A stretch of DNA of 64,000 nt from Chloroflexota bacterium (GTDB lineage: Bacteria; Chloroflexota; Anaerolineae; Anaerolineales; VGOW01). Each line of letters begins with the position of its first letter. Positions within the stretch are counted from its first letter, which is position 1. Shown in pieces: positions 1 to 64,000 of this stretch. The DNA lies in NCBI GenBank assembly GCA_016875735.1, contig VGOW01000003.1, forward strand, positions 1 through 64,000. Reading direction: 5' to 3'. Position numbers and translations under genes: made by a program. The notes below the pieces were generated by a model. The model did not search any database, was not told the origin of the DNA, and saw nothing but the letters and a program-made list of their open reading frames with translations.

Positions 1-2
1 GT

Positions 3-119
3 CTTAAACAAGTGGCCAATGAAACCAAGCAGACTGTCTATCGCATCAAACGCGGGTTGTTGTCTGACTACCTCCGGCAACAACTCAGGTCTCCAGCTAT
101 TCAAATGGCTTTTGCGTAA
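3..119 (+). CDS. 3' end of an unidentified ORF (partial)
   Basis: A reading frame enters from the window edge and runs 38 codons to a TAA at 117-119. The translated tail is basic and hydrophobic and ends in the residues AIQMAFA. It reads like the C-terminus of a real protein and lies in a different frame from the histidine kinase that follows at once. I do not recognise the family. A transposase or another neighbouring gene are both possible. Its abrupt junction with a sensor-less kinase suggests an insertion or rearrangement at this point. Confidence 0.35.
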   Translation, partial: LKQVANETKQTVYRIKRGLLSDYLRQQLRSPAIQMAFA

Positions 120-127
120 GTCCTGAA

Positions 128-769
128 TTGCGCGAGTACGCCGCGCAAGCAGAAGAATTGGCGACGGCGCGCGAACGCAACCGGCTGGCCCGCGAAATCC
201 ACGATGGACTCGGTCACTACCTCACCGTGATCAACGTGCAAATCGAGGCGGCGCGCGCGGTGATGGAATCCGACGCGGCCCGCGCCGCCTCGGCGTTGAG
301 CAAAGCCCAATCGCTCGCCAAAGAGGGGCTGGCCGACGTGCGCCGCTCGGTGGCCGCCCTGCGAGCCTCGCCCATCGAAAACCGGCCGCTGGCCGAAGCC
401 ATCGCCGCGCTCGTCGAAGAATGCCGCGCCGCCGGACTCCGCGCCGACTTTTTGGTGAACGGCGCAACGCGGCGGCTCGCGCCGCAGGCCGAACTCACGC
501 TCTACCGCGCCGCGCAGGAAGGCCTGACCAATGTTCGCAAACATGCGCACGCTTCGTTCGTGAGCGTGACGTTGGATTACGACGACCCTGCCCGCGTTCG
601 ATTGACGGTGAAAGACAACGGCGGGGGCGGCGGCAACGCCAACGGCGGCTTCGGGCTCATCGGCGTGCGCGAGCGCGCGCAATTGCTGGGTGGGCAAATG
701 AAGATGGACACTGGAATGGGAGAGGGGTTCGCGCTTGAGGTGGAACTGCCAACCAACGATGAACGATGA
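128..769 (+). CDS. NarL/LiaS-type sensor histidine kinase, sensor part missing
   Basis: The protein (213 aa from a TTG; the frame is open from 68) contains only the dimerisation/phosphoacceptor and ATPase parts of a HisKA_3-type kinase. The phosphoacceptor is His25 in AREIHDGLGHYL, and the ATPase domain shows the N-box region (AAQEGLTNVRKHA) and a glycine-rich DNGGGGG...GFGLIGVRERA segment. Full members of this family normally have an N-terminal membrane sensor of 150-250 residues, absent here. No ATG or convincing RBS precedes the frame, so the gene is probably 5'-truncated by whatever joins it at about position 120. It should phosphorylate the response regulator encoded just downstream. Its last four residues (NDER) are encoded by the repeat hairpin between the two genes. 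Confidence 0.8.
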   Translation: MREYAAQAEELATARERNRLAREIHDGLGHYLTVINVQIEAARAVMESDAARAASALSKAQSLAKEGLADVRRSVAALRASPIENRPLAEAIAALVEECRAAGLRADFLVNGATRRLAPQAELTLYRAAQEGLTNVRKHAHASFVSVTLDYDDPARVRLTVKDNGGGGGNANGGFGLIGVRERAQLLGGQMKMDTGMGEGFALEVELPTNDER

Positions 770-825
770 GCGAAGAACGATGAATGAAGAAATGATTCAT
801 CGTTCCGCATTCATCGTTCATCGTT
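755..825. repeat. heptad-word nested hairpin between kinase and response regulator
   Basis: Degenerate copies of the word GAACGAT are followed by their reverse complement. The outer arms (755-769 and 811-825) are perfectly complementary over 15 bases. Inner arms at 776-785 and 795-804 pair over 10 bases. The kinase stop codon lies in the left arm, and the response regulator ATG is 7 bases beyond the right arm. It belongs to the repeat class discussed in the findings. Confidence 0.85.
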
Positions 826-831
826 CGATGA

Positions 832-1485
832 ATGGCCGCAATTCGCGCACTGCTCGTTGACGATCAATCCCTCTTCCGCGAGGGCCTGCGCACCCTGCTT
901 TCGATTCAGCCGGACATCGAGGTGGTGGGTGAGGCGGCCAATGGCGAAGAAGCGATCCGGCTTGCGGAAAAACTGACTCCGTCGGTGATTCTGATGGATC
1001 TGCAAATGCCCGCGCTTGATGGGGCCGCCGCCACCCGCCGCATCCATGCCGCTCACCCCGAGTGCCGGGTGATCGTGCTGACGACCTTCGACGACGATGA
1101 GCGCGTGTTCGAAGGCTTGCGCGCCGGAGCGGTGGGCTATTTGCTCAAAGACGCGCCGTCGGAAAAATTGGTGGAGGCGATTCGGGCGGCGGCGCGGGGC
1201 GAGTCGTTTCTTCAACCCTCGGTGGCGGCCAAAGTGGTGGCCGAGTTCGCGCGGCTGGCGGCGAAGCCGTCGGCGCAATCGGAGCCGCTGGTCGAGCCGT
1301 TGTCGGATCGTGAGATCGAAGTGTTGAAGTTGATCGCCAACGGCGCAAGCAACAAAGAGATCGCCGCGCAGCTCGTCATCGCCGAAGGCACGGTGAAGAA
1401 TCACGTCACCAACATTTTGGGCAAGATGGGCGTGCGCGACCGAACGCAAGCGGCGATGAAAGCCAAAGAACTCGGCCTGCTCTGA
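832..1485 (+). CDS. NarL/LiaR-family response regulator
   Basis: 217 aa, the usual length of a REC-LuxR_C_like regulator. Receiver domain residues 4-120: acidic pair Asp10-Asp11, phosphorylation site Asp56 (ILMDLQMP), conserved Lys106 (YLLKDA). A LuxR-type helix-turn-helix occupies about residues 148-212 ([15 protein letters not shown]...NKEIA...[12 protein letters not shown]). It is the partner of the preceding histidine kinase. Because a small membrane protein and an ABC-2 exporter follow on the same strand, the likely regulon is the envelope-stress or drug-export set just downstream, as in LiaRS/BceRS-like neighbourhoods. That target assignment is inference from position. A terminator follows the stop codon. 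Confidence 0.93.
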
Positions 1486-1506
1486 CCCTCAGTGGCGCGC
1501 AATTCG

Positions 1507-1530
1507 GCCCGGCTCAACGCCGGGCTTTTT
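1507..1530 (+). terminator. Rho-independent terminator after the response regulator
   Basis: Seven-base perfect stem GCCCGGC / GCCGGGC (1507-1513, 1519-1525) with a TCAAC loop, followed by five T residues (1526-1530), 22 bases after the response regulator stop. It separates the two-component genes from the membrane protein and exporter genes. Confidence 0.85.
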
Positions 1531-1539
1531 GATTCCGCA

Positions 1540-1579
1540 TGTGACCGTCACACCCCCGAATGTGACCCGTGAATGTGAC
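1540..1579 (+). promoter_or_regulatory. repeated TGTGAC half-sites, candidate operator
   Basis: A 13-base palindrome TGTGACCGTCACA (1540-1552) is followed by two more direct TGTGAC half-sites at 1561 and 1574, 13 bases apart. They sit about 60-100 bases upstream of the membrane protein start at 1641, where an activator site for the neighbouring NarL/LiaR-type regulator would be expected. The binding protein is not known from sequence alone. Confidence 0.4.
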
Positions 1580-1640
1580 TCCCGGCTCATCCGTTTGGGG
1601 GCGGCTTCGGCTAAAGTGATGGCAATCAAGGAGAACAAAA

Positions 1641-2240
1641 ATGAACGCGCAAAACTCTATCGAAACCAAAATCAAGGAAATGCCCAAAGGAATGTTGGGC
1701 GGCGTGATTCTGATCGCGCTCGGCGTGCTGTTCCTCATCGGCCAGTTCGTGCACTTCGAGTGGTACGGCCAATTCATTCTCACGGCGCTGGCGGCTCTCT
1801 TCCTCGTCGGCGGCCTCGCCACCCGCAGGCCGGGCCTGATCGTGCCGGGCGGCATCCTCGGCGGCATCGCCCTCGGCGTTTGGGCGCAGGGCTTGCCCAT
1901 GTTTGAGGCTGAAACGAACAGCGCCAGCATCTTCCTGTTTTGCTTCGCCGCAGGCTGGGCGCTCATCACCGCGCTCACCTTCGCTTTGGGCAAAGTGATG
2001 TGGTGGCCGCTCATCCCCGGCGGCATTATGGCCCTCATCGGCGCGGCGTTGCTCACGGGTGGCCCAGCATTGGCCGCGCTGGAAATGTTCGGCAAGTACG
2101 GTTGGCCGCTCATCCTCATTGCCATCAGCGTGTACGTCATCTTCCGCCGCCGCAACTCATGGTCGGATGATCACCGCGAAGGCACGAAGGCGCAAAGAGT
2201 CTTCGTGCCTTCGTGTCCTTGTGCCCCCATAATGGAATAG
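1641..2240 (+). CDS. polytopic membrane protein with repeat-derived C-terminal tail
   Basis: 199 aa with about six hydrophobic segments (near residues 20-37, 44-60, 63-82, 96-117, 124-142 and 152-169). The start is supported by an AAGGAG-like site (caaggagaacaaaaATG). The layout resembles the LiaI/LiaF-type small membrane proteins often found beside LiaRS systems, but no diagnostic motif lets me name it. The natural protein probably ends near residue 173 (FRRRNS). The last 25 or so residues (after RRRNS) are translated from an intergenic hairpin of the CACGAAG word class and look like read-through into a repeat. The stop is 9 bases before the next gene's ATG, so it is probably co-transcribed with the ABC exporter. 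Confidence 0.75.
   Translation: MNAQNSIETKIKEMPKGMLGGVILIALGVLFLIGQFVHFEWYGQFILTALAALFLVGGLATRRPGLIVPGGILGGIALGVWAQGLPMFEAETNSASIFLFCFAAGWALITALTFALGKVMWWPLIPGGIMALIGAALLTGGPALAALEMFGKYGWPLILIAISVYVIFRRRNSWSDDHREGTKAQRVFVPSCPCAPIME
2177..2213. repeat. CACGAAG-word hairpin inside the 3' end of the membrane protein gene
   Basis: Perfect 13-base arms (2177-2189 and 2201-2213, CGAAGGCACGAAG and complement) with an 11-base loop. The same word class recurs at 3187-3266 and 45347-45421. Here the repeat is translated and forms the tail of the upstream protein. Confidence 0.85.
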
Positions 2241-2249
2241 GTTGCGCAA

Positions 2250-3185
2250 ATGACCAACATCGTTGAAGCAAGCAAACTCAAAAAGCATTACGGCGATTTG
2301 CAAGCGGTGAAAGGTGTGGACTTCGCCATCCGCACCGGAGAAATTTTTGGCTTTCTCGGGCCGAACGGGGCGGGCAAAACGACGACCCTCTCCATGCTTT
2401 CCACCCTGCTCACGCCCACCAGCGGAACGGCCACCGTCGCCGGATTCGATCTGGTGAAACAGCCGGGCGAGATCAAGAAGCGAATCGGCCTCGTGCCGCA
2501 GGAACTTGCGCTCTATCCCACGCTCTCCGCCCGCGACAACCTCGAATTCTTCGGCAGCATCTACGGCTTGCGCGGCAAAGAATTGACAGCGCGCGCGCAA
2601 TGGGCGCTCGAACTCGTGGGCTTGGCCGACCGCGCCAAGGATGCCATCCACACTTATTCGGGCGGCATGAAGCGGCGCATCAACATCGCCGCCGGGCTGT
2701 TGCACCGCCCGGAGATTCTGTTCCTCGACGAGCCGACAGTGGGCGTGGACCCGCAGAGCCGCAACAACATTTTTGAGAACGTCGAAAGGTTAAATCGGGA
2801 AGGGTTGACGATCCTGTACACCACTCATTACATGGAAGAAGCCGAGCGGTTGTGCGATCGGGTCGCCATCGTGGATCAGGGCCGCATCATCGCCCTCGAC
2901 ACCCCGAAGGCGTTGATCGACTCGCTGGGCGGCGGCATCATCCACATTGGCCTCAGTGGCAAAGGGGACGCCGTCGCCGAAAGTGCGCGCGCTCTGCCCG
3001 CCGTCAAATCCATCCGCCGCATCGACGGCAAGATGGAGATCGAGGCTCATCGCGCGCAGGAAGCATTGGTGAGCGTGCTGGAAGTAGCGAACCGATTGGA
3101 CGCTAACGTGACCTCGCTCGAAATCCTGAAGCCGAATCTGGAAACGGTGTTTTTGCACCTCACTGGAAAGACGCTGCGAGACTGA
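2250..3185 (+). CDS. ABC transporter ATP-binding protein (NatA/DrrA type)
   Basis: 311 aa. Nucleotide-binding domain of an ABC-2-type exporter acting at the inner face of the cytoplasmic membrane. Walker [10 protein letters not shown] (37-45), Q-loop at VPQE (82-85), signature YSGGMKRR (136-143), Walker B ILFLDE (156-161), switch His193 in YTTHYMEE. The C-terminal 90 residues form the extension typical of the DrrA/CcmA subfamily. The permease follows after a repeat element. Substrate cannot be read from sequence; drug, lipid or antimicrobial-peptide export are usual for this family next to a LiaRS-like system. Confidence 0.93.
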
Positions 3186-3186
3186 T

Positions 3187-3266
3187 CCACAAAGAACACG
3201 AAGAATCACGAAGAATCACGAAGGGGATTCGCAAAGCGCCTTCGTGTCTTTCGTGTGGCTTCGTGG
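3187..3266. repeat. CACGAAG-word inverted repeat between the ABC genes
   Basis: Three left-arm copies of CACGAAG spaced by about 10 bases (AATCACGAAG units) are followed by right-arm copies of CTTCGTG / TTTCGTGTGG. It fills the whole gap between the ATPase and permease genes, so the two remain in one transcription unit only if the hairpin does not terminate transcription; there is no T-tract. Confidence 0.75.
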
Positions 3267-3273
3267 AAGAAAA

Positions 3274-4554
3274 ATGCTCCACCAAATCCTCTCCATCACC
3301 TTCAAAGACCTCAAAGTGCTGTCCAAAGATCACGGCGGGATGATCACGCTCTTCCTCATGCCGGCGATGTTCATTCTCGTCATGACCAATGCGTTGAGCG
3401 GGTCGTTCAGCGGGCCGTCCGACAACCCCGCGCCTTTGCTTGTCGTCAACAACGATACCGGCGAGCTGGCCGCCGAGGCCATCGCCGATCTCCAAACTGT
3501 TGACGGTCTTGCCATTGAGCAAACGTGGGAAGGCCAGCCCCTCACCCGCGAGCTCGCCGAAGGACTCATCGGCGACGGCGACCGCCGCGTGGCCATCATC
3601 TTCCCCGCCGATTTTTCTGACCGCATCCTCGCCCGCGCCGCCGACTCCGATTCTCCGGCGGCGACCGTCACCTTCCTCGCCGACCCGGCGGCGGGCGCGC
3701 AGTTCCTCGGCCCGGTGCAGGGCGCAGTGCAAGGCTACATTCTGCGTGTCGCCTCATACGCGCAAGCCCCCACTCAAATCGGCGCCGCCTTCGACAACAT
3801 GGCGGCTGAAGCCGAGCCGCAGTTTGCGCCGGTCGTGAAGCAGATCGGCCAAGCGTTTGTAGAGCGGCTCAACAACGGCGGCGGACTCGCTGGCAGTGTG
3901 ACCGACTCGCCGGTGGTATTCGAGATCGCCGCCCCTGCCGATTTCCAAATCGAAAAGTTCCCGGACTCGGCTCAACAGAACGTGCCGGGCTACACCCTGT
4001 TCGGCGTGTTTTTTATCGCGCAGGTATTGGGCATCAGCATCTTGCGCGAGAAGCAAGAAGGCACGTTCCGCCGATTGCTCATCGCGCCCGTGTCGCGCGC
4101 CGCGCTCCTCATCGGCAAACTCTTGCCATACTATCTCGTCAATCTGATTCAAGTGGCGTTGATGTTTGCCGCCGGTGTGATCGTGTTCAACATGAGTCTG
4201 GGCAACGACCCGTTGGCGTTAGTAGTGATCACGTTGGCCGCCTCGGCGGCGTCCACCGGACTCGGATTGCTCATCGCCGCCGTTGGCCGCACGCCCGAAC
4301 AGATCGGCGGACTATCGGCCATGCTGGTGATCACGCTGGCCGCAGTGGGCGGTGTGATGGTTCCCTCTTACGTGATGCCGCCGTTCATGCAGACCGCCAG
4401 CAAAATCTCGCCGCACGCGTGGGCGTTGGCCGGATATCAAGATGTGATCGTGCGCGGACTGGGCGCGAGCGCGATTCTGCCCGAAGCGGGCGCGCTGCTG
4501 ATCTTTGCCGCCGCCTTCTTCGGCGTGGCGGTGTGGAAGTTTAAGTTCGAGTGA
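3274..4554 (+). CDS. ABC-2 type transporter permease
   Basis: 426 aa from the ATG at 3274 (MLHQILSITFKDLKVL); a GTG 30 bases earlier lies within the repeat and is unlikely. One N-terminal transmembrane helix (about 24-44 of this start), a large external domain of about 190 residues, then five or six helices in the C-terminal half, ending KFKFE. This is the YhgE/NatB/ABC2_membrane_3 architecture of exporters. It contains the conserved EKQEGTFRRLLIAP segment that contacts the ATPase. It partners the upstream ATP-binding protein. Confidence 0.9.
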   Translation: MLHQILSITFKDLKVLSKDHGGMITLFLMPAMFILVMTNALSGSFSGPSDNPAPLLVVNNDTGELAAEAIADLQTVDGLAIEQTWEGQPLTRELAEGLIGDGDRRVAIIFPADFSDRILARAADSDSPAATVTFLADPAAGAQFLGPVQGAVQGYILRVASYAQAPTQIGAAFDNMAAEAEPQFAPVVKQIGQAFVERLNNGGGLAGSVTDSPVVFEIAAPADFQIEKFPDSAQQNVPGYTLFGVFFIAQVLGISILREKQEGTFRRLLIAPVSRAALLIGKLLPYYLVNLIQVALMFAAGVIVFNMSLGNDPLALVVITLAASAASTGLGLLIAAVGRTPEQIGGLSAMLVITLAAVGGVMVPSYVMPPFMQTASKISPHAWALAGYQDVIVRGLGASAILPEAGALLIFAAAFFGVAVWKFKFE

Positions 4555-4597
4555 GAGCCAACTGTCCAATTGTGTTGGCAATGAAGGAGCACATCTC

Positions 4598-5599
4598 ATG
4601 AAATGCAAACGTGTGATCATCTCGCGCTATGGCGGATCAGAAGCGCTTCAAGTCGTCGAGGGCGAGATTCCAAAGCCGCGCGTTGGCGAGGCCCGCGTGA
4701 GAATACTCGCGGCGGGTGTGGCGTGGGGAGATATTCTGAATCGCGAGGGATTTGGGCGCGCGCGCCCTCCCTTCACGCCCGGATATGACATCGTCGGCGT
4801 GGTGGACCAATTGGGTGAGGGTGTTTCGACGATCACCGTTGGGCAAATGGTGGCTGCTCTGCCAGTGGTGGGCGGCTACGCCGAGCGCATTTGTTTACCC
4901 GCCTCGGAATTGACGCCCGTGCCCACAGGGTTAGACCCTGCTGAAGCAGTTTCGCTGGTCATGAATTATGTTGCCGCTCATCAGATGCTTCATCGCGCCG
5001 CTCGCGTGAGGCGCGGCGAGCGCGTTTTGATTCACAACGCCGCAGGCGGTGTTGGAACGGCGTTACTGCAATTGGGGAAGTTGGCGGAATTAGAAATGTA
5101 TGGGACGGCCTCTCGCGGGAAGCATGAGCTGGTGGCCAATCTGGGTGCCACCCCGATTGACAAAGAGGGGTTTGCGGAGAGGCTCTCTGCTCTGGCGAGC
5201 GATGGCGTTGATGCGGTGTTCGATCCCGTCGGCGGAACCCGCCTCTGGCAATCGTATCGAACTTTGCAGAAGGGCGGGCGGCTCGTCGTTTACGGCGCGC
5301 ATTCAGTCGTCACTGAGGGAATGCCCAAGATGATACTGGGCTTCATGTTGAGCTCGGCGCTGAATCTTTTGCCAGATGGCAGGACGGTACTGAACTACAG
5401 CGTCACGCCGCCGCCGTATAGCAAACCCGCTTGGTGTCGCGAAGATTTATCCATGCTGTTCGACCTCTTGGCGCAGGAGAAGATCAAACCCGTTGTTGCC
5501 GAGCGAATGCCGTTGGAGGAGGCGGGCCGCGCGCACGACTTGCTCGGAAAGGGCGCAGTGGCGGGCAAGATCGTCATCACCCCCACGCCAGCAAATTGA
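4598..5599 (+). CDS. zinc-independent MDR-family oxidoreductase (quinone reductase-like)
   Basis: 333 aa from the ATG at 4598, chosen because an AAGGAG site lies 8 bases upstream. The medium-chain dehydrogenase/reductase fold is clear: N-terminal GroES-like part (KPRVGEARVRILAAGVAWGDI), a Rossmann NADPH site AAGGVGTALLQLGK near residue 148, and the VDAVFDPVGG motif. The structural and catalytic zinc cysteines are lacking, which points to the QOR/zeta-crystallin branch: reduction of quinones or enones with NADPH. The specific substrate is unknown. It follows the ABC permease by 43 bases and may belong to the same transcript. Confidence 0.85.
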   Translation: MKCKRVIISRYGGSEALQVVEGEIPKPRVGEARVRILAAGVAWGDILNREGFGRARPPFTPGYDIVGVVDQLGEGVSTITVGQMVAALPVVGGYAERICLPASELTPVPTGLDPAEAVSLVMNYVAAHQMLHRAARVRRGERVLIHNAAGGVGTALLQLGKLAELEMYGTASRGKHELVANLGATPIDKEGFAERLSALASDGVDAVFDPVGGTRLWQSYRTLQKGGRLVVYGAHSVVTEGMPKMILGFMLSSALNLLPDGRTVLNYSVTPPPYSKPAWCREDLSMLFDLLAQEKIKPVVAERMPLEEAGRAHDLLGKGAVAGKIVITPTPAN

Positions 5600-5680
5600 A
5601 TTGCCCTGCATCAAGCGCATAGCATCGTGTATCATACGGCCATAACTTTGCTGAGGCGCTTCGCGCCTGCCGTGTGACAC

Positions 5681-6310
5681 ATGATCCTTCTCTTTCTCAA
5701 AAGTATCCTCATCGGCTTCTCCATCGCCGCGCCGGTCGGGCCCATCGGCGTGCTGTGCATTCGGCGCACACTGGCCGAAGGCCGCCCAACGGGATTCGTG
5801 TCGGGGCTCGGCGCGGCCACTGCCGACGCGTTTTACGGCGCAGTCGCCGGATTCGGCCTCACGCTCGTGTCGAGTTTTCTGTTGGGGCAGACGTTTTGGC
5901 TTCGTTTGATCGGCGGCGCGTTTCTGCTTTATCTCGGCGTGCGCACGTTCCTCACTAAACCCGCCGCAGAAGCCGCCACTGTTTCCAACTCAAATTCCAA
6001 CTCCAAACTCTTCACCGCTTACCTCTCGACCTTCGCCCTCACCATCACTAACCCGGCGACCATCCTTTCGTTCGTGGCCGTGTTCGGCGTGCTGAGAATC
6101 GGCCTCGCGGCAGATTACGGTGCGGCAGGCACGATGGTGGCGGGCGTGTTTGCCGGGTCGGCTTTATGGTGGTTGTCGCTCAGTATCGGAGTCGGCTTCT
6201 TTCGATCACGATTCAACGCGGCGGCGATGGCTTGGGTCAATCGGCTGTCGGGGGTGATCATCGGCGGGTTCGGCCTCGCCGCATTGGTTTCGCTGATTCT
6301 GTCGGCGTAG
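5681..6310 (+). CDS. LysE/RhtB-family exporter
   Basis: 209 aa, the usual size. The N-terminal motif FSIAAPVGPIGVLCIRRTL is the LysE family signature, followed by five or six hydrophobic segments. It probably exports amino acids or related small metabolites across the cytoplasmic membrane. The cytosolic loop at residues 103-110 (SNSNSNS) is encoded by a run of AACTCC-type words (5984-6010), the same class found between genes, which seems to be an in-frame repeat insertion. The TAG stop is the first TAG of a GTAGGGGCG palindrome. Confidence 0.9.
   Translation: MILLFLKSILIGFSIAAPVGPIGVLCIRRTLAEGRPTGFVSGLGAATADAFYGAVAGFGLTLVSSFLLGQTFWLRLIGGAFLLYLGVRTFLTKPAAEAATVSNSNSNSKLFTAYLSTFALTITNPATILSFVAVFGVLRIGLAADYGAAGTMVAGVFAGSALWWLSLSIGVGFFRSRFNAAAMAWVNRLSGVIIGGFGLAALVSLILSA
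5984..6010 (+). repeat. AACTCC-word run inside the LysE-family gene
   Basis: Repeated words CAACTC / AAATTC / CAACTC / CAAACTC with a period of about 6 bases, translated as alternating Ser-Asn. The same word class appears at 21083-21117, 48307-48337 and, with its complement, at 59894-59947. Confidence 0.6.
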
Positions 6311-6334
6311 GGGCGATTCGTGAATCGCCCCTAC
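6307..6334. repeat. GTAGGGGCG palindrome ending two convergent genes
   Basis: Near-perfect 28-base palindrome: GTAGGGGCGATTC, then its reverse complement after a GT centre. The TAG at 6308-6310 is the stop of the LysE-family gene and the TAG read on the other strand (6333-6331) is the stop of glycerol kinase. It probably doubles as a bidirectional terminator. Confidence 0.9.
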
Positions 6335-7812
6335 ACCCAATCGAATGTTCGCGTCACGGCCTTCTTCCATCCGGCGTGCAACTTCTCGCGTTTCGCCTTC
6401 GGCATCGTCGGCGTCCACTCTTTATCTTTGCCCCAATTGGCGCGCAGGTCATTCACCTCATTCCAAAAACCAACGGCCAGCCCGGCGGCGTATGCCGCGC
6501 CGAGCGATGTCGTCTCGGCCACCGTTGGCCGGATGACCGGCACGCCGAGCACGTCGGCTTGAAACTGCATGAGCAGTTCGTTGTGCACCATGCCGCCGTC
6601 CACTTTCAGCGCCTTCAGCCTCACGCCCGAATCTTTGTTCATTGCCTCGAGCACCTCGCGTGTTTGATAGGCGGTGGCTTCGAGCGCCGCGCGCGCAATA
6701 TGCCCTCTGTTCACGTAGCGCGTCATTCCCACAATCGCGCCGCGCGCGTTATCCTTCCAATACGGCGCATACAATCCGCTGAACGCCGGAACAAAATAGA
6801 TGCCGCCGCTGTCGTCAACCGTCTTCGCCAACGACTCCACCTCCGCCGACTTTTCGATCAGCCCCAAGTTATCTCTCAACCATTGCACCAATGCGCCGGT
6901 GATGGCAATCGATCCTTCGAGCGCATACACCGGCTTCTCGTTTCCAATTTTGTAGGCCAGCGTGGTGAGCAAACCGTTTTTGGATTGAACGGGCCTCTCG
7001 CCGGTGTTGAGCAGCATGAAACACCCCGTGCCATACGTGTTCTTGGCCTCGCCCGGCGCGAAACACGTTTGCCCAAAAAGCGCGGCCTGCTGATCCCCCA
7101 AGTCGCCCGCCACCGGAACCCCGCTCAACGCTCCCGTCGCCTCGCCGTACACCGCGCTGGAGGCTTTGATCTCCGGCATCATTGCCCGTGGCACGCCCAT
7201 CACCTGTAGAATCTCGTCATCCCAATCGAGCGTGTTGAGATTCATCAGCATCGTGCGGCTGGCGTTGGAGACATCGGTGACATGCGCGCCGCCGGTGAGA
7301 TTCCAGATCACCCACGTGTCGATGTTGCCGAACAGAATCTCGCCCTTCTTCGCCCGCGTTTTGAGTCCCGGCACATTGTCGAGCATCCATTTGATCTTCG
7401 GCCCGGAGAAATACGTTGCCAGCGGCAGGCCCACCTTCTTACGGAATCGATTCTGGCCGCCGCGCCTCGCCAATTTGTTGCAGATGTCGGCGGTGCGCGT
7501 GTCTTGCCACACAATGGCGTTGTGAACGGGCTGGCCGGTGGCCCTGTCCCACAGCACGGTGGTCTCGCGCTGGTTGGTCACGCCCACTGCGGCGATGTCG
7601 GCGGCGGCGAGGCTCGCCGTTTGCAGTGCGCCCGCAATCCCCTCCTGCACACGCTCCCAAATTTCCTGCGGGTTGTGTTCCACCCAGCCGGGCTGGGGGT
7701 ATATCTGCGCATGCTCTTTCTGCGCGAGGCTGATCACTTTGCCTGCGTGATCGAAAATCATGCAGCGCGTGCTGGTCGTTCCCTGATCAATGGCGGCAAC
7801 GTATTGTGTCAT
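6331..7812 (-). CDS. glpK: glycerol kinase
   Basis: 493 aa, matching GlpK length. FGGY-family kinase that phosphorylates glycerol to sn-glycerol 3-phosphate in the cytosol. The N-terminal phosphate loop [15 protein letters not shown], the substrate motif GVTNQRETT and [10 protein letters not shown], and the C-terminal signature region ([19 protein letters not shown]) are all present. No glpF or glpD is adjacent, so it stands alone, convergent with the LysE gene and divergent from an EamA permease. Its stop codon lies in the shared palindrome. Confidence 0.97.
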
Positions 7813-7850
7813 CGTCCGTCTCCAGAAGTGGGTTATAGTTGCGGCGTCCC

Positions 7851-8759
7851 ATGCTCCAATCGAAGCCGCCGCGCCTCATTGCAATTTTGCAAGCATTGTT
7901 CGTCACGTTTCTGTGGGCCACCTCATGGGTGCTGATCAAAATCGGCTTGGCCGACATCCCACCGCTCACCTTTGCCGGTCTGCGTTACTTCATGGCCTTC
8001 CTGTGTTTGTTGCCGTTCGCCTTTCAGCGCGAGCGGCTTGAGCGGCTGCGCGCATTGCCCCGCCGCGAGTGGGCGCGGCTCGCAGTTCTCGGATTGCTAT
8101 TCTACGCAGTTGCGCAGGGAGCGCAATTTGTGGCGCTGGCCTATTTGCCCGCTGTCACCATCAGCCTGCTGCTCAATTTCAACACCATCGTCATTGCCCT
8201 GCTGGGCATCGCCTTTCTCGCCGAGAGGCCGCGCGCAGTGCAATGGGTTGGGGTGGCGATCAGCATCATCGGCGCGTTGGTGTTTTTCTATCCGGTGGCT
8301 TTTCTCGCTCACGAGGGGATCGGGTATGCGGCGGTGCTGGCCTGCCTGTTCGCCAATGCGATTGCATCGGTGATGAGCCGCGGCGTCAATCGCGAGGCGC
8401 GGCTCGATGCGTTGTCGGTGACGGCGGTGAGCATGGGAGTGGGGGCAGTGGTGCTGCTCGTTGGCGGCGCGGCGGCTCAGGGCGTGCCGATTATCTCGCC
8501 GATCAACTGGCTGATTATCCTCTGGATGGCGGTCGTCAACACCGCTTTTGCTTTCACGTTGTTCAACCATGCTCTGCGAACGCTCACTGCCGTCGAGTCG
8601 AGCGTCATCGTGAGCACCATGCTGGTGATGATTGCCGTGTTGGCTTGGCTGTTTCTCGGCGAGCAAATCACTCTGCAAAAAGGCGCGGGCATGTTGCTGG
8701 TGGGAGCGGGTGTGGTGATTGTGCAGCTGAGGCAGGAGGCCTCTGCGGCGAGCGCTTAA
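7851..8759 (+). CDS. EamA/DMT-family permease
   Basis: About 302 aa from the ATG at 7851; a TTG at 7839 would add four residues. Ten hydrophobic segments in two EamA repeats, with the typical [16 protein letters not shown] start and the second-repeat [22 protein letters not shown] motif. A drug/metabolite exporter of unknown substrate. A TATAGT -10-like box lies at 7834-7839, in the 38 bases shared with the divergent glpK start, giving a very short leader. Confidence 0.9.
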
Positions 8760-8765
8760 ACAAAA

Positions 8766-8798
8766 CACGCAACACGGTTATCGCACCCGTGTTGCGTG
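8766..8798. terminator. bidirectional terminator-like hairpin
   Basis: Twelve-base perfect stem CACGCAACACGG / CCGTGTTGCGTG (8766-8777, 8787-8798) with a 9-base loop between the convergent EamA gene and the LPDTG protein gene. There is no long T-tract on either side, so termination strength is uncertain. Confidence 0.6.
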
Positions 8799-8823
8799 CA
8801 GACTCCACCTCGCTCTCGAAACT

Positions 8824-9552
8824 CTAACTGTTCCGCAATCGCAATTGCCGGGCGAAGAACAATACGACGACGAGCGCGGCGGCCAGAATGAAGAGGCCGG
8901 GCCCGCCGAAGTTGTCGGCGATGCCGGTGTCGGGCAGGGCGGTGGGGGTGGGCGTGCGCGTTTCGCCGCCGCCGCCCACGCCGCCGGGCGCGGTGGCCGT
9001 GAAGGTGCGCGAGGCTGTTGCGGTGATGCCGCCAGCCTGAATACGCGTGGGCGTGCCGGTGACGGTTGCGCCAGCGCCTGCGGCGGTTGTAGTCACTGCG
9101 GCCACTGCCGTGCCCGCGCTCCCGCCGATGCGCGTGGGTGTGCGGCTGGGCGTGGGGCTGGGGCCGGCGGTGTTGGTGGCGGTGAAGGTGGCCGACGGCC
9201 CGACGATGGCGATCACTGGCGTATCGCTGGGGGCGACTTCGGGGGGCGTGGTCGGCTCAAGGGTGAATGTCGGTTCGGGGGTGTTGGTGGCCGGGTTGGC
9301 GGTGAGCGCCGCGTCGAGGGCAACCTGCGTGTTGGCCGCGTTGATGGCTTCGGCGGTGGCGACGCGCCCCGCCTGTTGCTGCGGGACGATGAGGAACGCA
9401 TACAGCGCAATGCAGATCAGGCCGACGATGAACAACCCGCCGAGGCCGACGGCGATGAGGATGAACGTGCGGTTCGACGATTGCTCGGGAGCATCCTCAG
9501 CAATCCCTTCCTCTTCGGGCTCAATTTCAGCATCAGGGTTGAATTCGGTCAT
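8824..9552 (-). CDS. Thr/Pro-rich membrane protein with LPDTG-like C-terminus
   Basis: 242 aa. A short acidic cytosolic N-terminus (about residues 1-28), one transmembrane helix (30-56), a low-complexity Thr/Ser/Pro/Ala stalk (60-205), then LPDTG followed by a glycine-rich spacer, a second hydrophobic helix (LFILAAALVVVLFFARQ) and the basic tail LRLRNS. The last part matches the layout of a cell-wall sorting signal, although the N-terminus is a membrane anchor and not a cleavable signal peptide. The AGGAG of a Shine-Dalgarno lies just upstream of the ATG. Function unknown. It lies downstream of the MutL-like operon on the same strand, 86 bases away, and might be its last gene. Confidence 0.75.
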   Translation of the reverse strand: MTEFNPDAEIEPEEEGIAEDAPEQSSNRTFILIAVGLGGLFIVGLICIALYAFLIVPQQQAGRVATAEAINAANTQVALDAALTANPATNTPEPTFTLEPTTPPEVAPSDTPVIAIVGPSATFTATNTAGPSPTPSRTPTRIGGSAGTAVAAVTTTAAGAGATVTGTPTRIQAGGITATASRTFTATAPGGVGGGGETRTPTPTALPDTGIADNFGGPGLFILAAALVVVLFFARQLRLRNS

Positions 9553-9638
9553 GAGTTTGTTTCTCCTGTTATAAGCCGCCTATTGTACGAATTCAACAGA
9601 CTTTTGCAAATTCGATGGCGGCAGGCCGCGAACGCGGC

Positions 9639-10709
9639 TCACTCGAAAATTTCAAGGTTGGCCACCGGCACGATCACTTCCTCGTCCTGCCCTTCGATCT
9701 CCACTCGCGCCGCATGGCATTGCAGGCCGCAGGGGAAGACGTGCGTTCGGGGCAGGATGTGCTGCACCGTGCCGATAGCGCCCGCGTGCGGCGCGCGCAA
9801 TAGGCGCACACGCTTGCTTTCGGTGAGCGGCTGGCCGTCGGAGGGCACCGGCGGCATCCCGCCCGAAGGCGGCAGGGGGATGATCACTTCCGGTCGGCGC
9901 GATTCCCAACGATCGGGCGGGCGGGCGTCCACAAACGCCTCGCGGCCATTGTGATCGGCCAACAGAGTCCACGCATGAGACGACATGATTTGTTTGCCAA
10001 ACCCTTCCACCACGAGAACGGGGAAGGAGAGCGAACGCGCGATGCGTATGAGGGAGGCCGACATGCTTCCCAAAATGAGGCCGCGCACTTTCACCGTTTC
10101 GGCCCGGCGGAGTATTTGGTCGTCGGCGTTGCCGCCCACCACAATGGCTCCGGCGCAACTCGAGTCGAGCAGTTCGGTGGGCAGTGGCTGGGCCGGGTCG
10201 TTGATGAGCATTTTCAGTGCGCCGTATTCTTGCCTACCCGATCCCCATGCGCCCTGCACGAGCGCGCCGGGGGTTTCGAGGATTACGCCCCAATCGGCGT
10301 TCACACTGGAAACCATTCCGGGGAATCCGGCTTTGAGTTCGTAATCGGGATGGGTGACGGCGAACAGCACTTTGCCGTCTTTCACTTCCACCATCGTGCC
10401 TTTCGACGGAGCGCGCACCATTTTTTTGCTCAGCCCGAAGGCCGTGGGGCGCAGAGCGATGAGTTCGCCTTTCTCCATTGCCGTGCCCGGTTGAACTCGC
10501 AAAAACCTTTCGGCCTGCCCAAGCGGCGCGTCGAGCCGCTGGACGAGATCGAAGAAATAATGGCGGCCCGTGACTTCGGCTTTGGCAACCACCGTCGTCG
10601 CATCTACTCGTTCGCCGTCGCTCACCAGCACATAACCCGGCCGGGGCAATAAACGCTCCCGGCGGATGGTGGCCAGCGGCGAAACGTGTGTGGTCGTTGG
10701 GACGTACAT
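9639..10709 (-). CDS. uncharacterised protein with biotinyl/lipoyl-like and KOW-like parts
   Basis: 356 aa from the ATG at 10709. The frame is open much further upstream, but that part is antisense-like and overlaps the MutL-like gene. Residues about 70-115 (RVQPGTAMEKGELIA...VRAPSKGTMVEVKDGKVLF) have the rhythm of a biotinyl/lipoyl-type barrel but no carrier lysine motif. Residues about 175-260 contain VVGGNADDQILRRAETVKVRGLILGSMS. The last 55 residues (RVRLLRAPHAGAIGTVQHI...VPVANLEIFE) look like a KOW-type small barrel. Function unknown. It is the last gene of the MutL-like operon, separated from it by a repeat, and such linkage suggests a role with that ATPase. Confidence 0.75.
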   Translation of the reverse strand: MYVPTTTHVSPLATIRRERLLPRPGYVLVSDGERVDATTVVAKAEVTGRHYFFDLVQRLDAPLGQAERFLRVQPGTAMEKGELIALRPTAFGLSKKMVRAPSKGTMVEVKDGKVLFAVTHPDYELKAGFPGMVSSVNADWGVILETPGALVQGAWGSGRQEYGALKMLINDPAQPLPTELLDSSCAGAIVVGGNADDQILRRAETVKVRGLILGSMSASLIRIARSLSFPVLVVEGFGKQIMSSHAWTLLADHNGREAFVDARPPDRWESRRPEVIIPLPPSGGMPPVPSDGQPLTESKRVRLLRAPHAGAIGTVQHILPRTHVFPCGLQCHAARVEIEGQDEEVIVPVANLEIFE

Positions 10710-10730
10710 TGCAAGAATCAGGCCAAGGGA

Positions 10731-10808
10731 GAAGTCAGAAGTTAGAAGTGAAAAGTCGGAATGCAACACGCCACTCTGACATCTGACTTCTTGCTTCTGT
10801 CTTCTGCA
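10731..10808. repeat. AGAAGTC-heptad inverted repeat
   Basis: Left arm of 7-base words AGAAGTC, AGAAGTT, AGAAGTG, AAAAGTC; right arm of their complements (TCTGACTTCTTGCTTCTGTCTTCTG). AGAAGTCAGA (10731-10740) pairs exactly with TCTGACTTCT (10782-10791). It lies between the MutL-like gene and the gene downstream of it in the operon. Confidence 0.8.
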
Positions 10809-10810
10809 TT

Positions 10811-12553
10811 CTACAGCCCATACTCTCCCACATTCATGTTCCACTTGCTCACGGCTTCGTATCGTTTGTCGGCGGCGGTGGGGATGCCGATGGGGCGGCC
10901 CCGCGCATCCACGATCAATCCCACTGCGCCGCTGTTGATGGCAATGGTCTTCGACGCGCCGCGCCCAAATCCGGCGTCGAACGCGCCCGACGGCTGAATG
11001 GAAACTTTGACATCCACATTGGGCGGCATGTGAACCACTTCCAACGATCCGAAAGTGATCTTCTGATCGATCTTTTCTCCGGTGGGGAGCGAGGCTTTCA
11101 CTCGCACCGCCTCTTGCCCGGGGCGGCCCTCGCCCACGAGCGACACCGCCGCGCCCAAATTGATCAGCGCGTTCGTTTCCAGAGCCTGCACCACCGCGGT
11201 CGGATTCATGGCGGCGGCGGCGCCGAGCGCGGGCATGAGACACTGCCAATCCAACAGCAGAGTCGTGACGCCCGTTGGTTGAAGACTGTCGAGCAGCATG
11301 AGCGCGGCCTGCCCGGGCTTGGGCGCGCGAGCCAGCACCGCGCCGCTGCCGATGATCGTGTCGAACGCAGGCGTGAGGCCCGGATAGCCTTTGAGTTTCG
11401 CCGGCCACACCGCCGACTGCGCCACGCCTTGCAAACATTGGCGGGCGAGGGCGTGTTCGATCTGCAGCTCGCGCAATTCCTGCGGCACAGTGGCCGGATA
11501 CAGAGTCTTGTTGGAAAGATAATCGCGGAGGTCGTCGTCGAGAGTGGCTTCGGGCATCCAACGGGCAATGCGATCGATGGCGTTGGCGAGGTGCGCCGCG
11601 CTGTGCCCCACGCCCAGATCGGCGCGCACGGTTACCGACCCGTCGCCGCCGATGGCGGCGGCCAATGTGGTGGTGGCCGATCCCACATCCACTGCGAGCA
11701 CGCCTTTGCCGCCCTCCATCGCCCGGCTCAAGTAGCGCACGAGGTTGCCGAACGCCGAAGCATTGGGCGCGACTCCGTTGCCGCTCCACTGCGCCAGTTC
11801 GCCGTAGCCGGGCATGGCTCTCAATCGCACCCGCTCATACAATCGCGCGAGCTGCCTGCGCGCCGAAGCAATCGTTTCGTCGTTGAGCGAGGGGCGCAAG
11901 TTTTCGGCCACAACCACATCGCATACCCCCGCAAACATATCGCGCACCCGATCATGCAGTACGGCGTTGCCCACAAACAGAATGTCGGGGCGCGCGGCTT
12001 CGCGCATCAGCCGGGTGGCGATGGCTACGGTGTCGGCCAGTTTGAGCACCGCGCCCTGCGAGCCGTGATCGGTGCCGCCGGAAATGATCACCACTTCGGG
12101 CTTGGCGTTGATCAGATCGTCGATCTGCTTTTCGCGCCGCCGCCGGTCGCCCAACCCCAATCGATCCACGATGGTGGCTTGGCCCGACATGGCAATGCGT
12201 TCGGCGCTGGCCAGCGAAATGTTGGGCATGAGGCCCACCAGCGCAACGCGCAGGGGTTTGCCCACGCTGGCCGAAACGGCAAAGGCATCCACGCCCGCGC
12301 CGTCGGCGCGAGTGGGCATGAGCAGGCGATCCCCCTCATCCATGAATGGCCGCGCAGTGATGATATGCAAATGATCCAACGCTTGCCGCACGCCTTCGCC
12401 CATGTAACTGAATGGCGGCTCGGCGGTGCTTCGCGCTTCGCCCGCGGCCACAAATCGGAACTGGCCGCTCACAATGTCCAACAGCGCGGCGCGAGTGGTT
12501 ACGCTTCCGATGTCGGCGGCGAGGATTGAGTCGGTGGGAGCGGCGGAGGTCAT
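10811..12553 (-). CDS. MutL/GlmL-family ASKHA ATPase (annotated elsewhere as glutamate mutase L)
   Basis: 580 aa. Actin-like (ASKHA) nucleotide-binding protein: phosphate-1 type loops DIGSVTT (14-20) and DVGSATT (289-295), and SGGTDHG (158-164). This is the two-lobed arrangement of the family named after MutL/GlmL, a protein encoded with B12-dependent glutamate mutase in clostridia. Neither glmE/glmS (mutS/mutE) nor any B12-mutase gene is present here. Instead it is embedded in an operon of membrane proteins, so a mutase-chaperone role is unlikely in this context and an assembly- or filament-type ATPase is an alternative. Start ATG at 12553, 17 bases after the upstream gene. Confidence 0.85.
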   Translation of the reverse strand: MTSAAPTDSILAADIGSVTTRAALLDIVSGQFRFVAAGEARSTAEPPFSYMGEGVRQALDHLHIITARPFMDEGDRLLMPTRADGAGVDAFAVSASVGKPLRVALVGLMPNISLASAERIAMSGQATIVDRLGLGDRRRREKQIDDLINAKPEVVIISGGTDHGSQGAVLKLADTVAIATRLMREAARPDILFVGNAVLHDRVRDMFAGVCDVVVAENLRPSLNDETIASARRQLARLYERVRLRAMPGYGELAQWSGNGVAPNASAFGNLVRYLSRAMEGGKGVLAVDVGSATTTLAAAIGGDGSVTVRADLGVGHSAAHLANAIDRIARWMPEATLDDDLRDYLSNKTLYPATVPQELRELQIEHALARQCLQGVAQSAVWPAKLKGYPGLTPAFDTIIGSGAVLARAPKPGQAALMLLDSLQPTGVTTLLLDWQCLMPALGAAAAMNPTAVVQALETNALINLGAAVSLVGEGRPGQEAVRVKASLPTGEKIDQKITFGSLEVVHMPPNVDVKVSIQPSGAFDAGFGRGASKTIAINSGAVGLIVDARGRPIGIPTAADKRYEAVSKWNMNVGEYGL

Positions 12554-12569
12554 TGGGGAAAGTCGCGCC

Positions 12570-13268
12570 TCAAGTTCCGAAGCCGGCAGCCTTGAGCAAG
12601 GCTTGAGTCGTCGCGATCAGAAATTGGATCCGTTCGATGAACAGCGCGAAGGAGGCGGCCACCGCGCCGGTGTAGAACGCGGCCAACGCCACCATCATTG
12701 CCCCTTGCCCGGCCCACGCCGCTGGCAGCATTAAGCGGAAACGCTCGCCGCGCCCATCGGGCTTGGACTGGCCGGTGAAGAAGAAATAGAGGAGCACCGC
12801 CGCCGAGGCCGCCAGCGCGATGAGCAGTTTGAGCAATCCGAAGAAACCGGACTCGGGCGGAGACCACGAAGCCTGCACTTGCGAAAAAATTGTGCCAGTG
12901 ATTGCGCCGCCCACCGTGAGCGCCGCGCCCACGCCCACCATGAACGCCAACGCAAAGTTGCCCATGGGCGCGAGGCGCGGGAAGACTCGCAGAAAAATAA
13001 AAACCCCCAACACCCACGGAATGAGTTGAAGGGTGAACGGTTGCCAATCTCCGGCGAGCAGGCCAGAGACGGCATCCATCACCGCAAGGGATCGGGGCGC
13101 GATCACCGATTGCACGGCGACCGTTGTGGCGTACGCCGTGGCCACGCCCACAAACAAATGCACGGCGATCCGATAGAGCGGGTTATCGCCAATGAGGTAA
13201 CTGAACACCATCATCGTGAGACTGGCCGCCAGCAAACTGGGAAGGAGTGGAGCGAGTTGATCGATCAT
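12570..13268 (-). CDS. polytopic membrane protein of the MutL-like operon
   Basis: 232 aa with about six or seven hydrophobic helices (around residues 8-26, 31-52, 62-84, 88-104, 108-130, 140-160, 190-215). Polar loops are short; a more hydrophilic stretch (about residues 165-180, FTGQSKPDGRGERFR) lies near the end. I recognise no family motif. Its ATG overlaps the stop of the upstream zinc-ribbon gene by the ATGA arrangement, implying translational coupling. Likely the membrane base of the complex encoded by this operon, by position only. Confidence 0.8.
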   Translation of the reverse strand: MIDQLAPLLPSLLAASLTMMVFSYLIGDNPLYRIAVHLFVGVATAYATTVAVQSVIAPRSLAVMDAVSGLLAGDWQPFTLQLIPWVLGVFIFLRVFPRLAPMGNFALAFMVGVGAALTVGGAITGTIFSQVQASWSPPESGFFGLLKLLIALAASAAVLLYFFFTGQSKPDGRGERFRLMLPAAWAGQGAMMVALAAFYTGAVAASFALFIERIQFLIATTQALLKAAGFGT

Positions 13269-16200
13269 TTCTTTCGCGCTTTGGGCCGGGCAATTTTCGC
13301 CGCCCCCGTTTTCGTCGCTCTGCGCCGCACGGTGGGCGAAACCGGCGCGGGCGAGGCCAACGGCGCGGCGGGTTGTGCCGCCGTGCGCCGCTGGCCGATG
13401 AGCGCAAACACACTGAGCAATGCGCCGCCCACGAGAATGGCCGCGCTCGCGTGCAGGCTGATGGCAAAACTATTCCAGCGGATGGCCGCTTGCGCCGCCG
13501 ATTCGGATGCGCGGCCAGTGGCGCGGTCGTAACCGATTGCGCCCGCCAGCCCGGACACCAGCCCGGTGATGGGCGGCGTGTCGCCGCCAGTGAACGGCGC
13601 GACGAGCGGCTCGGCGGCGGCGCTGGTGATGGCCGACATGGGTTGGCCTTCGCGCTTCACTTGCCCGATCCATCTCTGCGCATCGTCGTGCGAAGCCGAG
13701 ACGACGATGATGAGGTCGAAGTTTTCGAGGCCGGTGAAGCCGGTCAGCGCCTCCCGCTCGAAAGGCTTCTCGCCGCCGCTGAAGTCGCGAAGGATGGTTG
13801 CAGTGGGCGCAGTGGCGAAGTGCTGAAGGCCGGTGGCGCCGCCGGGAATGTAGCCGAGATTGATGTAACTCTTGCCATAGCCTTCGGCGACTCCGGATTC
13901 GGCCGCCACTCGATCCATCACGTTCTGCGCGATCAATGCGCCGGTGGGATACGTGCTCACGGCGGCGATGCGCGCGCCGCGTTTCATGAGATGCGCCAGC
14001 ACCGATTCGATGATGGGATTCAATTCGCCGGTGTATGCCGGCTCATATTCAAAGGCTATCAACGCGAGAGGCGGTTGATCGGATGGCAAGGCTTCGATGG
14101 TTTGGAATAACGGCCTCCCACCCGAAGAAAGTTCGGGAAACGGAAACAGGCCAATGGGCAAATAGGCGGCAACCGGCGGCAGAAGCGGAAGGATGGCCAC
14201 AGCGATCAACATGAGGGCGACGATCAATCGCCCAAACGAATAATGGATGCGGGCGCGTTTGCGCGGGCGTATCTCTGCCGGTTCGGCGGTTTCCTCTTGA
14301 ATGATGGCGCGCAACATTTCGGCGCGGCGCTCTTGCGCATCGGAGATGAGGAATTGGGCTACGGCGCTCCCCGGTTTGCCGGCCACAGCAATGACCGACT
14401 CGGCGGGGAGGATGCCGCGCATTCCGGCCAGGGGTCCGGCGGTTTCTTCGCGCTCCGGTTCGAGCGCGAGAATGGCCGCTTGTGAATCGGGCGGGCGCAT
14501 TTGCCGCAGCCACAAGGGGACAACGGCTTGGGTGATGTCTTCTCCGGCGGGCGCTTCGGTGAAAGCCGCTGCCGATGGAAGCGGAGCAGATGGCGCAGAG
14601 GGGAAGGACGGGGCGCCGGGCAACGTCTCATCGGGGCTGATGCTTGTAGCCGTGCTCACCCCGCTCGGAGGCTTCACCCAATCGGGCAAGTCGGCGCTGG
14701 CGATGGCAGGCGCTTCGGGCAATGGCGCGGCGCCGGTGATGTCGAGCCCGGTGGGGCGCATGGCCGCCAGCCACGGCGGCAGGTCGGCGTTTTCGATTCC
14801 TTCGCCGCCGGGAGGCAGTGGCCCTGTCTCTGCCGCAGTGGGTTGGGGCAAGGGGCCGATGGGTGGGCGCGTGGGGGCGGCGGCTTCGATGGGTTTGTCG
14901 AGAGAGGCCAGCCAATCGAGATCGGAAGAATCTGTTTCCCGCAATTCGCCGGTGACAGCCGCCATGTCGAAAGCGGGCGTGGGCTCGTCGCTCACTTTGC
15001 CGAAGTTTTTGAGCCAGTCGGTGGTGCCGACGACGGCGCGCGCGGATGGTGAGGCCGATGGGGTTTCGGGCGGCGTCGGCTCGGCGGGCGGCGGGCTCTG
15101 CTTCATCCAATCGGGCAGGTCTTCGTCGTTGCCGATCACCCAATCGGGCTCGCCCGATTTCATGGCCTGATCGAAATCTTGCGCATCGAACGCGGGCGGC
15201 GCATCGGGGGCGGGTTCAGAAGCGGCCAGCGAGTTGAGCCAGTCGGCGGCGCCGAGGACTGATTTGCCGCTCGGCTTCAATGTCCCGGTGCTTCCAGTGG
15301 AAACGGGCGGCTGTGAGCTGAGCCAGCCAGTGGCGCCGGTTTTTTTGGCGGGCGGCGTTGATGAATCGGGTTGGAATGAGGCGAGCCAATCGGTGGTGCC
15401 GATGACTGCTTTGCCTTCAGCGTCGGGGGGCGCGGGCGGAGGGGGCGCGGACTCGGTGGAGGCGAGCCAACTGGTTACGCCGACAACGGGCTTCTGCCCC
15501 TCTTCGGATGGAGGAGGCTTCAGCCATTCGGGGAGTTCGGCGCGCGGCAGTGATTCTGATTCTGGCGATTGCAGCCAGTCGGTGGCGCCGACGACCGGCT
15601 TCTGCCCTTCGTCCGGCGGGGGAGAGGTCAGCCAATCGAGCGACTCGGGGGTGGCTTGCGATTCGGCTGAGGCCAGCCAATCGGTCATGCCCAACACGGC
15701 TTTCGGTTGAGGCTCAGCGGGCGGGGGCGGTTCAACAGGCGCTTCGATGGGGGTGGGAATCTTTTTATCGAAGGGACCGGTTGCTTTTTTGATGACCGGG
15801 CTTTCGAGCCAGCTGGGCAGTGGAGGCTCTTCGGCGGCGGGCGGTTCGCCAACCGCGCCGACGAGCGTTTCGTCAGTGGAACTCGGAGGCCGCAACCATT
15901 CGGGCAGTTCGGAATCGGCGGCGGGTGGTTCGGGTTGAGTCGGCGCGCGAACCGCCCCGATGAGTGTTTCATCGGTGGGGCCGAATGATTGCAACCAGTT
16001 GACATCTTCTCCGTTTTGCGATTCGGATTCCACTGGGGAGGAGAGCCAATCGGGTTCGGCAGAGGAGGCGCGCAGAGAGCCGAGCCAATCGCCGCCTTCG
16101 GGGCTTTGGGCGGGGGCGGGTTCTTCGGTTGCGGGCTGAGGGGCTTCTTCTTCCGCCTCTTGCGTTTCATCCTGTGCGCGCAGTTTCGCCAGCCAGTCAT

Positions 16201-16495
16201 CCACCGAGGGGGCCGCGCCGGAGTCGGCGGCGGGTTCTTCGGGAGTCGATTCGAATGACGATGTCCCACTGCGCAGAGAGCCGAGCCAGTCGTCGGCCTC
16301 TTTTCCGGCGGCGGGTTTCGGTTCCGGTTCGGGGGCGGGCGCAGGAGGGGGTGCGGGTTTCTTCCAATCGGAAGGCAGGTCGAGGGCGCTGGTGGGAGGC
16401 AGAACGAGGGGCCGGAGGCGCGCGCCGCAGAACTGACACACGTCGAGCGTGTCGGGATTCAGTTTACTGCACATCGGGCATCGGAGATCGGCCAC
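13265..16495 (-). CDS. zinc-ribbon / DWL-repeat / membrane-anchored giant protein
   Basis: 1076 aa from a GTG. Four parts. (1) An N-terminal zinc ribbon (Cys6, Cys9, Cys20, Cys23). (2) About 620 residues of acidic, Pro/Ser/Glu-rich disordered sequence with more than twenty Trp-Leu short motifs, mostly DWLxSL, DWLASF, PEWLRPP or PDWLSSP types, often preceded by 'VVGxT'. (3) A transmembrane segment near 750-785 after a basic RPRKRARIHYSFGR stretch. (4) An external domain of about 220 residues, a second helix near 1012-1033 and a Lys/Arg-rich tail. Coupled by ATGA overlap to the next membrane gene. The first region looks like a cytosolic multivalent docking platform. No enzyme motif seen. Confidence 0.8.
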   Translation of the reverse strand: MADLRCPMCSKLNPDTLDVCQFCGARLRPLVLPPTSALDLPSDWKKPAPPPAPAPEPEPKPAAGKEADDWLGSLRSGTSSFESTPEEPAADSGAAPSVDDWLAKLRAQDETQEAEEEAPQPATEEPAPAQSPEGGDWLGSLRASSAEPDWLSSPVESESQNGEDVNWLQSFGPTDETLIGAVRAPTQPEPPAADSELPEWLRPPSSTDETLVGAVGEPPAAEEPPLPSWLESPVIKKATGPFDKKIPTPIEAPVEPPPPAEPQPKAVLGMTDWLASAESQATPESLDWLTSPPPDEGQKPVVGATDWLQSPESESLPRAELPEWLKPPPSEEGQKPVVGVTSWLASTESAPPPPAPPDAEGKAVIGTTDWLASFQPDSSTPPAKKTGATGWLSSQPPVSTGSTGTLKPSGKSVLGAADWLNSLAASEPAPDAPPAFDAQDFDQAMKSGEPDWVIGNDEDLPDWMKQSPPPAEPTPPETPSASPSARAVVGTTDWLKNFGKVSDEPTPAFDMAAVTGELRETDSSDLDWLASLDKPIEAAAPTRPPIGPLPQPTAAETGPLPPGGEGIENADLPPWLAAMRPTGLDITGAAPLPEAPAIASADLPDWVKPPSGVSTATSISPDETLPGAPSFPSAPSAPLPSAAAFTEAPAGEDITQAVVPLWLRQMRPPDSQAAILALEPEREETAGPLAGMRGILPAESVIAVAGKPGSAVAQFLISDAQERRAEMLRAIIQEETAEPAEIRPRKRARIHYSFGRLIVALMLIAVAILPLLPPVAAYLPIGLFPFPELSSGGRPLFQTIEALPSDQPPLALIAFEYEPAYTGELNPIIESVLAHLMKRGARIAAVSTYPTGALIAQNVMDRVAAESGVAEGYGKSYINLGYIPGGATGLQHFATAPTATILRDFSGGEKPFEREALTGFTGLENFDLIIVVSASHDDAQRWIGQVKREGQPMSAITSAAAEPLVAPFTGGDTPPITGLVSGLAGAIGYDRATGRASESAAQAAIRWNSFAISLHASAAILVGGALLSVFALIGQRRTAAQPAAPLASPAPVSPTVRRRATKTGAAKIARPKARKK

Positions 16496-16496
16496 G

Positions 16497-17162
16497 TTAA
16501 TCTCCGTAAGGGTGATCGACTCCGATGATGACCCGCAAGCCGGTGGCGACTGCGCCGAGAGCGATGCCCAACAGAATGCCGCGCGCCGCGCCCATTGCCA
16601 GCGGCTGAATGAGCAGATCGCGCAGGCCCTGCGCGAAAGAGAGCGGGCCGAGCGGCGCGAGGCTGACGAGGAGGAAAAGTGACACGAGAATGAACAGCAC
16701 CGCCGACCAGTGGCGCCGGGCGCGGATGAGGCGTGCTCCGGCCAACACCATCACGACGACGAGCAGCGCCGAGAGCGAGGCCTCGACCGGCGTTTGCACA
16801 AATTGAAAAGCGACGTTAAGAGACTCTTGGCTCAGTTTGATCACGTCGGCGCGGGTGGGTTCGTCGGGCGCAAACGCGGCAGCGTAACCGAGCAGCCACA
16901 TGAAGATCACAAACACAAAGGCGATGACCAGCACGGCGCTGTACGCCCATCCGGCGCTGAAGGCGCTCACTTTGCGAATGTGCACCGACATGAGATTGAC
17001 GATGCCGGCCAAAAGGGCAATGGCCGCCAGAGTCGCCGCCCATTGCAGAAGCACGGGAAAGACGGTCGTCAGCGGTTCGACGCGAATGAAGAAGGCGAGC
17101 AGGGTGACGACCCCCGATACCACCGCCACCGGAACGGCGAGCGAGAGGCGCAGTTTCATCAA
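16497..17162 (-). CDS. membrane protein of the MutL-like operon
   Basis: 221 aa, about six hydrophobic segments (near 8-27, 36-56, 67-90, 120-142, 148-170, 185-208), with one more polar stretch at about residues 92-115 containing APDEPTRADVIKLSQES. The ATG at 17162 overlaps the stop of the preceding gene (ATGA), and the stop is followed after one base by the GTG of the zinc-ribbon gene. No recognised family. Context makes it a membrane subunit of the operon's complex. Confidence 0.78.
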   Translation of the reverse strand: MMKLRLSLAVPVAVVSGVVTLLAFFIRVEPLTTVFPVLLQWAATLAAIALLAGIVNLMSVHIRKVSAFSAGWAYSAVLVIAFVFVIFMWLLGYAAAFAPDEPTRADVIKLSQESLNVAFQFVQTPVEASLSALLVVVMVLAGARLIRARRHWSAVLFILVSLFLLVSLAPLGPLSFAQGLRDLLIQPLAMGAARGILLGIALGAVATGLRVIIGVDHPYGD

Positions 17163-17920
17163 ATGATCCCCACCAATTTCAACAGCGCCCCGATGAAGAG
17201 CGCGGCGATGATCAGCAATCGCGCCACATCCTGCGCGTGCAAGCTGGCGCGGTGGAACGGTTTGCCGCCGAGAAGATACGCGCCGCTGGCGTACACGTCC
17301 TCCCCAAGCAAAGTCTCATCGGCAGTGACGTAAGCCGCCGCCTGCGCTTGCGCGTTGTCGGTGCCGATGATTTGGTGCGCGTTCTCGCCCCATCCGGCAT
17401 CGGCCATCAGCGCCACTTCGTTGCCGAAACTTCCAATGAGCAAACTGGTGGACACGTTTTCGTCTTTCAGCGTCGTCATCGCGCCGACGGTGAACGAAAG
17501 CGGCGTGGGCCCGGCCATGCGGCCCGAAAGATGATCGTAGCGTTCGGCGGCGTTCTGGCGCTCGTAAGCGCGGCGCAGAGTTTCTTGCGCCAGCATCGCC
17601 GCCGCGCCATCGCCTGCCGTCACCACTGGGGGTTTATCGGAAATGGTGGCCGCATCGGCGATGGATTCCAGCACAGTGATCCCGGCCAATGCGCCGGTGG
17701 TCGTCTCCGTGCCCACCGCGCCCGCGCCCAACGACACATGAATGCGCGTGCCGCCCTCTATCGACTCGCCAGCCTTTTGAGGCAAATCGTTGAAGGCATC
17801 CACCGGGCGCAGGCCCAGCATTTTGCTCCGCTCCGGGTTTCGCGCCCACAGCCCGACGCCGATGATAAGCACGGCCATCATCCCCGCGAGGCCCAAACCC
17901 AAAAGGGAAGCGATGGTCAT
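17159..17920 (-). CDS. uncharacterised membrane-anchored protein (possibly DUF6754)
   Basis: 253 aa from the ATG at 17920, which overlaps the upstream stop as ATGA. One N-terminal helix (4-24), a soluble domain of about 200 residues rich in Gly/Ala/Thr (RIHVSLGAGAVGTETTTGAL; VVTAGDGAAAMLAQETLRRAYERQN; SLLIGSFGNEVALMADAG), and a C-terminal helix (232-250). I believe this corresponds to the family named DUF6754 but cannot verify it without a profile search. No catalytic motif is evident. Second gene of the MutL-like operon. Confidence 0.75.
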   Translation of the reverse strand: MTIASLLGLGLAGMMAVLIIGVGLWARNPERSKMLGLRPVDAFNDLPQKAGESIEGGTRIHVSLGAGAVGTETTTGALAGITVLESIADAATISDKPPVVTAGDGAAAMLAQETLRRAYERQNAAERYDHLSGRMAGPTPLSFTVGAMTTLKDENVSTSLLIGSFGNEVALMADAGWGENAHQIIGTDNAQAQAAAYVTADETLLGEDVYASGAYLLGGKPFHRASLHAQDVARLLIIAALFIGALLKLVGII

Positions 17921-18147
17921 GAACGGGACTCCGTCTCTGCCCTTTCGAGCCGGTCGGCCAGCGCGGCAATGGCGGCCAGCCCGGAGTCGTCGGCGAATGC
18001 GCCGAGCGTGGGTTGGGCCACGCGCAGGCCCTGCGCGGTGAGAAAGGCCAGCGGCGATCCGGGCCGGAAGAGTTCGGCGAAGAAATCGCCGAAACCCAGC
18101 GCATTCAATCGCCCCCGCCACTCGGCAAAAATAGAAGTTTTGTTCAC
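17917..18147 (-). CDS. small protein, first gene of the MutL-like operon
   Basis: 76 aa from a GTG (VNKTSIFAEWRGRLNALGFG). An ATG further upstream would translate intergenic repeat and is rejected. Amphipathic and alpha-helical by eye, without a membrane segment (GDFFAELFRPGSPLAFLTAQG...LAAIAALADRLERAE). A TGcTATACT extended -10 box ends 7 bases before the GTG, so the message is probably leaderless. The stop overlaps the next gene's ATG. Function unknown. Confidence 0.65.
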   Translation of the reverse strand: MNKTSIFAEWRGRLNALGFGDFFAELFRPGSPLAFLTAQGLRVAQPTLGAFADDSGLAAIAALADRLERAETESRS

Positions 18148-18154
18148 GGCACGG

Positions 18155-18163
18155 AGTATAGCA
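18155..18163 (-). promoter_or_regulatory. extended -10 promoter of the MutL-like operon, leaderless start
   Basis: Read on the minus strand the sequence is TGcTATACT, then seven bases and the GTG start codon at 18147. Transcription would begin at or one base before the start codon. No Shine-Dalgarno sequence fits between them. Confidence 0.55.
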
Positions 18164-18189
18164 CAACGATACGGGAAGGCAACTTGGGA

Positions 18190-18346
18190 ACGATGAGCGA
18201 TGAAGGATGAATGCGGAATGATGAATAGCAAGTAGCAAGTAGCAAGTGGCAAGTGGCAAGTAGCAAGTAGCAAATGGCGAATGGCTGATGGCTATTCGCT
18301 ATCTGCCATTCGCTATCTGCCGCCTGCCATTCGCTATCCGCTATTC
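18190..18346. repeat. AGCAAGT heptad array with inverted half, intergenic
   Basis: Ten consecutive 7-base words from 18227 (AGCAAGT x3, GGCAAGT x2, AGCAAGT, then AGCAAAT, GGCGAAT, GGCTGAT, GGCTATT) run into complementary words (CGCTATC, TGCCATT, CGCTATC, TGCCGCC, TGCCATT, CGCTATC) up to 18346. A GATGAGC/GATGAAG run (18190-18222) precedes it. It fills the space between two divergent promoters. Confidence 0.8.
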
Positions 18347-18357
18347 ACAATCGAGTC

Positions 18358-18363
18358 TATAAT
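18358..18363 (+). promoter_or_regulatory. -10 box of the CBS/diacylglycerol kinase transcript
   Basis: Consensus TATAAT 46 bases before the CBS gene ATG, with no clear -35 hexamer 17 bases upstream. The gene has a GGAG-like site (tttggagaagcgccATG), so this transcript should carry a normal leader. Confidence 0.5.
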
Positions 18364-18408
18364 CAGCGCACTTTCACGGCCCGCCCGAATACGGTTTGGA
18401 GAAGCGCC

Positions 18409-18810
18409 ATGCCCTATCTCGTCAAAGACATCATGTCCAGCCCGGTGATCGTTGTCGAGCAAGAAGACACGGCAGCGCACGCGCTCACCATCATGCGGCG
18501 GCATAACATTCACAGCGTCATCGTCGCCCCGCCCAAAGCGGGCGAGCCGTATGGCATCATCACCAGCACTGACGTGCGCGATAAAATCGCCGCGCTCGAC
18601 CGCGACCCGCGCGGCGTGAAATGCCGAGAACTGATGAGTTCGCCGATCATTACTGCGCGCCCCGATTGGACGATCAAACAATGCTCGCAACGCATGGGCG
18701 AATTGAAAGTGCATCACTTGCCGGTGGCCGACGACTTCGGGCGGCTTATCGGCATGGTGTCGGCCACCGATATTTTTATGGCTGTCGAAGAAAGCGGCTG
18801 GGAAAATTAG
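18409..18810 (+). CDS. two-CBS-domain protein
   Basis: 133 aa, exactly a tandem CBS (Bateman) module with nothing else. Each half starts with a CBS signature: VKDIMSSPVIVVEQEDTAAH and CRELMSSPIITARPDWTIKQ, and each ends with the GIITSTDVRD / GMVSATDIFM strand-helix. Such stand-alone modules bind adenine nucleotides and regulate a partner. Here the next gene, a lipid kinase, begins only 2 bases after the stop, so it may be the regulated partner; that is inferred from coupling. Confidence 0.92.
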   Translation: MPYLVKDIMSSPVIVVEQEDTAAHALTIMRRHNIHSVIVAPPKAGEPYGIITSTDVRDKIAALDRDPRGVKCRELMSSPIITARPDWTIKQCSQRMGELKVHHLPVADDFGRLIGMVSATDIFMAVEESGWEN

Positions 18811-18812
18811 CG

Positions 18813-19727
18813 ATGCGCAAAATTAAACTCATCTTCAATCCGATGTCCGACCGAGGCCGATCCGGCCAAAAGGCCTCCGACCTGCGCGCCATTGTGGATG
18901 AATACGGCGGCGCTGATTGGGTGGGCAGTGAATACCCGACGCACGCGACAGAACTCGCGGCCAGAGCCGGGCTGGATGGATACGACACGGTGGTGGCCTT
19001 GGGCGGCGACGGCACGGTGCACGAAGTGGTGAACGGCCTCATGCGCGTGGCGGCGCCGCATCGGCCCAAACTCGCCGTCGTGCCCATCGGCTCCGGCAAC
19101 GATTTTGCCTTCGGCGCGGGCGTGCCCATGGATCCCGCCGAAGCAATGAAGCGAGCCTTCACCGGCGCAACCAAGCCAGTGGATATTGGAGTCCTGCACG
19201 ACAACAACAACCGCACCGAGTATTGGGACAACAGCGTGGGCATCGGCTTCGACGGCAAGATCAATATCATGAGCCGCAAGATCACCGGCCTCTATGGCTT
19301 CCCCATGTATCTCACCGCCGTCCTGCGCACCATCTTTCAAGATTACGAATCCGCGCAGATGAAATTATGGATCGATGATCAGCCGGTGGTTGAACGCAAC
19401 GTGCTCATGCTCACGCTGGGCAACGGCCCCCGCGAGGGCGGCGGATTCCTCACCACGCCCGATGCCCAAGTGGGCGACGGCCACTTCGATTACGTCATCG
19501 TCGGCCACATGGGGCGCATCGCCATTCTCGGACTCCTGCCCAAAGTGATGAACGGCACGCACGGCTCCGACAAACGAGTCACCATCAGCGCCTTCCGCAA
19601 ACTGCGCCTCGAAGCCGACCGCGCCCTGCCCATCCACACCGACGGCGAACTATGGTCGCCCTACGAAGTGAACACGCGCGTCGTCGAAGTTGAGATCATG
19701 GCGGGAGCAATACAACTGCTCACATAA
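18813..19727 (+). CDS. diacylglycerol kinase-family lipid kinase
   Basis: 304 aa from the ATG at 18813; the longer frame upstream overlaps the CBS gene and is not used. DAGK catalytic domain with GGDGTVHEVVNG (64-75) and PIGSGNDFAFG (91-101), which bind ATP, and the C-terminal domain ending in DGELWSPYEV. Members phosphorylate diacylglycerol, sphingoid bases or undecaprenol-like lipids at the membrane (YegS/DgkB type). Substrate cannot be chosen from sequence. Confidence 0.92.
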   Translation: MRKIKLIFNPMSDRGRSGQKASDLRAIVDEYGGADWVGSEYPTHATELAARAGLDGYDTVVALGGDGTVHEVVNGLMRVAAPHRPKLAVVPIGSGNDFAFGAGVPMDPAEAMKRAFTGATKPVDIGVLHDNNNRTEYWDNSVGIGFDGKINIMSRKITGLYGFPMYLTAVLRTIFQDYESAQMKLWIDDQPVVERNVLMLTLGNGPREGGGFLTTPDAQVGDGHFDYVIVGHMGRIAILGLLPKVMNGTHGSDKRVTISAFRKLRLEADRALPIHTDGELWSPYEVNTRVVEVEIMAGAIQLLT

Positions 19728-19733
19728 GCGAAC

Positions 19734-19797
19734 GATGAACGCGGAGCGATGAACGATGATAGCAATCCATTCTTCATCATTCATCGTTCATCCTTCA
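19734..19797. repeat. GAACGATGA-word hairpin before the helicase-associated gene
   Basis: Words of the GAACGATGA class (19734-19767) followed by TTCATCATTCATCGTTCATCC (19776-19797). The ATG at 19756 that would extend the next protein by 15 residues lies within this repeat, so the next gene more likely starts at 19801. Confidence 0.75.
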
Positions 19798-19800
19798 AGC

Positions 19801-21465
19801 ATGCCCTCCCTCGAGCAAACGCTCCTCGATCACGACCTCACCCTCCTCCGCGCCATCGCCGCGCAAGCCGGGCGCGAACTGGCCGCCGCCAACCCCCGCG
19901 CCGCCGCCGCCGAACTGGCCGCCGCCCTCAAACAGCCCGACGCCCTCGAACTCCTCCTCGACCGAATTTACCAATTGCCCATTACCAATCACCAACTCCT
20001 CAGCCGCTCCGCCCTCGCAACACTCATCGCTTCCGAAGGCCGCCACCCCGTCGCCGCCTTTGCCCGCCGCTTCGGCGACGTGCGCCCGCTCGGGCCCGGC
20101 GCACTGGCTCGCGAACAACCGTGGAACGCCCCCGCCACCGCCGCCGAAGCCCTCTACTTCAACGGCCTCATCGGCCGCACCTTTATGGACTCCGAAACGG
20201 GGCCGCAAGAGTATTTCTACATCCCCTCCGATCTGCTCCCGCTGTTGCCGGACATGACTCCGCCCACTACCGTTCATCCCTCCCAAGCCATTGCCCCCGT
20301 GGACTCCGACTCTGCCGACGCAATCGCGGCCACCTCCCTCATCGTCGATGACGCCGTCACGGTGTTGGCCGCCACTCAAATGCAGGGGCGGCTCCCCGCG
20401 CGCGAAACGGCCGCGCCGCACCTCCGCCTCCCGGCGTTCAATCTCCTCTCCGCGCTCCTCACCGATCTCGGATGGATCGCGCCCGATCACAAACTGAATC
20501 CCGAACGAGTCAAACCATTTCTGCAATCCGCTCGCGCCGAGCAGTTGCGCGCTCTGGCCGAAGCATGGCGCAACTCGCAAACGTGGAACGATCTTCTTCA
20601 CGTTCCGGCACTGCGCCCCGAACCCGGCGCGTGGCGCAACGACCCCATCGCCGCGCGCAACTTCATCATCCGCTTGTGCGCCGACCTGCCGCCCGGCGAA
20701 TGGCGCTCACTCGATTCGCTGGTCGCCTTTGTCCGCGAGCATCATCCCGATTTTCAGCGCCCCGCCGGAGACTACGACTCATGGTATATCCGCGACGCCG
20801 ACAGCGGCGACTACTTGCGCGGCTTCGAGCATTGGGATCGGGTTGACGGCGCGTTGATTCGTTTCATCCTCAGCGGCCCACTGCACTGGCTCGGCCTCGC
20901 CGACGCGCGGCCCGATGCCTTCCGACTCACGCCTCACTTCCCGGCTTTCGCCGCCAACACCCGCTCCGCGTGGCAAATCGCCGAGACGCCGCAACCCATT
21001 ATCCTGAAACACAATGGCACGATGATCGTCTCGCGCAGCGTCAACCGCTTCGATCGTTTTCAAGCCGCCCGCATCGGCGAATGGCTTCCCCCAACTCCAA
21101 CTCAAACTCTCAACTCAAGCTTCGACTACCGCCTCACCGGCAACTCACTGCAAACCGCCGCCGCGCAGGGCATCACCGCCAAACACATCATCTCGTTTTT
21201 GCGCCGCGCCTGCGAGATCGCCCCGCCGCACATCCTCGAAATGATCGAGCGCTGGGGCCAGCGCGGCATCGAAGCCCGCGCCGCAAACATGACCGTGCTG
21301 AAGTTGAAGGACGCCGAACTGCTGGAGAAATTGATGCGCTCGCCGAGAACCCGGCGATGGGTTGGCGAAGCCATCGGCGACCGGGCGGTGGAAGTGAAAG
21401 ATTGGGAGAGACTGCGCGAGGCGATGGCCGAGTTGGGGTTGGCGGCGGAGTTTGTCGAACGGTGA
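19801..21465 (+). CDS. helicase-associated (XPB/Helicase_C_3-like) domain protein
   Basis: About 554 aa from the ATG at 19801 (MPSLEQTLLDHDL). N-terminal winged-helix-like part, middle region, and a C-terminal module with FDRFQAARIGEW...FDYRLTGNSLQTAAAQGI and ERWGQRGIEARAANM, the pattern of the XPB-associated domain found beside bacterial XPB helicases or alone in actinobacteria and chloroflexi. No helicase motifs I-VI are present, so it is not itself a helicase. Two short stretches (YQLPITNHQLLS at 19966-20001; PPTPTQTLNSS at 21087-21119) are encoded by repeat words. The stop overlaps the GTG of the next gene (GTGA). Confidence 0.75.
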   Translation: MPSLEQTLLDHDLTLLRAIAAQAGRELAAANPRAAAAELAAALKQPDALELLLDRIYQLPITNHQLLSRSALATLIASEGRHPVAAFARRFGDVRPLGPGALAREQPWNAPATAAEALYFNGLIGRTFMDSETGPQEYFYIPSDLLPLLPDMTPPTTVHPSQAIAPVDSDSADAIAATSLIVDDAVTVLAATQMQGRLPARETAAPHLRLPAFNLLSALLTDLGWIAPDHKLNPERVKPFLQSARAEQLRALAEAWRNSQTWNDLLHVPALRPEPGAWRNDPIAARNFIIRLCADLPPGEWRSLDSLVAFVREHHPDFQRPAGDYDSWYIRDADSGDYLRGFEHWDRVDGALIRFILSGPLHWLGLADARPDAFRLTPHFPAFAANTRSAWQIAETPQPIILKHNGTMIVSRSVNRFDRFQAARIGEWLPPTPTQTLNSSFDYRLTGNSLQTAAAQGITAKHIISFLRRACEIAPPHILEMIERWGQRGIEARAANMTVLKLKDAELLEKLMRSPRTRRWVGEAIGDRAVEVKDWERLREAMAELGLAAEFVER

Positions 21466-22307
21466 GCGCCCGGCCTCTCACCCTCAAGCGCATTCAGTCA
21501 TATCGCAAAAAGACTTTCCGCCTCGCGAAGCCGATCAAAACCAAAGCGCAGGCGGTTGACTTCGTGAGCGAGCGCGGGTTCGTTTACTTTTGGCCGATCA
21601 GCGGCATCACCCTTCCCAGCCTGTGGGCCGCCGTCGCCGGAGACCGCCCGGTTGCCGACGCGCACGACGACCCCGGCCACGTGACGTGGGGTTGGAAAGA
21701 TTCGGCGTTGAGTGAGCGCGTGTGGTATTACGCCAAAGTTCTGCGCAAGAAGGCGACGATGATCGCGCTCGATGTGACCCCGTACTTCTACGCCCTCAGC
21801 GAAAATTATGGCGACCCGGCGAACGATTATTTGATTCTGCACGAGCAGGGTTTGCTCACTCATGAAGCCAAAGCAGTGTACGAAGTGTTGCTCCGCAAAG
21901 GCGCGACGGATTCGGTGTCCTTGCGAAAAGACGCCCGCCTCAACGAAGCGCGGTTCAACAAAGCCATCGAAGAACTGCAAGCCGATTTCAAGATTCTTCC
22001 GGTGGGCGTGGCGAAAGCCGGAGCGTGGAAATATGCTTTCGTTTACGATCTCGTGACCAATCACTTCCCAAAGTTGGCCGAAGCCGCCCGCCCGATCTCC
22101 CATCGCGGGGCGCGGCACAAACTGGCTGAGTTGTATTTCCGCTCGGTGGGCGCGGAGCAGTTGCGCGATGTGACGAGGCTTTTCGGCTGGAAGCCTGCCG
22201 ATGCGGAAAAGGCCGTTGCCGATCTGGCCGAAGCCGGGGCCGTTCGGCGCGGGTTGACTGTTGACTCGCAGCCCGGCGAGTGGATCGCCGTTGCGGAGTT
22301 GATCTGA
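21462..22307 (+). CDS. AlkZ-related winged-helix protein
   Basis: 281 aa from a GTG overlapping the previous stop (GTGA). The upstream extension of this frame is antisense-like shadow and excluded. It resembles the AlkZ/YcaQ family of DNA glycosylases (interstrand crosslink repair): the FVSERGFVYFWPISG start, GHVTWGWKDSALSERVWYYAKVLRKKAT, and a C-terminal winged-helix section. The catalytic QxQ motif of true AlkZ is not visible, so it belongs to the 'related' group and its activity is unproven. Translational coupling to the helicase-associated protein suggests a shared DNA-maintenance job. Confidence 0.75.
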   Translation: MSARPLTLKRIQSYRKKTFRLAKPIKTKAQAVDFVSERGFVYFWPISGITLPSLWAAVAGDRPVADAHDDPGHVTWGWKDSALSERVWYYAKVLRKKATMIALDVTPYFYALSENYGDPANDYLILHEQGLLTHEAKAVYEVLLRKGATDSVSLRKDARLNEARFNKAIEELQADFKILPVGVAKAGAWKYAFVYDLVTNHFPKLAEAARPISHRGARHKLAELYFRSVGAEQLRDVTRLFGWKPADAEKAVADLAEAGAVRRGLTVDSQPGEWIAVAELI

Positions 22308-22384
22308 AATCGAACTTGAGGCCGAAAGGAGCCGCCGATTTCACGGACCACACGGAGAACGGGGAGCGAACGCGGGTTAAAGCA

Positions 22385-22408
22385 CAACGCCCCGTGGCCG
22401 GGGCGTTG
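22385..22408. terminator. bidirectional terminator between convergent genes
   Basis: Stem CAACGCCCC / GGGGCGTTG (22385-22393, 22400-22408) with a 6-base loop closed by a G-C pair. It serves the AlkZ-related gene (+) and the HU gene (-); T residues follow on the + side (TTGTTGATT). Confidence 0.7.
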
Positions 22409-22425
22409 TTGATTATCCGCAGAAA

Positions 22426-22728
22426 TTACATCACCGCGTCTTTGAGCGCCTTCACCGGGCGCATCTTCACCGCAGTGCTGGCCGGTTTGGCCTTGAAAAT
22501 CTTGGGCTGTTTGGTGAAGGGGTCCAGTCCCTCCCGTTCGGGCACGGGAGGTTTGTGGACGGCCTTCAGTTTCGCCATTCCGGGCAGAGTCACTTCGTTG
22601 CCATTCTTCAATTCGCCGACGGCCACATCCATCAGCGCGTCGAGAACTGCTGTCACTTCCTTCTTGGAAACCTGCGCTTTCTCGGCGACTGCCGCCACGA
22701 AATCAGATTTGGTCATTCCTTTAGCCAT
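22426..22728 (-). CDS. hup: HU/IHF-family DNA-binding protein
   Basis: 100 aa, slightly longer than E. coli HU. The helical base MTKSDFVAAVAEKAQVSKKEVTAVLDALMDV and the strand region EVTLPGMAKLKAVHKPP are normal. The beta-arm (PEREGLDPFTKQPKIFKAKPASTAVKMRPVKAL) has the proline-containing tip and basic flanks for DNA bending. A Shine-Dalgarno-like GGAG (AAAAAGGAGCGAAACAATGG on the minus strand) precedes the start. A nucleoid protein expected to be abundant. Confidence 0.95.
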   Translation of the reverse strand: MAKGMTKSDFVAAVAEKAQVSKKEVTAVLDALMDVAVGELKNGNEVTLPGMAKLKAVHKPPVPEREGLDPFTKQPKIFKAKPASTAVKMRPVKALKDAVM

Positions 22729-22904
22729 TGTTTCGCTCCTTTTTGTTGATTGTTGAAAGGTGGTACCGTTAAAAGTAGGCTGAAATATACACCCGTTTTT
22801 GCGAACGCGCTAGCGGGGGCAGATTCTCGGCGTTTTCTCAAGCCCGCATGTTCTATGGAAAAAACTCCGCAGAATTGCGCTTGGAGGATCGATATATTTC
22901 CTTC

Positions 22905-23825
22905 ATGACTCTGCAAAAATCCTTGATCTTCACCCTCGCTTCCCTCGCCGTCACCGCCTGCACCACCACCTCGCCCTCCCAGCCACCCAACCACCCAGCC
23001 ACCCAACCACCCAGCCACCCAACCACCCAATCTCTGCCCAAACTCCCGCTTCACCTGCGTTACCCTCGACGCTCCTCTCGACCACTTCAACTCCAACTCT
23101 CCGCTCATCCCCGTCACCTTCGCCCTTTTGCGCGCCAGCGGTGAGCGCAAAGGATTCTTCGTCACCGCCACCGGCGGGCCGGGCACATCGGGCATCGCCG
23201 CCGCCGATTCGTACACCGACGGCTTCGACCCCTCCATCCCCGAACACTTCGACCTCGTCTTCTTCGATCAGCGCGGCGTGGGCCTGTCGGGCGGCCTTCA
23301 GTGCCCCGGGTCCATCGCCGAGTTTTACGACACCGACGCCCGCCCCCTCACCCTCGAAGGCGAAACCGCCCTCCTCGACGCCGCCCAAACCCTCGCCCGC
23401 AACTGCGCCGAACAATTCAACCACCTCGCGACAGCGCCCCGTAGCGAAAGCGGAGTGGGAACCACCCAACCACCCAACTACCTCGATCACCTCGGCACCC
23501 GCCAAGCTATCGAAGACCTCGAAACCTTCCGGCAATTCATAGGCGACGACAAATTGTGGCTCTACGGCGAAAGTTACGGCACGCAATTCTCGCAAGCCTA
23601 CGCCGCCGCTCACCCCGATCATCTCGCCGCGCTCATCCTCGACGGCACGGTTGACCTCACCCTCTCCGGCCCCGATTACCTCCGCGAACAAACGCAGGCC
23701 TTCAACGATGTGTTGGTGATGACCCTCGAAGCCTGCAACGCCGACCCTGACTGCGCTGCCGACATGGGCGGGGAGGCCGTCTCCGTGTACGATTCGCTCG
23801 CGGCGGCGTTGGCCGAGTCCCCCGC
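22905..23825 (+). pseudogene. alpha/beta hydrolase (TAP-like lipoprotein), frameshifted and 3'-truncated
   Basis: The start (ATG 22905, GGAGG upstream) gives a lipoprotein signal with lipobox LAVTAC. The hydrolase body is in another frame: from 23041 it reads NSRFTCVTLDAPLDHFNSNS and contains GGPGTSG (oxyanion region), FDQRGVGLSG and the nucleophile elbow GESYG. Between them lie three 16-bp repeat units (22980-23027). Removing one unit would join the two frames. At about 23825 the hydrolase stops abruptly, lacking the C-terminal half with the catalytic Asp and His, and an acyl-ACP-reductase-like frame begins. A normal member is about 450-500 aa. Repeat words also interrupt the body at 23440-23480. 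Confidence 0.8.
22980..23027 (+). repeat. three tandem 16-bp units in the hydrolase signal/body junction
   Basis: Unit CAGCCACCCAACCACC repeated three times exactly; each is two 8-base half-units. 16 is not a multiple of 3, so copy-number change shifts the reading frame. The same word class occurs at 23460-23480 and 30150-30170. Confidence 0.95.
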
Positions 23826-24590
23826 GTGGGCGGGGCGCAGGGCGAACGACTGCCGCACGAGTTCGGCCTCGCCGTCACTTCGGGCAATTCGCTCACTGCC
23901 GCATTGGCCGTCGAGCAGATCAAAACATTGTTTGCCAAACTGCAACGGCCATTGGCTGGGCAAACGGTGGCCGTGCTCGGAGCCACCGGCGATATTGGCC
24001 GGGCGTGCGCGCTGGCGCTGGCCGCCGAGCGAGTCGGCTCGCTGATCGTGATCGCTCGCAACAAAGCCAAGTTGATCGGCCTGCGCGACGAGATTAAAAT
24101 ACGCCACAACTTTCCCGGCGACGTTCACACTTCAACCGATCCGGCTGTGGCTCATCAAGCCTCGTTGATCATTGCCGCCACCAGCGCGGCGCAACCGCTC
24201 CTCGCCGAAACCGAATTGAGTCCCGGCGCGATGGTGTGCGACATCGGCTACCCGCACACCATCGCCCACGCGCCCAAGCCGCGCCCCGACGTGCTGATCT
24301 TTGCTGGAGGGCTGGCGCACGCGCCGTTCACGCTCGACATTACTCATTACACGCTGCTCCCCTCGCCCAGCATTCTCTATGGGTGTTTCGCCGAGACGAT
24401 TGCGCTGGCGATGGCCGGGCGATACGAAAGCTATTCTCAAGGGCAAGGGCGAATCACTCTCGAACGGATGGGGGTGATTCTCGATCTGGCGCGATCGCTG
24501 GGCTTCAATCCGTCGCCGCTCTATCGCGGCGGCAAGCCGATTGCCGATGAGAGCATCGAGGCCTTTGCCCATTTCCCGGAGGGCGAATGA
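23826..24590 (+). CDS. acyl-ACP reductase-like protein, N-terminus lost
   Basis: Rossmann-fold oxidoreductase of the type represented by cyanobacterial acyl-ACP reductase (AAR), which makes fatty aldehydes with NADPH. Visible are the TSGNSLTAALAVEQI segment (AAR: TTGNTHT...), the nucleotide loop VLGATGDIG, IVIARN, DIGYP, and YGCFAET, whose Cys corresponds to the AAR catalytic cysteine, followed by GRITLERM. AAR is about 340 aa. Here 254 aa remain and the first 100 or so residues are missing because the frame joins the truncated hydrolase. The only start is a GTG at 23826. The next gene, an acyl carrier protein, overlaps it (ATGA), which fits an acyl-ACP substrate. Confidence 0.7.
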   Translation: MGGAQGERLPHEFGLAVTSGNSLTAALAVEQIKTLFAKLQRPLAGQTVAVLGATGDIGRACALALAAERVGSLIVIARNKAKLIGLRDEIKIRHNFPGDVHTSTDPAVAHQASLIIAATSAAQPLLAETELSPGAMVCDIGYPHTIAHAPKPRPDVLIFAGGLAHAPFTLDITHYTLLPSPSILYGCFAETIALAMAGRYESYSQGQGRITLERMGVILDLARSLGFNPSPLYRGGKPIADESIEAFAHFPEGE

Positions 24591-24835
24591 CTCCGACGGA
24601 ACTCAAACTGCAATCCATCGTCGCCGAGAAATTGAAGATCGACCCGGCCAGTGTGCCGCTCGATCAATCCCTCGCCGACGATCTCGGATTGGACTCGTTC
24701 GACATCATGGCCGTCATTCTCGACATCGAGCAAACCTTTCCGCCCGTCTCTCTTTCCGACGAGGCGGCGCAGAACTTGAAGACACTGCGCGAGGTGGCCG
24801 CCTTCATCGATGGCCGCTTGGCCGCCCGCGCGTAG
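24587..24835 (+). CDS. acyl carrier protein
   Basis: 82 aa. The four-helix carrier with the phosphopantetheine attachment serine in LGLDSFD (Ser about residue 37) and acidic helix II (DIMAVILDIEQTF). Its ATG overlaps the stop of the acyl-ACP-reductase-like gene, so the two are translationally coupled and presumably work on the same acyl chain. It differs from housekeeping AcpP in the DSFD in place of DSLD motif, which suggests a dedicated carrier. Confidence 0.9.
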   Translation: MTPTELKLQSIVAEKLKIDPASVPLDQSLADDLGLDSFDIMAVILDIEQTFPPVSLSDEAAQNLKTLREVAAFIDGRLAARA

Positions 24836-24902
24836 CGTTTGGCGATTCGGCGCTTTCAGGCTATATTTCGGGCACTCACACGCAAAGCATTCGGAGAGCA
24901 CA

Positions 24903-25046
24903 ATGCCCCCACCCAGTTGGATCGGACAGACTATCGGCGGACGGCACAAAATAGAAACCCTGCTCGGGCAGGGAGGCATGTCGGCGGTTTACAGTCGGCG
25001 GTTTACAAAGGCACGGATCCCAATCTGCGCCGCGCCGTCGCCGCAA
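24903..25046 (+). pseudogene. remnant of a Ser/Thr protein kinase N-lobe
   Basis: The ATG at 24903 starts a kinase glycine loop (GRHKIETLLGQGGMSAVY). A perfect 14-bp tandem duplication (24980-24993 and 24994-25007) shifts the frame; in the shifted frame the kinase continues as YKGTDPNLRRAVA and then stops matching. The catalytic Lys and all later kinase motifs are absent, and the following sequence is the FHA gene. So a frame-shifting duplication and a deletion of nearly the whole kinase domain have occurred. Confidence 0.75.
24980..25007 (+). repeat. 14-bp perfect tandem duplication
   Basis: GTCGGCGGTTTACA twice in a row within the kinase glycine-loop codons. Looks like a recent slippage event. 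Confidence 0.95.
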
Positions 25047-25520
25047 ATGCTCATCGATGACATCAACCGCCTCATCGACCCGAGCATCAACCTCTCCCTT
25101 CCGTGGGACACGCTGGGCGTGCGCGGCGACTCCGGCGCGGCCGCCTCTCACCACACCACCAGCCAGATCACCGATCGCGGTTGCTTCCTCTTATCGGATC
25201 GCGGCGACAAAATTCCGCTCACGCGCCGCGAGGTGGTCATTGGCCGCTCGGCCCCCACCGACGACACTTGGGTGCCCGATGTGGACGTGCGCCAACTCGC
25301 GCTCGATAAAGCCAAAACCGTCTCGCGTTTCCACTGCCGCATCTTCATCCCCGAAGACGGCGTCTATCGCCTCATGGACATGGGCAGTTTCAACGGCACG
25401 TGGCTCAACGGGCGGCGGCTCGAAAGCAAAGAAGCCGTTGTGCTCGGCGACGGCGATCAGATTCATCTCGGCGGCATCGCTTTCAGGTTTCACGATCCCA
25501 AGCGAGTGAGCGTCATATGA
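25047..25520 (+). CDS. FHA-domain protein
   Basis: 157 aa if started at the ATG at 25047; the frame is open upstream into the kinase remnant. The N-terminal 45 residues (MLIDDINRLIDPSINLSLPW) precede an FHA domain: VVIGRS, TVSRFHCRIF (Arg/Ser/His phosphothreonine contacts), GSFNGTWLNGRRL and DGDQIHLGG. FHA domains bind phosphothreonine peptides. Its stop overlaps the ATG of the VWA-FHA gene, and a kinase and phosphatase follow, so it should read phosphorylation made by the kinase encoded at 27611. Confidence 0.85.
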   Translation: MLIDDINRLIDPSINLSLPWDTLGVRGDSGAAASHHTTSQITDRGCFLLSDRGDKIPLTRREVVIGRSAPTDDTWVPDVDVRQLALDKAKTVSRFHCRIFIPEDGVYRLMDMGSFNGTWLNGRRLESKEAVVLGDGDQIHLGGIAFRFHDPKRVSVI

Positions 25521-27586
25521 GTCGCCGCCCTCTGCGCACACTGTTGGCGCTGGCGGCGGGGATAGCAACCCTCGCCCCGATGACGGCGCCCCGGCACGCG
25601 GCGGCCCAATCGTCATACTCGGCCATCATCACCGCCATCAACCCCTCGGCCTTTCCAGAGATCACGGCCACCGTCTCCATATCCGACACCACCACCGGCC
25701 TGCGAATCCCCGGGCTCGGCAAATCCGATTTCGCCCTGCTCGAGAACGGCGAGGACGTGAACATCGAAGAAATCCGCGAAGAGGACGTGGGGTTGCAATT
25801 GGCCTTCGTCATCGACTCCTCCTCCGCGTTTTCTAAACGGGACGCCGACACCTTCACCCGGCTCGATCACGTCAAAACATCCATCATCAACTTTGCTGTG
25901 GGCGAGGGCGAGTCGGGCAACGCCTACATGAAAGATGTGGTGGACACGGTGAACATCTTTGCCCCCGAAGGCATTGTGGCGCAGAACTCGTCCATCGGCG
26001 GCGAAATACGAAACGCGCTCATCGCCTATCAAAGCGACTTCCTCGAAGACACGGGGTTGTTCGGCCTCATCGCTCAGGCGTTGGATTCGGTGTCGGCCTC
26101 CACCGCGCAGCCGGGCATGAGGCGCGAAGTGATCATCTTCACCTCGGGCATCGACGCCTCTGCCGATGCCCAAGTGTCGGCGCTAGCCCAGCGCGCTGTG
26201 GCCGGAAATATCGTCGTGCACACCGTGTTGATCGGCCCGGCGGCCAGCGTGAGCCAACCCATCGCCGAAAACGTGAAAGCCCTGTCGTCGCTCACCGGCG
26301 GCGCATTCGTGTATTTCGAGGAGCCCGCCTCCACGAATGCGTTGTGGGGCGCGATCATTACTCAGCGCGCGCAGTATCGGCTCGTGTATCGTTCGGGGGT
26401 GAGGCAGAGCGGCCAGCACACCCTGCAGCTGCTGGCGAACATTCGCGGCCTCTCCCTGCTTTCCGGCGCCGAAAGTTTTTCGCTCGCCATCCAACCGCCG
26501 CTCATCACTGTCACCAATGCGCCGGTGGAAATTGTTCGCGCCACCGACGAGCGCGGCGCGAACCCGGCCTCCATCGAGCCGCGAGAGCAAGTGATCTCGG
26601 TGGCAATCGAATCCCCCGACGGCTACCCGCGCAACATCGCCAAACTGCAGCTCATCGTGGATAACACCATCGCCGACGAGATCACCGCTGGCCCGTTCGA
26701 CACCCTCCACTGGGATCTCAGCGGTTACAGTGAAACGGCGGCACACGGAATGCAAGCGCTGGTGATCGACGAACTCGGGCTCGAGGGCCGGAGTGAAATC
26801 GCCAACGTGCTGGTCACCGTGGACGTGCCCCCGCCGCTCATCGCCACCGCCGGGCCGGTGGTGTTGGGCGTGAGCGTGGCCGTGATCGCCGGAGTGGCCG
26901 TGCTGGCTTTGGTGGTGGCCGTCGTCGTTCTCTTTTTGCGCCGCCCCACCATCATCACCAACATTGTGCGCGAGGCCAGCGGGCGAGTGAAAGAAATGAC
27001 CGAGCCCTTCATTCCCACGCCGCATCATGGCGCGGCAAAGAACCGGCCCGGCAAAGCCTACCTCGATCGGATCGACGACACCGTGCCCGGCCCGCACCCG
27101 GCCATCGAACTCATCAGCGACAACCTGCGCTTGGGCCGCGATGAAACGCTGGCGCAGATCGCCTTCAACGACAAGTCCGTGTCGCGCCTTCATGCCCGCA
27201 TCACCGAAGAGGCCGACGGCGTCTTCTTCATCCCCGACGAAGGCTCCACCTCCGGCACGTGGGTCAACTATCATCAAGTGTCGCTCTCGGGCCAGCAGCT
27301 GCGGCACGGCGATGTGATCAATTTGGGCCGCGTGCAGCTGCGCTTCAGCCTGAGAACGAAAACATCGCCCCCGCCGAGTCCGATTCCCGCCCCAACGCCG
27401 GCGGCTTCGGCGCAAACTGCTCCCGCCTATTCCACCGAGCCATTCGATGCGGCGATGATAAGAACAGCGCAAGAAAAAACGGAGCAGGGCGTCCATTCGC
27501 AGGTGAAGAATCGAGACAAAGATAACGACGCCGAATTCCACACCGAAGCCTTCACGCCGCGATTCGACAGCGACCCCGACTCGTAA
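25517..27586 (+). CDS. secreted VWA domain / transmembrane / cytosolic FHA protein
   Basis: 689 aa from the ATG at 25517, overlapping the FHA gene stop (ATGA). Order: signal peptide (1-30, ending RHAAAQ), an external von Willebrand A domain (about 95-290) whose metal site reads VIDSSSAFSK, an incomplete DxSxS, a beta-sandwich region (about 320-445), a transmembrane helix (about 452-475), then a cytosolic FHA domain (about 535-612) with LRLGRD, SVSRLHARI and GSTSGTWVNY, and a Pro-rich acidic tail. It can couple external binding to internal phosphothreonine recognition. Part of the FHA-VWA-kinase-phosphatase cluster. Confidence 0.88.
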   Translation: MSRRPLRTLLALAAGIATLAPMTAPRHAAAQSSYSAIITAINPSAFPEITATVSISDTTTGLRIPGLGKSDFALLENGEDVNIEEIREEDVGLQLAFVIDSSSAFSKRDADTFTRLDHVKTSIINFAVGEGESGNAYMKDVVDTVNIFAPEGIVAQNSSIGGEIRNALIAYQSDFLEDTGLFGLIAQALDSVSASTAQPGMRREVIIFTSGIDASADAQVSALAQRAVAGNIVVHTVLIGPAASVSQPIAENVKALSSLTGGAFVYFEEPASTNALWGAIITQRAQYRLVYRSGVRQSGQHTLQLLANIRGLSLLSGAESFSLAIQPPLITVTNAPVEIVRATDERGANPASIEPREQVISVAIESPDGYPRNIAKLQLIVDNTIADEITAGPFDTLHWDLSGYSETAAHGMQALVIDELGLEGRSEIANVLVTVDVPPPLIATAGPVVLGVSVAVIAGVAVLALVVAVVVLFLRRPTIITNIVREASGRVKEMTEPFIPTPHHGAAKNRPGKAYLDRIDDTVPGPHPAIELISDNLRLGRDETLAQIAFNDKSVSRLHARITEEADGVFFIPDEGSTSGTWVNYHQVSLSGQQLRHGDVINLGRVQLRFSLRTKTSPPPSPIPAPTPAASAQTAPAYSTEPFDAAMIRTAQEKTEQGVHSQVKNRDKDNDAEFHTEAFTPRFDSDPDS

Positions 27587-27610
27587 ACAGCCTCCGCCGA
27601 TTCCCCCTCA

Positions 27611-28858
27611 ATGCCCGAACCCACCATCGGCGCCACCATCGGCCCCTTCACCATCATCGAAGCCATGCCTGCCGGGCACGGCGGCATGGCTCGCGTGTAT
27701 ATTGCCTCGGTGGGTGAGCACGCCGCCGTTACCGGCGCAAGCAATGTGGAGTCGCTGCCCGAACGCGTGGCGTTGAAGATCGCCCGCGTGGGCACGCCCG
27801 ACAGCGCCTCGTCGGAGCAGGCGTTTTATTTCGAGGCGCTGAACAACGAGGTGGAAACCCTCAAGCGCTTGCGCCATCCCAACATCGTCCGCCTCTTCCC
27901 CATCCCGCGCGGATTGCCGCGCAACCCCTACGCCGCCCGCGCCACCGAACTCGACGGGATGCCGTGGTTCTGCGCCATGGAATACCTCAGCGGCGGCTCG
28001 CTCGAAAGCCGCTTGAAAACCGTAGAGGCTTTGCCGCTGGCCGAAGCGATGGAGATCGCTTATCAGGTCTGCCTCGCCCTCGATCACATCCACCTCAAAG
28101 GCATGGCGCACCTCGACGTGAAGCCCGACAACGTGCTCTTCCGCTACCCGTTGAACACCGGCAATGTCGCGCTCCGCCATCTCCAGCCGGTGCTTATCGA
28201 TTTCGGCATCGCCAACAAAATGCGCAAGATCGGGCCGCCAGCCGGGTCCATCCCCTTCATGGCTCCCGAACGAATCCGCGTCATGCGCGGCGAAGTGGCC
28301 CCCGAACACTTCGGCGATCAATCCAAAGTGGATGTGTACGGACTCGGCGTGCTCCTTTATCGGATGCTCACCGGCCACTTGCCCTACGAAGGCCTCCCGC
28401 GCGATCAACTCACTAGCGCCATCCTCCAAACCCATCCCAAAACCCCGCGCGAGATCAATGCCGCCATCTCGCCCAAAGTGGATGAATTGGTGATGGCGAC
28501 TCTGGAGAAAGACCCGGGTCGGCGCCCCCGAATCGAAGAAGTGATCACCCGGCTCGATGAGGCGATGGTCGCTCGCCCGCCCGCGCCCCCGTTGATCAAA
28601 CCTGCCGCCCGCCGCAACCGCAGGCCTTTGCTCACCACCCTCCTCGCCGTCGCATTATTCTTGTGCTCCATCGTTTCGTTGGTTGGATGGGGGCTGTTCG
28701 CGGGAACGGCGCTCATTGCCCCCACCCCCACCGCCGCCGCCACCCTCACTTCCACATTCACACCGCCGCCGCCCACCGACACATCCACCCCCACCGCCAC
28801 CCAGCCTCCCACACCCACGCCGCTGGCGGCCACATCCACTCCTGCCACAACTCCCTGA
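27611..28858 (+). CDS. membrane Ser/Thr protein kinase (non-RD)
   Basis: 415 aa. Hanks-type kinase, residues about 12-300: modified glycine loop (AGHGGMARVYIAS), VALKIARV with the ATP Lys, NEVETLKRLRHPNIV (alpha-C Glu), catalytic loop MAHLDVKPDN in which the usual HRD Arg is Leu, IDFGIAN, and MAPERIR. Then a transmembrane helix (about 343-367) and a short external Thr/Pro stalk (PTPTAAATLTSTFT...). A non-RD kinase usually does not need activation-loop phosphorylation. The following PP2C gene begins 5 bases after the stop. It probably phosphorylates the neighbouring FHA proteins' partners. Confidence 0.9.
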   Translation: MPEPTIGATIGPFTIIEAMPAGHGGMARVYIASVGEHAAVTGASNVESLPERVALKIARVGTPDSASSEQAFYFEALNNEVETLKRLRHPNIVRLFPIPRGLPRNPYAARATELDGMPWFCAMEYLSGGSLESRLKTVEALPLAEAMEIAYQVCLALDHIHLKGMAHLDVKPDNVLFRYPLNTGNVALRHLQPVLIDFGIANKMRKIGPPAGSIPFMAPERIRVMRGEVAPEHFGDQSKVDVYGLGVLLYRMLTGHLPYEGLPRDQLTSAILQTHPKTPREINAAISPKVDELVMATLEKDPGRRPRIEEVITRLDEAMVARPPAPPLIKPAARRNRRPLLTTLLAVALFLCSIVSLVGWGLFAGTALIAPTPTAAATLTSTFTPPPPTDTSTPTATQPPTPTPLAATSTPATTP

Positions 28859-28863
28859 GGATT

Positions 28864-30153
28864 ATGAATCGCATTCCACAGTCCGACCTCATCATCGGCC
28901 ACCAAACCCACGCCGGAGAAACAGGCAAGAACAACGAAGACCGCGCGGCGGTATTGACGTATCAAGGCGCGGCGGGTGAAAACGGCGGAATCACGGTGGC
29001 GGTGGTGGCCGACGGAATCGGCGGCCACCGCGCGGGTGAAGTCGCCTCTCAGATCGCCATCGACACCTTCACCACTCTTTTCGATCAGGCCGACTCGCGC
29101 TCCTACCTCGATCTGTTTTCGCGCGCCTTCAGCAACATCTCCCAAACCATCGCCAAACACGTTGCCAACAACCCCGAGTCGGAAGGCATGGGCACCACAT
29201 GCTCGGCGGCGCTCATCGCCAACCGTCGGCTGTACATCGCCTTCATCGGCGACAGCCGAATCTATCTTCTGCGCGATGGCAGTATTCGGCAGATCAGCGT
29301 TGATCACACGTGGGTGCAGGAGGCCATCGAGCACGGCATCCTCAACAAACAAGAAGCGCGCAAGCATCCCAACCGGCACGTGGTGCGCCGACACCTCGGC
29401 GCCGGGCAAGACGCCACGCCCGACTACCGTCTGCACCTCGACGATTCGGAAAGCGCCGAAGCCGCGCGGCGCAATCAGGGCCTGCCCCTCAAACCCGGCG
29501 ACATCGTTCTGCTCTCCTCCGACGGCATGACCGATCTCGTCGAAGATCATGAGATACTCGCCGCCTTTCAGGGCAAGACTCCACAGGCGGCAGTGGACGC
29601 GCTGGTGCTGCTCGCGCGACAGCGCGGCGGGCACGACAACATCACCGTCACCGCCATACAAACCCCGCCAGCCGCCTCGCCGACGCGAACATCGAAAAAA
29701 GAATCCACCGGCATCGCTCCGGCGCTGGTGGGCGGCACGGCCATTGCCGCCATGATCGGCATCGGGCTGGTGGTGGTGATCGCCGCCGCCATCGGCGCAT
29801 ATGTTGTCTTCTTCAACCCGACGCCGACGCCCGCGCCATCGGCAACGCCTCTGCCCTCCAACACGCCCATCCCATTACCCTCCGACACACCCACGCCGCA
29901 AGAGGCCATCCTCCAACCCGACACCCCGACTCTGTTGCCCACCGCCACTAACACCACCCGGCCATCGCCCACACTCACGTCCACCTCCACCCCCACTCCC
30001 GCCCGGACCACCCTCGCGCCTCCCACCCTCGCCCCCTCGCCCACACTCACAACAATTATCGACCTCACCCTCGACTCGCAACTCGCCACCGACATCGCCG
30101 CCACACTCTTCCCAATCTTGGACATTACAACATCGCCCTCTCCAATACCCTAA
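28864..30153 (+). CDS. PP2C-type (PPM) protein phosphatase with membrane anchor and stalk
   Basis: 429 aa from the ATG at 28864. The catalytic domain (about 1-255) has NNEDRAAV, VVADGIGGHRAGE, GTTCSAALI, FIGDSRIYLL, LLSSDGMTDLV and GGHDNITVT, which together provide the metal-binding aspartates of the PPM family. A transmembrane helix follows (about 288-318), then an external Thr/Pro/Ser-rich stalk and an ATLFPILDI end. It dephosphorylates Ser/Thr residues and opposes the kinase encoded immediately upstream. Both enzymes are anchored with the catalytic part inside and a similar stalk outside. Confidence 0.93.
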   Translation: MNRIPQSDLIIGHQTHAGETGKNNEDRAAVLTYQGAAGENGGITVAVVADGIGGHRAGEVASQIAIDTFTTLFDQADSRSYLDLFSRAFSNISQTIAKHVANNPESEGMGTTCSAALIANRRLYIAFIGDSRIYLLRDGSIRQISVDHTWVQEAIEHGILNKQEARKHPNRHVVRRHLGAGQDATPDYRLHLDDSESAEAARRNQGLPLKPGDIVLLSSDGMTDLVEDHEILAAFQGKTPQAAVDALVLLARQRGGHDNITVTAIQTPPAASPTRTSKKESTGIAPALVGGTAIAAMIGIGLVVVIAAAIGAYVVFFNPTPTPAPSATPLPSNTPIPLPSDTPTPQEAILQPDTPTLLPTATNTTRPSPTLTSTSTPTPARTTLAPPTLAPSPTLTTIIDLTLDSQLATDIAATLFPILDITTSPSPIP

Positions 30154-30170
30154 CCACCCAACCACCTACA
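30150..30170 (+). repeat. CCACCCAA-word run after the PP2C gene
   Basis: Sequence AACCACCCAACCACC directly after the PP2C stop codon (30151-30153, TAA). It is the same 8-base word as the frame-shifting repeat in the hydrolase at 22980-23027. Confidence 0.7.
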
Positions 30171-30196
30171 CCCCGCTCGACTCCTCTCCCAAATCC

Positions 30197-30205
30197 TGCT
30201 AAACT
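30197..30205 (+). promoter_or_regulatory. extended -10 promoter of the phospholipase D gene, leaderless
   Basis: TGcTAAACT followed by six bases (CGCGGA) and the ATG at 30212. Spacing puts the transcription start at the start codon. Confidence 0.5.
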
Positions 30206-30211
30206 CGCGGA

Positions 30212-31282
30212 ATGATTCGCCGCGCCCTCACCCTTCTGCTCATCCCGCTCATTGCCGCGTGTGAAGTCGTCGATGTCGAATTCGCGGATCCGACGCCCAC
30301 TCCCGTCAGCGTTCCCTCCGACGGAAGTTGGTATCGACTCTACTTCACCGACCCGCTCGACAAAGACGACAGAGAGAACCGCCCCGAAGAGAGCATTGAT
30401 GATTACATCGTCTCCAGCATTGCTTCGGCCACGCGCACAGTGGACGCCGCCACCTACGAATTCAACCTGCCCTCGATGGCCGACGCGCTGATCGACGCCC
30501 ACAATCGCGGGCTCGTCGTCCGCCTCGTTACCGACACCGACAGCATAGCCGAAGAGCAAGTCCAACGAGTGATCGACTCTGGCATCCCCGTCGCTGAAGA
30601 CGGGCGCAGCGCTATCATGCACCACAAGTTTGCGATCGTGGACGGGCTGGTGGTGTGGGCCGGATCGTGGAACTTCACCGAGAACGACACCTATCGCAAC
30701 AACAACAACGTCATCGGCGTGGCCTCGCCCGAACTGGTGGCCAATTATCAAACCGTGTTCAACGTCATGTTCGAGGGAGGCGAGTTCGGATCAGAGTCGG
30801 CGACACGCGCGCCGTACCACGAGTTCACCGTCGGCGGCGCGCTGGTGGAAAACTATTTCTCTCCCGATGGCGATGTGGCCGGCCACATCCTTCCCATTCT
30901 GCAAAGCGCGCAGCAGAGTATTTACTTCGCCGCCTTCACCTTCACCCGCGCCGATTTCAGCGAGGCGCTCATCGAGCGGGCGCAGGCCGGAGTGACTGTG
31001 CAGGGCGTGTACGAAACGCGGCAGGTGGATGCCGGGAGTGACGAGTCGTACACCATGCTGGCGCAGGCCGGCCTGCCGGTTCTGCTCGACGGCAACCGCT
31101 ACACCATGCACCACAAATTCTTCGTCGTGGATGGGCGCATCGTCGTCACCGGCTCCTACAACTTCACCAAAGCCGCCGAAGAGAGCAACAATGAAAACGT
31201 GCTGATCATTCACGACCCGGCCATTGCCGCGCAGTACACCGACGAGTTTTTCAAGGTGTGGCAGAAGGCCGGAGGCCAATAG
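30212..31282 (+). CDS. phospholipase D-like lipoprotein
   Basis: 356 aa. Lipoprotein signal with lipobox LIAAC (Cys17). Two PLD half-sites: HHKFAIVD followed by GSWNFTEND (around residue 135), and HHKFFVVD followed by GSYNFTKAA (around residue 299); each supplies HxKxxxxD plus the downstream Asn. The protein should act outside the membrane on phosphodiesters such as phospholipids or DNA; bacterial PLD-like nucleases share the fold. It follows the PP2C gene by 58 bases but has its own promoter-like box. Confidence 0.92.
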   Translation: MIRRALTLLLIPLIAACEVVDVEFADPTPTPVSVPSDGSWYRLYFTDPLDKDDRENRPEESIDDYIVSSIASATRTVDAATYEFNLPSMADALIDAHNRGLVVRLVTDTDSIAEEQVQRVIDSGIPVAEDGRSAIMHHKFAIVDGLVVWAGSWNFTENDTYRNNNNVIGVASPELVANYQTVFNVMFEGGEFGSESATRAPYHEFTVGGALVENYFSPDGDVAGHILPILQSAQQSIYFAAFTFTRADFSEALIERAQAGVTVQGVYETRQVDAGSDESYTMLAQAGLPVLLDGNRYTMHHKFFVVDGRIVVTGSYNFTKAAEESNNENVLIIHDPAIAAQYTDEFFKVWQKAGGQ

Positions 31283-31299
31283 TCTCTGCCGGAGTCCTC

Positions 31300-31956
31300 A
31301 TGCAAACCACCGCCGCCCTTTCACCCGCCGATCAGAAGCGGCTGTATCTTTATGCTTTCCTGCTCAGCCTCTTCACCATCGCCGCCAATCTTGTGGAAGG
31401 CAGCGCCTCCACGTTTCTCGGCTTTCGCGATGAGACGCTGGCGCTGTTCGGCTTCGGGGTCGATAGTTTCATCGAAGTGATCTCGGCGGTTGGCATCGCC
31501 GCCATGATCTTGCGCATCCGCCGCAATCCGCATGGCCCGCGCGATCGTTTCGAGATCGCCGCCCTGCGCGTGACGGGAGCCAGCTTCTATCTTCTCACCG
31601 CCGGGCTGATCGCCACCGTTGTGATCAACACCGCGCTCGGCGCACGCCCCACCACCACCCTCTGGGGCCTCGTCATTTCGCTGATCTCGATCAGCGTGAT
31701 GACTCTGCTCGTCTATCTCAAGCTCAACGTTGGCCGCCGCCTCAACTCCGATCCGATCATCGCCGACGCCCACTGCACCCGCGCCTGCATTTACATGTCG
31801 GTCGTGCTTCTGCTCGCCAGCCTCGTGTATCAGTTCACGCGCGTCGGCTTCATTGACAGTCTCGGCGCACTCGGCATCGCCTACTTTTCCTTTCAGGAGG
31901 GGCGCGAAGCGTTCGAGAAGGCGGCTGGCAAAGAAACGTGTTGTGAGTTGGATTGA
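31300..31956 (+). CDS. CDF-like cation transporter
   Basis: 218 aa from the ATG at 31300 (MQTTAALSPADQ). Six hydrophobic segments; residues 40-60 (ETLALFGFGVDSFIEVISA) correspond to the CDF metal site region in TM2, and ADAHCTRACIYMSVV to TM5, where canonical CDFs have HxxxD or DxxxD. The C-terminal cytosolic domain is nearly absent and ends in Cys-Cys (KETCCELD). Metal ion efflux is probable but the metal is not deducible. No sensor gene adjacent. Confidence 0.8.
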   Translation: MQTTAALSPADQKRLYLYAFLLSLFTIAANLVEGSASTFLGFRDETLALFGFGVDSFIEVISAVGIAAMILRIRRNPHGPRDRFEIAALRVTGASFYLLTAGLIATVVINTALGARPTTTLWGLVISLISISVMTLLVYLKLNVGRRLNSDPIIADAHCTRACIYMSVVLLLASLVYQFTRVGFIDSLGALGIAYFSFQEGREAFEKAAGKETCCELD

Positions 31957-31965
31957 GGAACACGC

Positions 31966-33831
31966 ATGGCAACCATCACCGCCCCGGCGCAGGAACCGCC
32001 TTTCGCATTCATCGGCCGAATGCTGGCCGGCATGGCCTCCGTCGCCGCCATCGCGCTGTCGAGCGCGGGCATCGCGCTGGGCATCGCGCAGATTCTGTAC
32101 GCCAACTCGATCTATCCCGGCGTCACCGTGCACGGCATCGATCTCTCCGGCCTCAACCGCGCGCAGGCAGTGGAAAAACTTTCGCGCGAGTTCGCCTATC
32201 CGCAAACTCCGGCGTTCATCTTCCGCTACCACGATCACTCGTGGACGACGACGCCCGCGCAGCTCGGCGTGGCGTTCGCCGTCGAAGAGACGGCCTCCCG
32301 CGCGTTCGCTTATGGTCGTTCGGGGGATTGGTGGCCCGATCTTCAGGATCAGTTTTGGGCGTGGTATGAAGGGACGGACATCGCGCCCATTGTGGTGTAC
32401 GATCCGGCGCGCGCGACGGCGACACTGGGGGACATCGCATCCGAGGTGGACACGCCTTCGGTCGAGGCCTCGCTCACCGTCACCGGCACACAAGTCGTCG
32501 TCACTCCCGGGCAATTCGGCTACACGGTGAATATCGCCGCGACGCTCGAACAGATCGCTGAGCCCATTCGCGCGCTCGGCGGCGCGGATGTGACGCTGGT
32601 GATCGACGAACACAAACCCGCCGTGCTTGACGCTTCGGCGCAAGCGGCTATTGCCGAGCGCATTCTCAGCCAGCCGCTCACGCTCACCGTTAGCGAGCCG
32701 CGCCCCGGCGACCCCGGCCCGTGGGCCTTCCCTCAGGATCAATTGGCAACGATGCTGATCATCCAGCGTGTGGAAGAGGCGAACAGCGCGCGATACGAAG
32801 TCGCGCTCGACTCATCGCGGCTGGCGCCGTTTCTCGAAACGCTCGCCCCGCAGTTGGAAGTGAAGCCAAAGAACGCCCGCTTCATCTTCAACGACGATAC
32901 GCGAGAGCTGGAAGTGATTCCGGGATTCGAGCCGGTGGACGGGCGCACGCTCGATGTAGCCGCCACCCTACAGAACATCAACGCGCAGGCGGTGCAGGGC
33001 GCGCACACCATCCCGCTTGTTTTCATCATCACTCCGCCGGAGGTGGGCAATCACACCACCGCCGCCGATCTCGGCATCACCGGACTCGTCTCGGATCAAC
33101 TCACCTATTTTGTCGGCTCGAGCGCGGAGCGGCAGAACAACATTCGGGTGGGGGCGGCGGCCTTTCACGGAATCCTCATCCCGCCGGGCGGCATGTTCTC
33201 GTTCAACGAATGGCTGGGCGACATCAGCCTCGACACCGGCTTTTCGGAGGCGTTGATCATTTACGCCGGGCGCACCATCAAAGGCGTGGGCGGCGGCATT
33301 TGCCAAGTGAGCACCACCGCCTTTCGCGCCGCCTTCTTCGGCGGTTATCCCATTATGGAGCGGCACTCGCACGCTTATCGCGTGGGATATTACGAGCGCG
33401 GGTTCGGGCCCGGCCTCGACGCCACCATCTTTTCGCCAGTCGCCGATTTTCAGTTCACCAACGATCGCAACGCATGGCTGTTGATCGAAACGTATATTTA
33501 CGCCAACCAAACTTTGCAGTTCAAGTTTTATTCGGCGGACGACGGGCGCAAGGTGACGGTGAGCGCACCGGAGGTCAAGAACATCGTGACCCACCCGCCC
33601 GACCGATACGAAGAGAATCCCGAACTGAAAGAAGGCGAGATCAAGAAGGTGGATTTCGAGGCCGATGGCGCAGACACGACTGTGTGGCGCAAAGTTGAAC
33701 GCGACGGGCAAGTGCTTTGGGAGGACGTGATCAAAACTCACTACCTCCCCTGGCAAGCCGTCTTTCAGTATGGGCCGGGCACGCAGCTTTCGGTGACGCT
33801 GAACGAAAAGGGCGAAGTGGTGACGCCGTGA
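31966..33831 (+). CDS. VanW/YoaR-family protein
   Basis: 621 aa. One N-terminal transmembrane helix (about 26-50) then external domains: two putative peptidoglycan-binding YoaR-like repeats (IYPGVTVHGIDLSGLNRAQA start), a VanW domain (about 390-520) with NIRVGAAAFHGILIPPGGMFSFNEWLG, GGICQVSTTAFRAAF and HSHAYRVGYYERG, and a C-terminal beta domain (about 530-615). VanW proteins are associated with vancomycin resistance clusters, but the biochemical role is unknown; cell-envelope function is expected. ATG is 9 bases after the CDF gene stop. Confidence 0.9.
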   Translation: MATITAPAQEPPFAFIGRMLAGMASVAAIALSSAGIALGIAQILYANSIYPGVTVHGIDLSGLNRAQAVEKLSREFAYPQTPAFIFRYHDHSWTTTPAQLGVAFAVEETASRAFAYGRSGDWWPDLQDQFWAWYEGTDIAPIVVYDPARATATLGDIASEVDTPSVEASLTVTGTQVVVTPGQFGYTVNIAATLEQIAEPIRALGGADVTLVIDEHKPAVLDASAQAAIAERILSQPLTLTVSEPRPGDPGPWAFPQDQLATMLIIQRVEEANSARYEVALDSSRLAPFLETLAPQLEVKPKNARFIFNDDTRELEVIPGFEPVDGRTLDVAATLQNINAQAVQGAHTIPLVFIITPPEVGNHTTAADLGITGLVSDQLTYFVGSSAERQNNIRVGAAAFHGILIPPGGMFSFNEWLGDISLDTGFSEALIIYAGRTIKGVGGGICQVSTTAFRAAFFGGYPIMERHSHAYRVGYYERGFGPGLDATIFSPVADFQFTNDRNAWLLIETYIYANQTLQFKFYSADDGRKVTVSAPEVKNIVTHPPDRYEENPELKEGEIKKVDFEADGADTTVWRKVERDGQVLWEDVIKTHYLPWQAVFQYGPGTQLSVTLNEKGEVVTP

Positions 33832-33842
33832 AGTAGAAGTTA

Positions 33843-33904
33843 GAGGTCAGAAGTCAGAAACCGGAAGGCGGCGAGCGCTGCCTTCCGGTTTCTTCTGACC
33901 ACTG
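33843..33904. terminator. long hairpin of AGAAGTC words with terminator core
   Basis: Thirteen-base perfect stem GAAACCGGAAGGC / GCCTTCCGGTTTC (33857-33869, 33880-33892), extended by GGTCAGAA / TTCTGACC (33845-33852, 33893-33900) with a 4-base bulge. It lies between the convergent VanW gene and the gene at 33921. The outer words AGAAGTT, AGAGGTC, AGAAGTC are the heptad class seen at 10731. Confidence 0.75.
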
Positions 33905-33920
33905 GTTGCTGACTTCTGAA

Positions 33921-34241
33921 TCAAAACTGAAATCGATTCTTCAGCGGCACGATCCTCCGCTTGTAGTTGGTGACGTATTGTTGAAGGCGAGTCTCCAGCT
34001 CTTCCCACTGCTCGCTATCGATCACCTTATCCACCGCCTCGCGCGATTCGCCCACGAAGGCCACCAGCCGGTCGGGGTAATCGCCTACCGCCGTATGCCA
34101 TGCTTCGGCCATGCCCAGCCCCAAATTTTGCACGGCAGGCACCAACTCGCCAAGCATGAACTGAAAATAAGTCTCCTGCGTTTCAGGGATCACATCGTAG
34201 GTGAGCAAGACTTTGGTGTAGTCTTTCATGTCATCGGTCAT
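33921..34241 (-). CDS. small alpha/beta (dimeric barrel-like) protein
   Basis: 106 aa. Contains a strand-helix-strand pattern with YTKVLLTYDVIPETQETYFQFM, GLGMAEAWHTAVGDYPDRLVAFVGESREAVDKVID, suggesting a ferredoxin-like dimeric alpha/beta barrel (NIPSNAP/ABM-like). No catalytic residues are apparent. It lies 48 bases downstream of the radical SAM gene on the same strand and could be co-transcribed with it. Confidence 0.7.
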   Translation of the reverse strand: MTDDMKDYTKVLLTYDVIPETQETYFQFMLGELVPAVQNLGLGMAEAWHTAVGDYPDRLVAFVGESREAVDKVIDSEQWEELETRLQQYVTNYKRRIVPLKNRFQF

Positions 34242-34288
34242 AGGCGGCGCTTATCGAACCTCTGTTGTGGCGCGTTCGCGGCTGGGCG

Positions 34289-35407
34289 TCATCTCACTTT
34301 GCGCGGGGCGCGGCGAAACAAATCGCCCAATGTGCCCACGCGCACTTTGGAGCGGTTGGGCCAGATGCCGGGCACTGGGTTGCCGCAGTGCGGGCAACAG
34401 CCCTCGTCGGTGATCTCGTAATCGAGAATCACGTAGCCGTAGCGCTCGATGAGTCGGCGGCGGCAGTTGGGGCAAAAAGTGTTTTCGTAGTCGCCCACGT
34501 GCCCCGGCAAATTTCCGGCGTACACAAAATTCAGCCCGGCCTCCTGCCCGATCTCGGCGGCGCGGATGAGGGTGGAGGCGCTCGTGGGATCGGGGTCGGT
34601 CATTTTGTAATCGGGGTGGAACGCGGTGACGTGCCATGGGATGTGAGGGGACACCGAGGCGATGTATCGGGCGGCGTCCATCAATTCATCGGTGCCATCG
34701 TTGAATCCGGGAATGATCAGGGTGACGACTTCCACCCACAGCCCCATTTCTTTTGCCAGTTTGATTCCATCCAGCGTGTTTTGCAGAACGCCGCCCAACT
34801 GCCGGTAGCGTTTATCCGACATGGTTTTGAGATCGATCTTGTAGCCGATCATGTGCGGGCGGATGTATTCGAGAGTCTCGCGGGTGAGGTTGCCGTTGGA
34901 CACGTACACGCATTGCATTCCGTGTTTGACCGCCTCCGTGAACACGGCGGCCGCCCACTCGCTGGTGATGAGCGGCTCGTTGTAGGATGAAGCCACCAGC
35001 CTCGCTCCGGCGCGTTTGCCATAGGCAGCCAGTTCCTGCGGCGTCACCCTCTGCGGCGCAACTCCGGCCGAGTCGTCGCGAAGGGTTTGGCTGGTGAGCC
35101 AGTTTTGGCAGAAGGCGCAATGGAAATCACAGCCGAGCATTCCGAAAGTGAGCGTTTCGGAGCCGGGATAGATGTGGAAGAACGGCTTCTTCTCGGTGGG
35201 ATCGCACTGCAACCCGGCAACGTATCCCCACGGCACTCTCAGCGTGCCGCCGTCGTTGAAGCGCACCTTGCAGATTCCGCGTCGGCTTTCGTGAATGAGA
35301 CAGCGGTGGCCGCAGGCGAAACAGCGCACGGAGTTTCCGGGCAAGCGCTCGCACAGCGTGCCTTCTGCGGTGAGTGAATCGAGCAGGGCTTCGAGCGTTT
35401 GGGCCAT
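34289..35407 (-). CDS. amrS: AmrS-like radical SAM protein
   Basis: 372 aa. The radical SAM cluster motif is GCDFHCAFC (Cys93, Cys97, Cys100). An N-terminal Cys-rich module (Cys29, Cys32, Cys36, Cys46) precedes it, as in the AmmeMemoRadiSam family protein AmrS, and the C-terminus has a two-CxxC zinc ribbon (CPNC and CPHC). The characteristic NEPLITSEW, VYVSNGNLT and GYKIDLKTM motifs are present. AmrA and AmrB partners are not within this window. The physiological substrate is not established from sequence. Confidence 0.88.
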   Translation of the reverse strand: MAQTLEALLDSLTAEGTLCERLPGNSVRCFACGHRCLIHESRRGICKVRFNDGGTLRVPWGYVAGLQCDPTEKKPFFHIYPGSETLTFGMLGCDFHCAFCQNWLTSQTLRDDSAGVAPQRVTPQELAAYGKRAGARLVASSYNEPLITSEWAAAVFTEAVKHGMQCVYVSNGNLTRETLEYIRPHMIGYKIDLKTMSDKRYRQLGGVLQNTLDGIKLAKEMGLWVEVVTLIIPGFNDGTDELMDAARYIASVSPHIPWHVTAFHPDYKMTDPDPTSASTLIRAAEIGQEAGLNFVYAGNLPGHVGDYENTFCPNCRRRLIERYGYVILDYEITDEGCCPHCGNPVPGIWPNRSKVRVGTLGDLFRRAPRKVR

Positions 35408-35459
35408 GTTGAATGCTCTGCGATGATTATATCATTCCGGGCAAAGAAACCGTTCGGAG

Positions 35460-35465
35460 TAAAAT
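35460..35465 (+). promoter_or_regulatory. -10 box close to mobA start
   Basis: TAAAAT, then 7 bases, then the mobA ATG at 35473. No Shine-Dalgarno sequence fits, so a leaderless message is likely. The divergent radical SAM gene starts 66 bases to the left. Confidence 0.45.
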
Positions 35466-35472
35466 TCGCCGC

Positions 35473-36105
35473 ATGTCAAATTTCAGCGTCGTCATCAACG
35501 CCGGGGGCAGATCGTCGCGCATGGGGGCCGACAAAGCCTTCGCCGACATCGGCGGCAAACCGATGATCGAGCGCATCATCGAGCAGACTGCCGGGCTGGG
35601 CGATCAGATCATCGTCGCCAATTCGCCGGAGGAATACGCTCATCTTGGCCTTCCAATCGTTGCCGATGTGCTCCCCGACAAAGGCGCATTGGGAGGCGTG
35701 TATACGTGCATTCACGCCGCCACTCAGCACTATGTTTTAGTGACTGCGTGCGATATGCCATTCGTCAATCGGCCTCTGTTGGAATATATGATGTTGTTCG
35801 CGCCGGAGTTCGATGCGGTGGTGCCACGCCTTCGCTCCCCTCTCCCTGAGGGAGAGGGGTTGGGGGTGAGGGTAGATGCCGAGCCCCTCCGCGCGATTTA
35901 CAGCAAAGCCTGCCTCGAGCCGATCCGCCGCGCGCTCGACTCGGGCAAGATGCGGGTGATCTCATTCTTCCCCGACATCCGTTTGCGCTGGGTGGAAGAA
36001 GACGAGATCAGGCAGTTCGATCCCGAACTGCTTTCGTTTGTCAATTGCAATACGCCAGAGGAGTTGGATGCGGTGCGAAGGATTTGGGAGATGCGTGGGC
36101 TGTAA
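35473..36105 (+). CDS. mobA: molybdenum cofactor guanylyltransferase, with repeat insertion
   Basis: 210 aa from the ATG at 35473. It transfers GMP to molybdopterin to form the MGD cofactor. Motifs: NAGGRSSRMGADKAFADIGG (the usual LAGGxSxRMGxDK with Asn at the first position), DKGALGGVYTCI, TACDMPFV. Residues about 119-135 (LRSPLPEGEGLGVRVDA) are translated from a palindromic element (35835-35873) and are not part of the normal fold. The product serves formate dehydrogenase, whose genes are at 40-47 kb. Confidence 0.9.
   Translation: MSNFSVVINAGGRSSRMGADKAFADIGGKPMIERIIEQTAGLGDQIIVANSPEEYAHLGLPIVADVLPDKGALGGVYTCIHAATQHYVLVTACDMPFVNRPLLEYMMLFAPEFDAVVPRLRSPLPEGEGLGVRVDAEPLRAIYSKACLEPIRRALDSGKMRVISFFPDIRLRWVEEDEIRQFDPELLSFVNCNTPEELDAVRRIWEMRGL
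35835..35873 (+). repeat. CCCCTCTCCCT palindrome inside mobA
   Basis: Arms CCCCTCTCCCT (35837-35847) and AGGGAGAGGGG (35849-35859), followed by TTGGGGGTGAGGGT. It is inserted in frame and adds about 15 residues. Elements of this sequence type occur in many bacterial genomes, usually between genes. Confidence 0.9.
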
Positions 36106-36135
36106 AAACGTGCGTTCCGCTCCACGCTCCCCGCC

Positions 36136-36696
36136 TCACGCTCCACGCCTCTTCATCTCTCGCCAACAGCGCAGAATCGTTCCGCCATCAATGGTGAACA
36201 CGCCGGGAATGTCGATGGGCAGTAACGCGCCCAAGCCGAGCACGGCCCCATTCCAGAAGGCGGTGAATGCCGTGAGCCAGCCGATGGCGCCGCCTGTGGG
36301 CCACAGGGTGATGGATGCGGGCACGAGCAAAAGGCCGATGAGCAGATTGATCCAAAATCCGCCCAACGCTCGCCGGATGTGAACGCTCGGGGGCAGAGGC
36401 GGCTCATCCGGTGGATACACGCAAAACGAGAACAGCGAAAAGTGATGAACGCCGATCATCGGATGACCCAAGCGCCGCGCCGCGCGCGAATGCCCCCACT
36501 GATGCAAGTTCTCGCACAGGAACATCATCACCGCCGAGAGCGCCCCGGCCAACAATGCGTCGTTGGCCGATAGCGCGAGCCACAGCCCCGACACGAGCGC
36601 AAGCGCCAACGCCGTGGCGAGATAGGATACGATGCTCCACAACGAGATGGTGAATTTCAATCCGAACCATGTTCCCAAATTGATTGGGCGGCTCAT
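36136..36696 (-). CDS. S2P/M50-like membrane protein with altered HExxH
   Basis: 186 aa from the ATG at 36696 (MSRPINLGTWFGLKF). Five or six hydrophobic segments. The metal-site helix reads LHQWGHSRAARRLGHP, where the site-2 protease HExxH has become HQWGH, so the catalytic Glu is Gln. A second S2P-like motif near the end is LLPIDIPGVFTIDGG, comparable to NxxPxxxLDGG. The fold is thus that of M50 peptidases but the key residue is missing; it is probably a pseudo-protease. It could still bind metal. It is expressed from the minus strand, downstream of the fhs terminator. Confidence 0.72.
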   Translation of the reverse strand: MSRPINLGTWFGLKFTISLWSIVSYLATALALALVSGLWLALSANDALLAGALSAVMMFLCENLHQWGHSRAARRLGHPMIGVHHFSLFSFCVYPPDEPPLPPSVHIRRALGGFWINLLIGLLLVPASITLWPTGGAIGWLTAFTAFWNGAVLGLGALLPIDIPGVFTIDGGTILRCWREMKRRGA

Positions 36697-36723
36697 TGGA
36701 CGAGATGGGCGCTGAAAAGATAA

Positions 36724-36757
36724 CAGGGTGATTTCGGCAGTTGCCGCGATCACCCTG
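36724..36757 (-). terminator. terminator hairpin after fhs
   Basis: Outer stem CAGGGTGAT / ATCACCCTG (36724-36732, 36749-36757), inner stem CGGC / GCCG. It follows the fhs stop codon on the minus strand. No clear T-run, so strength uncertain. Confidence 0.55.
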
Positions 36758-36787
36758 TCATCAACTCATCGTGTCACCCAGTGAGAG

Positions 36788-38755
36788 TTAGAACAACCCC
36801 CTCACCTTCCCGGTCTTCAAATCCAAATCCACATCGAAGAACACCGGGCGGGTGGGCAGGCCGGGCATAGTGCGCATAGCGCCCACCAGCGGGTAGATGA
36901 AGCCTGCGCCCACACTGGCGCGCATATCGCGGATGGTGACGCGGAAGCCAGTGGGCGCGCCCTTCACTTCGGCTTTATCACTGAAGGAGAGGTGCGTCTT
37001 GGCCATGCAGATGGGCAGGCCCGCGAACCCCAGCCGCGTGTAAAGTTCCACTTTGGCTTCGGCTTCGGGGGTGAAGTCTACGCCATCGGCGCGATAAATT
37101 TCGCGGGCGATGGTTTCAATCTTCTCCTTGATGCCCATCTCCAGCGGATAGAGGAACTGGAATTTCTTGGGTTTCTCTGCCGCGGCAATCACTGCTTTAC
37201 CCAATTCAATTGCGCCTTTGCCGCCGTGCATCCAATGTGTGCAGACGCAAGCGTCCGAGGCCCCGGCCTCGACAGCCGCCTTGCGCACCAACTCTACTTC
37301 GGCGGGCGTGTCGTACTTGAAAGAGTTGACGGCCACCACCACCGGCACGCCGTATTTGCGGGCGTTCTCGATGTGGCGCACCATATTGCCCATACCGGCT
37401 TTGAGCAATTCCAAGTTCTCTTCGGTGTAGGCTTTGTCCAACGGCTTGCCCGCCACCACTTTGGGGCCGCCGCCGTGCATCTTGAGCGCACGGATGGTCG
37501 CCACGATCACGACCACATCCGGAACCAGCCCGGAGTAGCGGCACTTGATGTCCATGAACTTTTCCATGCCGATGTCCGCGCCGAAGCCGGACTCGGTGAC
37601 AACGTAGCCGTCTTTGCCCACCAACTTCAAAGCGATCTGATCGGCGACGATGGACGATTGCCCATGGGCGATGTTGGCAAACGGCCCGGCGTGAACGAAG
37701 GCCGGGGTGCCTTCCAACGTCTGCATGAGGTTGGGCATGATAGCGTCCTTCATCAACACAGTGAGCGCGCCGGCCACGCCGAGGTCTTCAGCGGTGAGAG
37801 CCTCGCCGCGCGTATTGGTGCCGAACACGATCCGGCTGAAACGCTCGCGCATGTCTTCCAGCGACGTGGTGAGGGCGAGGATGGCCATGATCTCGCTGGC
37901 CACCGTGATGTCGAAGCCAGTGTTCCGCTCGTTGCCTTTTTCCTCGTCGCCCCTGCCGATTTCGATGCGGCGCAGGAGGCGATCGTTGATATCCATCACC
38001 CGTTGCCAGGTGATGCTGGCCGCGTCGATGTCCAGGCGGAAGATGAGGCGCTTCTCTTCGGGGGTCAGGTCTTCGAATTTCTCTTTCTTCACACCCACCT
38101 TATCCATGCGGCGGCGGACGCTCGGAGCGATATACCCATCGGGGCAAAAGGCTTTGGCGAGTTTCTCGTCGTCGGCCTGAGCGCGCTCGTGCAAAATGCG
38201 CGCGTCAATGGCGGCGGCCATCAGGTTGTTGGCGGCGGTGATGGCGTGGATGTCGCCGGTGAGGTGGAGGTTGAAATCCTCCATCGGGATGGCTTGGGAA
38301 TAGCCGCCGCCCGCCGCGCCGCCTTTGATGCCGAAGGTGGGGCCCATCGAAGGTTGACGGATACAGGTGAATACTTTTTTGCCGAGATGCGCGCCCAATG
38401 CTTGCGAGAGGCCGAGCGTGGTGGTCGTCTTCCCTTCGCCCAACGGCGTGGGGGTAATGGCGGTCACGTCAATGTATTTGCCGCTGGGCTTTTTCGCCAG
38501 CCGGTCGCGCACATCCAAATGCACTTTCGCCTTGTAGGGGCCAAACAGTTCAAGGTCTGTTTCTTTCAAGCCCACTTCGGATGCAATTTGCAAAATGGGT
38601 TTGAGTTTGCCTGCCTGCGCAATTTCAATATCCGAGGGCACAGGGTTGAGCAGTTTGAGTTTGGTGGGAGTGAAAGCGGGAGTTGGTTTGGCCTTTGCTT
38701 TGGCTTTGGGCTTGGCTTTCGCCACTTGGGTAGACTTCTTACTAATCTTTGGCAT
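36788..38755 (-). CDS. fhs: formate-tetrahydrofolate ligase
   Basis: 655 aa. Catalyses ATP + formate + THF to 10-formyl-THF. Nucleotide-binding [13 protein letters not shown] starts near residue 104; [22 protein letters not shown]-like HGGGPKVV, and [14 protein letters not shown] are present. It belongs to the longer, eukaryote-like group (compare about 557 aa for most bacterial Fhs). The first 25 residues ([20 protein letters not shown]...) are a Lys/Ala-rich tail not found in usual Fhs. An AAGGAG site precedes the ATG. With formate dehydrogenase 1.6 kb away it links CO2/formate to folate C1 metabolism. Confidence 0.96.
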
Positions 38756-38856
38756 ATCTGTCGTCTCCTTATGAATTTATTGGCACTGTATTATGAAACA
38801 GAAACACTGCCCGGCAAACTGAGTAATATCACTTGTTCTCGGAAAATCTGTCAGGG

Positions 38857-39822
38857 CTAACCCAGAATTCCCGTGCCGCGAATGGGCCCCTTCCACTCGC
38901 CGGGGAAAGTTTCCAGCGCGCGCCGGGCCAAATAACTCACCTGCGAGCCGCGATCCAATTGGCACGCTTCCACCGCACGCCGCGCTTCGGGCGTGTGCCA
39001 CTCGATGATCCGCCTCAGCGCCGCCACCCGCAACCGGCCGTTGTTCTCTTCCACCGGCTCGTCCACTCCGGGTTTGCTGGCGTAGCCCATCCGCGAATTC
39101 TCCAATATGGCAACCAGCGATCCCACTACGTTCGGGTGGTTGATCCGCGTGAGCCGTTCCACCGAAGTGAACGCCGCATCGAGATCGGCCAGCCGCAATG
39201 CCCGGAAGCGGTGCAGTTGTATCAGCGTGAGCAGGGCCACTTCGCGCACAATCTTGTCGTAGTCGTAAATCGCCTCTTCAATCTCGGCGATGGCTTCCAA
39301 ATCCTGCGCCGCGCCGGAACGATTGGCGAACTCGGCGGCGGCGCGGTGTCGGGGAGCCGGGTCGTTGCCGCGCAGGTCGTATTCTTTTCGCGCGCGGTCG
39401 ATCAATCGCCCGGCGGGTGTGAGCGGCTTCGTCTCTACTTCGGGTCGAGAGAGGGCGGCTAACTCCTCTTCGGTGGCATCGAGAATGAACAGCACATGTT
39501 TGATTGCGGCTTGCACTGCCTCGTCGTCTTTCGACCAATCGGCAAGCTCGCTCAAGTACGCGCGCAGAGCATCTTCGCCGGGCTGGGCCATTACCTCTTT
39601 GGCCCGGTCACGCCAAACGTTCACATCTTCGGCAATCGTCCCGCGCCGCTCGCGCAGCTCATCCTGCTCGGCGACGAACTTGGCTTTCTCTTCGCCCTCG
39701 CTTTCGATAACCTTGCGCGTGAGCACATTGAGCCGGTCGCTGACGGCGATGAACTCGCGTTGAATAGAATCGGCCTTCGCGTTCAACGCTTTCTGTAATT
39801 GGTTGAGTCCTTGCCCCAGCAT
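38857..39822 (-). CDS. coiled-coil plus HEAT-like repeat protein, function unknown
   Basis: 321 aa. The first 90 residues are an amphipathic coiled coil (DRLNVLTRKVIESEGEEKAKFVAEQDELRERRG). The rest is an all-alpha region with repeated helix pairs (EIEEAIYDYDKIVREVALLTLIQLHRF, RLRVAALRRIIEWHTPEARRAVEAC) resembling HEAT-type repeats. No enzyme motif. It lies between DinB and fhs on the same strand, with 41 bases from the DinB stop and about 100 bases before the fhs start, so it may be the last gene of the formate dehydrogenase operon. Confidence 0.6.
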   Translation of the reverse strand: MLGQGLNQLQKALNAKADSIQREFIAVSDRLNVLTRKVIESEGEEKAKFVAEQDELRERRGTIAEDVNVWRDRAKEVMAQPGEDALRAYLSELADWSKDDEAVQAAIKHVLFILDATEEELAALSRPEVETKPLTPAGRLIDRARKEYDLRGNDPAPRHRAAAEFANRSGAAQDLEAIAEIEEAIYDYDKIVREVALLTLIQLHRFRALRLADLDAAFTSVERLTRINHPNVVGSLVAILENSRMGYASKPGVDEPVEENNGRLRVAALRRIIEWHTPEARRAVEACQLDRGSQVSYLARRALETFPGEWKGPIRGTGILG

Positions 39823-39863
39823 TGCGCATCACCCCGAAGTGAAAGACGAAAGCCCAAAGGCGA

Positions 39864-40379
39864 TCACCAGCCGCCGGCGTAATCGGTTGACACCGGATCG
39901 ACTTGCGCCGCGAGATATTGCCAGTGCAGATGATTCAGCTGGCGGATGTGCAAGTGATCGTGCGCGACCCACGCGCCCAACACATCGCCCGCCGTCATAG
40001 TCCCCGCCACCGGGTGGCGACGGGCCATGCTCCAATCCGGCTCCTTCAACCCCGACAACCATTCCACCGATTTCCGCCGTTCACTCAAAAACGAGTCGAG
40101 CATCGGCGCAAGTTCGCGCTGATTATAACCGCGCGCCGTCACCCACCCCATCGGATCGATGGGCGGCCAGTCGGTGGCCGGGCTGTGCAGAGTGAGATCG
40201 ACTCGCTGGCGGAAGTCTTCGCGTTCCTCATCATGAAGATGGCACACCACTTCGAGCACCGACCATTCCTCCGCCGACGGTTTCCATCGCGCCTGTTCGT
40301 CGGAGACACTGCGCGTGAGCGCGGCGAAGGCCTCGGCGTTGGCAGAGAGGCGGGCGATGGCGGAGGTTAAACTCAGCAT
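39864..40379 (-). CDS. DinB-family protein
   Basis: 171 aa four-helix bundle. The three metal-binding histidines of DinB/YfiT proteins are visible as CHLHDEE (about residue 48) and HDHLHIRQL (about residue 140). Such proteins include thiol-transferase-type enzymes; the substrate here is unknown. Its ATG starts 3 bases after the fdhA stop, which points to co-transcription with the formate dehydrogenase operon. Confidence 0.87.
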   Translation of the reverse strand: MLSLTSAIARLSANAEAFAALTRSVSDEQARWKPSAEEWSVLEVVCHLHDEEREDFRQRVDLTLHSPATDWPPIDPMGWVTARGYNQRELAPMLDSFLSERRKSVEWLSGLKEPDWSMARRHPVAGTMTAGDVLGAWVAHDHLHIRQLNHLHWQYLAAQVDPVSTDYAGGW

Positions 40380-40382
40380 GGA

Positions 40383-42542
40383 TTAATACCTCCCTCGCTC
40401 CATCAACTCCTTCTGAGTTGGCAACTCTTCCGCGCGCGCAATCTCGATCTTCACCGCGCAGGCTTTGAACTCCGGTATCTTCGCCTGCGGGTCGAGCGCG
40501 TCGATGGTGAGCAGGTTGGCGGCGGCTTCGGCGAAGTGCATGGGGATGAACACCACGCCGGGATTGGTTTTGGGAGAGACGTTCGCTCGTAACACAACGG
40601 AGCCGCGCCGCGACGACACGCGCACCGCGTCGCCCGTTTTCACTCCGCACCGCGCCGCGTCCACCTCGTGCAGATCCATGAGCGGTTGCGGAAACAAGGC
40701 GTCGAGCTGCGAGTGGCGGGTCATCGTGCCGCCGTGCCAGTGTTCGAGGAGGCGGCCTGTGGTGAGAATGAACGGGTATTCGTCGTCGGGCAGTTCGGCG
40801 GCGGGGACATATTCCAACGGGAAGAAACGGCCTCGCCCGGAGGGGAACGTCTCCGAAAAGAGAAACGGCGTGCCGGGATGGGCTTCGTCAGGAACCGGAT
40901 ACTGCAAGCCAGTCATTTCGATTCTCCGATACGTCACCCCTTTCAACATCACAGCCACGTCGGCCATCTCGCGGAAGATTTCTTCCGGCTCTTCATAGTT
41001 CCAACGCGCGGTGGCCCGGCCTAACCTTTGCTCGATGCGAGCGGCGACATCGCAAATGATCTGCCAATCGGGCCGGGCTTGGCCGCGTGGCGCAATGGCC
41101 TGCCGCACGCGCTGAACGCGCCGATCAGTGTTGGTGAACGTGCCCTCCTTCTCGGCCCATGAGGCGGCGGGCAAAAACACATCGGCGAACGCGCCCGACT
41201 CGTTGATGAACACATCCTGCGCCACGAGGAATTCTAATTGCTCCATGTGGTGGCGGGTGAGGTTGAGATTCGGCTCGGTCATCATCGGGTTCTCGCCCAT
41301 GATGTACAGGGCGCGCACGCCGCCGGGTTTTGCGTTCGAAAGAATCTCGGTGGTGGTGAGGCCGCGCTTGCGGCTGAGGCCGCCCGGCTCGATGTTCCAT
41401 GCCCGTTCCCACTTGGTCGCGTTCTCCTCTTTGTCCACTTCCATGTAGCCGGGATAGAAGAAGGGCATCGCGCCGGAGTCGGATGCGCCCTGCACGTTGT
41501 TTTGCCCGCGCAGTGGGTTGAGGCCGGTGCCTTCGCGCCCGATGTGTCCGGTGAGCAAAGCGAGGTGAATGAGGGCGAGGGCGCTGGCCGTGCCGTGCGA
41601 AAGCTGCGAGATGCCCATGCCCCAATAGATCGCGCCGTTCTTGGCGCGGGCATACATGCGCGCCGCCTCGACGATGAGATGGCGATCCACGCCGGAGACG
41701 GACTCGGCGTACTCGGGCGTGAATTTTTCCAGCGACTGCGCCAACTCGTCATAGCCAGTTGTGCGCGCTTCAACAAATTCTCTATTCACCAAATTCTCTT
41801 TTACGATGACGTGAGCCATCGCCGAGAAGACGGGCACGTTGGTTCCCGGTTTCACCGGCAGCCACAGCGCGGCGAAGTCGCACAACTCCAATCGGCGCGG
41901 ATCGATCACGATCAGTTTCGCGCCGCGTTTCATCACCGCCTCTTTCATTTGCAGAGCGATGATGGGGTGGTTTTCGGTGGTGTTCGAGCCGGTGACGATG
42001 AACACGTCGTTGCGCATCACTTCGGCGGCGGTGTTGCTCATGGCCGATGTGCCCAGCGACTTGAGCAGAGCCACGACGCTCCCAGCATGGCACAGCCGCG
42101 TGCAGTGATCTACGTTGTTGGTGCGGAACAGCGCGCGAAACATTTTTTGCAGAAGATAGTTGTCTTCGTTGGTGGCTTTGGCGCAACAGTACACGGCCAT
42201 CGCCTCCGGGCCGTCGCGCCGGTAGATTTCGGCAAGCCGATCCGCGACGAGGTCGAGCGCTTCGTCCCACGTGGCTTCGCGCCACTCGGAGCGGTCGAAG
42301 GCTTGGGTGCGGCGCCCGGCTGTTTGCGGCGTCCGCCGGATCAACGGCGTCGTGATCCGATCCGGGTGATAAATGAAATCGTAGCCGAACCGCCCCTTCA
42401 CGCACAGGTTGCCGCGATTGACCACCGACTCGAATGGCGAAGTGACTCTGTAAATGAAGTCGTCTTTGATGTGCAGCTGAAGGGCGCATCCCACGCCGCA
42501 ATACGGGCAGGTGGTGGGAACGATGCGGTCGGGCGTGAGCAT
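40383..42542 (-). CDS. fdhA: formate dehydrogenase alpha subunit (molybdopterin, Fe-S)
   Basis: 719 aa from the ATG at 42542, preferred because AAGGAG stands 7 bases upstream; a TTG at 42587 would add 15 residues. Domains: 4Fe-4S site Cys12, Cys15, Cys19, Cys47; molybdopterin oxidoreductase domain; C-terminal MGD-binding domain (PHSQLDALFPQ-like segment: TRHSQLDALFPQ). The expected Mo/W ligand is Cys151 in RLCHAGS, so a Cys enzyme and not a selenocysteine one. It oxidises formate (or reduces CO2) in the cytosol. Electron transfer partners are encoded at 43834-44532 and 45423-47246. Confidence 0.93.
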   Translation of the reverse strand: MLTPDRIVPTTCPYCGVGCALQLHIKDDFIYRVTSPFESVVNRGNLCVKGRFGYDFIYHPDRITTPLIRRTPQTAGRRTQAFDRSEWREATWDEALDLVADRLAEIYRRDGPEAMAVYCCAKATNEDNYLLQKMFRALFRTNNVDHCTRLCHAGSVVALLKSLGTSAMSNTAAEVMRNDVFIVTGSNTTENHPIIALQMKEAVMKRGAKLIVIDPRRLELCDFAALWLPVKPGTNVPVFSAMAHVIVKENLVNREFVEARTTGYDELAQSLEKFTPEYAESVSGVDRHLIVEAARMYARAKNGAIYWGMGISQLSHGTASALALIHLALLTGHIGREGTGLNPLRGQNNVQGASDSGAMPFFYPGYMEVDKEENATKWERAWNIEPGGLSRKRGLTTTEILSNAKPGGVRALYIMGENPMMTEPNLNLTRHHMEQLEFLVAQDVFINESGAFADVFLPAASWAEKEGTFTNTDRRVQRVRQAIAPRGQARPDWQIICDVAARIEQRLGRATARWNYEEPEEIFREMADVAVMLKGVTYRRIEMTGLQYPVPDEAHPGTPFLFSETFPSGRGRFFPLEYVPAAELPDDEYPFILTTGRLLEHWHGGTMTRHSQLDALFPQPLMDLHEVDAARCGVKTGDAVRVSSRRGSVVLRANVSPKTNPGVVFIPMHFAEAAANLLTIDALDPQAKIPEFKACAVKIEIARAEELPTQKELMERGRY

Positions 42543-42562
42543 GAGCGACTCCTTGCCCCCTT

Positions 42563-42979
42563 CTATCTCACCACCAACACCGGGCAATGAGCATGGCTGA
42601 TGACTCGCTGAGTGTGACTGCCGAGCAGCAGCCCTCTCAGGCCGCCCAGCCCGCGCGAGCCCATGATGATGAGATCACAGCCGCGCACTTCGGCCACGGT
42701 GATGATCTCCGCCGCCGCCGGGCCGAACAGCACTTCGGTGTGAACATCCACCCCCTCGCCGATCAACTGCCGCGCTTCTTCCACGCATCGCTCTCCGGCG
42801 AGTCTCCGTTCTCCGGCCACGCGGCTGAAGTTCGGCTCGCCCAAGTCGGCGGCAATGGGCTCCACCGCGCACACCACGCGCACAACGGCGCCGTGCGTTC
42901 GCGCGCACTCGGCGGCAACCTGCGCCGCCCGGCGCGCATGATCGGAACCATCGTAGGCGAGCAAAATGTGTTTGAACAT
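42563..42979 (-). CDS. universal stress protein (UspA family)
   Basis: 138 aa. The ATP-binding type: HILLAYDGSDHARRAA at the start and MGSRGLGGLRGLLLGSHTQRV, which matches G-2x-G-9x-G(S/T), near the end. It ends 20 bases before the fdhA start and begins 12 bases after the EamA stop, so it is inside the formate dehydrogenase operon. The role is not known; USP genes inside respiratory operons often respond to energy state. Confidence 0.92.
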   Translation of the reverse strand: MFKHILLAYDGSDHARRAAQVAAECARTHGAVVRVVCAVEPIAADLGEPNFSRVAGERRLAGERCVEEARQLIGEGVDVHTEVLFGPAAAEIITVAEVRGCDLIIMGSRGLGGLRGLLLGSHTQRVISHAHCPVLVVR

Positions 42980-42991
42980 GTTTCCTCTCCG

Positions 42992-43834
42992 TCAATTCGT
43001 TATCATTGCAATCGCTATCACTGCGGCCACGATGCCGACGGCTTGCAGCCGCGTGATGCGCTCTTTGAGAATCAGCCACGCCAACACAACGGTGGAGGCC
43101 GGATACAACGACGACAGCACCGCCGCCACATCCAACCGCCCGGCCTGCGAGGCCAGCACATAAAAGGTGTTGCCGCCCGCATCGAGCAAACCGGCAACGC
43201 CGACCAGCGGCCAATGAGATGCCTGCGGCAAAATTTGATTCTTCGAGATCGCCGCCGCCGCGCTCAACACGATCAGCGATGCCGCCCGCGCCGCCACCAA
43301 CGGCCAAAACACCGCGCCGCCGTTCACTCGATTCATCAACACCAGAAACAGGCCGAACCCTACCCCCGCCGCCACCGGCAATCCGAGATGCTTCCATTCC
43401 ACCCGGCCACTGCCCGCTTGCGACACGAACCATACCGACACAATGGCCAACGCAAAGCCGAGCAATTTGATCGCGCCGGGCACGCCTTCGACGACCGCGC
43501 CCGCCAAAACCGGCAGGGCCGCCGTGACCACTGCCGACACCGGCGCGGCGGTTCCCATGTGGCCGACGGCCAGAGATCGATAGAGGGCTAACAACCCGCC
43601 CGATCCCAACACTCCGGCCACCGCGGCCCAAAACAGATTCGGAAGCGGGGGCGCGTTGTCTTTCAACACCACCGCCGCCAAGAATAACATCACCCCGCCG
43701 ATCAACTGCGAGCCGATCACCACTGCATACGCGCCGGAACGTTTGCTGGCCAGTCCGCCGCAAAAGTCGCCCGCGCCCCACGACGCCGCCGAGGCCAACC
43801 CGAACATCCCCGACGCAATCTCCGATCCGGCCAT
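42992..43834 (-). CDS. EamA-family permease in the formate dehydrogenase operon
   Basis: 280 aa from the ATG at 43834, which shares its first base with the stop of the Fe-S subunit gene. Ten predicted helices in two EamA halves (ASWGAGDFCGGLASKR; SSLYPASTVVLAWLILKERIT). Substrate unknown. Being inside an operon for a cytosolic formate dehydrogenase, it could move formate or another metabolite, but EamA proteins usually transport amino acids, sugars or nucleosides, so this is a guess. Confidence 0.82.
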   Translation of the reverse strand: MAGSEIASGMFGLASAASWGAGDFCGGLASKRSGAYAVVIGSQLIGGVMLFLAAVVLKDNAPPLPNLFWAAVAGVLGSGGLLALYRSLAVGHMGTAAPVSAVVTAALPVLAGAVVEGVPGAIKLLGFALAIVSVWFVSQAGSGRVEWKHLGLPVAAGVGFGLFLVLMNRVNGGAVFWPLVAARAASLIVLSAAAAISKNQILPQASHWPLVGVAGLLDAGGNTFYVLASQAGRLDVAAVLSSLYPASTVVLAWLILKERITRLQAVGIVAAVIAIAMITN

Positions 43835-44532
43835 CACGCTTTTCTCTTGCGCCGCCGCTCGGCGCGAGTCGCCTGCATGATCTCGTCGGGCGTTGCGCCC
43901 TCTTGCAACAACCATTCGCGCTTGGGCTTCAACGCGCCGGTGGGGCACACGCCCACGCACTGCCCGCAGAACACGCACGTCGTCGCCGGCATGGGCTTGT
44001 CGAAAAACGTGGCGATGCTCGTCTCGAATCCGCGCTTGCCAAAATTGATCGCATAAGTGTACTGCGCGTCGTCGGCGCACACTTGCACGCACCGCCAACA
44101 CAAAACGCATTTGGCGTAATCGCGGATGTACATTGGGTTGTCGTCGAGCAGGGGATGATCGCGGCGCGCGCCGTCGGCGAACCGCTCGCCATCGGCGGCG
44201 TACTCTTTCAGCATCGGCTGAATGGACTCCGCCTCCGAAAGATCAACCGCCGAATCGAGCATCTCCAAAATCGTCCGCCGGCTCCGCTGTACGCGTTCGC
44301 TCCGCGTTTGCACTTTCATCCCCTCGCTCACCTGCGCCACGCACGCCGGAGAGAGCACCCGCGCCCCTTCCACTTCCACCACGCACACGCGGCAGAGGGC
44401 GTTGGCCGTGCAATGCTCATGAAAGCAAATCGTCGGCACGTGCTCGCCGATGCCCTGCGCCGCTTTCAGAATCGTCGTCCCCGCCGGAACGGAAACGGCC
44501 TTGCCATCAATCGTCAGAGTAACGTCAGCCAT
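43834..44532 (-). CDS. NuoG/FdsA-N-like Fe-S protein
   Basis: 232 aa. One ferredoxin-type 2Fe-2S centre (Cys36, Cys47, Cys50, Cys64) in the N-terminal domain and two 4Fe-4S clusters: [11 protein letters not shown] and [12 protein letters not shown]. In many NAD-dependent formate dehydrogenases this module is fused to the alpha subunit (FdsA) or found as HoxU/NuoG N-terminus; here it is a separate chain. It passes electrons between the fused diaphorase subunit and the molybdopterin subunit. Confidence 0.88.
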
Positions 44533-44558
44533 CCTTCGTCATCCCATTGTTCATTGTC

Positions 44559-45341
44559 TCATTCTTCATCGCTCATTTTCCCGAGTCTCTCCGGGCACGA
44601 ATACACATTCATCGCGCCGCGCCGCACGTAACCGCACAGGGTGATATTCCACTCACGCGCCAACCGCACCGACATCGACGTGGGCGACGTGCGCGAGGCC
44701 ACAATGGGACAGCCCATGCGCGCCGCTTTGTTGATCATCTCCGAGGAGATGCGCCCGGTGGCGAGCAAAATATGATCTTTGGGATCGAGGCCGCGCAGAA
44801 GGCACTCGCCGCGCAACTTGTCAATCGTGTTGTGCCGCCCCACATCTTCGGCAATCACCACGATTCGCTCGCCATCCGAGAGCGCCGATGTATGCACCCC
44901 GCCCGACCGGGCATACAGACTGCCCGGCTGTTGAATGCGGTTGATCAACTCGGCGAGGCGCGACGGCGCGATAGTGACCGATGACTGCAACGGCTCGACT
45001 CGTTTCGAGAGATCATCAAAGGTGACGCCGCCTCCACAGCCCGAAGTGAGAATCATTCGCGCGGGCGGGCTGAAATCGGCGCGAGCCAGCCACACATCCA
45101 CGCACACGCCCGAAGGGCAAACGTGCACGGCGCGCACGTCGCTCATGCCGCCGATCACGCCCTCATTGCGCAAAAAGCCGAGCGCCAGTTTGTCCTGATC
45201 GCGCGGCGTGGACATGATGGTGGCGATCTCTTGCCCGTTGACGAAGATCGAAACGAACCCCTCCTCGATCACTTCGCCGTCAACGTCCTCCCACCGCCCG
45301 TTCAGCGATTGGTATCGAAACTGCGCAACGCCTTCAGTCAT
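44559..45341 (-). CDS. fdhD: formate dehydrogenase sulfurtransferase FdhD
   Basis: 260 aa from the ATG at 45341; an upstream start lies in a repeat. FdhD transfers sulfur from a cysteine desulfurase to the Mo cofactor of formate dehydrogenase. The family motif here is TSGCGGGVTF, with one Cys instead of the CxxC seen in E. coli; VVIAEDVGRHNTIDKLRGE and LLATGRISSEMINKAARMG are highly typical. Its presence within the operon supports identification of the alpha subunit as a formate dehydrogenase. Confidence 0.94.
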   Translation of the reverse strand: MTEGVAQFRYQSLNGRWEDVDGEVIEEGFVSIFVNGQEIATIMSTPRDQDKLALGFLRNEGVIGGMSDVRAVHVCPSGVCVDVWLARADFSPPARMILTSGCGGGVTFDDLSKRVEPLQSSVTIAPSRLAELINRIQQPGSLYARSGGVHTSALSDGERIVVIAEDVGRHNTIDKLRGECLLRGLDPKDHILLATGRISSEMINKAARMGCPIVASRTSPTSMSVRLAREWNITLCGYVRRGAMNVYSCPERLGKMSDEE

Positions 45342-45346
45342 GTTTT

Positions 45347-45421
45347 GATTCACGAAGCGCACGAAGATCACGAAGAGTGCAATCTTTGCTCTTCGTGCCC
45401 CTTCGTGTTCCTTCGTGAATC
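45347..45421. repeat. CACGAAG-word inverted repeat between diaphorase gene and fdhD
   Basis: Left arm GATTCACGAAG (45347-45357), further CACGAAG copies at 9-base steps, right arm ending CTTCGTGAATC (45411-45421). It fills the entire gap between the two genes, as in the ABC transporter operon at 3187-3266. Confidence 0.85.
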
Positions 45422-45422
45422 A

Positions 45423-47246
45423 TCACCTCTTCTGCTTCTTTGCCACAACCTTCTTCCCCCCTTTGCCTTCCGACTTCCGACTTCTAACTTCTGACTTCTT
45501 CTTTCCAAACAACTCCGGCCACACTTTCATCGCGCTCAGCACGGCGCTGGCCGCCGTTTGCCCCAAGCCGCACAGCGAGGCGTCGGTCATCGTCCAGCCC
45601 ACGTCGGTCAATCGCTCCGAGTCGCCGGGCAGCATTTTGCCTTCGCGCACGCGCTCGATGATCTCCATTTGCCGTTGTGTGCCGAGTTGGCACGGATAAC
45701 ATTTGCCGCACGACTCGTGCGCGAAAAACTTGGTCAGCCGCAGAAGCATGTCGCGCATATCGCGCGTCTCGTTGAACACCATCACCACGCCGGAGCCGAG
45801 CGGCAAACCGGCGGCGCGCAAATCCTCGAAGGTCAGCCTCACATCCAAATCTTTTTCGGTGGCGAACGCGCCCGCCGCCCCGCCGAACAGAATGGTCTGC
45901 AACTTGCCGCCCTCCACGCCGCCAGCCAGATCGTCGAGCAAATGCCGAATGGTGATCCCGAACGGAACTTCGTACACGCCCGGCCTGGCCACATCGCCCG
46001 ACACGCAGAACAATTTTGGCCCAGCAGATTTTTCGGTGCCGTAGCGCCGGAAGGCGGCCGCCCCGTGAGTGATGATGTACGGAACTTTGGACAACGTCTC
46101 TACGTTGTTGATGGCCGTCGGCTTCCCGAAGAGTCCGTGCGTGACGGGGAACGGCGGCTTCACTCGCGGAAGCCCGCGCTTGCCCTCAATCGACTCGAAC
46201 AGCGCCGTCTCTTCGCCGCAAATGTACGCGCCCGCGCCGCGCCGCACTTCGATGTCGAGATCGAAACCCGAACCGAGAATGTTCTTGCCGAGATACCCGG
46301 CGGCGCGCAATTCGTCAATCGCGCTCTGCACGCGCTCGGTTGCGGTGGGATACTCGCCGCGAATGTAGAAATAGATTTTGCTCGCGCCGATGGCGTACGC
46401 GCCGACGATAGCGCCCTCGATGATGCGGCACGGATCGCCTTCCATCAGCACACGATCTTTGAACGTGCCCGGCTCGGACTCGTCGGCGTTGACCACAAAA
46501 TACTTCGGGCCGCCGGGCGCTTTCGCCGCGCCCTCCCATTTGACTCCGGTGGGGAACGCCGCGCCGCCCATGCCCACCAACCCCGACTGCTTCACTTCAT
46601 CGATCACTTGCTGGGGAGTCATCTTTCGCAGTGCGCGTTTGGCCGCCTGCATGCCGCCCACGGTTTCGTATTCTTCGAGAGTGGCCGCGCGGCCCCGGCC
46701 GCACAGCACGGTGATGAGATTGAGATCGCCGCCCACGAAATCGTCGGCGCCCCGGCCTCGAGCGGCAAAGAGATCGTCGAGGGCGTCCGGCGCGACGCGC
46801 GCAAACGAGATGTCGCCCGATGTCTGAGTCGCCGGATCGTATTGGGTGATGTTGACCGCCGGGGCCGCGTTGCACAATCCGAGGCAGGTGGTGCGCTCAA
46901 TCGTGTAACGCCCATCGAACGACGTGTCGCCCGGCATCACTTTGGCCCGGCGGCACATGGCGTTGAGAATCGAATCCGCGCCGCGCAAAGCGCAGGCCGG
47001 GTCGGCGCACACGCGGAGGATGGTGTTGCCCGCCGGCTCGCGGTAGAACATGGAATAGAAATCGATCACGCCGTGAATGTCGGCCAGCGGCACGCCGAGC
47101 GCGCGCCCCACTTCGGCGGCGACGGGTTCGGGCAAATAGCCGTAGAGCGATTGCGCGGCGTGCAGCGCCGGGAGGAGCGCAGTGCGGCCCTGCGGGGCAA
47201 GGTCGGCCAACGCGGCGCGCAGAGGAGTCAGATCAAAGTCGGGCAT
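45423..47246 (-). CDS. fused NuoE-NuoF-type diaphorase of formate dehydrogenase
   Basis: 607 aa. N-terminal thioredoxin-like 2Fe-2S domain (NuoE-like; Cys80, Cys85, Cys121, Cys125) joined to a NuoF-like part: FMN/NAD site [18 protein letters not shown] and the 4Fe-4S motif [12 protein letters not shown]. It transfers electrons from formate to NAD+ (or from NADH to CO2 reduction). Such an E-F fusion resembles FdsG-FdsB or HoxE-F fusions. The last 25 or so residues ([13 protein letters not shown]...KKQKR) are encoded by the CTTCCGA/CTTCTAA heptad words at 45472-45502 and have no counterpart in NuoF. Confidence 0.9.
45472..45502 (-). repeat. CTTCCGA heptads translated at the diaphorase C-terminus
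   Basis: Five consecutive 7-base words: CTTCCGA, CTTCCGA, CTTCTAA, CTTCTGA, CTTCTTC. They are the complement of the AGAAGTC words found at 10731 and 33843, but here they are part of a coding sequence. Confidence 0.8.
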
Positions 47247-47265
47247 ATCGTGAGAGGGTCTCTTG

Positions 47266-47294
47266 GTAGGGGCAGTTCGTGAACTGCCCGATAC
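47266..47294. repeat. GTAGGGGCA palindrome upstream of the diaphorase gene
   Basis: Imperfect version of the family at 6307: GTAGGGGCAGTTC pairs with GAACTGCCC, then GATAC. It lies 20 bases upstream of the diaphorase start, within the possible leader of that operon, and 145 bases from the divergent gene's -10 box. Confidence 0.8.
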
Positions 47295-47404
47295 ACGGTT
47301 CGTAGTTTACGCAATTCAACGCCAGTGTGCAACGGCCTTGCACACACAATTCTATCGCCGGATTTGTTCGCGGCGTCTAACACGGGCGCGGAGTGTATTG
47401 CAAG

Positions 47405-47410
47405 TATAAT
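47405..47410 (+). promoter_or_regulatory. -10 box of the cysteine desulfurase-like gene
   Basis: TATAAT in the context GCAAGTATAAT, 28 bases before the ATG at 47439. A GGAG (47429-47432) provides a ribosome site. No clear -35 box. Confidence 0.5.
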
Positions 47411-47438
47411 CTCGAAAACTCATCCATTGGAGACTGAT

Positions 47439-48704
47439 ATGCCCTTCGACCTTCGACGCATCCGAGCGCAGTTCCCCTCCCTGCGCGTCACCGATGATGG
47501 CCGCCGCCGACTCTACCTCGACAACCCCGGCGGCACGCAAATTGCCCAACCGGCTATGGATCGGATGACTGCGTATTTGCTCCGCAACAACGCCAATCAC
47601 GGCGGCGCGTTCCGCACCTCGGTGGACTCCGACTCCGTTCTGCGCGAAGCCCACGCCGCGATGGCCGATCTGCTCAACGCCGCCTCGCCCGACGAAATCA
47701 TCTTCGGCCCGAACATGACCACCCTCACCTTTTCGATCTCGCGGGCGCTGGGCCGCTGGCTCAAACCCGGCGATGAAATCGTGGTTACCCGGCTCGATCA
47801 CGACGCCGACATCACCCCGTGGACGATGATGGCCGAAGATCGCGGCGCAGTGGTGCGCTGGGTGGATATTCGCGCCGACGACTGCACCCTCGACATGGCC
47901 GACTTCGAGAGCCAGATCGGCGACCGCACGAAAATTGTGGCCTGCGGTTACGCCTCCAACGCAGTGGGCACGATCAACGATGTGAAAGCCGTGGTGGATA
48001 TGGCGCACGCGGCGGGGGCGCTGGTGTTCGTGGACGCGGTGCAGTACGTGCCGCACGGCCCCGCCGATGTGCAAGCATTGGGTTGTGATTTCCTCGCTTG
48101 CTCGGCCTACAAATTTTTCGGCCCGCACACGGGCATTGTATACGGCAAATATGATCTGCTCGACCGGCTGGCCGCGTACAAAGTTCGTCCGGCGGAAAAC
48201 AAGCCGCCTCACAAATTCGAAACCGGCACACAGAATCACGAGGGCATGGCGGGCACGCTGGGCGCGGTGGAATATCTGGCATGGATCGGGGAAACCTTCG
48301 GCGACAAACCTCAAACTCCAAATCTCAAACTTCAAAGGCGGGAGTTGTTGAGAAAGGCGATGCGTTTGATGATGGACTATGAACGGGAGATCAGCCGACG
48401 GCTCATCACCGGGTTGAGCCAAGTTCCGGGACTCAAGGTTTGGGGCGTCACCGATCTCAATCGGCTGGATCGGCGCGTGCCCACCGTGTCGTTCACCCTC
48501 GAAGGCTGGAGTCCGCGCGAGGCCGCCGAGAAACTCGCCGAGCAAAACATTTTCGTGTGGGATGGTAACTATTATGCGCTGGCAATTATGGAGCGGCTCG
48601 ACTTGCAGAAGAGCGGCGGCATGGTGCGCGTGGGCGCGGCGCATTACAACACGCTGGATGAGATTGACGAATTGGTGGAGGCAGTGGGCAGACTAAAAAA
48701 GTGA
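47439..48704 (+). CDS. cysteine desulfurase-like class V aminotransferase
   Basis: 421 aa from the ATG at 47439. PLP enzyme with the lysine in CSAYKFFGPHTG, N-terminal YLDNPGGTQIAQPAM, and VTRLDHDADITPW. It matches the cysteine-desulfurase-like (CsdA-related) group; activity may be on cysteine, selenocysteine or another amine. Residues about 290-304 (DKPQTPNLKLQRREL) are encoded by AACTCCAAATC-type repeat words at 48307-48337, likely an in-frame insertion. It diverges from the formate dehydrogenase operon, and a desulfurase could feed FdhD; the link is inference. Confidence 0.88.
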   Translation: MPFDLRRIRAQFPSLRVTDDGRRRLYLDNPGGTQIAQPAMDRMTAYLLRNNANHGGAFRTSVDSDSVLREAHAAMADLLNAASPDEIIFGPNMTTLTFSISRALGRWLKPGDEIVVTRLDHDADITPWTMMAEDRGAVVRWVDIRADDCTLDMADFESQIGDRTKIVACGYASNAVGTINDVKAVVDMAHAAGALVFVDAVQYVPHGPADVQALGCDFLACSAYKFFGPHTGIVYGKYDLLDRLAAYKVRPAENKPPHKFETGTQNHEGMAGTLGAVEYLAWIGETFGDKPQTPNLKLQRRELLRKAMRLMMDYEREISRRLITGLSQVPGLKVWGVTDLNRLDRRVPTVSFTLEGWSPREAAEKLAEQNIFVWDGNYYALAIMERLDLQKSGGMVRVGAAHYNTLDEIDELVEAVGRLKK

Positions 48705-48722
48705 CCGGCACAAAAAAGGACA

Positions 48723-48754
48723 AACGACCGGGTGAGGGGGGGCACCCAGTCGTT
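48723..48754 (+). terminator. terminator after the cysteine desulfurase-like gene
   Basis: Stem AACGAC / GTCGTT with an internal mismatch then GGGTG / CACCC (48723-48734, 48743-48754) and an 8-base loop. A-rich sequence follows (agaaaaataa), so it may act as a hairpin for both strands. Confidence 0.6.
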
Positions 48755-48840
48755 CGTCCGAGAAAAATAATACCACTTTTAGAAAAAATTGCAAGAGTGT
48801 TTTTGTGAGATTCTGGTTAAGACACTTGGCCGAGATTCTG

Positions 48841-48914
48841 TGCCCCAGGCGTGACTCGAACACGCAGCCTTGGCCTTAGGAGTGCCCTGCTCTATCCTAT
48901 TGAGCTACTGGGGC
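48841..48914 (-). tRNA. tRNA-Arg (anticodon CCT)
   Basis: Read on the minus strand: acceptor stem GCCCCAG / CTGGGGC with discriminator A, D-arm GCTC..GAGC, anticodon loop CTCCTAA (anticodon CCT), T-arm GCGTG TTCGAGT CACGC. CCA is not encoded. The anticodon stem GGGCA / GGCCA has only the three central Watson-Crick pairs; 27-43 (G-A) and 31-39 (A-G) do not pair. All other arms are perfect. Confidence 0.9.
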
Positions 48915-48930
48915 GTGCTTCTTAATTATA

Positions 48931-50004
48931 TCACCCGTCCCCTACCACTTCGCCCACCCCATACGCGGCCACCGGCTCCAGCCGCCCGTGTACGGTGATG
49001 GGCTCTCGCCGTTCGGCCCGAACCCGGTCGCCCAGCCGCGCCCGCGTCGCTTCGCTGATCAAAATCTCGCCGCCGGTGGCGGCCTCCTGCAATCGTTTGC
49101 ACACATTCACCGTGTCGCCGATGATGGTGTAATCCATCACCTTTTCCGAGCCGATGTTGCCCACCGTGGCCTCGCCGGTGTTGACGCCGATGCACAGGCC
49201 TAACCCCGACAACCGGCCCCCGCTCCGCTGGCACAAATCAATGAACACGCCCCGCATTTCCACCGCCGCCTTCACCGCATTCAGCGCATCGTCGGGCGAG
49301 GCCAGCGGCGCGCCCCAAAAGGCCATCACCGCGTCGCCAATGAATTTGTCGAACGTGCCGCGATGGGCGAACACCACCCGCGTGAGTTCCGAAAAAATTT
49401 GGTTGAGCGTCTCCACCACTTCTTGAGCAGTGTGCCGGGCAGTGAAAGCGGTGAAGCCGCGAATGTCGGCGAACAACACTGTCACCGGGCGAGTCTCGCC
49501 GCCCAGTTTGAGGTGGCGCTCCGGGTCGGTGAGAATAATATCGGCCACCTCTTCGGCCAAATAGCGGGTGAGCACTTCGCGCAATAGCCGGTTGCGCGCC
49601 TCCACTTGATCGTGCAGAAGTTTGATTCGCAACAACGAGCGCACGCGGGTGAGAAGCAGAATGGAGTTGAACGGCTTGGTAACGAAGTCGTCGGCCCCGG
49701 CCTCCACCGCGCGCAGTTTTTCGTCGTCGCTGTCGAGAGCCGTCACCATCACCACCGGCACGAATTGAGTGGCCGGATCGTTTTTGAGCGCCCGGCACAC
49801 GTCGTAGCCGCTCATGCGCGGCATCTGCACATCGCATAGCACAAGGTCGGGCGGGGAGGCGGTCGCCAACCGTAGCGCCTCGTTGCCGTCGCTGGCCGTG
49901 GCGCACTCGTAGCCCGCGTCCGTCAAATAGGCTTCGAGCAGATCGCGGTTGAGCCAATCGTCGTCCACGATGAGGATTTTGCGAGTTGCAGAGTCGGCGG
50001 CCAT
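48931..50004 (-). CDS. response regulator with class III adenylate/guanylate cyclase domain
   Basis: 357 aa from the ATG at 50004. A receiver domain (8-125; phospho-Asp58 in LVLCDVQMP, Lys near 110 in FVTKPF) and a class III nucleotide cyclase catalytic domain (about 170-350): TVLFADIRGFTAF with the first metal Asp, DKFIGDAVMAFWGAP with the second, and DYTIIGDTVN. It should make cAMP (or cGMP) in response to phosphorylation by an unlinked kinase. It ends 16 bases before the tRNA gene. No Shine-Dalgarno is apparent. Confidence 0.92.
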   Translation of the reverse strand: MAADSATRKILIVDDDWLNRDLLEAYLTDAGYECATASDGNEALRLATASPPDLVLCDVQMPRMSGYDVCRALKNDPATQFVPVVMVTALDSDDEKLRAVEAGADDFVTKPFNSILLLTRVRSLLRIKLLHDQVEARNRLLREVLTRYLAEEVADIILTDPERHLKLGGETRPVTVLFADIRGFTAFTARHTAQEVVETLNQIFSELTRVVFAHRGTFDKFIGDAVMAFWGAPLASPDDALNAVKAAVEMRGVFIDLCQRSGGRLSGLGLCIGVNTGEATVGNIGSEKVMDYTIIGDTVNVCKRLQEAATGGEILISEATRARLGDRVRAERREPITVHGRLEPVAAYGVGEVVGDG

Positions 50005-50008
50005 GATC

Positions 50009-50053
50009 AAAAAAGAAATCCGGTCAGCGCTATTGTATCGCACTGACCGGATT
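50009..50053 (-). terminator. sdh operon terminator with a promoter-like box in the loop
   Basis: Eleven-base perfect stem AATCCGGTCAG / CTGACCGGATT (50017-50027, 50043-50053) with a 15-base loop. On the minus strand it is followed by TTCTTTTTTG, a normal terminator tract, 30 bases after sdhB. The loop reads GATACAAT on that strand, a -10-like sequence for the cyclase gene whose ATG is at 50004. Confidence 0.8.
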
Positions 50054-50083
50054 CGACAACGCGGGGACCCCGACTCTACATGG

Positions 50084-50803
<720 letters not shown>

Positions 50804-50818
50804 GGCTGGAATTGGAGA

Positions 50819-50860
50819 TTGGAGATTAGAGATTGATAGTTGCCAATCTCTAATCTCCAA
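50819..50860. repeat. GAGATTA-heptad hairpin between sdhA and sdhB
   Basis: Seventeen-base perfect arms (50819-50835 and 50844-50860) made of 7-base words GAGATTA / GAGATTG, with an 8-base loop. The hairpin would sit in the middle of the sdh mRNA and could change the ratio of the two products. Confidence 0.9.
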
Positions 50861-50870
50861 TTACTAATCT

Positions 50871-52667
50871 CTAATACTTCCGTTCCTTCGGCTGGAATTT
50901 GGTGATGGTCACCGGCTTGTTCTCGAAGCGGATGTCGCACCGGGTGACGGCGGCGTCGCGCTTGTCGTCGGCGCGGTAGGCCATGCTGTGGTTGAGCCAG
51001 TTGGCGTCGTCGCGCTCCTGAAAATCTTCGCGGGCGTGGCCGCCGCGAGTCTCGGTGCGGCGCAGAGCGGCGGCGGCGGTCACTTCGGCGAGGTCGAGCA
51101 AACAGCCGAGTTCGAACGTTTCGAGAACGTCGGTGTTGAAGATTTTGCCGGTGTCGTCGGTTTTGATGTTCTTGAATCGCGCCTTCAGTTCGCGCACGCC
51201 CTCCACCGCCTTTTGCATGTCGGGGCCGTTGCGGAACACGCCGACGTAATTGGTCATCATATTTTGCAGGTCGGCGCGAATGGCGGCGGCGCGTTCACTG
51301 CCGCGCCCGGCGCGGATGCGGTCGAACTCGGCGATGGTGTCGGCGGCGGCGGTGATGGGCAGGGGGGCGAAGCCGGCTGGTTTGCAGAAGTCGGCCATCG
51401 CTTTGCCGCCTCGCCGCCCGAAGACCACGAGATCGACGAGCGAGTTCGTTCCCAATCGGTTTGCGCCGTGAACGGAGACGCAGGCGCATTCGCCCGCCGC
51501 GTAAAGCCCGGTGACGACGTTGGTGTTATCGGCCAGCGCCCGGCCATCCGCGTCGGTGGGGATGCCGCCCATGGCGTAATGCGCGGTGGGCTGGATGGGC
51601 ACCGGATCCTTCATGGGATCGATGCCCATGTACACGCGGGCGAATTCGAGAATATCGGGCAGGGCTTTTTCGAGGTGTTCGCGAGTGACATCTCTGCCGC
51701 CGGGCCCGCTCTTGAATTTGTTGATCGTCCCCGGGCGGAAGTCCATGTACACGTAATCTTTGCCGCCGATGCCGCGCCCGGCGCGCACCTCTTCGTAAAT
51801 ACAGCGGCTGCAAATATCGCGCGGGGCGAGGTCTTTCAGCGTGGGCATGTAGCGTTCCATGAATCGCTCGCCTTTGTCGTTGATGAAGATCGCGCCTTCG
51901 CCGCGCGCCGCTTCGGAAAGCAGGATGCCCAGCTTGTAGATTCCGGTGGGATGAAATTGGAAGAATTCCATATCTTCCAACGGCAGGCCGCGCCGATAGT
52001 ACGCCGCCACCGGGTCGCCGGTGAGGGTGTGGGCGTTCGAGGTGACCTTGAACATTTTGCCGAACCCGCCGGAAGCGATGAGCACAGCTTTCGCGTGAAA
52101 GAGGTGCACTTCGCTGTCGGCGACGTTGATGGCGACCACCCCGCGGCACACGTTGTCTTCCACGATAATATCGGTGACGAAGTATTCGTTGAAGAAGTTG
52201 ACTTTGTTTTTGATGCACTGCTGATACAGCGTTTGCAGGATCATGTGCCCGGTGCGGTCGGCGGCTTTGCAGGCGCGCATCACGGCCTTTTCGCCGAAGT
52301 TGGCGGTGTGGCCGCCGAAGCGCCGCTGTTCGATCTTGCCGTCGGGCGTGCGGTCGAAGGGCAGGCCCATGTGCTCCAGTTCGATGATGGCGTCGATGGC
52401 GTCGCGGGCCAGAATCTCGGCGGCGTCCTGATCGACCAAATAGTCGCCGCCTTTCACGGTGTCGTACATGTGCCATTCCCACGAGTCCGGCTCCATGTTG
52501 CCCAGCGCGGCGGCGATGCCGCCCTGCGCCGTGCCGGTGTGCGAACGGGTGGGATACAGTTTGGTGACGACGGCGACGTTCGCGCTTTTGCTGGCGTGCA
52601 GGGCCGCTTCCAGCCCCGCGCCGCCGCCGCCGACGATGATGGCGTCGAATTGATGATGCTTTGTCAT
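50871..52667 (-). CDS. sdhA: succinate dehydrogenase/fumarate reductase flavoprotein subunit
   Basis: 598 aa from the ATG at 52667, which overlaps the sdhD stop (ATGA). FAD-binding GGGGAGLEAALHA at the start, the covalent-FAD histidine in RSHTGTAQGG, HPTGIY, the active-site Arg region (RPGTIN ... QPTAHYAMGG), and the capping domain. Succinate oxidation to fumarate coupled to the Fe-S subunit. Length and motifs are typical of the quinone-linked enzyme. Confidence 0.97.
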   Translation of the reverse strand: MTKHHQFDAIIVGGGGAGLEAALHASKSANVAVVTKLYPTRSHTGTAQGGIAAALGNMEPDSWEWHMYDTVKGGDYLVDQDAAEILARDAIDAIIELEHMGLPFDRTPDGKIEQRRFGGHTANFGEKAVMRACKAADRTGHMILQTLYQQCIKNKVNFFNEYFVTDIIVEDNVCRGVVAINVADSEVHLFHAKAVLIASGGFGKMFKVTSNAHTLTGDPVAAYYRRGLPLEDMEFFQFHPTGIYKLGILLSEAARGEGAIFINDKGERFMERYMPTLKDLAPRDICSRCIYEEVRAGRGIGGKDYVYMDFRPGTINKFKSGPGGRDVTREHLEKALPDILEFARVYMGIDPMKDPVPIQPTAHYAMGGIPTDADGRALADNTNVVTGLYAAGECACVSVHGANRLGTNSLVDLVVFGRRGGKAMADFCKPAGFAPLPITAAADTIAEFDRIRAGRGSERAAAIRADLQNMMTNYVGVFRNGPDMQKAVEGVRELKARFKNIKTDDTGKIFNTDVLETFELGCLLDLAEVTAAAALRRTETRGGHAREDFQERDDANWLNHSMAYRADDKRDAAVTRCDIRFENKPVTITKFQPKERKY

Positions 52668-53056
52668 GGCATGTTCACTCCGCCGATGATGGCAATGCCG
52701 CCGATGGCTGTGATGACGATCCAGCCGATGAGGATGGCCCAAGCCATAATTTTTTGCGCCGACTTGCTATGGAAATAATCATTGGCAACGTGGCGCAAGC
52801 CGTTCATGCCATGCCCGAAGGCAAAAGCCAGCAAGGCCATATCGTACACACGCCAGGCGGTGATGGCCCAAATCTTCTGCACGTAATTGAGATCAATCGC
52901 GTGCACGCCGACGATCACATCTTTGAGGGCGACATGAATCCACACCAGCGGGATGAGCAGAACGCCGCTGAGGCGCATGAACTGCCACATGCGCGTTTCG
53001 AACGTGGGGGGCGCCGCCGCTTTGCGGACGGTGGGGGTTGAAGAGATCGCGCTCAT
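52664..53056 (-). CDS. sdhD: succinate dehydrogenase membrane anchor subunit
   Basis: 130 aa from the third of three consecutive ATGs (53062, 53059, 53056); the third has the best distance from the GGAGA just upstream. Three transmembrane helices (about 30-50, 65-85, 100-125). A His in FAFGHGMNGLRHV is a probable heme b ligand. It pairs with SdhC to hold heme and quinone. Overlaps sdhC and sdhA stop/start codons. Confidence 0.85.
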   Translation of the reverse strand: MSAISSTPTVRKAAAPPTFETRMWQFMRLSGVLLIPLVWIHVALKDVIVGVHAIDLNYVQKIWAITAWRVYDMALLAFAFGHGMNGLRHVANDYFHSKSAQKIMAWAILIGWIVITAIGGIAIIGGVNMP

Positions 53057-53058
53057 CA

Positions 53059-53478
53059 TCATTCTCCGCAGAGATGCAGGAAGTTGCACTGAATGAGGTT
53101 GTTGCCCATGATGATCGCCGCCGGAATCCACAGAATGATGGTGACGGCGAAAACGATGATTGCCGCTCTCTTTTCGTTTTCATGCGACCATAAATCGGGC
53201 CGGTAATCGAAGACGATGATCTTCAATCCGTTCGCGCCGTGGAAGAGCACTCCGGCCACCAACGCAATTTCGCCGAACATGAACGGCGTGCTTCGATAAA
53301 TGTCGATGGCGTGAGCGTAAAGGCTGGGGGCAAAAAATACGAAAGCCGTGTCCACGATGTGGATGGCGAGGAAGAGAAGCGTGGCGAGTCCGGCGAGGCG
53401 GTGGAAGAGGTAGGCCCAGTTGCCGATGCCGCCCCGATACCGCACACCCTCCCAAAGGGTGCTAATGAAGGTTGCCAT
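53059..53478 (-). CDS. sdhC: succinate dehydrogenase cytochrome b subunit
   Basis: 139 aa. Three transmembrane helices with SdhC-family motifs: WAYLFHRLAGLATLLFLAIHIVDTAF (two His near the heme) and HGANGLKIIVFDY. It binds heme b and quinone. First gene of the operon, with CGGAGA upstream of the ATG and an extended -10 promoter box 37 bases upstream of the start. Confidence 0.93.
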   Translation of the reverse strand: MATFISTLWEGVRYRGGIGNWAYLFHRLAGLATLLFLAIHIVDTAFVFFAPSLYAHAIDIYRSTPFMFGEIALVAGVLFHGANGLKIIVFDYRPDLWSHENEKRAAIIVFAVTIILWIPAAIIMGNNLIQCNFLHLCGE

Positions 53479-53514
53479 AGATTATCTCCGTGAGATTGGG
53501 AATCGAACGGTGAG

Positions 53515-53523
53515 ATTTTAGCA
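53515..53523 (-). promoter_or_regulatory. extended -10 promoter of sdhCDAB
   Basis: TGcTAAAAT on the minus strand, 37 bases upstream of the sdhC ATG. There is no good -35. The leader contains a Shine-Dalgarno (ACGGAGATAATCTATG). Confidence 0.55.
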
Positions 53524-53689
53524 TAAAGGCTTGGCCTTCGGCGAACGGCATTTGTCATTGTTTGCAGATAATACTTATCACATTTGGCGTCGGCGTGGGA
53601 GCAATATACTTTCCTTCCTCCGTTGCTTCGTGCTACACTCTGTCCGACTCGCCATTCATTTCGCCGTCGTCCACCCGCGCCGATCTTTC

Positions 53690-54026
53690 GCAAGATGGCT
53701 TGCTCGTTTTCAACCGCGTCGCCCTCAGCGTCGCCGTCAATCCCAGCGACGAATCCACCGTCGATCCGAACTCGGCGGCCTACAAAGAGTTCGCGGCGAA
53801 GTTCAAAGAAAAGTTCGGGCGCGATTGCTGCGCGCCCTACGCCGCCGAGGCCTACGATGCGGCAATGATTCTGCTCAAGTCCATCGAGTCCGTTGCGGTG
53901 GTGGATGAGAAAAGCCAGCTCATCATCCCTCGGCAAGCATTGGCGCAGGCCGTGCGAAGCACGGCAAACTACGAAGGCGTGTCGGGCACGATCACGTTCG
54001 ACGAGAATGGGGATAGGGTGCCGTGA
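53690..54026 (+). pseudogene. fragment of a branched-chain amino acid ABC transporter substrate-binding protein
   Basis: The frame 53690-54026 reads DGLLVFNRVALSVAVNPSDESTVDPNSAAYKEFAAKFKEKFGRDC...APYAAEAYDAAMILLKSIESV and ...NYEGVSGTITFDENGDRVP, which is the C-terminal half of LivJ/LivK-type periplasmic binding proteins. The N-terminal 250 residues are absent, and the protein stops short of the family's usual final strand. It looks like a leftover of a deleted transporter operon; no liv permease genes are near. Confidence 0.75.
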
Positions 54027-54037
54027 GAGAAAAAGAG

Positions 54038-54043
54038 TAGAAT
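54038..54043 (+). promoter_or_regulatory. -10 box adjacent to the start of the gene at 54050
   Basis: TAGAAT, six bases, then ATG at 54050. Suggests a leaderless transcript. It lies after the stop of the substrate-binding-protein fragment. Confidence 0.4.
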
Positions 54044-54049
54044 GAAGCC

Positions 54050-54709
54050 ATGAACGCCATCATCCGCCAACCTGCCGTCACACTGGAAACAAAAGGCAAC
54101 GCAACGCACATTGCCATTCGGCTCGAGGCCGATCTGGCCGTGTCGCCGGAGCGAGCGTGGGAGTTGATCGCCCGACTGCTCGCGCGGCAGTTCGGGCCGC
54201 ACTTGCGCGCCGGAAGCCCCGAACTGGTGGTGGGCGATCGGTGGTTGTGGCGTGTGCCGGCCGTTTTGCGCTTTTCGGGATACGGTGATGTCGGCGCGGT
54301 AGATTGGTTCGACGTGGACGCGCAGACCAGTCAGTTTGATCTGCGGCCCGGTCGAGTGGAAGAAGTGGCGCGGCGGGCGTTGGCATTGGCGAACACCATC
54401 CCGCCAGAGGCCGTTCCAGCGGAGTTCAAAGTTCCCGTTCCGGCGGCAGCAGCGCGGCGAAGCGTTACCTCATGGCTCATCGCCAATGTCGGCAATATGC
54501 TGATCGGTGGAGCGCCCCGCCTTATGGAAGGTGAGCCTCCCGTGTGGCAAGTTCCGGTAGTGATGACATCGGAGGGCCGGGAGATTGAAGTGGGCATCGT
54601 TGACGTGAATGCCCAGACCGGGAGCATGGCAGCGAGCGATGCGCTGATTGAACAGATATGGGAGAAAGCCCGTGCGTTTGGCAGTTCCGCACCGCCTTCA
54701 ATGGGCTGA
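54050..54709 (+). CDS. two-repeat protein, PepSY-like, function unknown
   Basis: 219 aa without signal peptide. The sequence contains two related halves, each with W(R/Q)VPVV/AV followed by a beta hairpin and (D)VDAQTSQ / VNAQTGSM: WLWRVPAVLRFSGYG...VDAQTSQ and VWQVPVVMTSEGRE...VNAQTGSM. This resembles PepSY-type domains. No catalytic residues are evident. The kinase pseudogene follows. Confidence 0.6.
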   Translation: MNAIIRQPAVTLETKGNATHIAIRLEADLAVSPERAWELIARLLARQFGPHLRAGSPELVVGDRWLWRVPAVLRFSGYGDVGAVDWFDVDAQTSQFDLRPGRVEEVARRALALANTIPPEAVPAEFKVPVPAAAARRSVTSWLIANVGNMLIGGAPRLMEGEPPVWQVPVVMTSEGREIEVGIVDVNAQTGSMAASDALIEQIWEKARAFGSSAPPSMG

Positions 54710-54795
54710 GGGATGCTGCCTGCCGGCCTGTGTAGAAATGGTTTTGGCGCAGACGAGATGGACAATGCTTATGCCCTTCTGAGGAGGAAGCGTTG

Positions 54796-56790
54796 ATGAT
54801 CGGCCAACCCTTCACAATCGCTACACCCTCACCGCCCGGCTCGGCAAAGGGGCGATGGGCACAGTCTACCGCGCCGCCGATTCGCAAACCGGAAACGAAG
54901 TCGCACTCAAAATCATCAGCCGCGACCTCGCCCTCGACCCCGAACTCATCGAGCGATTCAAACGCGAGGCCGAAGCCCTGCGCCAACTGCAACACCCCAA
55001 CATCGTCGGCTTCGGCGATGCCTTTCAGCACGGCGAGCAGTACGTCATCGCCATGGAATACGTGCCCGGCGGCAGTCTGCACGACCTCATCAAACAAGGG
55101 CCGCTACCGATTGACCGCGCCCGCCAGATCGCCCTTGACTTATGCGACGCGCTCATCCGTGCTCATCGCCTCAACATCATTCACCGCGACATCAAACCCG
55201 AAAATGTTTTGCTGGCCGCCGACGGCACGCCCAAACTCACCGACTTCGGCGTGGCCCGCTTGGTTTCCGAAGGCAACCGGCTCACCGGCACGGGCACGCA
55301 GGTCGGCACGCCCTTTTACATGAGTCCCGAAGCGTGGGAAGGCAAGCCGCTCGATGCGCAGGCGGATATTTGGTCGTTGGGCATCGTGCTGTACGAAATG
55401 CTGAGCGGCGAAGTGCCCTTCGGCGGCGAGACGCTGGTGGTGGTGATGAACAAAGTGCTGACCACGCCGTTGCCGGAGCTGAAGACGAAGCGGGCCGATG
55501 TGCCGGAGGGGTTGACAAAAATCGTTGCCGGGATGTTGGCGCGGGACAAAGCGGTGCGTTATCAGACGATGCGCGAAGTGGCCGCCGACATTGAACGTGG
55601 GCAGACGGCCCGACCCCTCTCCGGCACGAAACCAGCTGAAGCCAAGTCACAGACGAAACCAACTCAGTGGCTGCCAATGGGAGTTGGACTTGGCGCAATC
55701 GCTGTGCTGGTAGCACTGGCAATGTGGCTATCTGGCCAGTTTCAGCAGGCACAGACTAACATGCAACAACTTGCGGAAACAGCGCAAGCAGTAGCGACGG
55801 CGGCCAATGCACACCAGATATCAGTGCGTTTGCAACACAATTACAGATCGCCACCCAAACACGGGCTACAGTAGTTATCGCGACACAAATGGCGAAACGG
55901 ACAGAGTCGAAAGCGACCAGCGATGCACAGTCAACGATAGTTGCTCTCACACCATCGCGCACGCCAGTTCCAACAGCCACAGGCCCGACTCGGACGCCAA
56001 GTCCTATTGACAAGGGTGAAACAGTCCTTCAGGGCGGGATGTATGTATCGACAGCTTGGGTAGCCGCCTTCACCTTGACCTCGAATCACAGTTTACACAG
56101 TTCGTCGGTCTCAGTTGGTCGCCGGATGGCTCACGCATTGCCTTTGCCGCCTGCCCTCTTGACGAAGAGGGTAGCTTGCCGCGCGTTGGTTGGCAACCCT
56201 GCATGCACATCTACACGACAAGGCGGGACGGCACCGATGTTCAAGCTGTTGTCCGAATTCCAAACACCTATACTTACAACCCTACATGGTCGCCAGATGG
56301 AGAACTCATCGCTTATCATCACAGTTGTGGTTTGGGCATTGTCCGACCTGATGGGGCTGGCCGACGAACTCTCTTGGAGTCTAGTGGTTCATGGTGCTCA
56401 CCTATGTTTGCATGGTCGCCCGATAGTCAATGGATTGCAATGCTATTTAGCGTACGCGACCCAACAACCGAAGTTGTTGATTCGCCCACTAGCGTCTGGA
56501 TCATCAGTAGAGACGGTCGTAACTGGCGGCGAGTCTTCAACTCTGAATATACATTAGTGAATAACGTCATCGCATGGAGCCCGGACGGGAGAACCATCGC
56601 TGTGCAGACTGAGGCGAGTACGGCCTATCTTATCGAAGCAGATTGCAACGAAAAACCCAATGGCTGTGACGCTTCGTCACGCACTGTAATCGCAGATATA
56701 CCCAAAGATTGGTTTTCGAATTTCTCTCCGCAGTGGGCTGGCGAGAACATTGCCGATGTTATGCTCTCTGCGGCCACTTCCACACCATAA
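54796..56790 (+). pseudogene. Ser/Thr kinase with external beta-propeller, three frameshifts
   Basis: One gene spread over three reading frames. It begins MIGQ (ATG 54796) and, after a one-base shift near 54806-54811, continues as LHNRYTLTARLGKGAMGTVY. The kinase (VALKIISR; HRDIKPENVL; DFGVAR; SPEAWEGK) is intact and followed by a transmembrane helix (MGVGLGAIAVLVALAMWL). A second shift near 55812-55822 moves to a Thr/Ala linker (ISAFATQLQIATQTRATVV), a third near 56042-56050 to a TolB/WD40-like propeller with repeated WSPDG motifs (SWSPDGSRIAF; TWSPDGELIAY; AWSPDGRTIAV). Reconstructed length about 660 aa. Either a decaying gene or single-base errors in the assembly. Confidence 0.8.
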
Positions 56791-57034
56791 TTCATCGAAC
56801 TGGTGAATTGCAAATGCCAGCTAAGCCTTCTACCGCTACCCCTTCACCGCTCGGGTTCAAACGGACCGCTCCGCGAAACGGATAAGCGGAACGCAACGGA
56901 TTCCGCTTCAGTCCGTTTATCTGTTTCCCATCCGCTTGAGACCTGCGCCGCGTTTTTCAAACCCGTCCGCCCGACTTCAAACGAATTGCGCCGCGGAATT
57001 GAGCGGGGAGCGCGCGCCATCCCTCGGCCCTCTG

Positions 57035-57043
57035 TGATATGAT
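57035..57043 (+). promoter_or_regulatory. extended -10 promoter of the toxin-antitoxin pair
   Basis: TGaTATGAT, six bases, then ATG at 57050. The gene has no Shine-Dalgarno, so the message is probably leaderless. Confidence 0.5.
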
Positions 57044-57049
57044 CGTGCC

Positions 57050-57394
57050 ATGACCACTGTTGCCCTGCCCCACACCGAGCCTGCCGAACAACGTACTGAG
57101 CATCCGTATGTCATCATCGTGAACGGGCAGGCGATGGTGCGCGGAAGCCGCATCGCTGTGCGCCTAATTGCCCAGATGCACCGCGAGGGCGACACCGTGG
57201 ACGACATCCAGCGCAGTTATCCTCACCTCAGCGCGGCGGCGGCTCACGATGCCATTAGTTATTATCTCGACCACCGCGCCGAAATTGAAGAAGAGATCGC
57301 TGAACACCGTATCGAAAATGTTCTGGCCCGTTCCGGCGCGACAATGAACGAGCGCGGCTTCATCACCCTCCCACCCGCGCAAGCCAATGGCTGA
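57050..57394 (+). CDS. DUF433-domain antitoxin-like protein
   Basis: 114 aa. The DUF433 helix-turn-helix pattern is clear: PYVIIVNGQAMVRGSRIAVRLIAQMHREG and the following DDIQRSYPHLSAAAAHDAISYYLDH. These proteins are usually the antitoxin partner of DUF5615 PIN-like proteins. The gene overlaps the next by 8 bases. Confidence 0.88.
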   Translation: MTTVALPHTEPAEQRTEHPYVIIVNGQAMVRGSRIAVRLIAQMHREGDTVDDIQRSYPHLSAAAAHDAISYYLDHRAEIEEEIAEHRIENVLARSGATMNERGFITLPPAQANG

Positions 57395-57770
57395 CGCACC
57401 TCGCCTCTTCATCTCACTCTACACCGATGAGGACATCACCAGCGAACTTGCACCCGCGCTCCGCGAGCGCGGCTTTGAGGCTCAGAGCGTTGCCGAGGCC
57501 GGGTTGCTCCACGCCGACGACGCGGAGCAGTTGGCATACGCCGCCGAGAGAGGCATGGCCATCCTCACCTGCAATGCCGAGCACTTCATTGCATTGGCTC
57601 AGCAATATGCCGAGTCCGGCCGCTTGCACTCTGGCATCATCATTTCTGCCGAACAATTCAGCCGTCGGCGTTTTGGCGAACTACTGAGGCTTGTATTGCG
57701 GTTGTTGAACGCCCTCCTCGCCGACGAAATGCAGAATTGCGTCGTCTATCTTCAACAGTTCAAAGAATGA
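57387..57770 (+). CDS. DUF5615 PIN-like toxin
   Basis: 127 aa. Begins RLFISLYTDEDITSELAPALRERGFEAQSVAEAGL, with the acidic residues of the PIN-like core (Asp in YTDEDI; Asp-Asp in HADDAEQL; Asn in LTCNAEHF), and ends with the typical SRRRFGELLRLVLRLLN. It should be a ribonuclease toxin controlled by the DUF433 partner. The stop overlaps the ATG of the next kinase gene, so the pair is co-transcribed with a kinase. Confidence 0.85.
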   Translation: MADAPRLFISLYTDEDITSELAPALRERGFEAQSVAEAGLLHADDAEQLAYAAERGMAILTCNAEHFIALAQQYAESGRLHSGIIISAEQFSRRRFGELLRLVLRLLNALLADEMQNCVVYLQQFKE

Positions 57771-58955
57771 ACATCGACGACCGGCTCCTCAACTACGAAA
57801 TCCTCGCCTTGCTCGGCAAAGGCGGCCTCGGCTCGGTGTACCTCGCCCGCGACGTCAACCTCGACATCAACGTGGCTATCAAAGTCATGCGCGCCGAAAT
57901 CTCCGACAACGCCACCCATGCTTCACCGCCTCAAAGTCGGCGCGCGCGCCGCCGCCCGCCTCAAACACCCCAACCTGCAAACCGTGCATTACCTCGGGCG
58001 CGACCCGGCCACACTGATTGATTTTGTGGTGATGGAATATCTGCCCGGCGGCACATTGCGCCAGCGCATCGCCCTCAAACCCCTGCCCCTCGCCGAAGCC
58101 CTGGCCACCTTCACCACCATCTGCGACGCAGTGGACTTCGCCCATCAGCACGGCATCATTCACCGCGACCTCAAACCCGACAACGTAATGTACGACGCCG
58201 ACGGCAAACTGGTCGTCACCGATTTCGACCTCGCCCGCATCACCGGCGAAGCCGGGCGCACCATGGCCGGGCAAGCGATGGGCGCCCTCCTCTACATCTC
58301 GCCCGAACAGGCTCGCGGCGACGACGTCACTCACGCCACCGACATCTACGCGCTCGGCGTCATTCTCTTCGAATTGATCACCGGCCGCTGGCCCTTCATG
58401 GGCAAGAACGAAATGGAGATTCTAAAAGGGCATCTTCAACAGCCGCCGCCCCTGCCCAGCGAGTTCAACGCCGATGCGCCGCCTCACGTGGATGAAGCCG
58501 TCCTGCGCGCGCTCGCCAAATCTCCCTCCGATCGATTCGGCACGGCGTGGGAACTGGCCTGCGCCGCCAACAACCGCCCCTGCGCCCCGCGCGGGGCGCC
58601 GACGACTCAAAGCGACCCCGCTCCCACCCCTGTCCCCGCAACGATCTACGTCCCGCGCAACGCCTCACTGCGAGTCGTCAACGGCCCCCTCGCCGGTCAG
58701 CGGTTCGACATCGGCAAAGGCGTCTCCATCGGTTTCGGCAAAAAGAAAAACGACATTCACCTCCCCGATGATTACGCCAGCCGCGCCCACGCCCGCGTCG
58801 ATCAAACCGAGCGAGGCTACGCCGTGATGGATTTGAAAAGCGCCAACGGCACAAAAGTCAACGGCCAAAAAATCGAGCCATACAACCCCGTCGTGTTGAG
58901 CGCGAACGATCAAATCGAGATTGGCGAAACGCTGCTGGCGTTTGAGGTGGGGTAG
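57767..58955 (+). pseudogene. Ser/Thr kinase-FHA protein with one frameshift
   Basis: Starts MNIDDRLLNYEILALLGKGGLGSVYLARDVNLDINVAIKVM and, after a one-base shift at 57911-57918, continues MLHRLKVGARAAARLKHPN, GIIHRDLKPDNVMY, TDFDLARI (DFD in place of DFG), SPEQARGDD. A C-terminal FHA domain (about the last 90 residues) has SRAHARVDQ and SANGTKVNGQKI. Joined length about 395 aa. No transmembrane helix. The shift separates the glycine loop and catalytic Lys from the rest, so the present sequence gives no working kinase unless translation shifts. The start overlaps the toxin stop (ATGA). Confidence 0.8.
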
Positions 58956-58967
58956 CCCCGCCCACAA

Positions 58968-59900
58968 ATGCTCGTCTCCGTCATCATCCCCAATTGGAAC
59001 GGCGCGGCGCACCTGCCCGCCTGCCTCGACTCTCTTCGCGCTCAAACCTTCCGCAACTTTGAGATCATCGTCGCCGACAATGCCAGCGCCGACCACTCGC
59101 TCGCCCTCCTCGCCGCTCGCTATCCCGAAGTGCGTGTGATCGCGCTCGACCGCAACTACGGATTTGCCGGAGCGTGCAACGCCGGACTGCGCGCCGCGAA
59201 GGGCGAGATTCAGATTCTGCTCAACAACGACACCGAAACCGATCCGAACTGGCTGGCGGAAGTCGTCTCTGCGTTCGAGCGTCATCCGCGGGCTGGCATG
59301 ATTGCCTCGAAGATGCTTCTCTTTGATCGGCGGGACACACTGCACACGTCGGGCGATTTGTACGGCAGAGACGGCGTCCCGAAGAATCGAGGGGTGTGGG
59401 AAAAAGACGATGGGCAGTACGGCGAAGGGCCGGTGTTTTCGGCCTGCGGCGGATCGGCGGCGTATCGAAAGATCATGCTCGATCAGATCGGCCTGCTCGA
59501 TGAAGATTTTTTCTTTTCGTGCGAGGATGTCGATCTGGCATGGCGCGCGCAGCTCGCCGGATGGAGCGCAGTGTATGCGCCGAAGGCGGTGGTGTATCAT
59601 AAACTCTCGGCCACCGGCGGCGGCGTCACGGCCAGTTTCCACGACGGGCGCAACTTTATTTTTTTGCTCGTCAAAGATGTGCCGGGGGTTGTGTGGCGCA
59701 AGCATTGGCGTGAGATAATCGGGGCGCAGTGGCGCATTGCGTGGGAGGCGCTCAGGGCTTGGCGCGGCGCGGCAGCGCGCGCCCGCTTGCGCGGCCAGCT
59801 CGCCGGAGTGTTGGCGCTGCCGATGCTGTTGAAGAAGCGCAAGCAAACACAGGCAACTCGCAGAGTTTCGGATGAGCACATCGAATCAGTTTTGAGTTAG
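58968..59900 (+). CDS. GT2 glycosyltransferase
   Basis: 310 aa. GT-A fold of family 2: VSVIIPNWNGAAHLPACLDSL, IIVADNASAD, NNDTETDPNW (DxD-like region) and the later FFFSCEDVDLAWRAQLAGW, which matches rhamnosyltransferase/WcaA-type enzymes. It builds polysaccharide from nucleotide sugars. No transmembrane helix except a weak hydrophobic segment near the end. Its TAG stop lies within an AACTCC-type repeat hairpin. Confidence 0.9.
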   Translation: MLVSVIIPNWNGAAHLPACLDSLRAQTFRNFEIIVADNASADHSLALLAARYPEVRVIALDRNYGFAGACNAGLRAAKGEIQILLNNDTETDPNWLAEVVSAFERHPRAGMIASKMLLFDRRDTLHTSGDLYGRDGVPKNRGVWEKDDGQYGEGPVFSACGGSAAYRKIMLDQIGLLDEDFFFSCEDVDLAWRAQLAGWSAVYAPKAVVYHKLSATGGGVTASFHDGRNFIFLLVKDVPGVVWRKHWREIIGAQWRIAWEALRAWRGAAARARLRGQLAGVLALPMLLKKRKQTQATRRVSDEHIESVLS

Positions 59901-59947
59901 AGTTGGAGTCTGGGAGCGGCGTCCAAACTCTAACTCCGAACTCCAAC
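59894..59947. repeat. GAGTTA-word hairpin between two glycosyltransferases
   Basis: Arms GAGTTAGAGTT (59894-59904) and AACTCTAACTC (59926-59936) plus further degenerate copies, period about 6 bases. The stop codon of the upstream gene is inside the left arm. Confidence 0.8.
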
Positions 59948-59951
59948 ACCA

Positions 59952-60695
59952 ATGGCCTCTATCTTTCTCTCTATCATCATCCCCGCCCACAACGAAGAAA
60001 GGCGGCTGCCGCCCACGCTGAAGGCAGTGGACGCCTACCTCGAAAAACAATCGTATGCCAGCGAAGTGATCGTCGTCGAGAATGGCAGTCAAGATTTGAC
60101 GGCGGTGGTCGTCGAGGCGTTTGCCGCCGACAGCCCGCGAGTGAAATTGTTTTGCGAGGGCGGGCGCGGCAAAGGGCTGGCGGTGCGGCGGGGGATGTTC
60201 GAAGCAAAAGGTGAGTATCGTTTCATTTGCGACGCCGATCTGTCGATGCCCATCGAGGAGGTGGCCAAGTTCCTGCCCCCCGCGCTCGACGGCTACGATG
60301 TTGCCATCGGCTCGCGCGAAGCGCCCGGCGCGCGGCGTTATAACGAACCTGCCTATCGTCATTTTCAGGGTCGCGCGTTTAGCAACTTGGTGAAAATTTT
60401 TGCGCTGCCGGGTTTTGAAGATACGCAGTGTGGTTTTAAATGTTTCAGCGCGCGAGCCGCGCTTGATATTTTCCGCGTGCAGAAGTTCGACGGTATGAGC
60501 TTCGACGTGGAGGCATTGTTCATTGCCCGCAAACGCGGCTACAAAATTCTCGAAGTGCCGATTGACTGGTATTACCGCTCGGAGAGCCGCGTGCATCCCA
60601 TCCTTGATCCGTTGCGAATGTTGCGAGATATTTTGGTGATCAGGAAAAATTGGGCGCAAGGGAAATACTCTCAAAGGATGAATTATGAAGGATGA
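59952..60695 (+). CDS. GT2 polyprenyl-phosphate sugar transferase (dolichyl-phosphate glucosyltransferase-like)
   Basis: 247 aa. DPM1/ALG5-type: LSIIIPAHNEERRLPPTLKAV, VIVVENGSQDLT, GKGLAVRRGM, FICDADLSMP (DxD), DTQCGFKCFSA and FDVEALFIARKRGYKILEVP. It transfers a sugar to a polyprenyl phosphate carrier at the membrane. The last residues (QRMNYEG) come from a repeat. No C-terminal membrane helices, as in ALG5-like soluble members. Confidence 0.92.
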   Translation: MASIFLSIIIPAHNEERRLPPTLKAVDAYLEKQSYASEVIVVENGSQDLTAVVVEAFAADSPRVKLFCEGGRGKGLAVRRGMFEAKGEYRFICDADLSMPIEEVAKFLPPALDGYDVAIGSREAPGARRYNEPAYRHFQGRAFSNLVKIFALPGFEDTQCGFKCFSARAALDIFRVQKFDGMSFDVEALFIARKRGYKILEVPIDWYYRSESRVHPILDPLRMLRDILVIRKNWAQGKYSQRMNYEG

Positions 60696-60742
60696 ATTAT
60701 GAAAGTCCCCTTTCATCCTTCATAATTCCTAATTCATCCTTT
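60673..60742. repeat. GGATGAATTATGAA-word hairpin
   Basis: The 14-base word GGATGAATTATGAA (two heptads) is repeated at 60677 and 60691, then its complement (TTTCATCCTTCATAATTCCTAATTCATCC) follows. The upstream gene ends inside it; RNase HII starts 4 bases after. Confidence 0.8.
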
Positions 60743-60746
60743 TGTT

Positions 60747-61382
60747 ATGCCTTCTCTCAAACTTGAACGCAAACTTCTTGCTCAAGGCTACTCCGTCATC
60801 GCCGGTGTGGATGAGGCGGGGCGCGGGGCGTGGGCGGGGCTGGTGGTTGCCGCCGCCGTTGTTCTACCGTTGGATCGCCCCGACCTGATGAAAGTCTTGA
60901 AAGGCGTGAACGATTCTAAACAGTTGACGGCGAAACAGCGCGAGAAATATTTTCATCTAATCAAAGAAGTGGCGTTGTCAGTCAGTTTAGGCGGGGCGAG
61001 TCCGCGCCACATTGATCGAGACGGAATCTTGGCGGCGACTCGCGCGGCGATGCGCCGCGCGGTGAGTATGCTCACTGTTCAGCCGAAAGCATTATTGATT
61101 GACGCGGTTGATCTTTCGCAAGCCGTTCCTCTCCATCAACTTCATCCTTATCACGGCGATTCGATCTCATTGACCATCGCCGCCGCGTCCATCATCGCCA
61201 AAGTGACGCGCGATGATTTGATGAAGCATTGGGACGAAGTGTATCCCGGATATTTTTTTGCCAAGCACAAAGGGTATGGCACAAAGTTGCATCAGGCGAT
61301 GTTGAAGGAGAGAGGGGTGTGTGAGGCGCATAGAAAGAGCTTTAAGCCGATTAAGGAAATAGGGGAAGGAAGGGATGAGTAA
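60747..61382 (+). CDS. rnhB: ribonuclease HII
   Basis: 211 aa. Removes ribonucleotides from RNA-DNA hybrids. VAGVDEAGRG-type motif: VIAGVDEAGRGAWAG (Asp22, Glu23), LLIDAVD with the third Asp, and YHGDSISLTIAAASIIAKVTRD with the fourth acidic residue and the family's conserved alpha helix; GYGTKLHQAML is the C-terminal motif. The stop and the RAYT ATG share one base (TAATG). Confidence 0.95.
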   Translation: MPSLKLERKLLAQGYSVIAGVDEAGRGAWAGLVVAAAVVLPLDRPDLMKVLKGVNDSKQLTAKQREKYFHLIKEVALSVSLGGASPRHIDRDGILAATRAAMRRAVSMLTVQPKALLIDAVDLSQAVPLHQLHPYHGDSISLTIAAASIIAKVTRDDLMKHWDEVYPGYFFAKHKGYGTKLHQAMLKERGVCEAHRKSFKPIKEIGEGRDE

Positions 61383-61636
61383 TGTTCCACCGTCGTTCGA
61401 TTCGTTTGCAAAACTATGATTACACACAGGCAGGCGCGTACTTCGTGACGATATGCGCTCACGCCCGCGACTGTTTGTTTGGTGATGTAATAAATGGGGA
61501 GATGCGATTGAATGAATATGGGAAGACGGTTGAAGAATGTTGGGACGATATCGCCCGCCATTTCGATGATGTGGAATTGGATTCATTCACCATTATGCCG
61601 AATCATGTGCATGGAATTATTGTGTTCACCAACACC

Positions 61637-61856
61637 GTAGGGGCGGGGTTCCCCCGCCCTGATTCAAAATTAAAATCCAACGACGTGGACGCGGAGACCG
61701 CCGACAAGGGCGCGGAGACCGCCGACAAGGGCGCGGAGACCGCCGACAAGGGCGCGGAGACCGCCGACAAGGGCGCGGAGACCGCCGTCAAGGGCGCGGA
61801 GACCGCCGTCAAGGGCGCGGAGACCGCCGTCAAGGGCGCGGAGACCGCGCCCCTAC
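61637..61856. repeat. GTAGGGGCG palindromic element inside the RAYT gene
   Basis: Left end GTAGGGGCGGGGTT with complementary CCCCGCCC (61637-61659). Right end GGGCGCGGAGACCGCGCCCC then TAC (61834-61856), a second hairpin in opposite orientation. Together they bound a 220-base insert that is read through in frame. The outer GTAG and CTAC match the palindrome at 6307. Confidence 0.85.
61688..61849 (+). repeat. 21-bp tandem array encoding GAETADK/GAETAVK
   Basis: Seven complete 21-base units from 61688 (first begins GAC, the rest GGC) plus a partial eighth. Units 1-4 end in GCCGACAAG and 5-7 in GCCGTCAAG, a single base difference, as expected from stepwise duplication. The unit contains the GGCGCGGAGACCGC core of the right palindrome. 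Confidence 0.95.
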
Positions 61857-62076
61857 GAAAACGCCGCACGTTGGGTAATGTTGTGGCGTATTTCAAATAT
61901 CAATCCACCAAACGACTCAACCTCAAACGTAACACGCCCGCCTTCGCCGTGTGGCAGCGCAATTATTACGAACACATTGTTCGCGACGAGATCGATCTGA
62001 ACCGTATACACGAATACATTCAATGCAACCCCGCGCGTTGGGCGGAAGATGAAAATAATCCAAAGAGAGTCAAATA

Positions 62077-62418
62077 ATGTCTATTCCTATTTTGCGTGAA
62101 AAAGCCTCTCCCGAGCAAATCAAAGAAATGCTGAAAGAATATGAGACGATGATCAAAATCGTCGTAGACACTCGCCGCAAGATTATTGCGGGCGGCGGCG
62201 AAATGCACGCCGATTGCGAATCGGTTTTGTTAGATGACGGCAGTGAGCAAGACGATCTGTGGGGCGCGAATTGGTATCCTAAAGATCAGCGCATCGTATT
62301 TGAATCTCTGATCAACATCCGCCCACGATTAAACAATCGTGGCATTCTCATTCAGAGCGAAGAAATTCGCCAAGCCGTCGAAGAAGTCACGCGACGCTTG
62401 TTAAGAGATGTACAATGA
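62077..62418 (+). CDS. DUF5674-family protein
   Basis: 113 aa. Motifs MIKIVVDTRRKIIAGGGEMHAD, VLLDDGSEQDDLWGANWYP and FESLINIRPR...NNRGILI are those of DUF5674, an uncharacterised family. It has no known catalytic motif. ATG overlaps the RAYT stop (TAATG) and the stop overlaps the next start (ATGA), so it is tightly coupled to neighbours. Confidence 0.85.
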   Translation: MSIPILREKASPEQIKEMLKEYETMIKIVVDTRRKIIAGGGEMHADCESVLLDDGSEQDDLWGANWYPKDQRIVFESLINIRPRLNNRGILIQSEEIRQAVEEVTRRLLRDVQ

Positions 62419-62780
62419 AGAACCTTGAACGCAAACGCGAACGATATTTAAAAGACTCTTTGCCAAAACGCTTAGGCGGGCTTGCCGCATCTCTGGGACG
62501 TGTATCTTCATCGGCGAGATACGAAACAAGCACGGAGGGCGTCGCCGAGATGATGGAGGAGAGTCAGTATTACATCGAATGGACAGCCGCCGAAACAAAA
62601 CCTGAAGTTGCGGCAGAGTTAGTAGATATACAAGTTGCCTTATCTATGTGGCGAAGAATTTGGATTGAAGCGCAACGCAACAAAAGTCAACGCGCTTTGC
62701 TTTCTTTCCACTCCAAAAAATGGTCGGATCAAGTTCTTGATTATTCGGGATTACTTAGCCAAGAAAGAACAACGCCATGA
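62415..62780 (+). CDS. small helical protein, function unknown
   Basis: 121 aa. Basic N-terminus (MKNLERKRERYLKDSLPKRL), then a helical acidic stretch (EGVAEMMEESQYYIEWTAAETKPEVAAELVDIQVALSMWRRIWIEA) and a polar tail. Overlaps the DUF5674 gene and the downstream lipoprotein by four bases each. The tight packing suggests a functional link to DUF5674; no family recognised. Confidence 0.7.
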   Translation: MKNLERKRERYLKDSLPKRLGGLAASLGRVSSSARYETSTEGVAEMMEESQYYIEWTAAETKPEVAAELVDIQVALSMWRRIWIEAQRNKSQRALLSFHSKKWSDQVLDYSGLLSQERTTP

Positions 62781-63823
62781 AAAAACATCTGTTAGTTTCC
62801 ATTGTTATGTGTCTTGTGCTTGCCGCTTGCGCCGCGCCTGCAACGACAGTCGCGCCGCCACCAGCACCGGCAACACCCGCGCCGCCAACGGCTGCCCCAA
62901 CGAACACTGCTGCGCCCGCGCCGACGGTTGCCCCGACGAAGCCGCCTGCGCCGACTCCGGCGCCCGATCTTTTGGTGAGTGATCTCGTTCCCAAGAAGGG
63001 CAAAGGGACTGCGCCGCAAGGCGCGGGCGGATCAGGTCCTTGGTCAACGCGCTTGATGCTTGCCACGTCGAAAGACGGTTTAACTTTCACGCGCACTAAT
63101 ACAGTCATTAGCGATCAGGCTGGCGTGCCAAATGTAATGCTCGATAAAGAGGGGCGTGCGCGAATCTATTACATTGATTTCGGCAACAACAACATTATCG
63201 CCGTTGCGATTCAAAAGAGCGCGAATGAATGGGTGCTGCGCAAAGTGAGCCTTGCTGGTTTGCCCAAAGGCAGTGACCCTGTTGATCCGACAGTTGTGTT
63301 GTTGTCTGACGGCAAGTATCGCCTTTACTACATGCAAGCCGAAATCGGCAAGAAGCCGACGATCTATTCGGCGATCTCGAACGACGGCGTGAACTTCACC
63401 AAAGAAGATGGCGAGCGTTACAACCCCAGCGATGTGTATGATCCCATCGTGCTGCAAACGAAAGATAGTTGGTTGTTGTGGACGGGACCCGACGGCAAAC
63501 ACTCGGCGAAATCAAAAGATGGTTTGAAGTTTGACGACACGGGCGAATTTAAAGTTGACGGCAAAACTTTTCACACTTGGGCAACTGTGTCCATCCCGGA
63601 TAAGGGGTATCGCCTCTACGGTCAATTAATCGGACCCGGCTCAACGCCCGGCATCACCTCTGCATTTTCAACGGACGGCGTGAAGTGGGTAATCGAGCCC
63701 GGCACCAGACTCCCAGTGCAAGGAGCCGATCCCAAATTAGAGAAATCGGCTACGCCTGATCACGGCATAGTATTGTTGAAAGACAGCACCTACCTCATGG
63801 CGTATCTGGCAGAGATACCGTAG
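62777..63823 (+). CDS. lipoprotein with five-bladed propeller-like glycosidase fold
   Basis: 348 aa. Lipobox LAAC (Cys19), then a Pro/Ala/Thr linker of about 45 residues (25-70), then repeats of the type found in GH43/GH32-like five-bladed propellers: LMLATSKDGLTFTRTNTVI, RIYYIDFGN, YRLYYMQAEIGKKPTIYSAISNDGVNFT. Catalytic acids of GH43 cannot be assigned. Probably surface-attached carbohydrate binding or modification. A terminator follows. ATG overlaps the previous stop. Confidence 0.82.
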   Translation: MKKHLLVSIVMCLVLAACAAPATTVAPPPAPATPAPPTAAPTNTAAPAPTVAPTKPPAPTPAPDLLVSDLVPKKGKGTAPQGAGGSGPWSTRLMLATSKDGLTFTRTNTVISDQAGVPNVMLDKEGRARIYYIDFGNNNIIAVAIQKSANEWVLRKVSLAGLPKGSDPVDPTVVLLSDGKYRLYYMQAEIGKKPTIYSAISNDGVNFTKEDGERYNPSDVYDPIVLQTKDSWLLWTGPDGKHSAKSKDGLKFDDTGEFKVDGKTFHTWATVSIPDKGYRLYGQLIGPGSTPGITSAFSTDGVKWVIEPGTRLPVQGADPKLEKSATPDHGIVLLKDSTYLMAYLAEIP

Positions 63824-63831
63824 ATCGATCT

Positions 63832-63864
63832 AACCTGTCAGGCTTTTGAGACCTGACAGGTTTT
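63832..63864 (+). terminator. Rho-independent terminator of the 60.7-63.8 kb transcript
   Basis: Eleven-base perfect stem AACCTGTCAGG / CCTGACAGGTT (63832-63842, 63852-63862) with loop CTTTTGAGA; a T-run of four (63861-63864) ends it. This hairpin resembles repeats seen at many gene ends in Chloroflexota genomes, which I recall but cannot verify here. Confidence 0.8.
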
Positions 63865-63871
63865 ATGTTTG

Positions 63872-64000
63872 ATGAAGATTGCCCTCATCCACGACTGGCT
63901 TAACCAGATCGGCGGCGCAGAAGATGTGCTGGAGACTTTGGTCGAGATGTTCCCCGCCGCGCCGATCTTCACCTCGATCTATTGGCGCGAGAAGATGCCC
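63872..64000 (+). CDS. GT4-like glycosyltransferase, N-terminal fragment at window end
   Basis: 43 codons to the edge of the window from the ATG at 63872: MKIALIHDWLNQIGGAEDV then LETLVEMFPAAPIFTS. The GGAE loop after the first strand is typical of family 4 transferases. The gene continues past the window. It follows the polysaccharide genes upstream. Confidence 0.8.
   Translation, partial: MKIALIHDWLNQIGGAEDVLETLVEMFPAAPIFTSIYWREKMP

Follow-up and report, generated by a model that had tools for sequence, protein, structure and literature searches.

Seven genes on the minus strand of the window, the 64,000-nucleotide stretch of Chloroflexota DNA analysed here, belong to a conserved multi-gene system that is well supported and extends far outside this phylum. 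On sequence grounds, its ATPase (g6) represents a family separate from GlmL, and its large membrane protein (g4) has gained, in Chloroflexota, a zinc ribbon and up to ~63 [DE]-x-P-x-W-L repeats.

The genes run from position 18147 to 9639, and all seven open reading frames are complete, uninterrupted and co-directional, as the first-pass annotation had it. The first, g1 (17917..18147, GTG start), encodes a small soluble protein of 76 aa without a Pfam match, and is followed by g2 (17159..17920), which encodes a 253-aa DUF6754 protein with a Rossmann-like domain, predicted to be cytoplasmic, between two transmembrane (TM) segments. Two polytopic membrane proteins, g3 (16497..17159, 220 aa, ~6 TM segments) and g5 (12570..13268, 232 aa, 4-6 TM segments), flank g4 (13265..16495, GTG start), whose product of 1076 aa has an N-terminal zinc ribbon, W-L repeats and a domain between two TM segments. 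The operon continues with g6 (10811..12553), a 580-aa ASKHA ATPase that is a sister of GlmL and has a C-terminal DARGRP region, and ends with g7 (9639..10709), a 356-aa protein combining a barrel-sandwich hybrid, a swivelling beta/beta/alpha domain and a KOW part. ATGA overlaps had been described at three junctions; those at g1/g2 and g4/g5 are present, but g2/g3 is a 1-base TGATG overlap. Likewise, the gaps of 1 base (g3/g4) and 101 bases (g6/g7) were given correctly, but the one at g5/g6 is 16 bases and not 17. The DUF6754 assignment of g2 is borne out by a Pfam match (PF20539, 3.6e-25, 89 bits versus a gathering cut-off of 27), as is that of g6 to the MutL family (PF13941, 2.2e-62, 211.8 bits versus 27). 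The KOW match in g7 is present (9e-4) but falls under the Pfam cut-off, and the zinc-ribbon match of g4, strong among homologues, is weak for the window protein alone (0.11). Rfam gave no match between positions 9400 and 18700.

Directly downstream of g7 lies a gene (8824-9552, minus strand) for a 242-aa protein without a Pfam match, which combines an N-terminal TM segment with a stretch rich in Pro and Thr; its C-terminal tail (LPDTG, hydrophobic, basic) is reminiscent of a sortase signal. Homologues of this protein (cluster c12) are found just downstream of g7 at four further loci of the same order. Elsewhere in the window, an FHA protein, a VWA-FHA transmembrane protein and a Ser/Thr kinase are encoded consecutively on the plus strand (24810-28858), and a formate-tetrahydrofolate ligase, a molybdopterin oxidoreductase and a NuoE/F-like fusion are encoded on the minus strand (36788-47246), possibly as a formate/C1 energy module.

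The gene order also occurs in other genomes. We examined 41 Chloroflexota loci (40 and the window), picked for a MutL match, by means of iterated profiles; gene starts outside the window come from a simple ORF caller. The g1-g6 genes were in the window order at 20 of these loci, with g7 adjacent in 13 of the 20, and g2-g7 were present without a detected g1 at two more. Over all 41 loci g1 was counted 20 times, g2, g3, g4 and g5 22 times each, g6 41 times and g7 31 times, and wherever the genes were present their order was invariably g1-g2-g3-g4-g5-g6-g7. The shared order is far beyond chance, and complete g1-g7 or g1-g6 sets include records of Bellilinea, Anaerolinea and Chloroflexus. Among 201 Chloroflexota genomes, MutL scored over the cut-off in 83 and DUF6754 in 44, and 43 of these 44 also had a MutL match over the cut-off, a co-occurrence whose p-value is overstated because the statistics are inflated by kinship among the sampled genomes. 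In Chloroflexus-like genomes the operon has no g7 next to it, but each of the eight that were tested holds one g7 match elsewhere, which rules out a loss of g7 in Chloroflexia; two control genomes with an operon-adjacent g7 likewise hold one match. Other Chloroflexota families have g6-g7 without g2-g5. At these loci the gene directly upstream of g6-g7 usually encodes a zinc-ribbon protein; most of these proteins carry W-L repeats, and often they have a short basic-aromatic tail at their end.

The system is also found in other phyla. With g5 as the query against 84,980 named genomes, 297 related places were obtained, of which 80 were kept. By record title, the kept matches beyond Chloroflexota came from WOR-3, Stahlbacteria, Latescibacterota, Cloacimonadota, Hydrothermus, Eisenbacteria, Planctomycetota, Poribacteria, Coatesbacteria and Calditrichaeota (Calditrichota); the Cloacimonadota (L140) and Hydrothermus (L162) records fall in the WOR-3-centred phylum, so that fewer phyla are represented than there are labels. 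The order g2-g3-g4-g5 is kept in WOR-3 and, going by record titles, in Eisenbacteria, Planctomycetota, Poribacteria, Coatesbacteria and Calditrichota. A g6-type ATPase was present in all 13 non-Chloroflexota genomes checked, with profile matches of 1e-133 to 1e-172 at the 12 loci read, and at 9 of these 12 a g1 homologue directly precedes g6. All seven genes are contiguous in one Eisenbacteria genome (L173, in the order g1-g6-g7-g2-g3-g4-g5) and in some WOR-3 genomes. At L187, L188 and L190 the g2-g5 block is doubled: it occurs twice after gcvPB-g1-g6-g7, and a gene for a lipoyl ligase comes next. Of 60 WOR-3 genomes, 54 hold DUF6754 (one to seven copies), 55 hold MutL and 52 hold both. Tandem duplication of the entire g2-g3-g4-g5 block was seen at L140, L157, L160, L163 and L186-L190, and G201, a WOR-3 genome, yielded seven matches to DUF6754. 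The interpretation given in the first-pass annotation is partly supported; it missed the reach far outside Chloroflexota, the nature of the W-L scaffold as an extension, specific to Chloroflexota, of a small transmembrane protein, and the single copy of g7 even where this gene lies outside the operon.

The name of the Pfam family raises the question whether g6 assists a B12 mutase as a reactivase or chaperone of the GlmL type, in an operon that serves amino-acid fermentation. The Pfam MutL match (2.2e-62) and sub-threshold matches to the NCBIfam GlmL models would fit this, but g6 scores 92.3 bits with one model, whose cut-off is 475, and 76.2 with the other, whose cut-off is 204. Of the two findings that the first-pass annotation had named as refuting it, a unique gene order is contradicted by the loci above, and co-occurrence of the ATPase with glutamate mutase subunits was not borne out: mutE exceeded its cut-off in only 4 of the 201 Chloroflexota genomes, and not in the window genome (G000). 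The best MutL matches (E < 1e-136) come from four genomes, and three of these, G089, G176 and G178, also hold glutamate mutase E. In G176 and G089 mutE adjoins the strong MutL gene, which is not the g6 of the operon; G176 has its strong GlmL next to mutE and, separately, a g6 operon. In a tree of 48 rows, with arbitrary rooting and some long rows, Chloroflexota g6 sequences lie on one side of a branch (100/99), those of other phyla on another (96/97), and mutase-type GlmL proteins form a third group on a separate long branch (100/100). Both families share the ASKHA fold family, the two phosphate motifs and the adenosine motif; in Chloroflexota g6, phosphate-1 has D in 21 and E in 4 of 25 sequences, and phosphate-2 has D in 22 of 25. 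However, g6 is ~575-625 aa or longer versus ~465 aa for GlmL, falls outside the GlmL clade, is not accompanied by mutase genes, and has a C-terminal D-x-R-G-R-P region whose D and R are aligned in 38 of 38 g6 sequences, whereas the region is absent from all five GlmL sequences. Based on the cut-off scores, the rarity of mutE, the tree and the C-terminal region, we rejected a GlmL function for g6, which co-occurrence largely refutes and which we consider highly improbable. Some WOR-3 genomes (L246 and L247 in G222 and G255) contain a second g6 relative of >700 aa that branches apart from both g6 and GlmL.

As for the membrane proteins, the AF2 model of g2 (pLDDT 89.7) shows a TM segment, a Rossmann-like domain and a second TM segment. 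Charge bias at the first TM segment puts this domain in the cytoplasm in 22 of 25 rows, and the domain of g4 is placed outside in 25 of 31 rows; from these sequence features, the g2 domain is probably cytoplasmic and the g4 domain probably extracytoplasmic. The g2 model had no Foldseek match at E <= 0.001, and its structural similarities to Sir2 (Z 11), GmhA (10) and RCK (9.5) were read as generic Rossmann likeness. Profile searches of the PDB with g2 and g5 returned no significant relative, and a homology between g3 and g5 was unsupported (hhalign probability 0.3%). Two conserved polytopic proteins, g3 and g5, together with a g2 domain that aligns with generic Rossmannoids including RCK/KTN (Z about 9.5), could be taken to mean that the system is a small-solute transporter or channel regulated by the cytoplasmic domain of g2. 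We regard this as unlikely: unrelated Rossmann folds often reach such Z values, no family of transporters was matched, and an ASKHA partner with a KOW adaptor would be unusual.

The predicted structure of g7 (pLDDT 90.7) consists of the barrel-sandwich, swivelling beta/beta/alpha and KOW parts. Its N-terminal barrel-sandwich part matches RnfC_N and NusG-like domains, and the swivelling domain aligns with Z ~11 over 102-110 residues to those of PTS enzyme I and rifampin phosphotransferase. The lipoyl-like character of the barrel-sandwich domain is one of three observations that might connect the system to the glycine cleavage/lipoate pathway, in which it could, for instance, aid maturation or channelling as a device tied to the membrane; the others are gcvPB, which lies directly upstream of g1-g6 at ~14 loci (WOR-3 type and Eisenbacteria), and the lipoyl ligase gene lplA, which follows g5 in 11 WOR-3 genomes. 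However, the domain is nearer to the RnfC/NusG type than to lipoylated domains, no gcv or lplA gene occurs among the annotated Chloroflexota neighbours, the gcvPB and lplA links may stem from a single ancestral operon, and four dedicated membrane proteins are ill-suited to soluble enzymes. A role in this pathway seems rather improbable.

Outside Chloroflexota, g4 is only ~285 aa long. In the window protein, the zinc ribbon is followed by a low-complexity region of ~700 aa with W-L repeats, and then by a predicted extracytoplasmic domain between two TM segments. Among 19 aligned g4 homologues, 12 match a double zinc ribbon family (best 7e-11). The tryptophans of the long g4 proteins are mostly found within [DE]-[VLA]-P-[DA]-W-L-[RQ], and PxW[LMVI] occurs 5-63 times in 15 of 19 long proteins versus means of 0.2-1.6 after shuffling, the highest count of 63 standing against a shuffled mean of 1.6. 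The window g4 has 9 copies versus 0.7, and 22 of its 23 tryptophans have L, M, V or I as the next residue. The repeats are absent outside Chloroflexota and from some Chloroflexota (L047 and L057-L059). Some Chloroflexia-type ATPases themselves carry W-L motifs (L050 and L052) and a basic-aromatic tail. In the window genome, seven P-D-W-L codon patterns are clustered on one strand outside the operon (contig C10, 77334-78814), perhaps marking a second W-L repeat protein; as a search of whole genomes, the DNA pattern was too noisy for counting other carriers.

A repeat protein that ends in basic-aromatic tails or is anchored by TM segments would suit a polarity, gliding or cell-architecture scaffold, in which g6 would act as a cytoskeletal switch and the W-L repeats as multivalent glue. 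The arrangement in Chloroflexia, where g7 lies upstream of genes for a hybrid histidine kinase and a receiver/roadblock protein, points the same way. On the other hand, the repeat scaffold is lacking in the WOR-3 form, gliding is not known for many of the carriers, and filament formation is conjecture, which makes such a scaffold an unlikely purpose.

We tentatively favour the reading that the seven genes form one functional unit, an envelope complex with g6 as ASKHA switch, g7 as adaptor and g1 as partner, although we give it somewhat less than an even chance. In this model, g2, g3, g4 and g5 would form a transmembrane complex that is organised from the cytoplasm by the nucleotide switch of g6, with g7 as its adaptor and g1 as a small partner. 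By analogy with PilM on PilN, g6 would bind ATP and clamp the complex from its cytoplasmic side. The partner peptide that docks g6 or g7 in Chloroflexota may be the repeated [DE]-x-P-x-W-L-[RQ] of g4, which would make g4 a multivalent scaffold, clustering the complexes or linking them to g7. Since the repeats are missing outside Chloroflexota and from some of its members, they cannot be a universal docking site. The more specific proposal, that this is a new class of envelope machine found in several phyla, with four membrane proteins driven by the GlmL-sister ASKHA ATPase together with its KOW/swivel adaptor, and that Chloroflexota added a giant W-L tail to one subunit so that the ATPase clusters many complexes, is less likely than not. 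The first-pass annotation had spoken of an undescribed envelope machine; the membrane proteins are there and no description was found, but the role as a machine stays inference. In the literature covered, which leaves out most subscription journals, no paper on DUF6754 or PF13941 was found, nor anything relevant on GlmL/MutL and Chloroflexota or on ASKHA and Chloroflexi.

What the complex might do can be approached from neighbouring genes. Among stand-alone g2-g5 copies of the WOR-3 type, a Wzi-like gene follows g5 in 6 genomes and a Wza-like SLBB/Poly_export gene precedes g2 in 6 genomes. These neighbours weakly suggest that the handling of a surface polymer, which the complex may assemble, export or anchor, is the most likely purpose. 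The link is weak because it comes from WOR-3 type genomes only (12 in all), and perhaps from few independent events; none of these neighbours was seen at Chloroflexota operons, nor was the operon seen to be accompanied by a glycosyltransferase cluster. As the hints from the Wzi/Wza, lplA/gcvPB and kinase neighbours conflict, we took none of them as decisive.

Several known systems resemble parts of this operon. In the PilM-PilN-PilO platform of type IV pili, a cytoplasmic actin-fold ATP-binding protein likewise acts on a membrane platform: PilM binds ATP as well as the PilN N terminus (PMC6325625). PilM is also the best PDB profile match of g6, a weak and local one (E 0.009). However, g6 has no Pfam PilM match, g2-g5 match no Pil family in Pfam, and pilin, traffic ATPase and secretin are absent from the operon. 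With FtsA of the divisome, g6 shares the actin fold at the membrane, but it has no FtsA match, MutL being its only Pfam family. FtsA is separately present in 189 of 201 genomes, which rules out g6 as its substitute, and SHS2_FTSA is found elsewhere in the window genome. The capsule export proteins Wza and Wzi adjoin some WOR-3 g2-g5 copies, but g1-g7 lie outside these families, and Wzc, Wzx and an ABC exporter are absent from the operon.

The Pfam name of the g6-type ATPase is borrowed from a helper of a vitamin-B12 enzyme, a mutase, and is misleading. The presence of DUF6754 in 54 of 60 WOR-3 genomes and in many Chloroflexota likely reflects a core cell function that has no name yet. The pairing of g6 with g4 offers a tractable case of an ASKHA switch combined with a repeat-motif scaffold. 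Chloroflexota envelopes are poorly understood, and the seven-gene set is a concrete candidate for unexplained envelope biology in this phylum.
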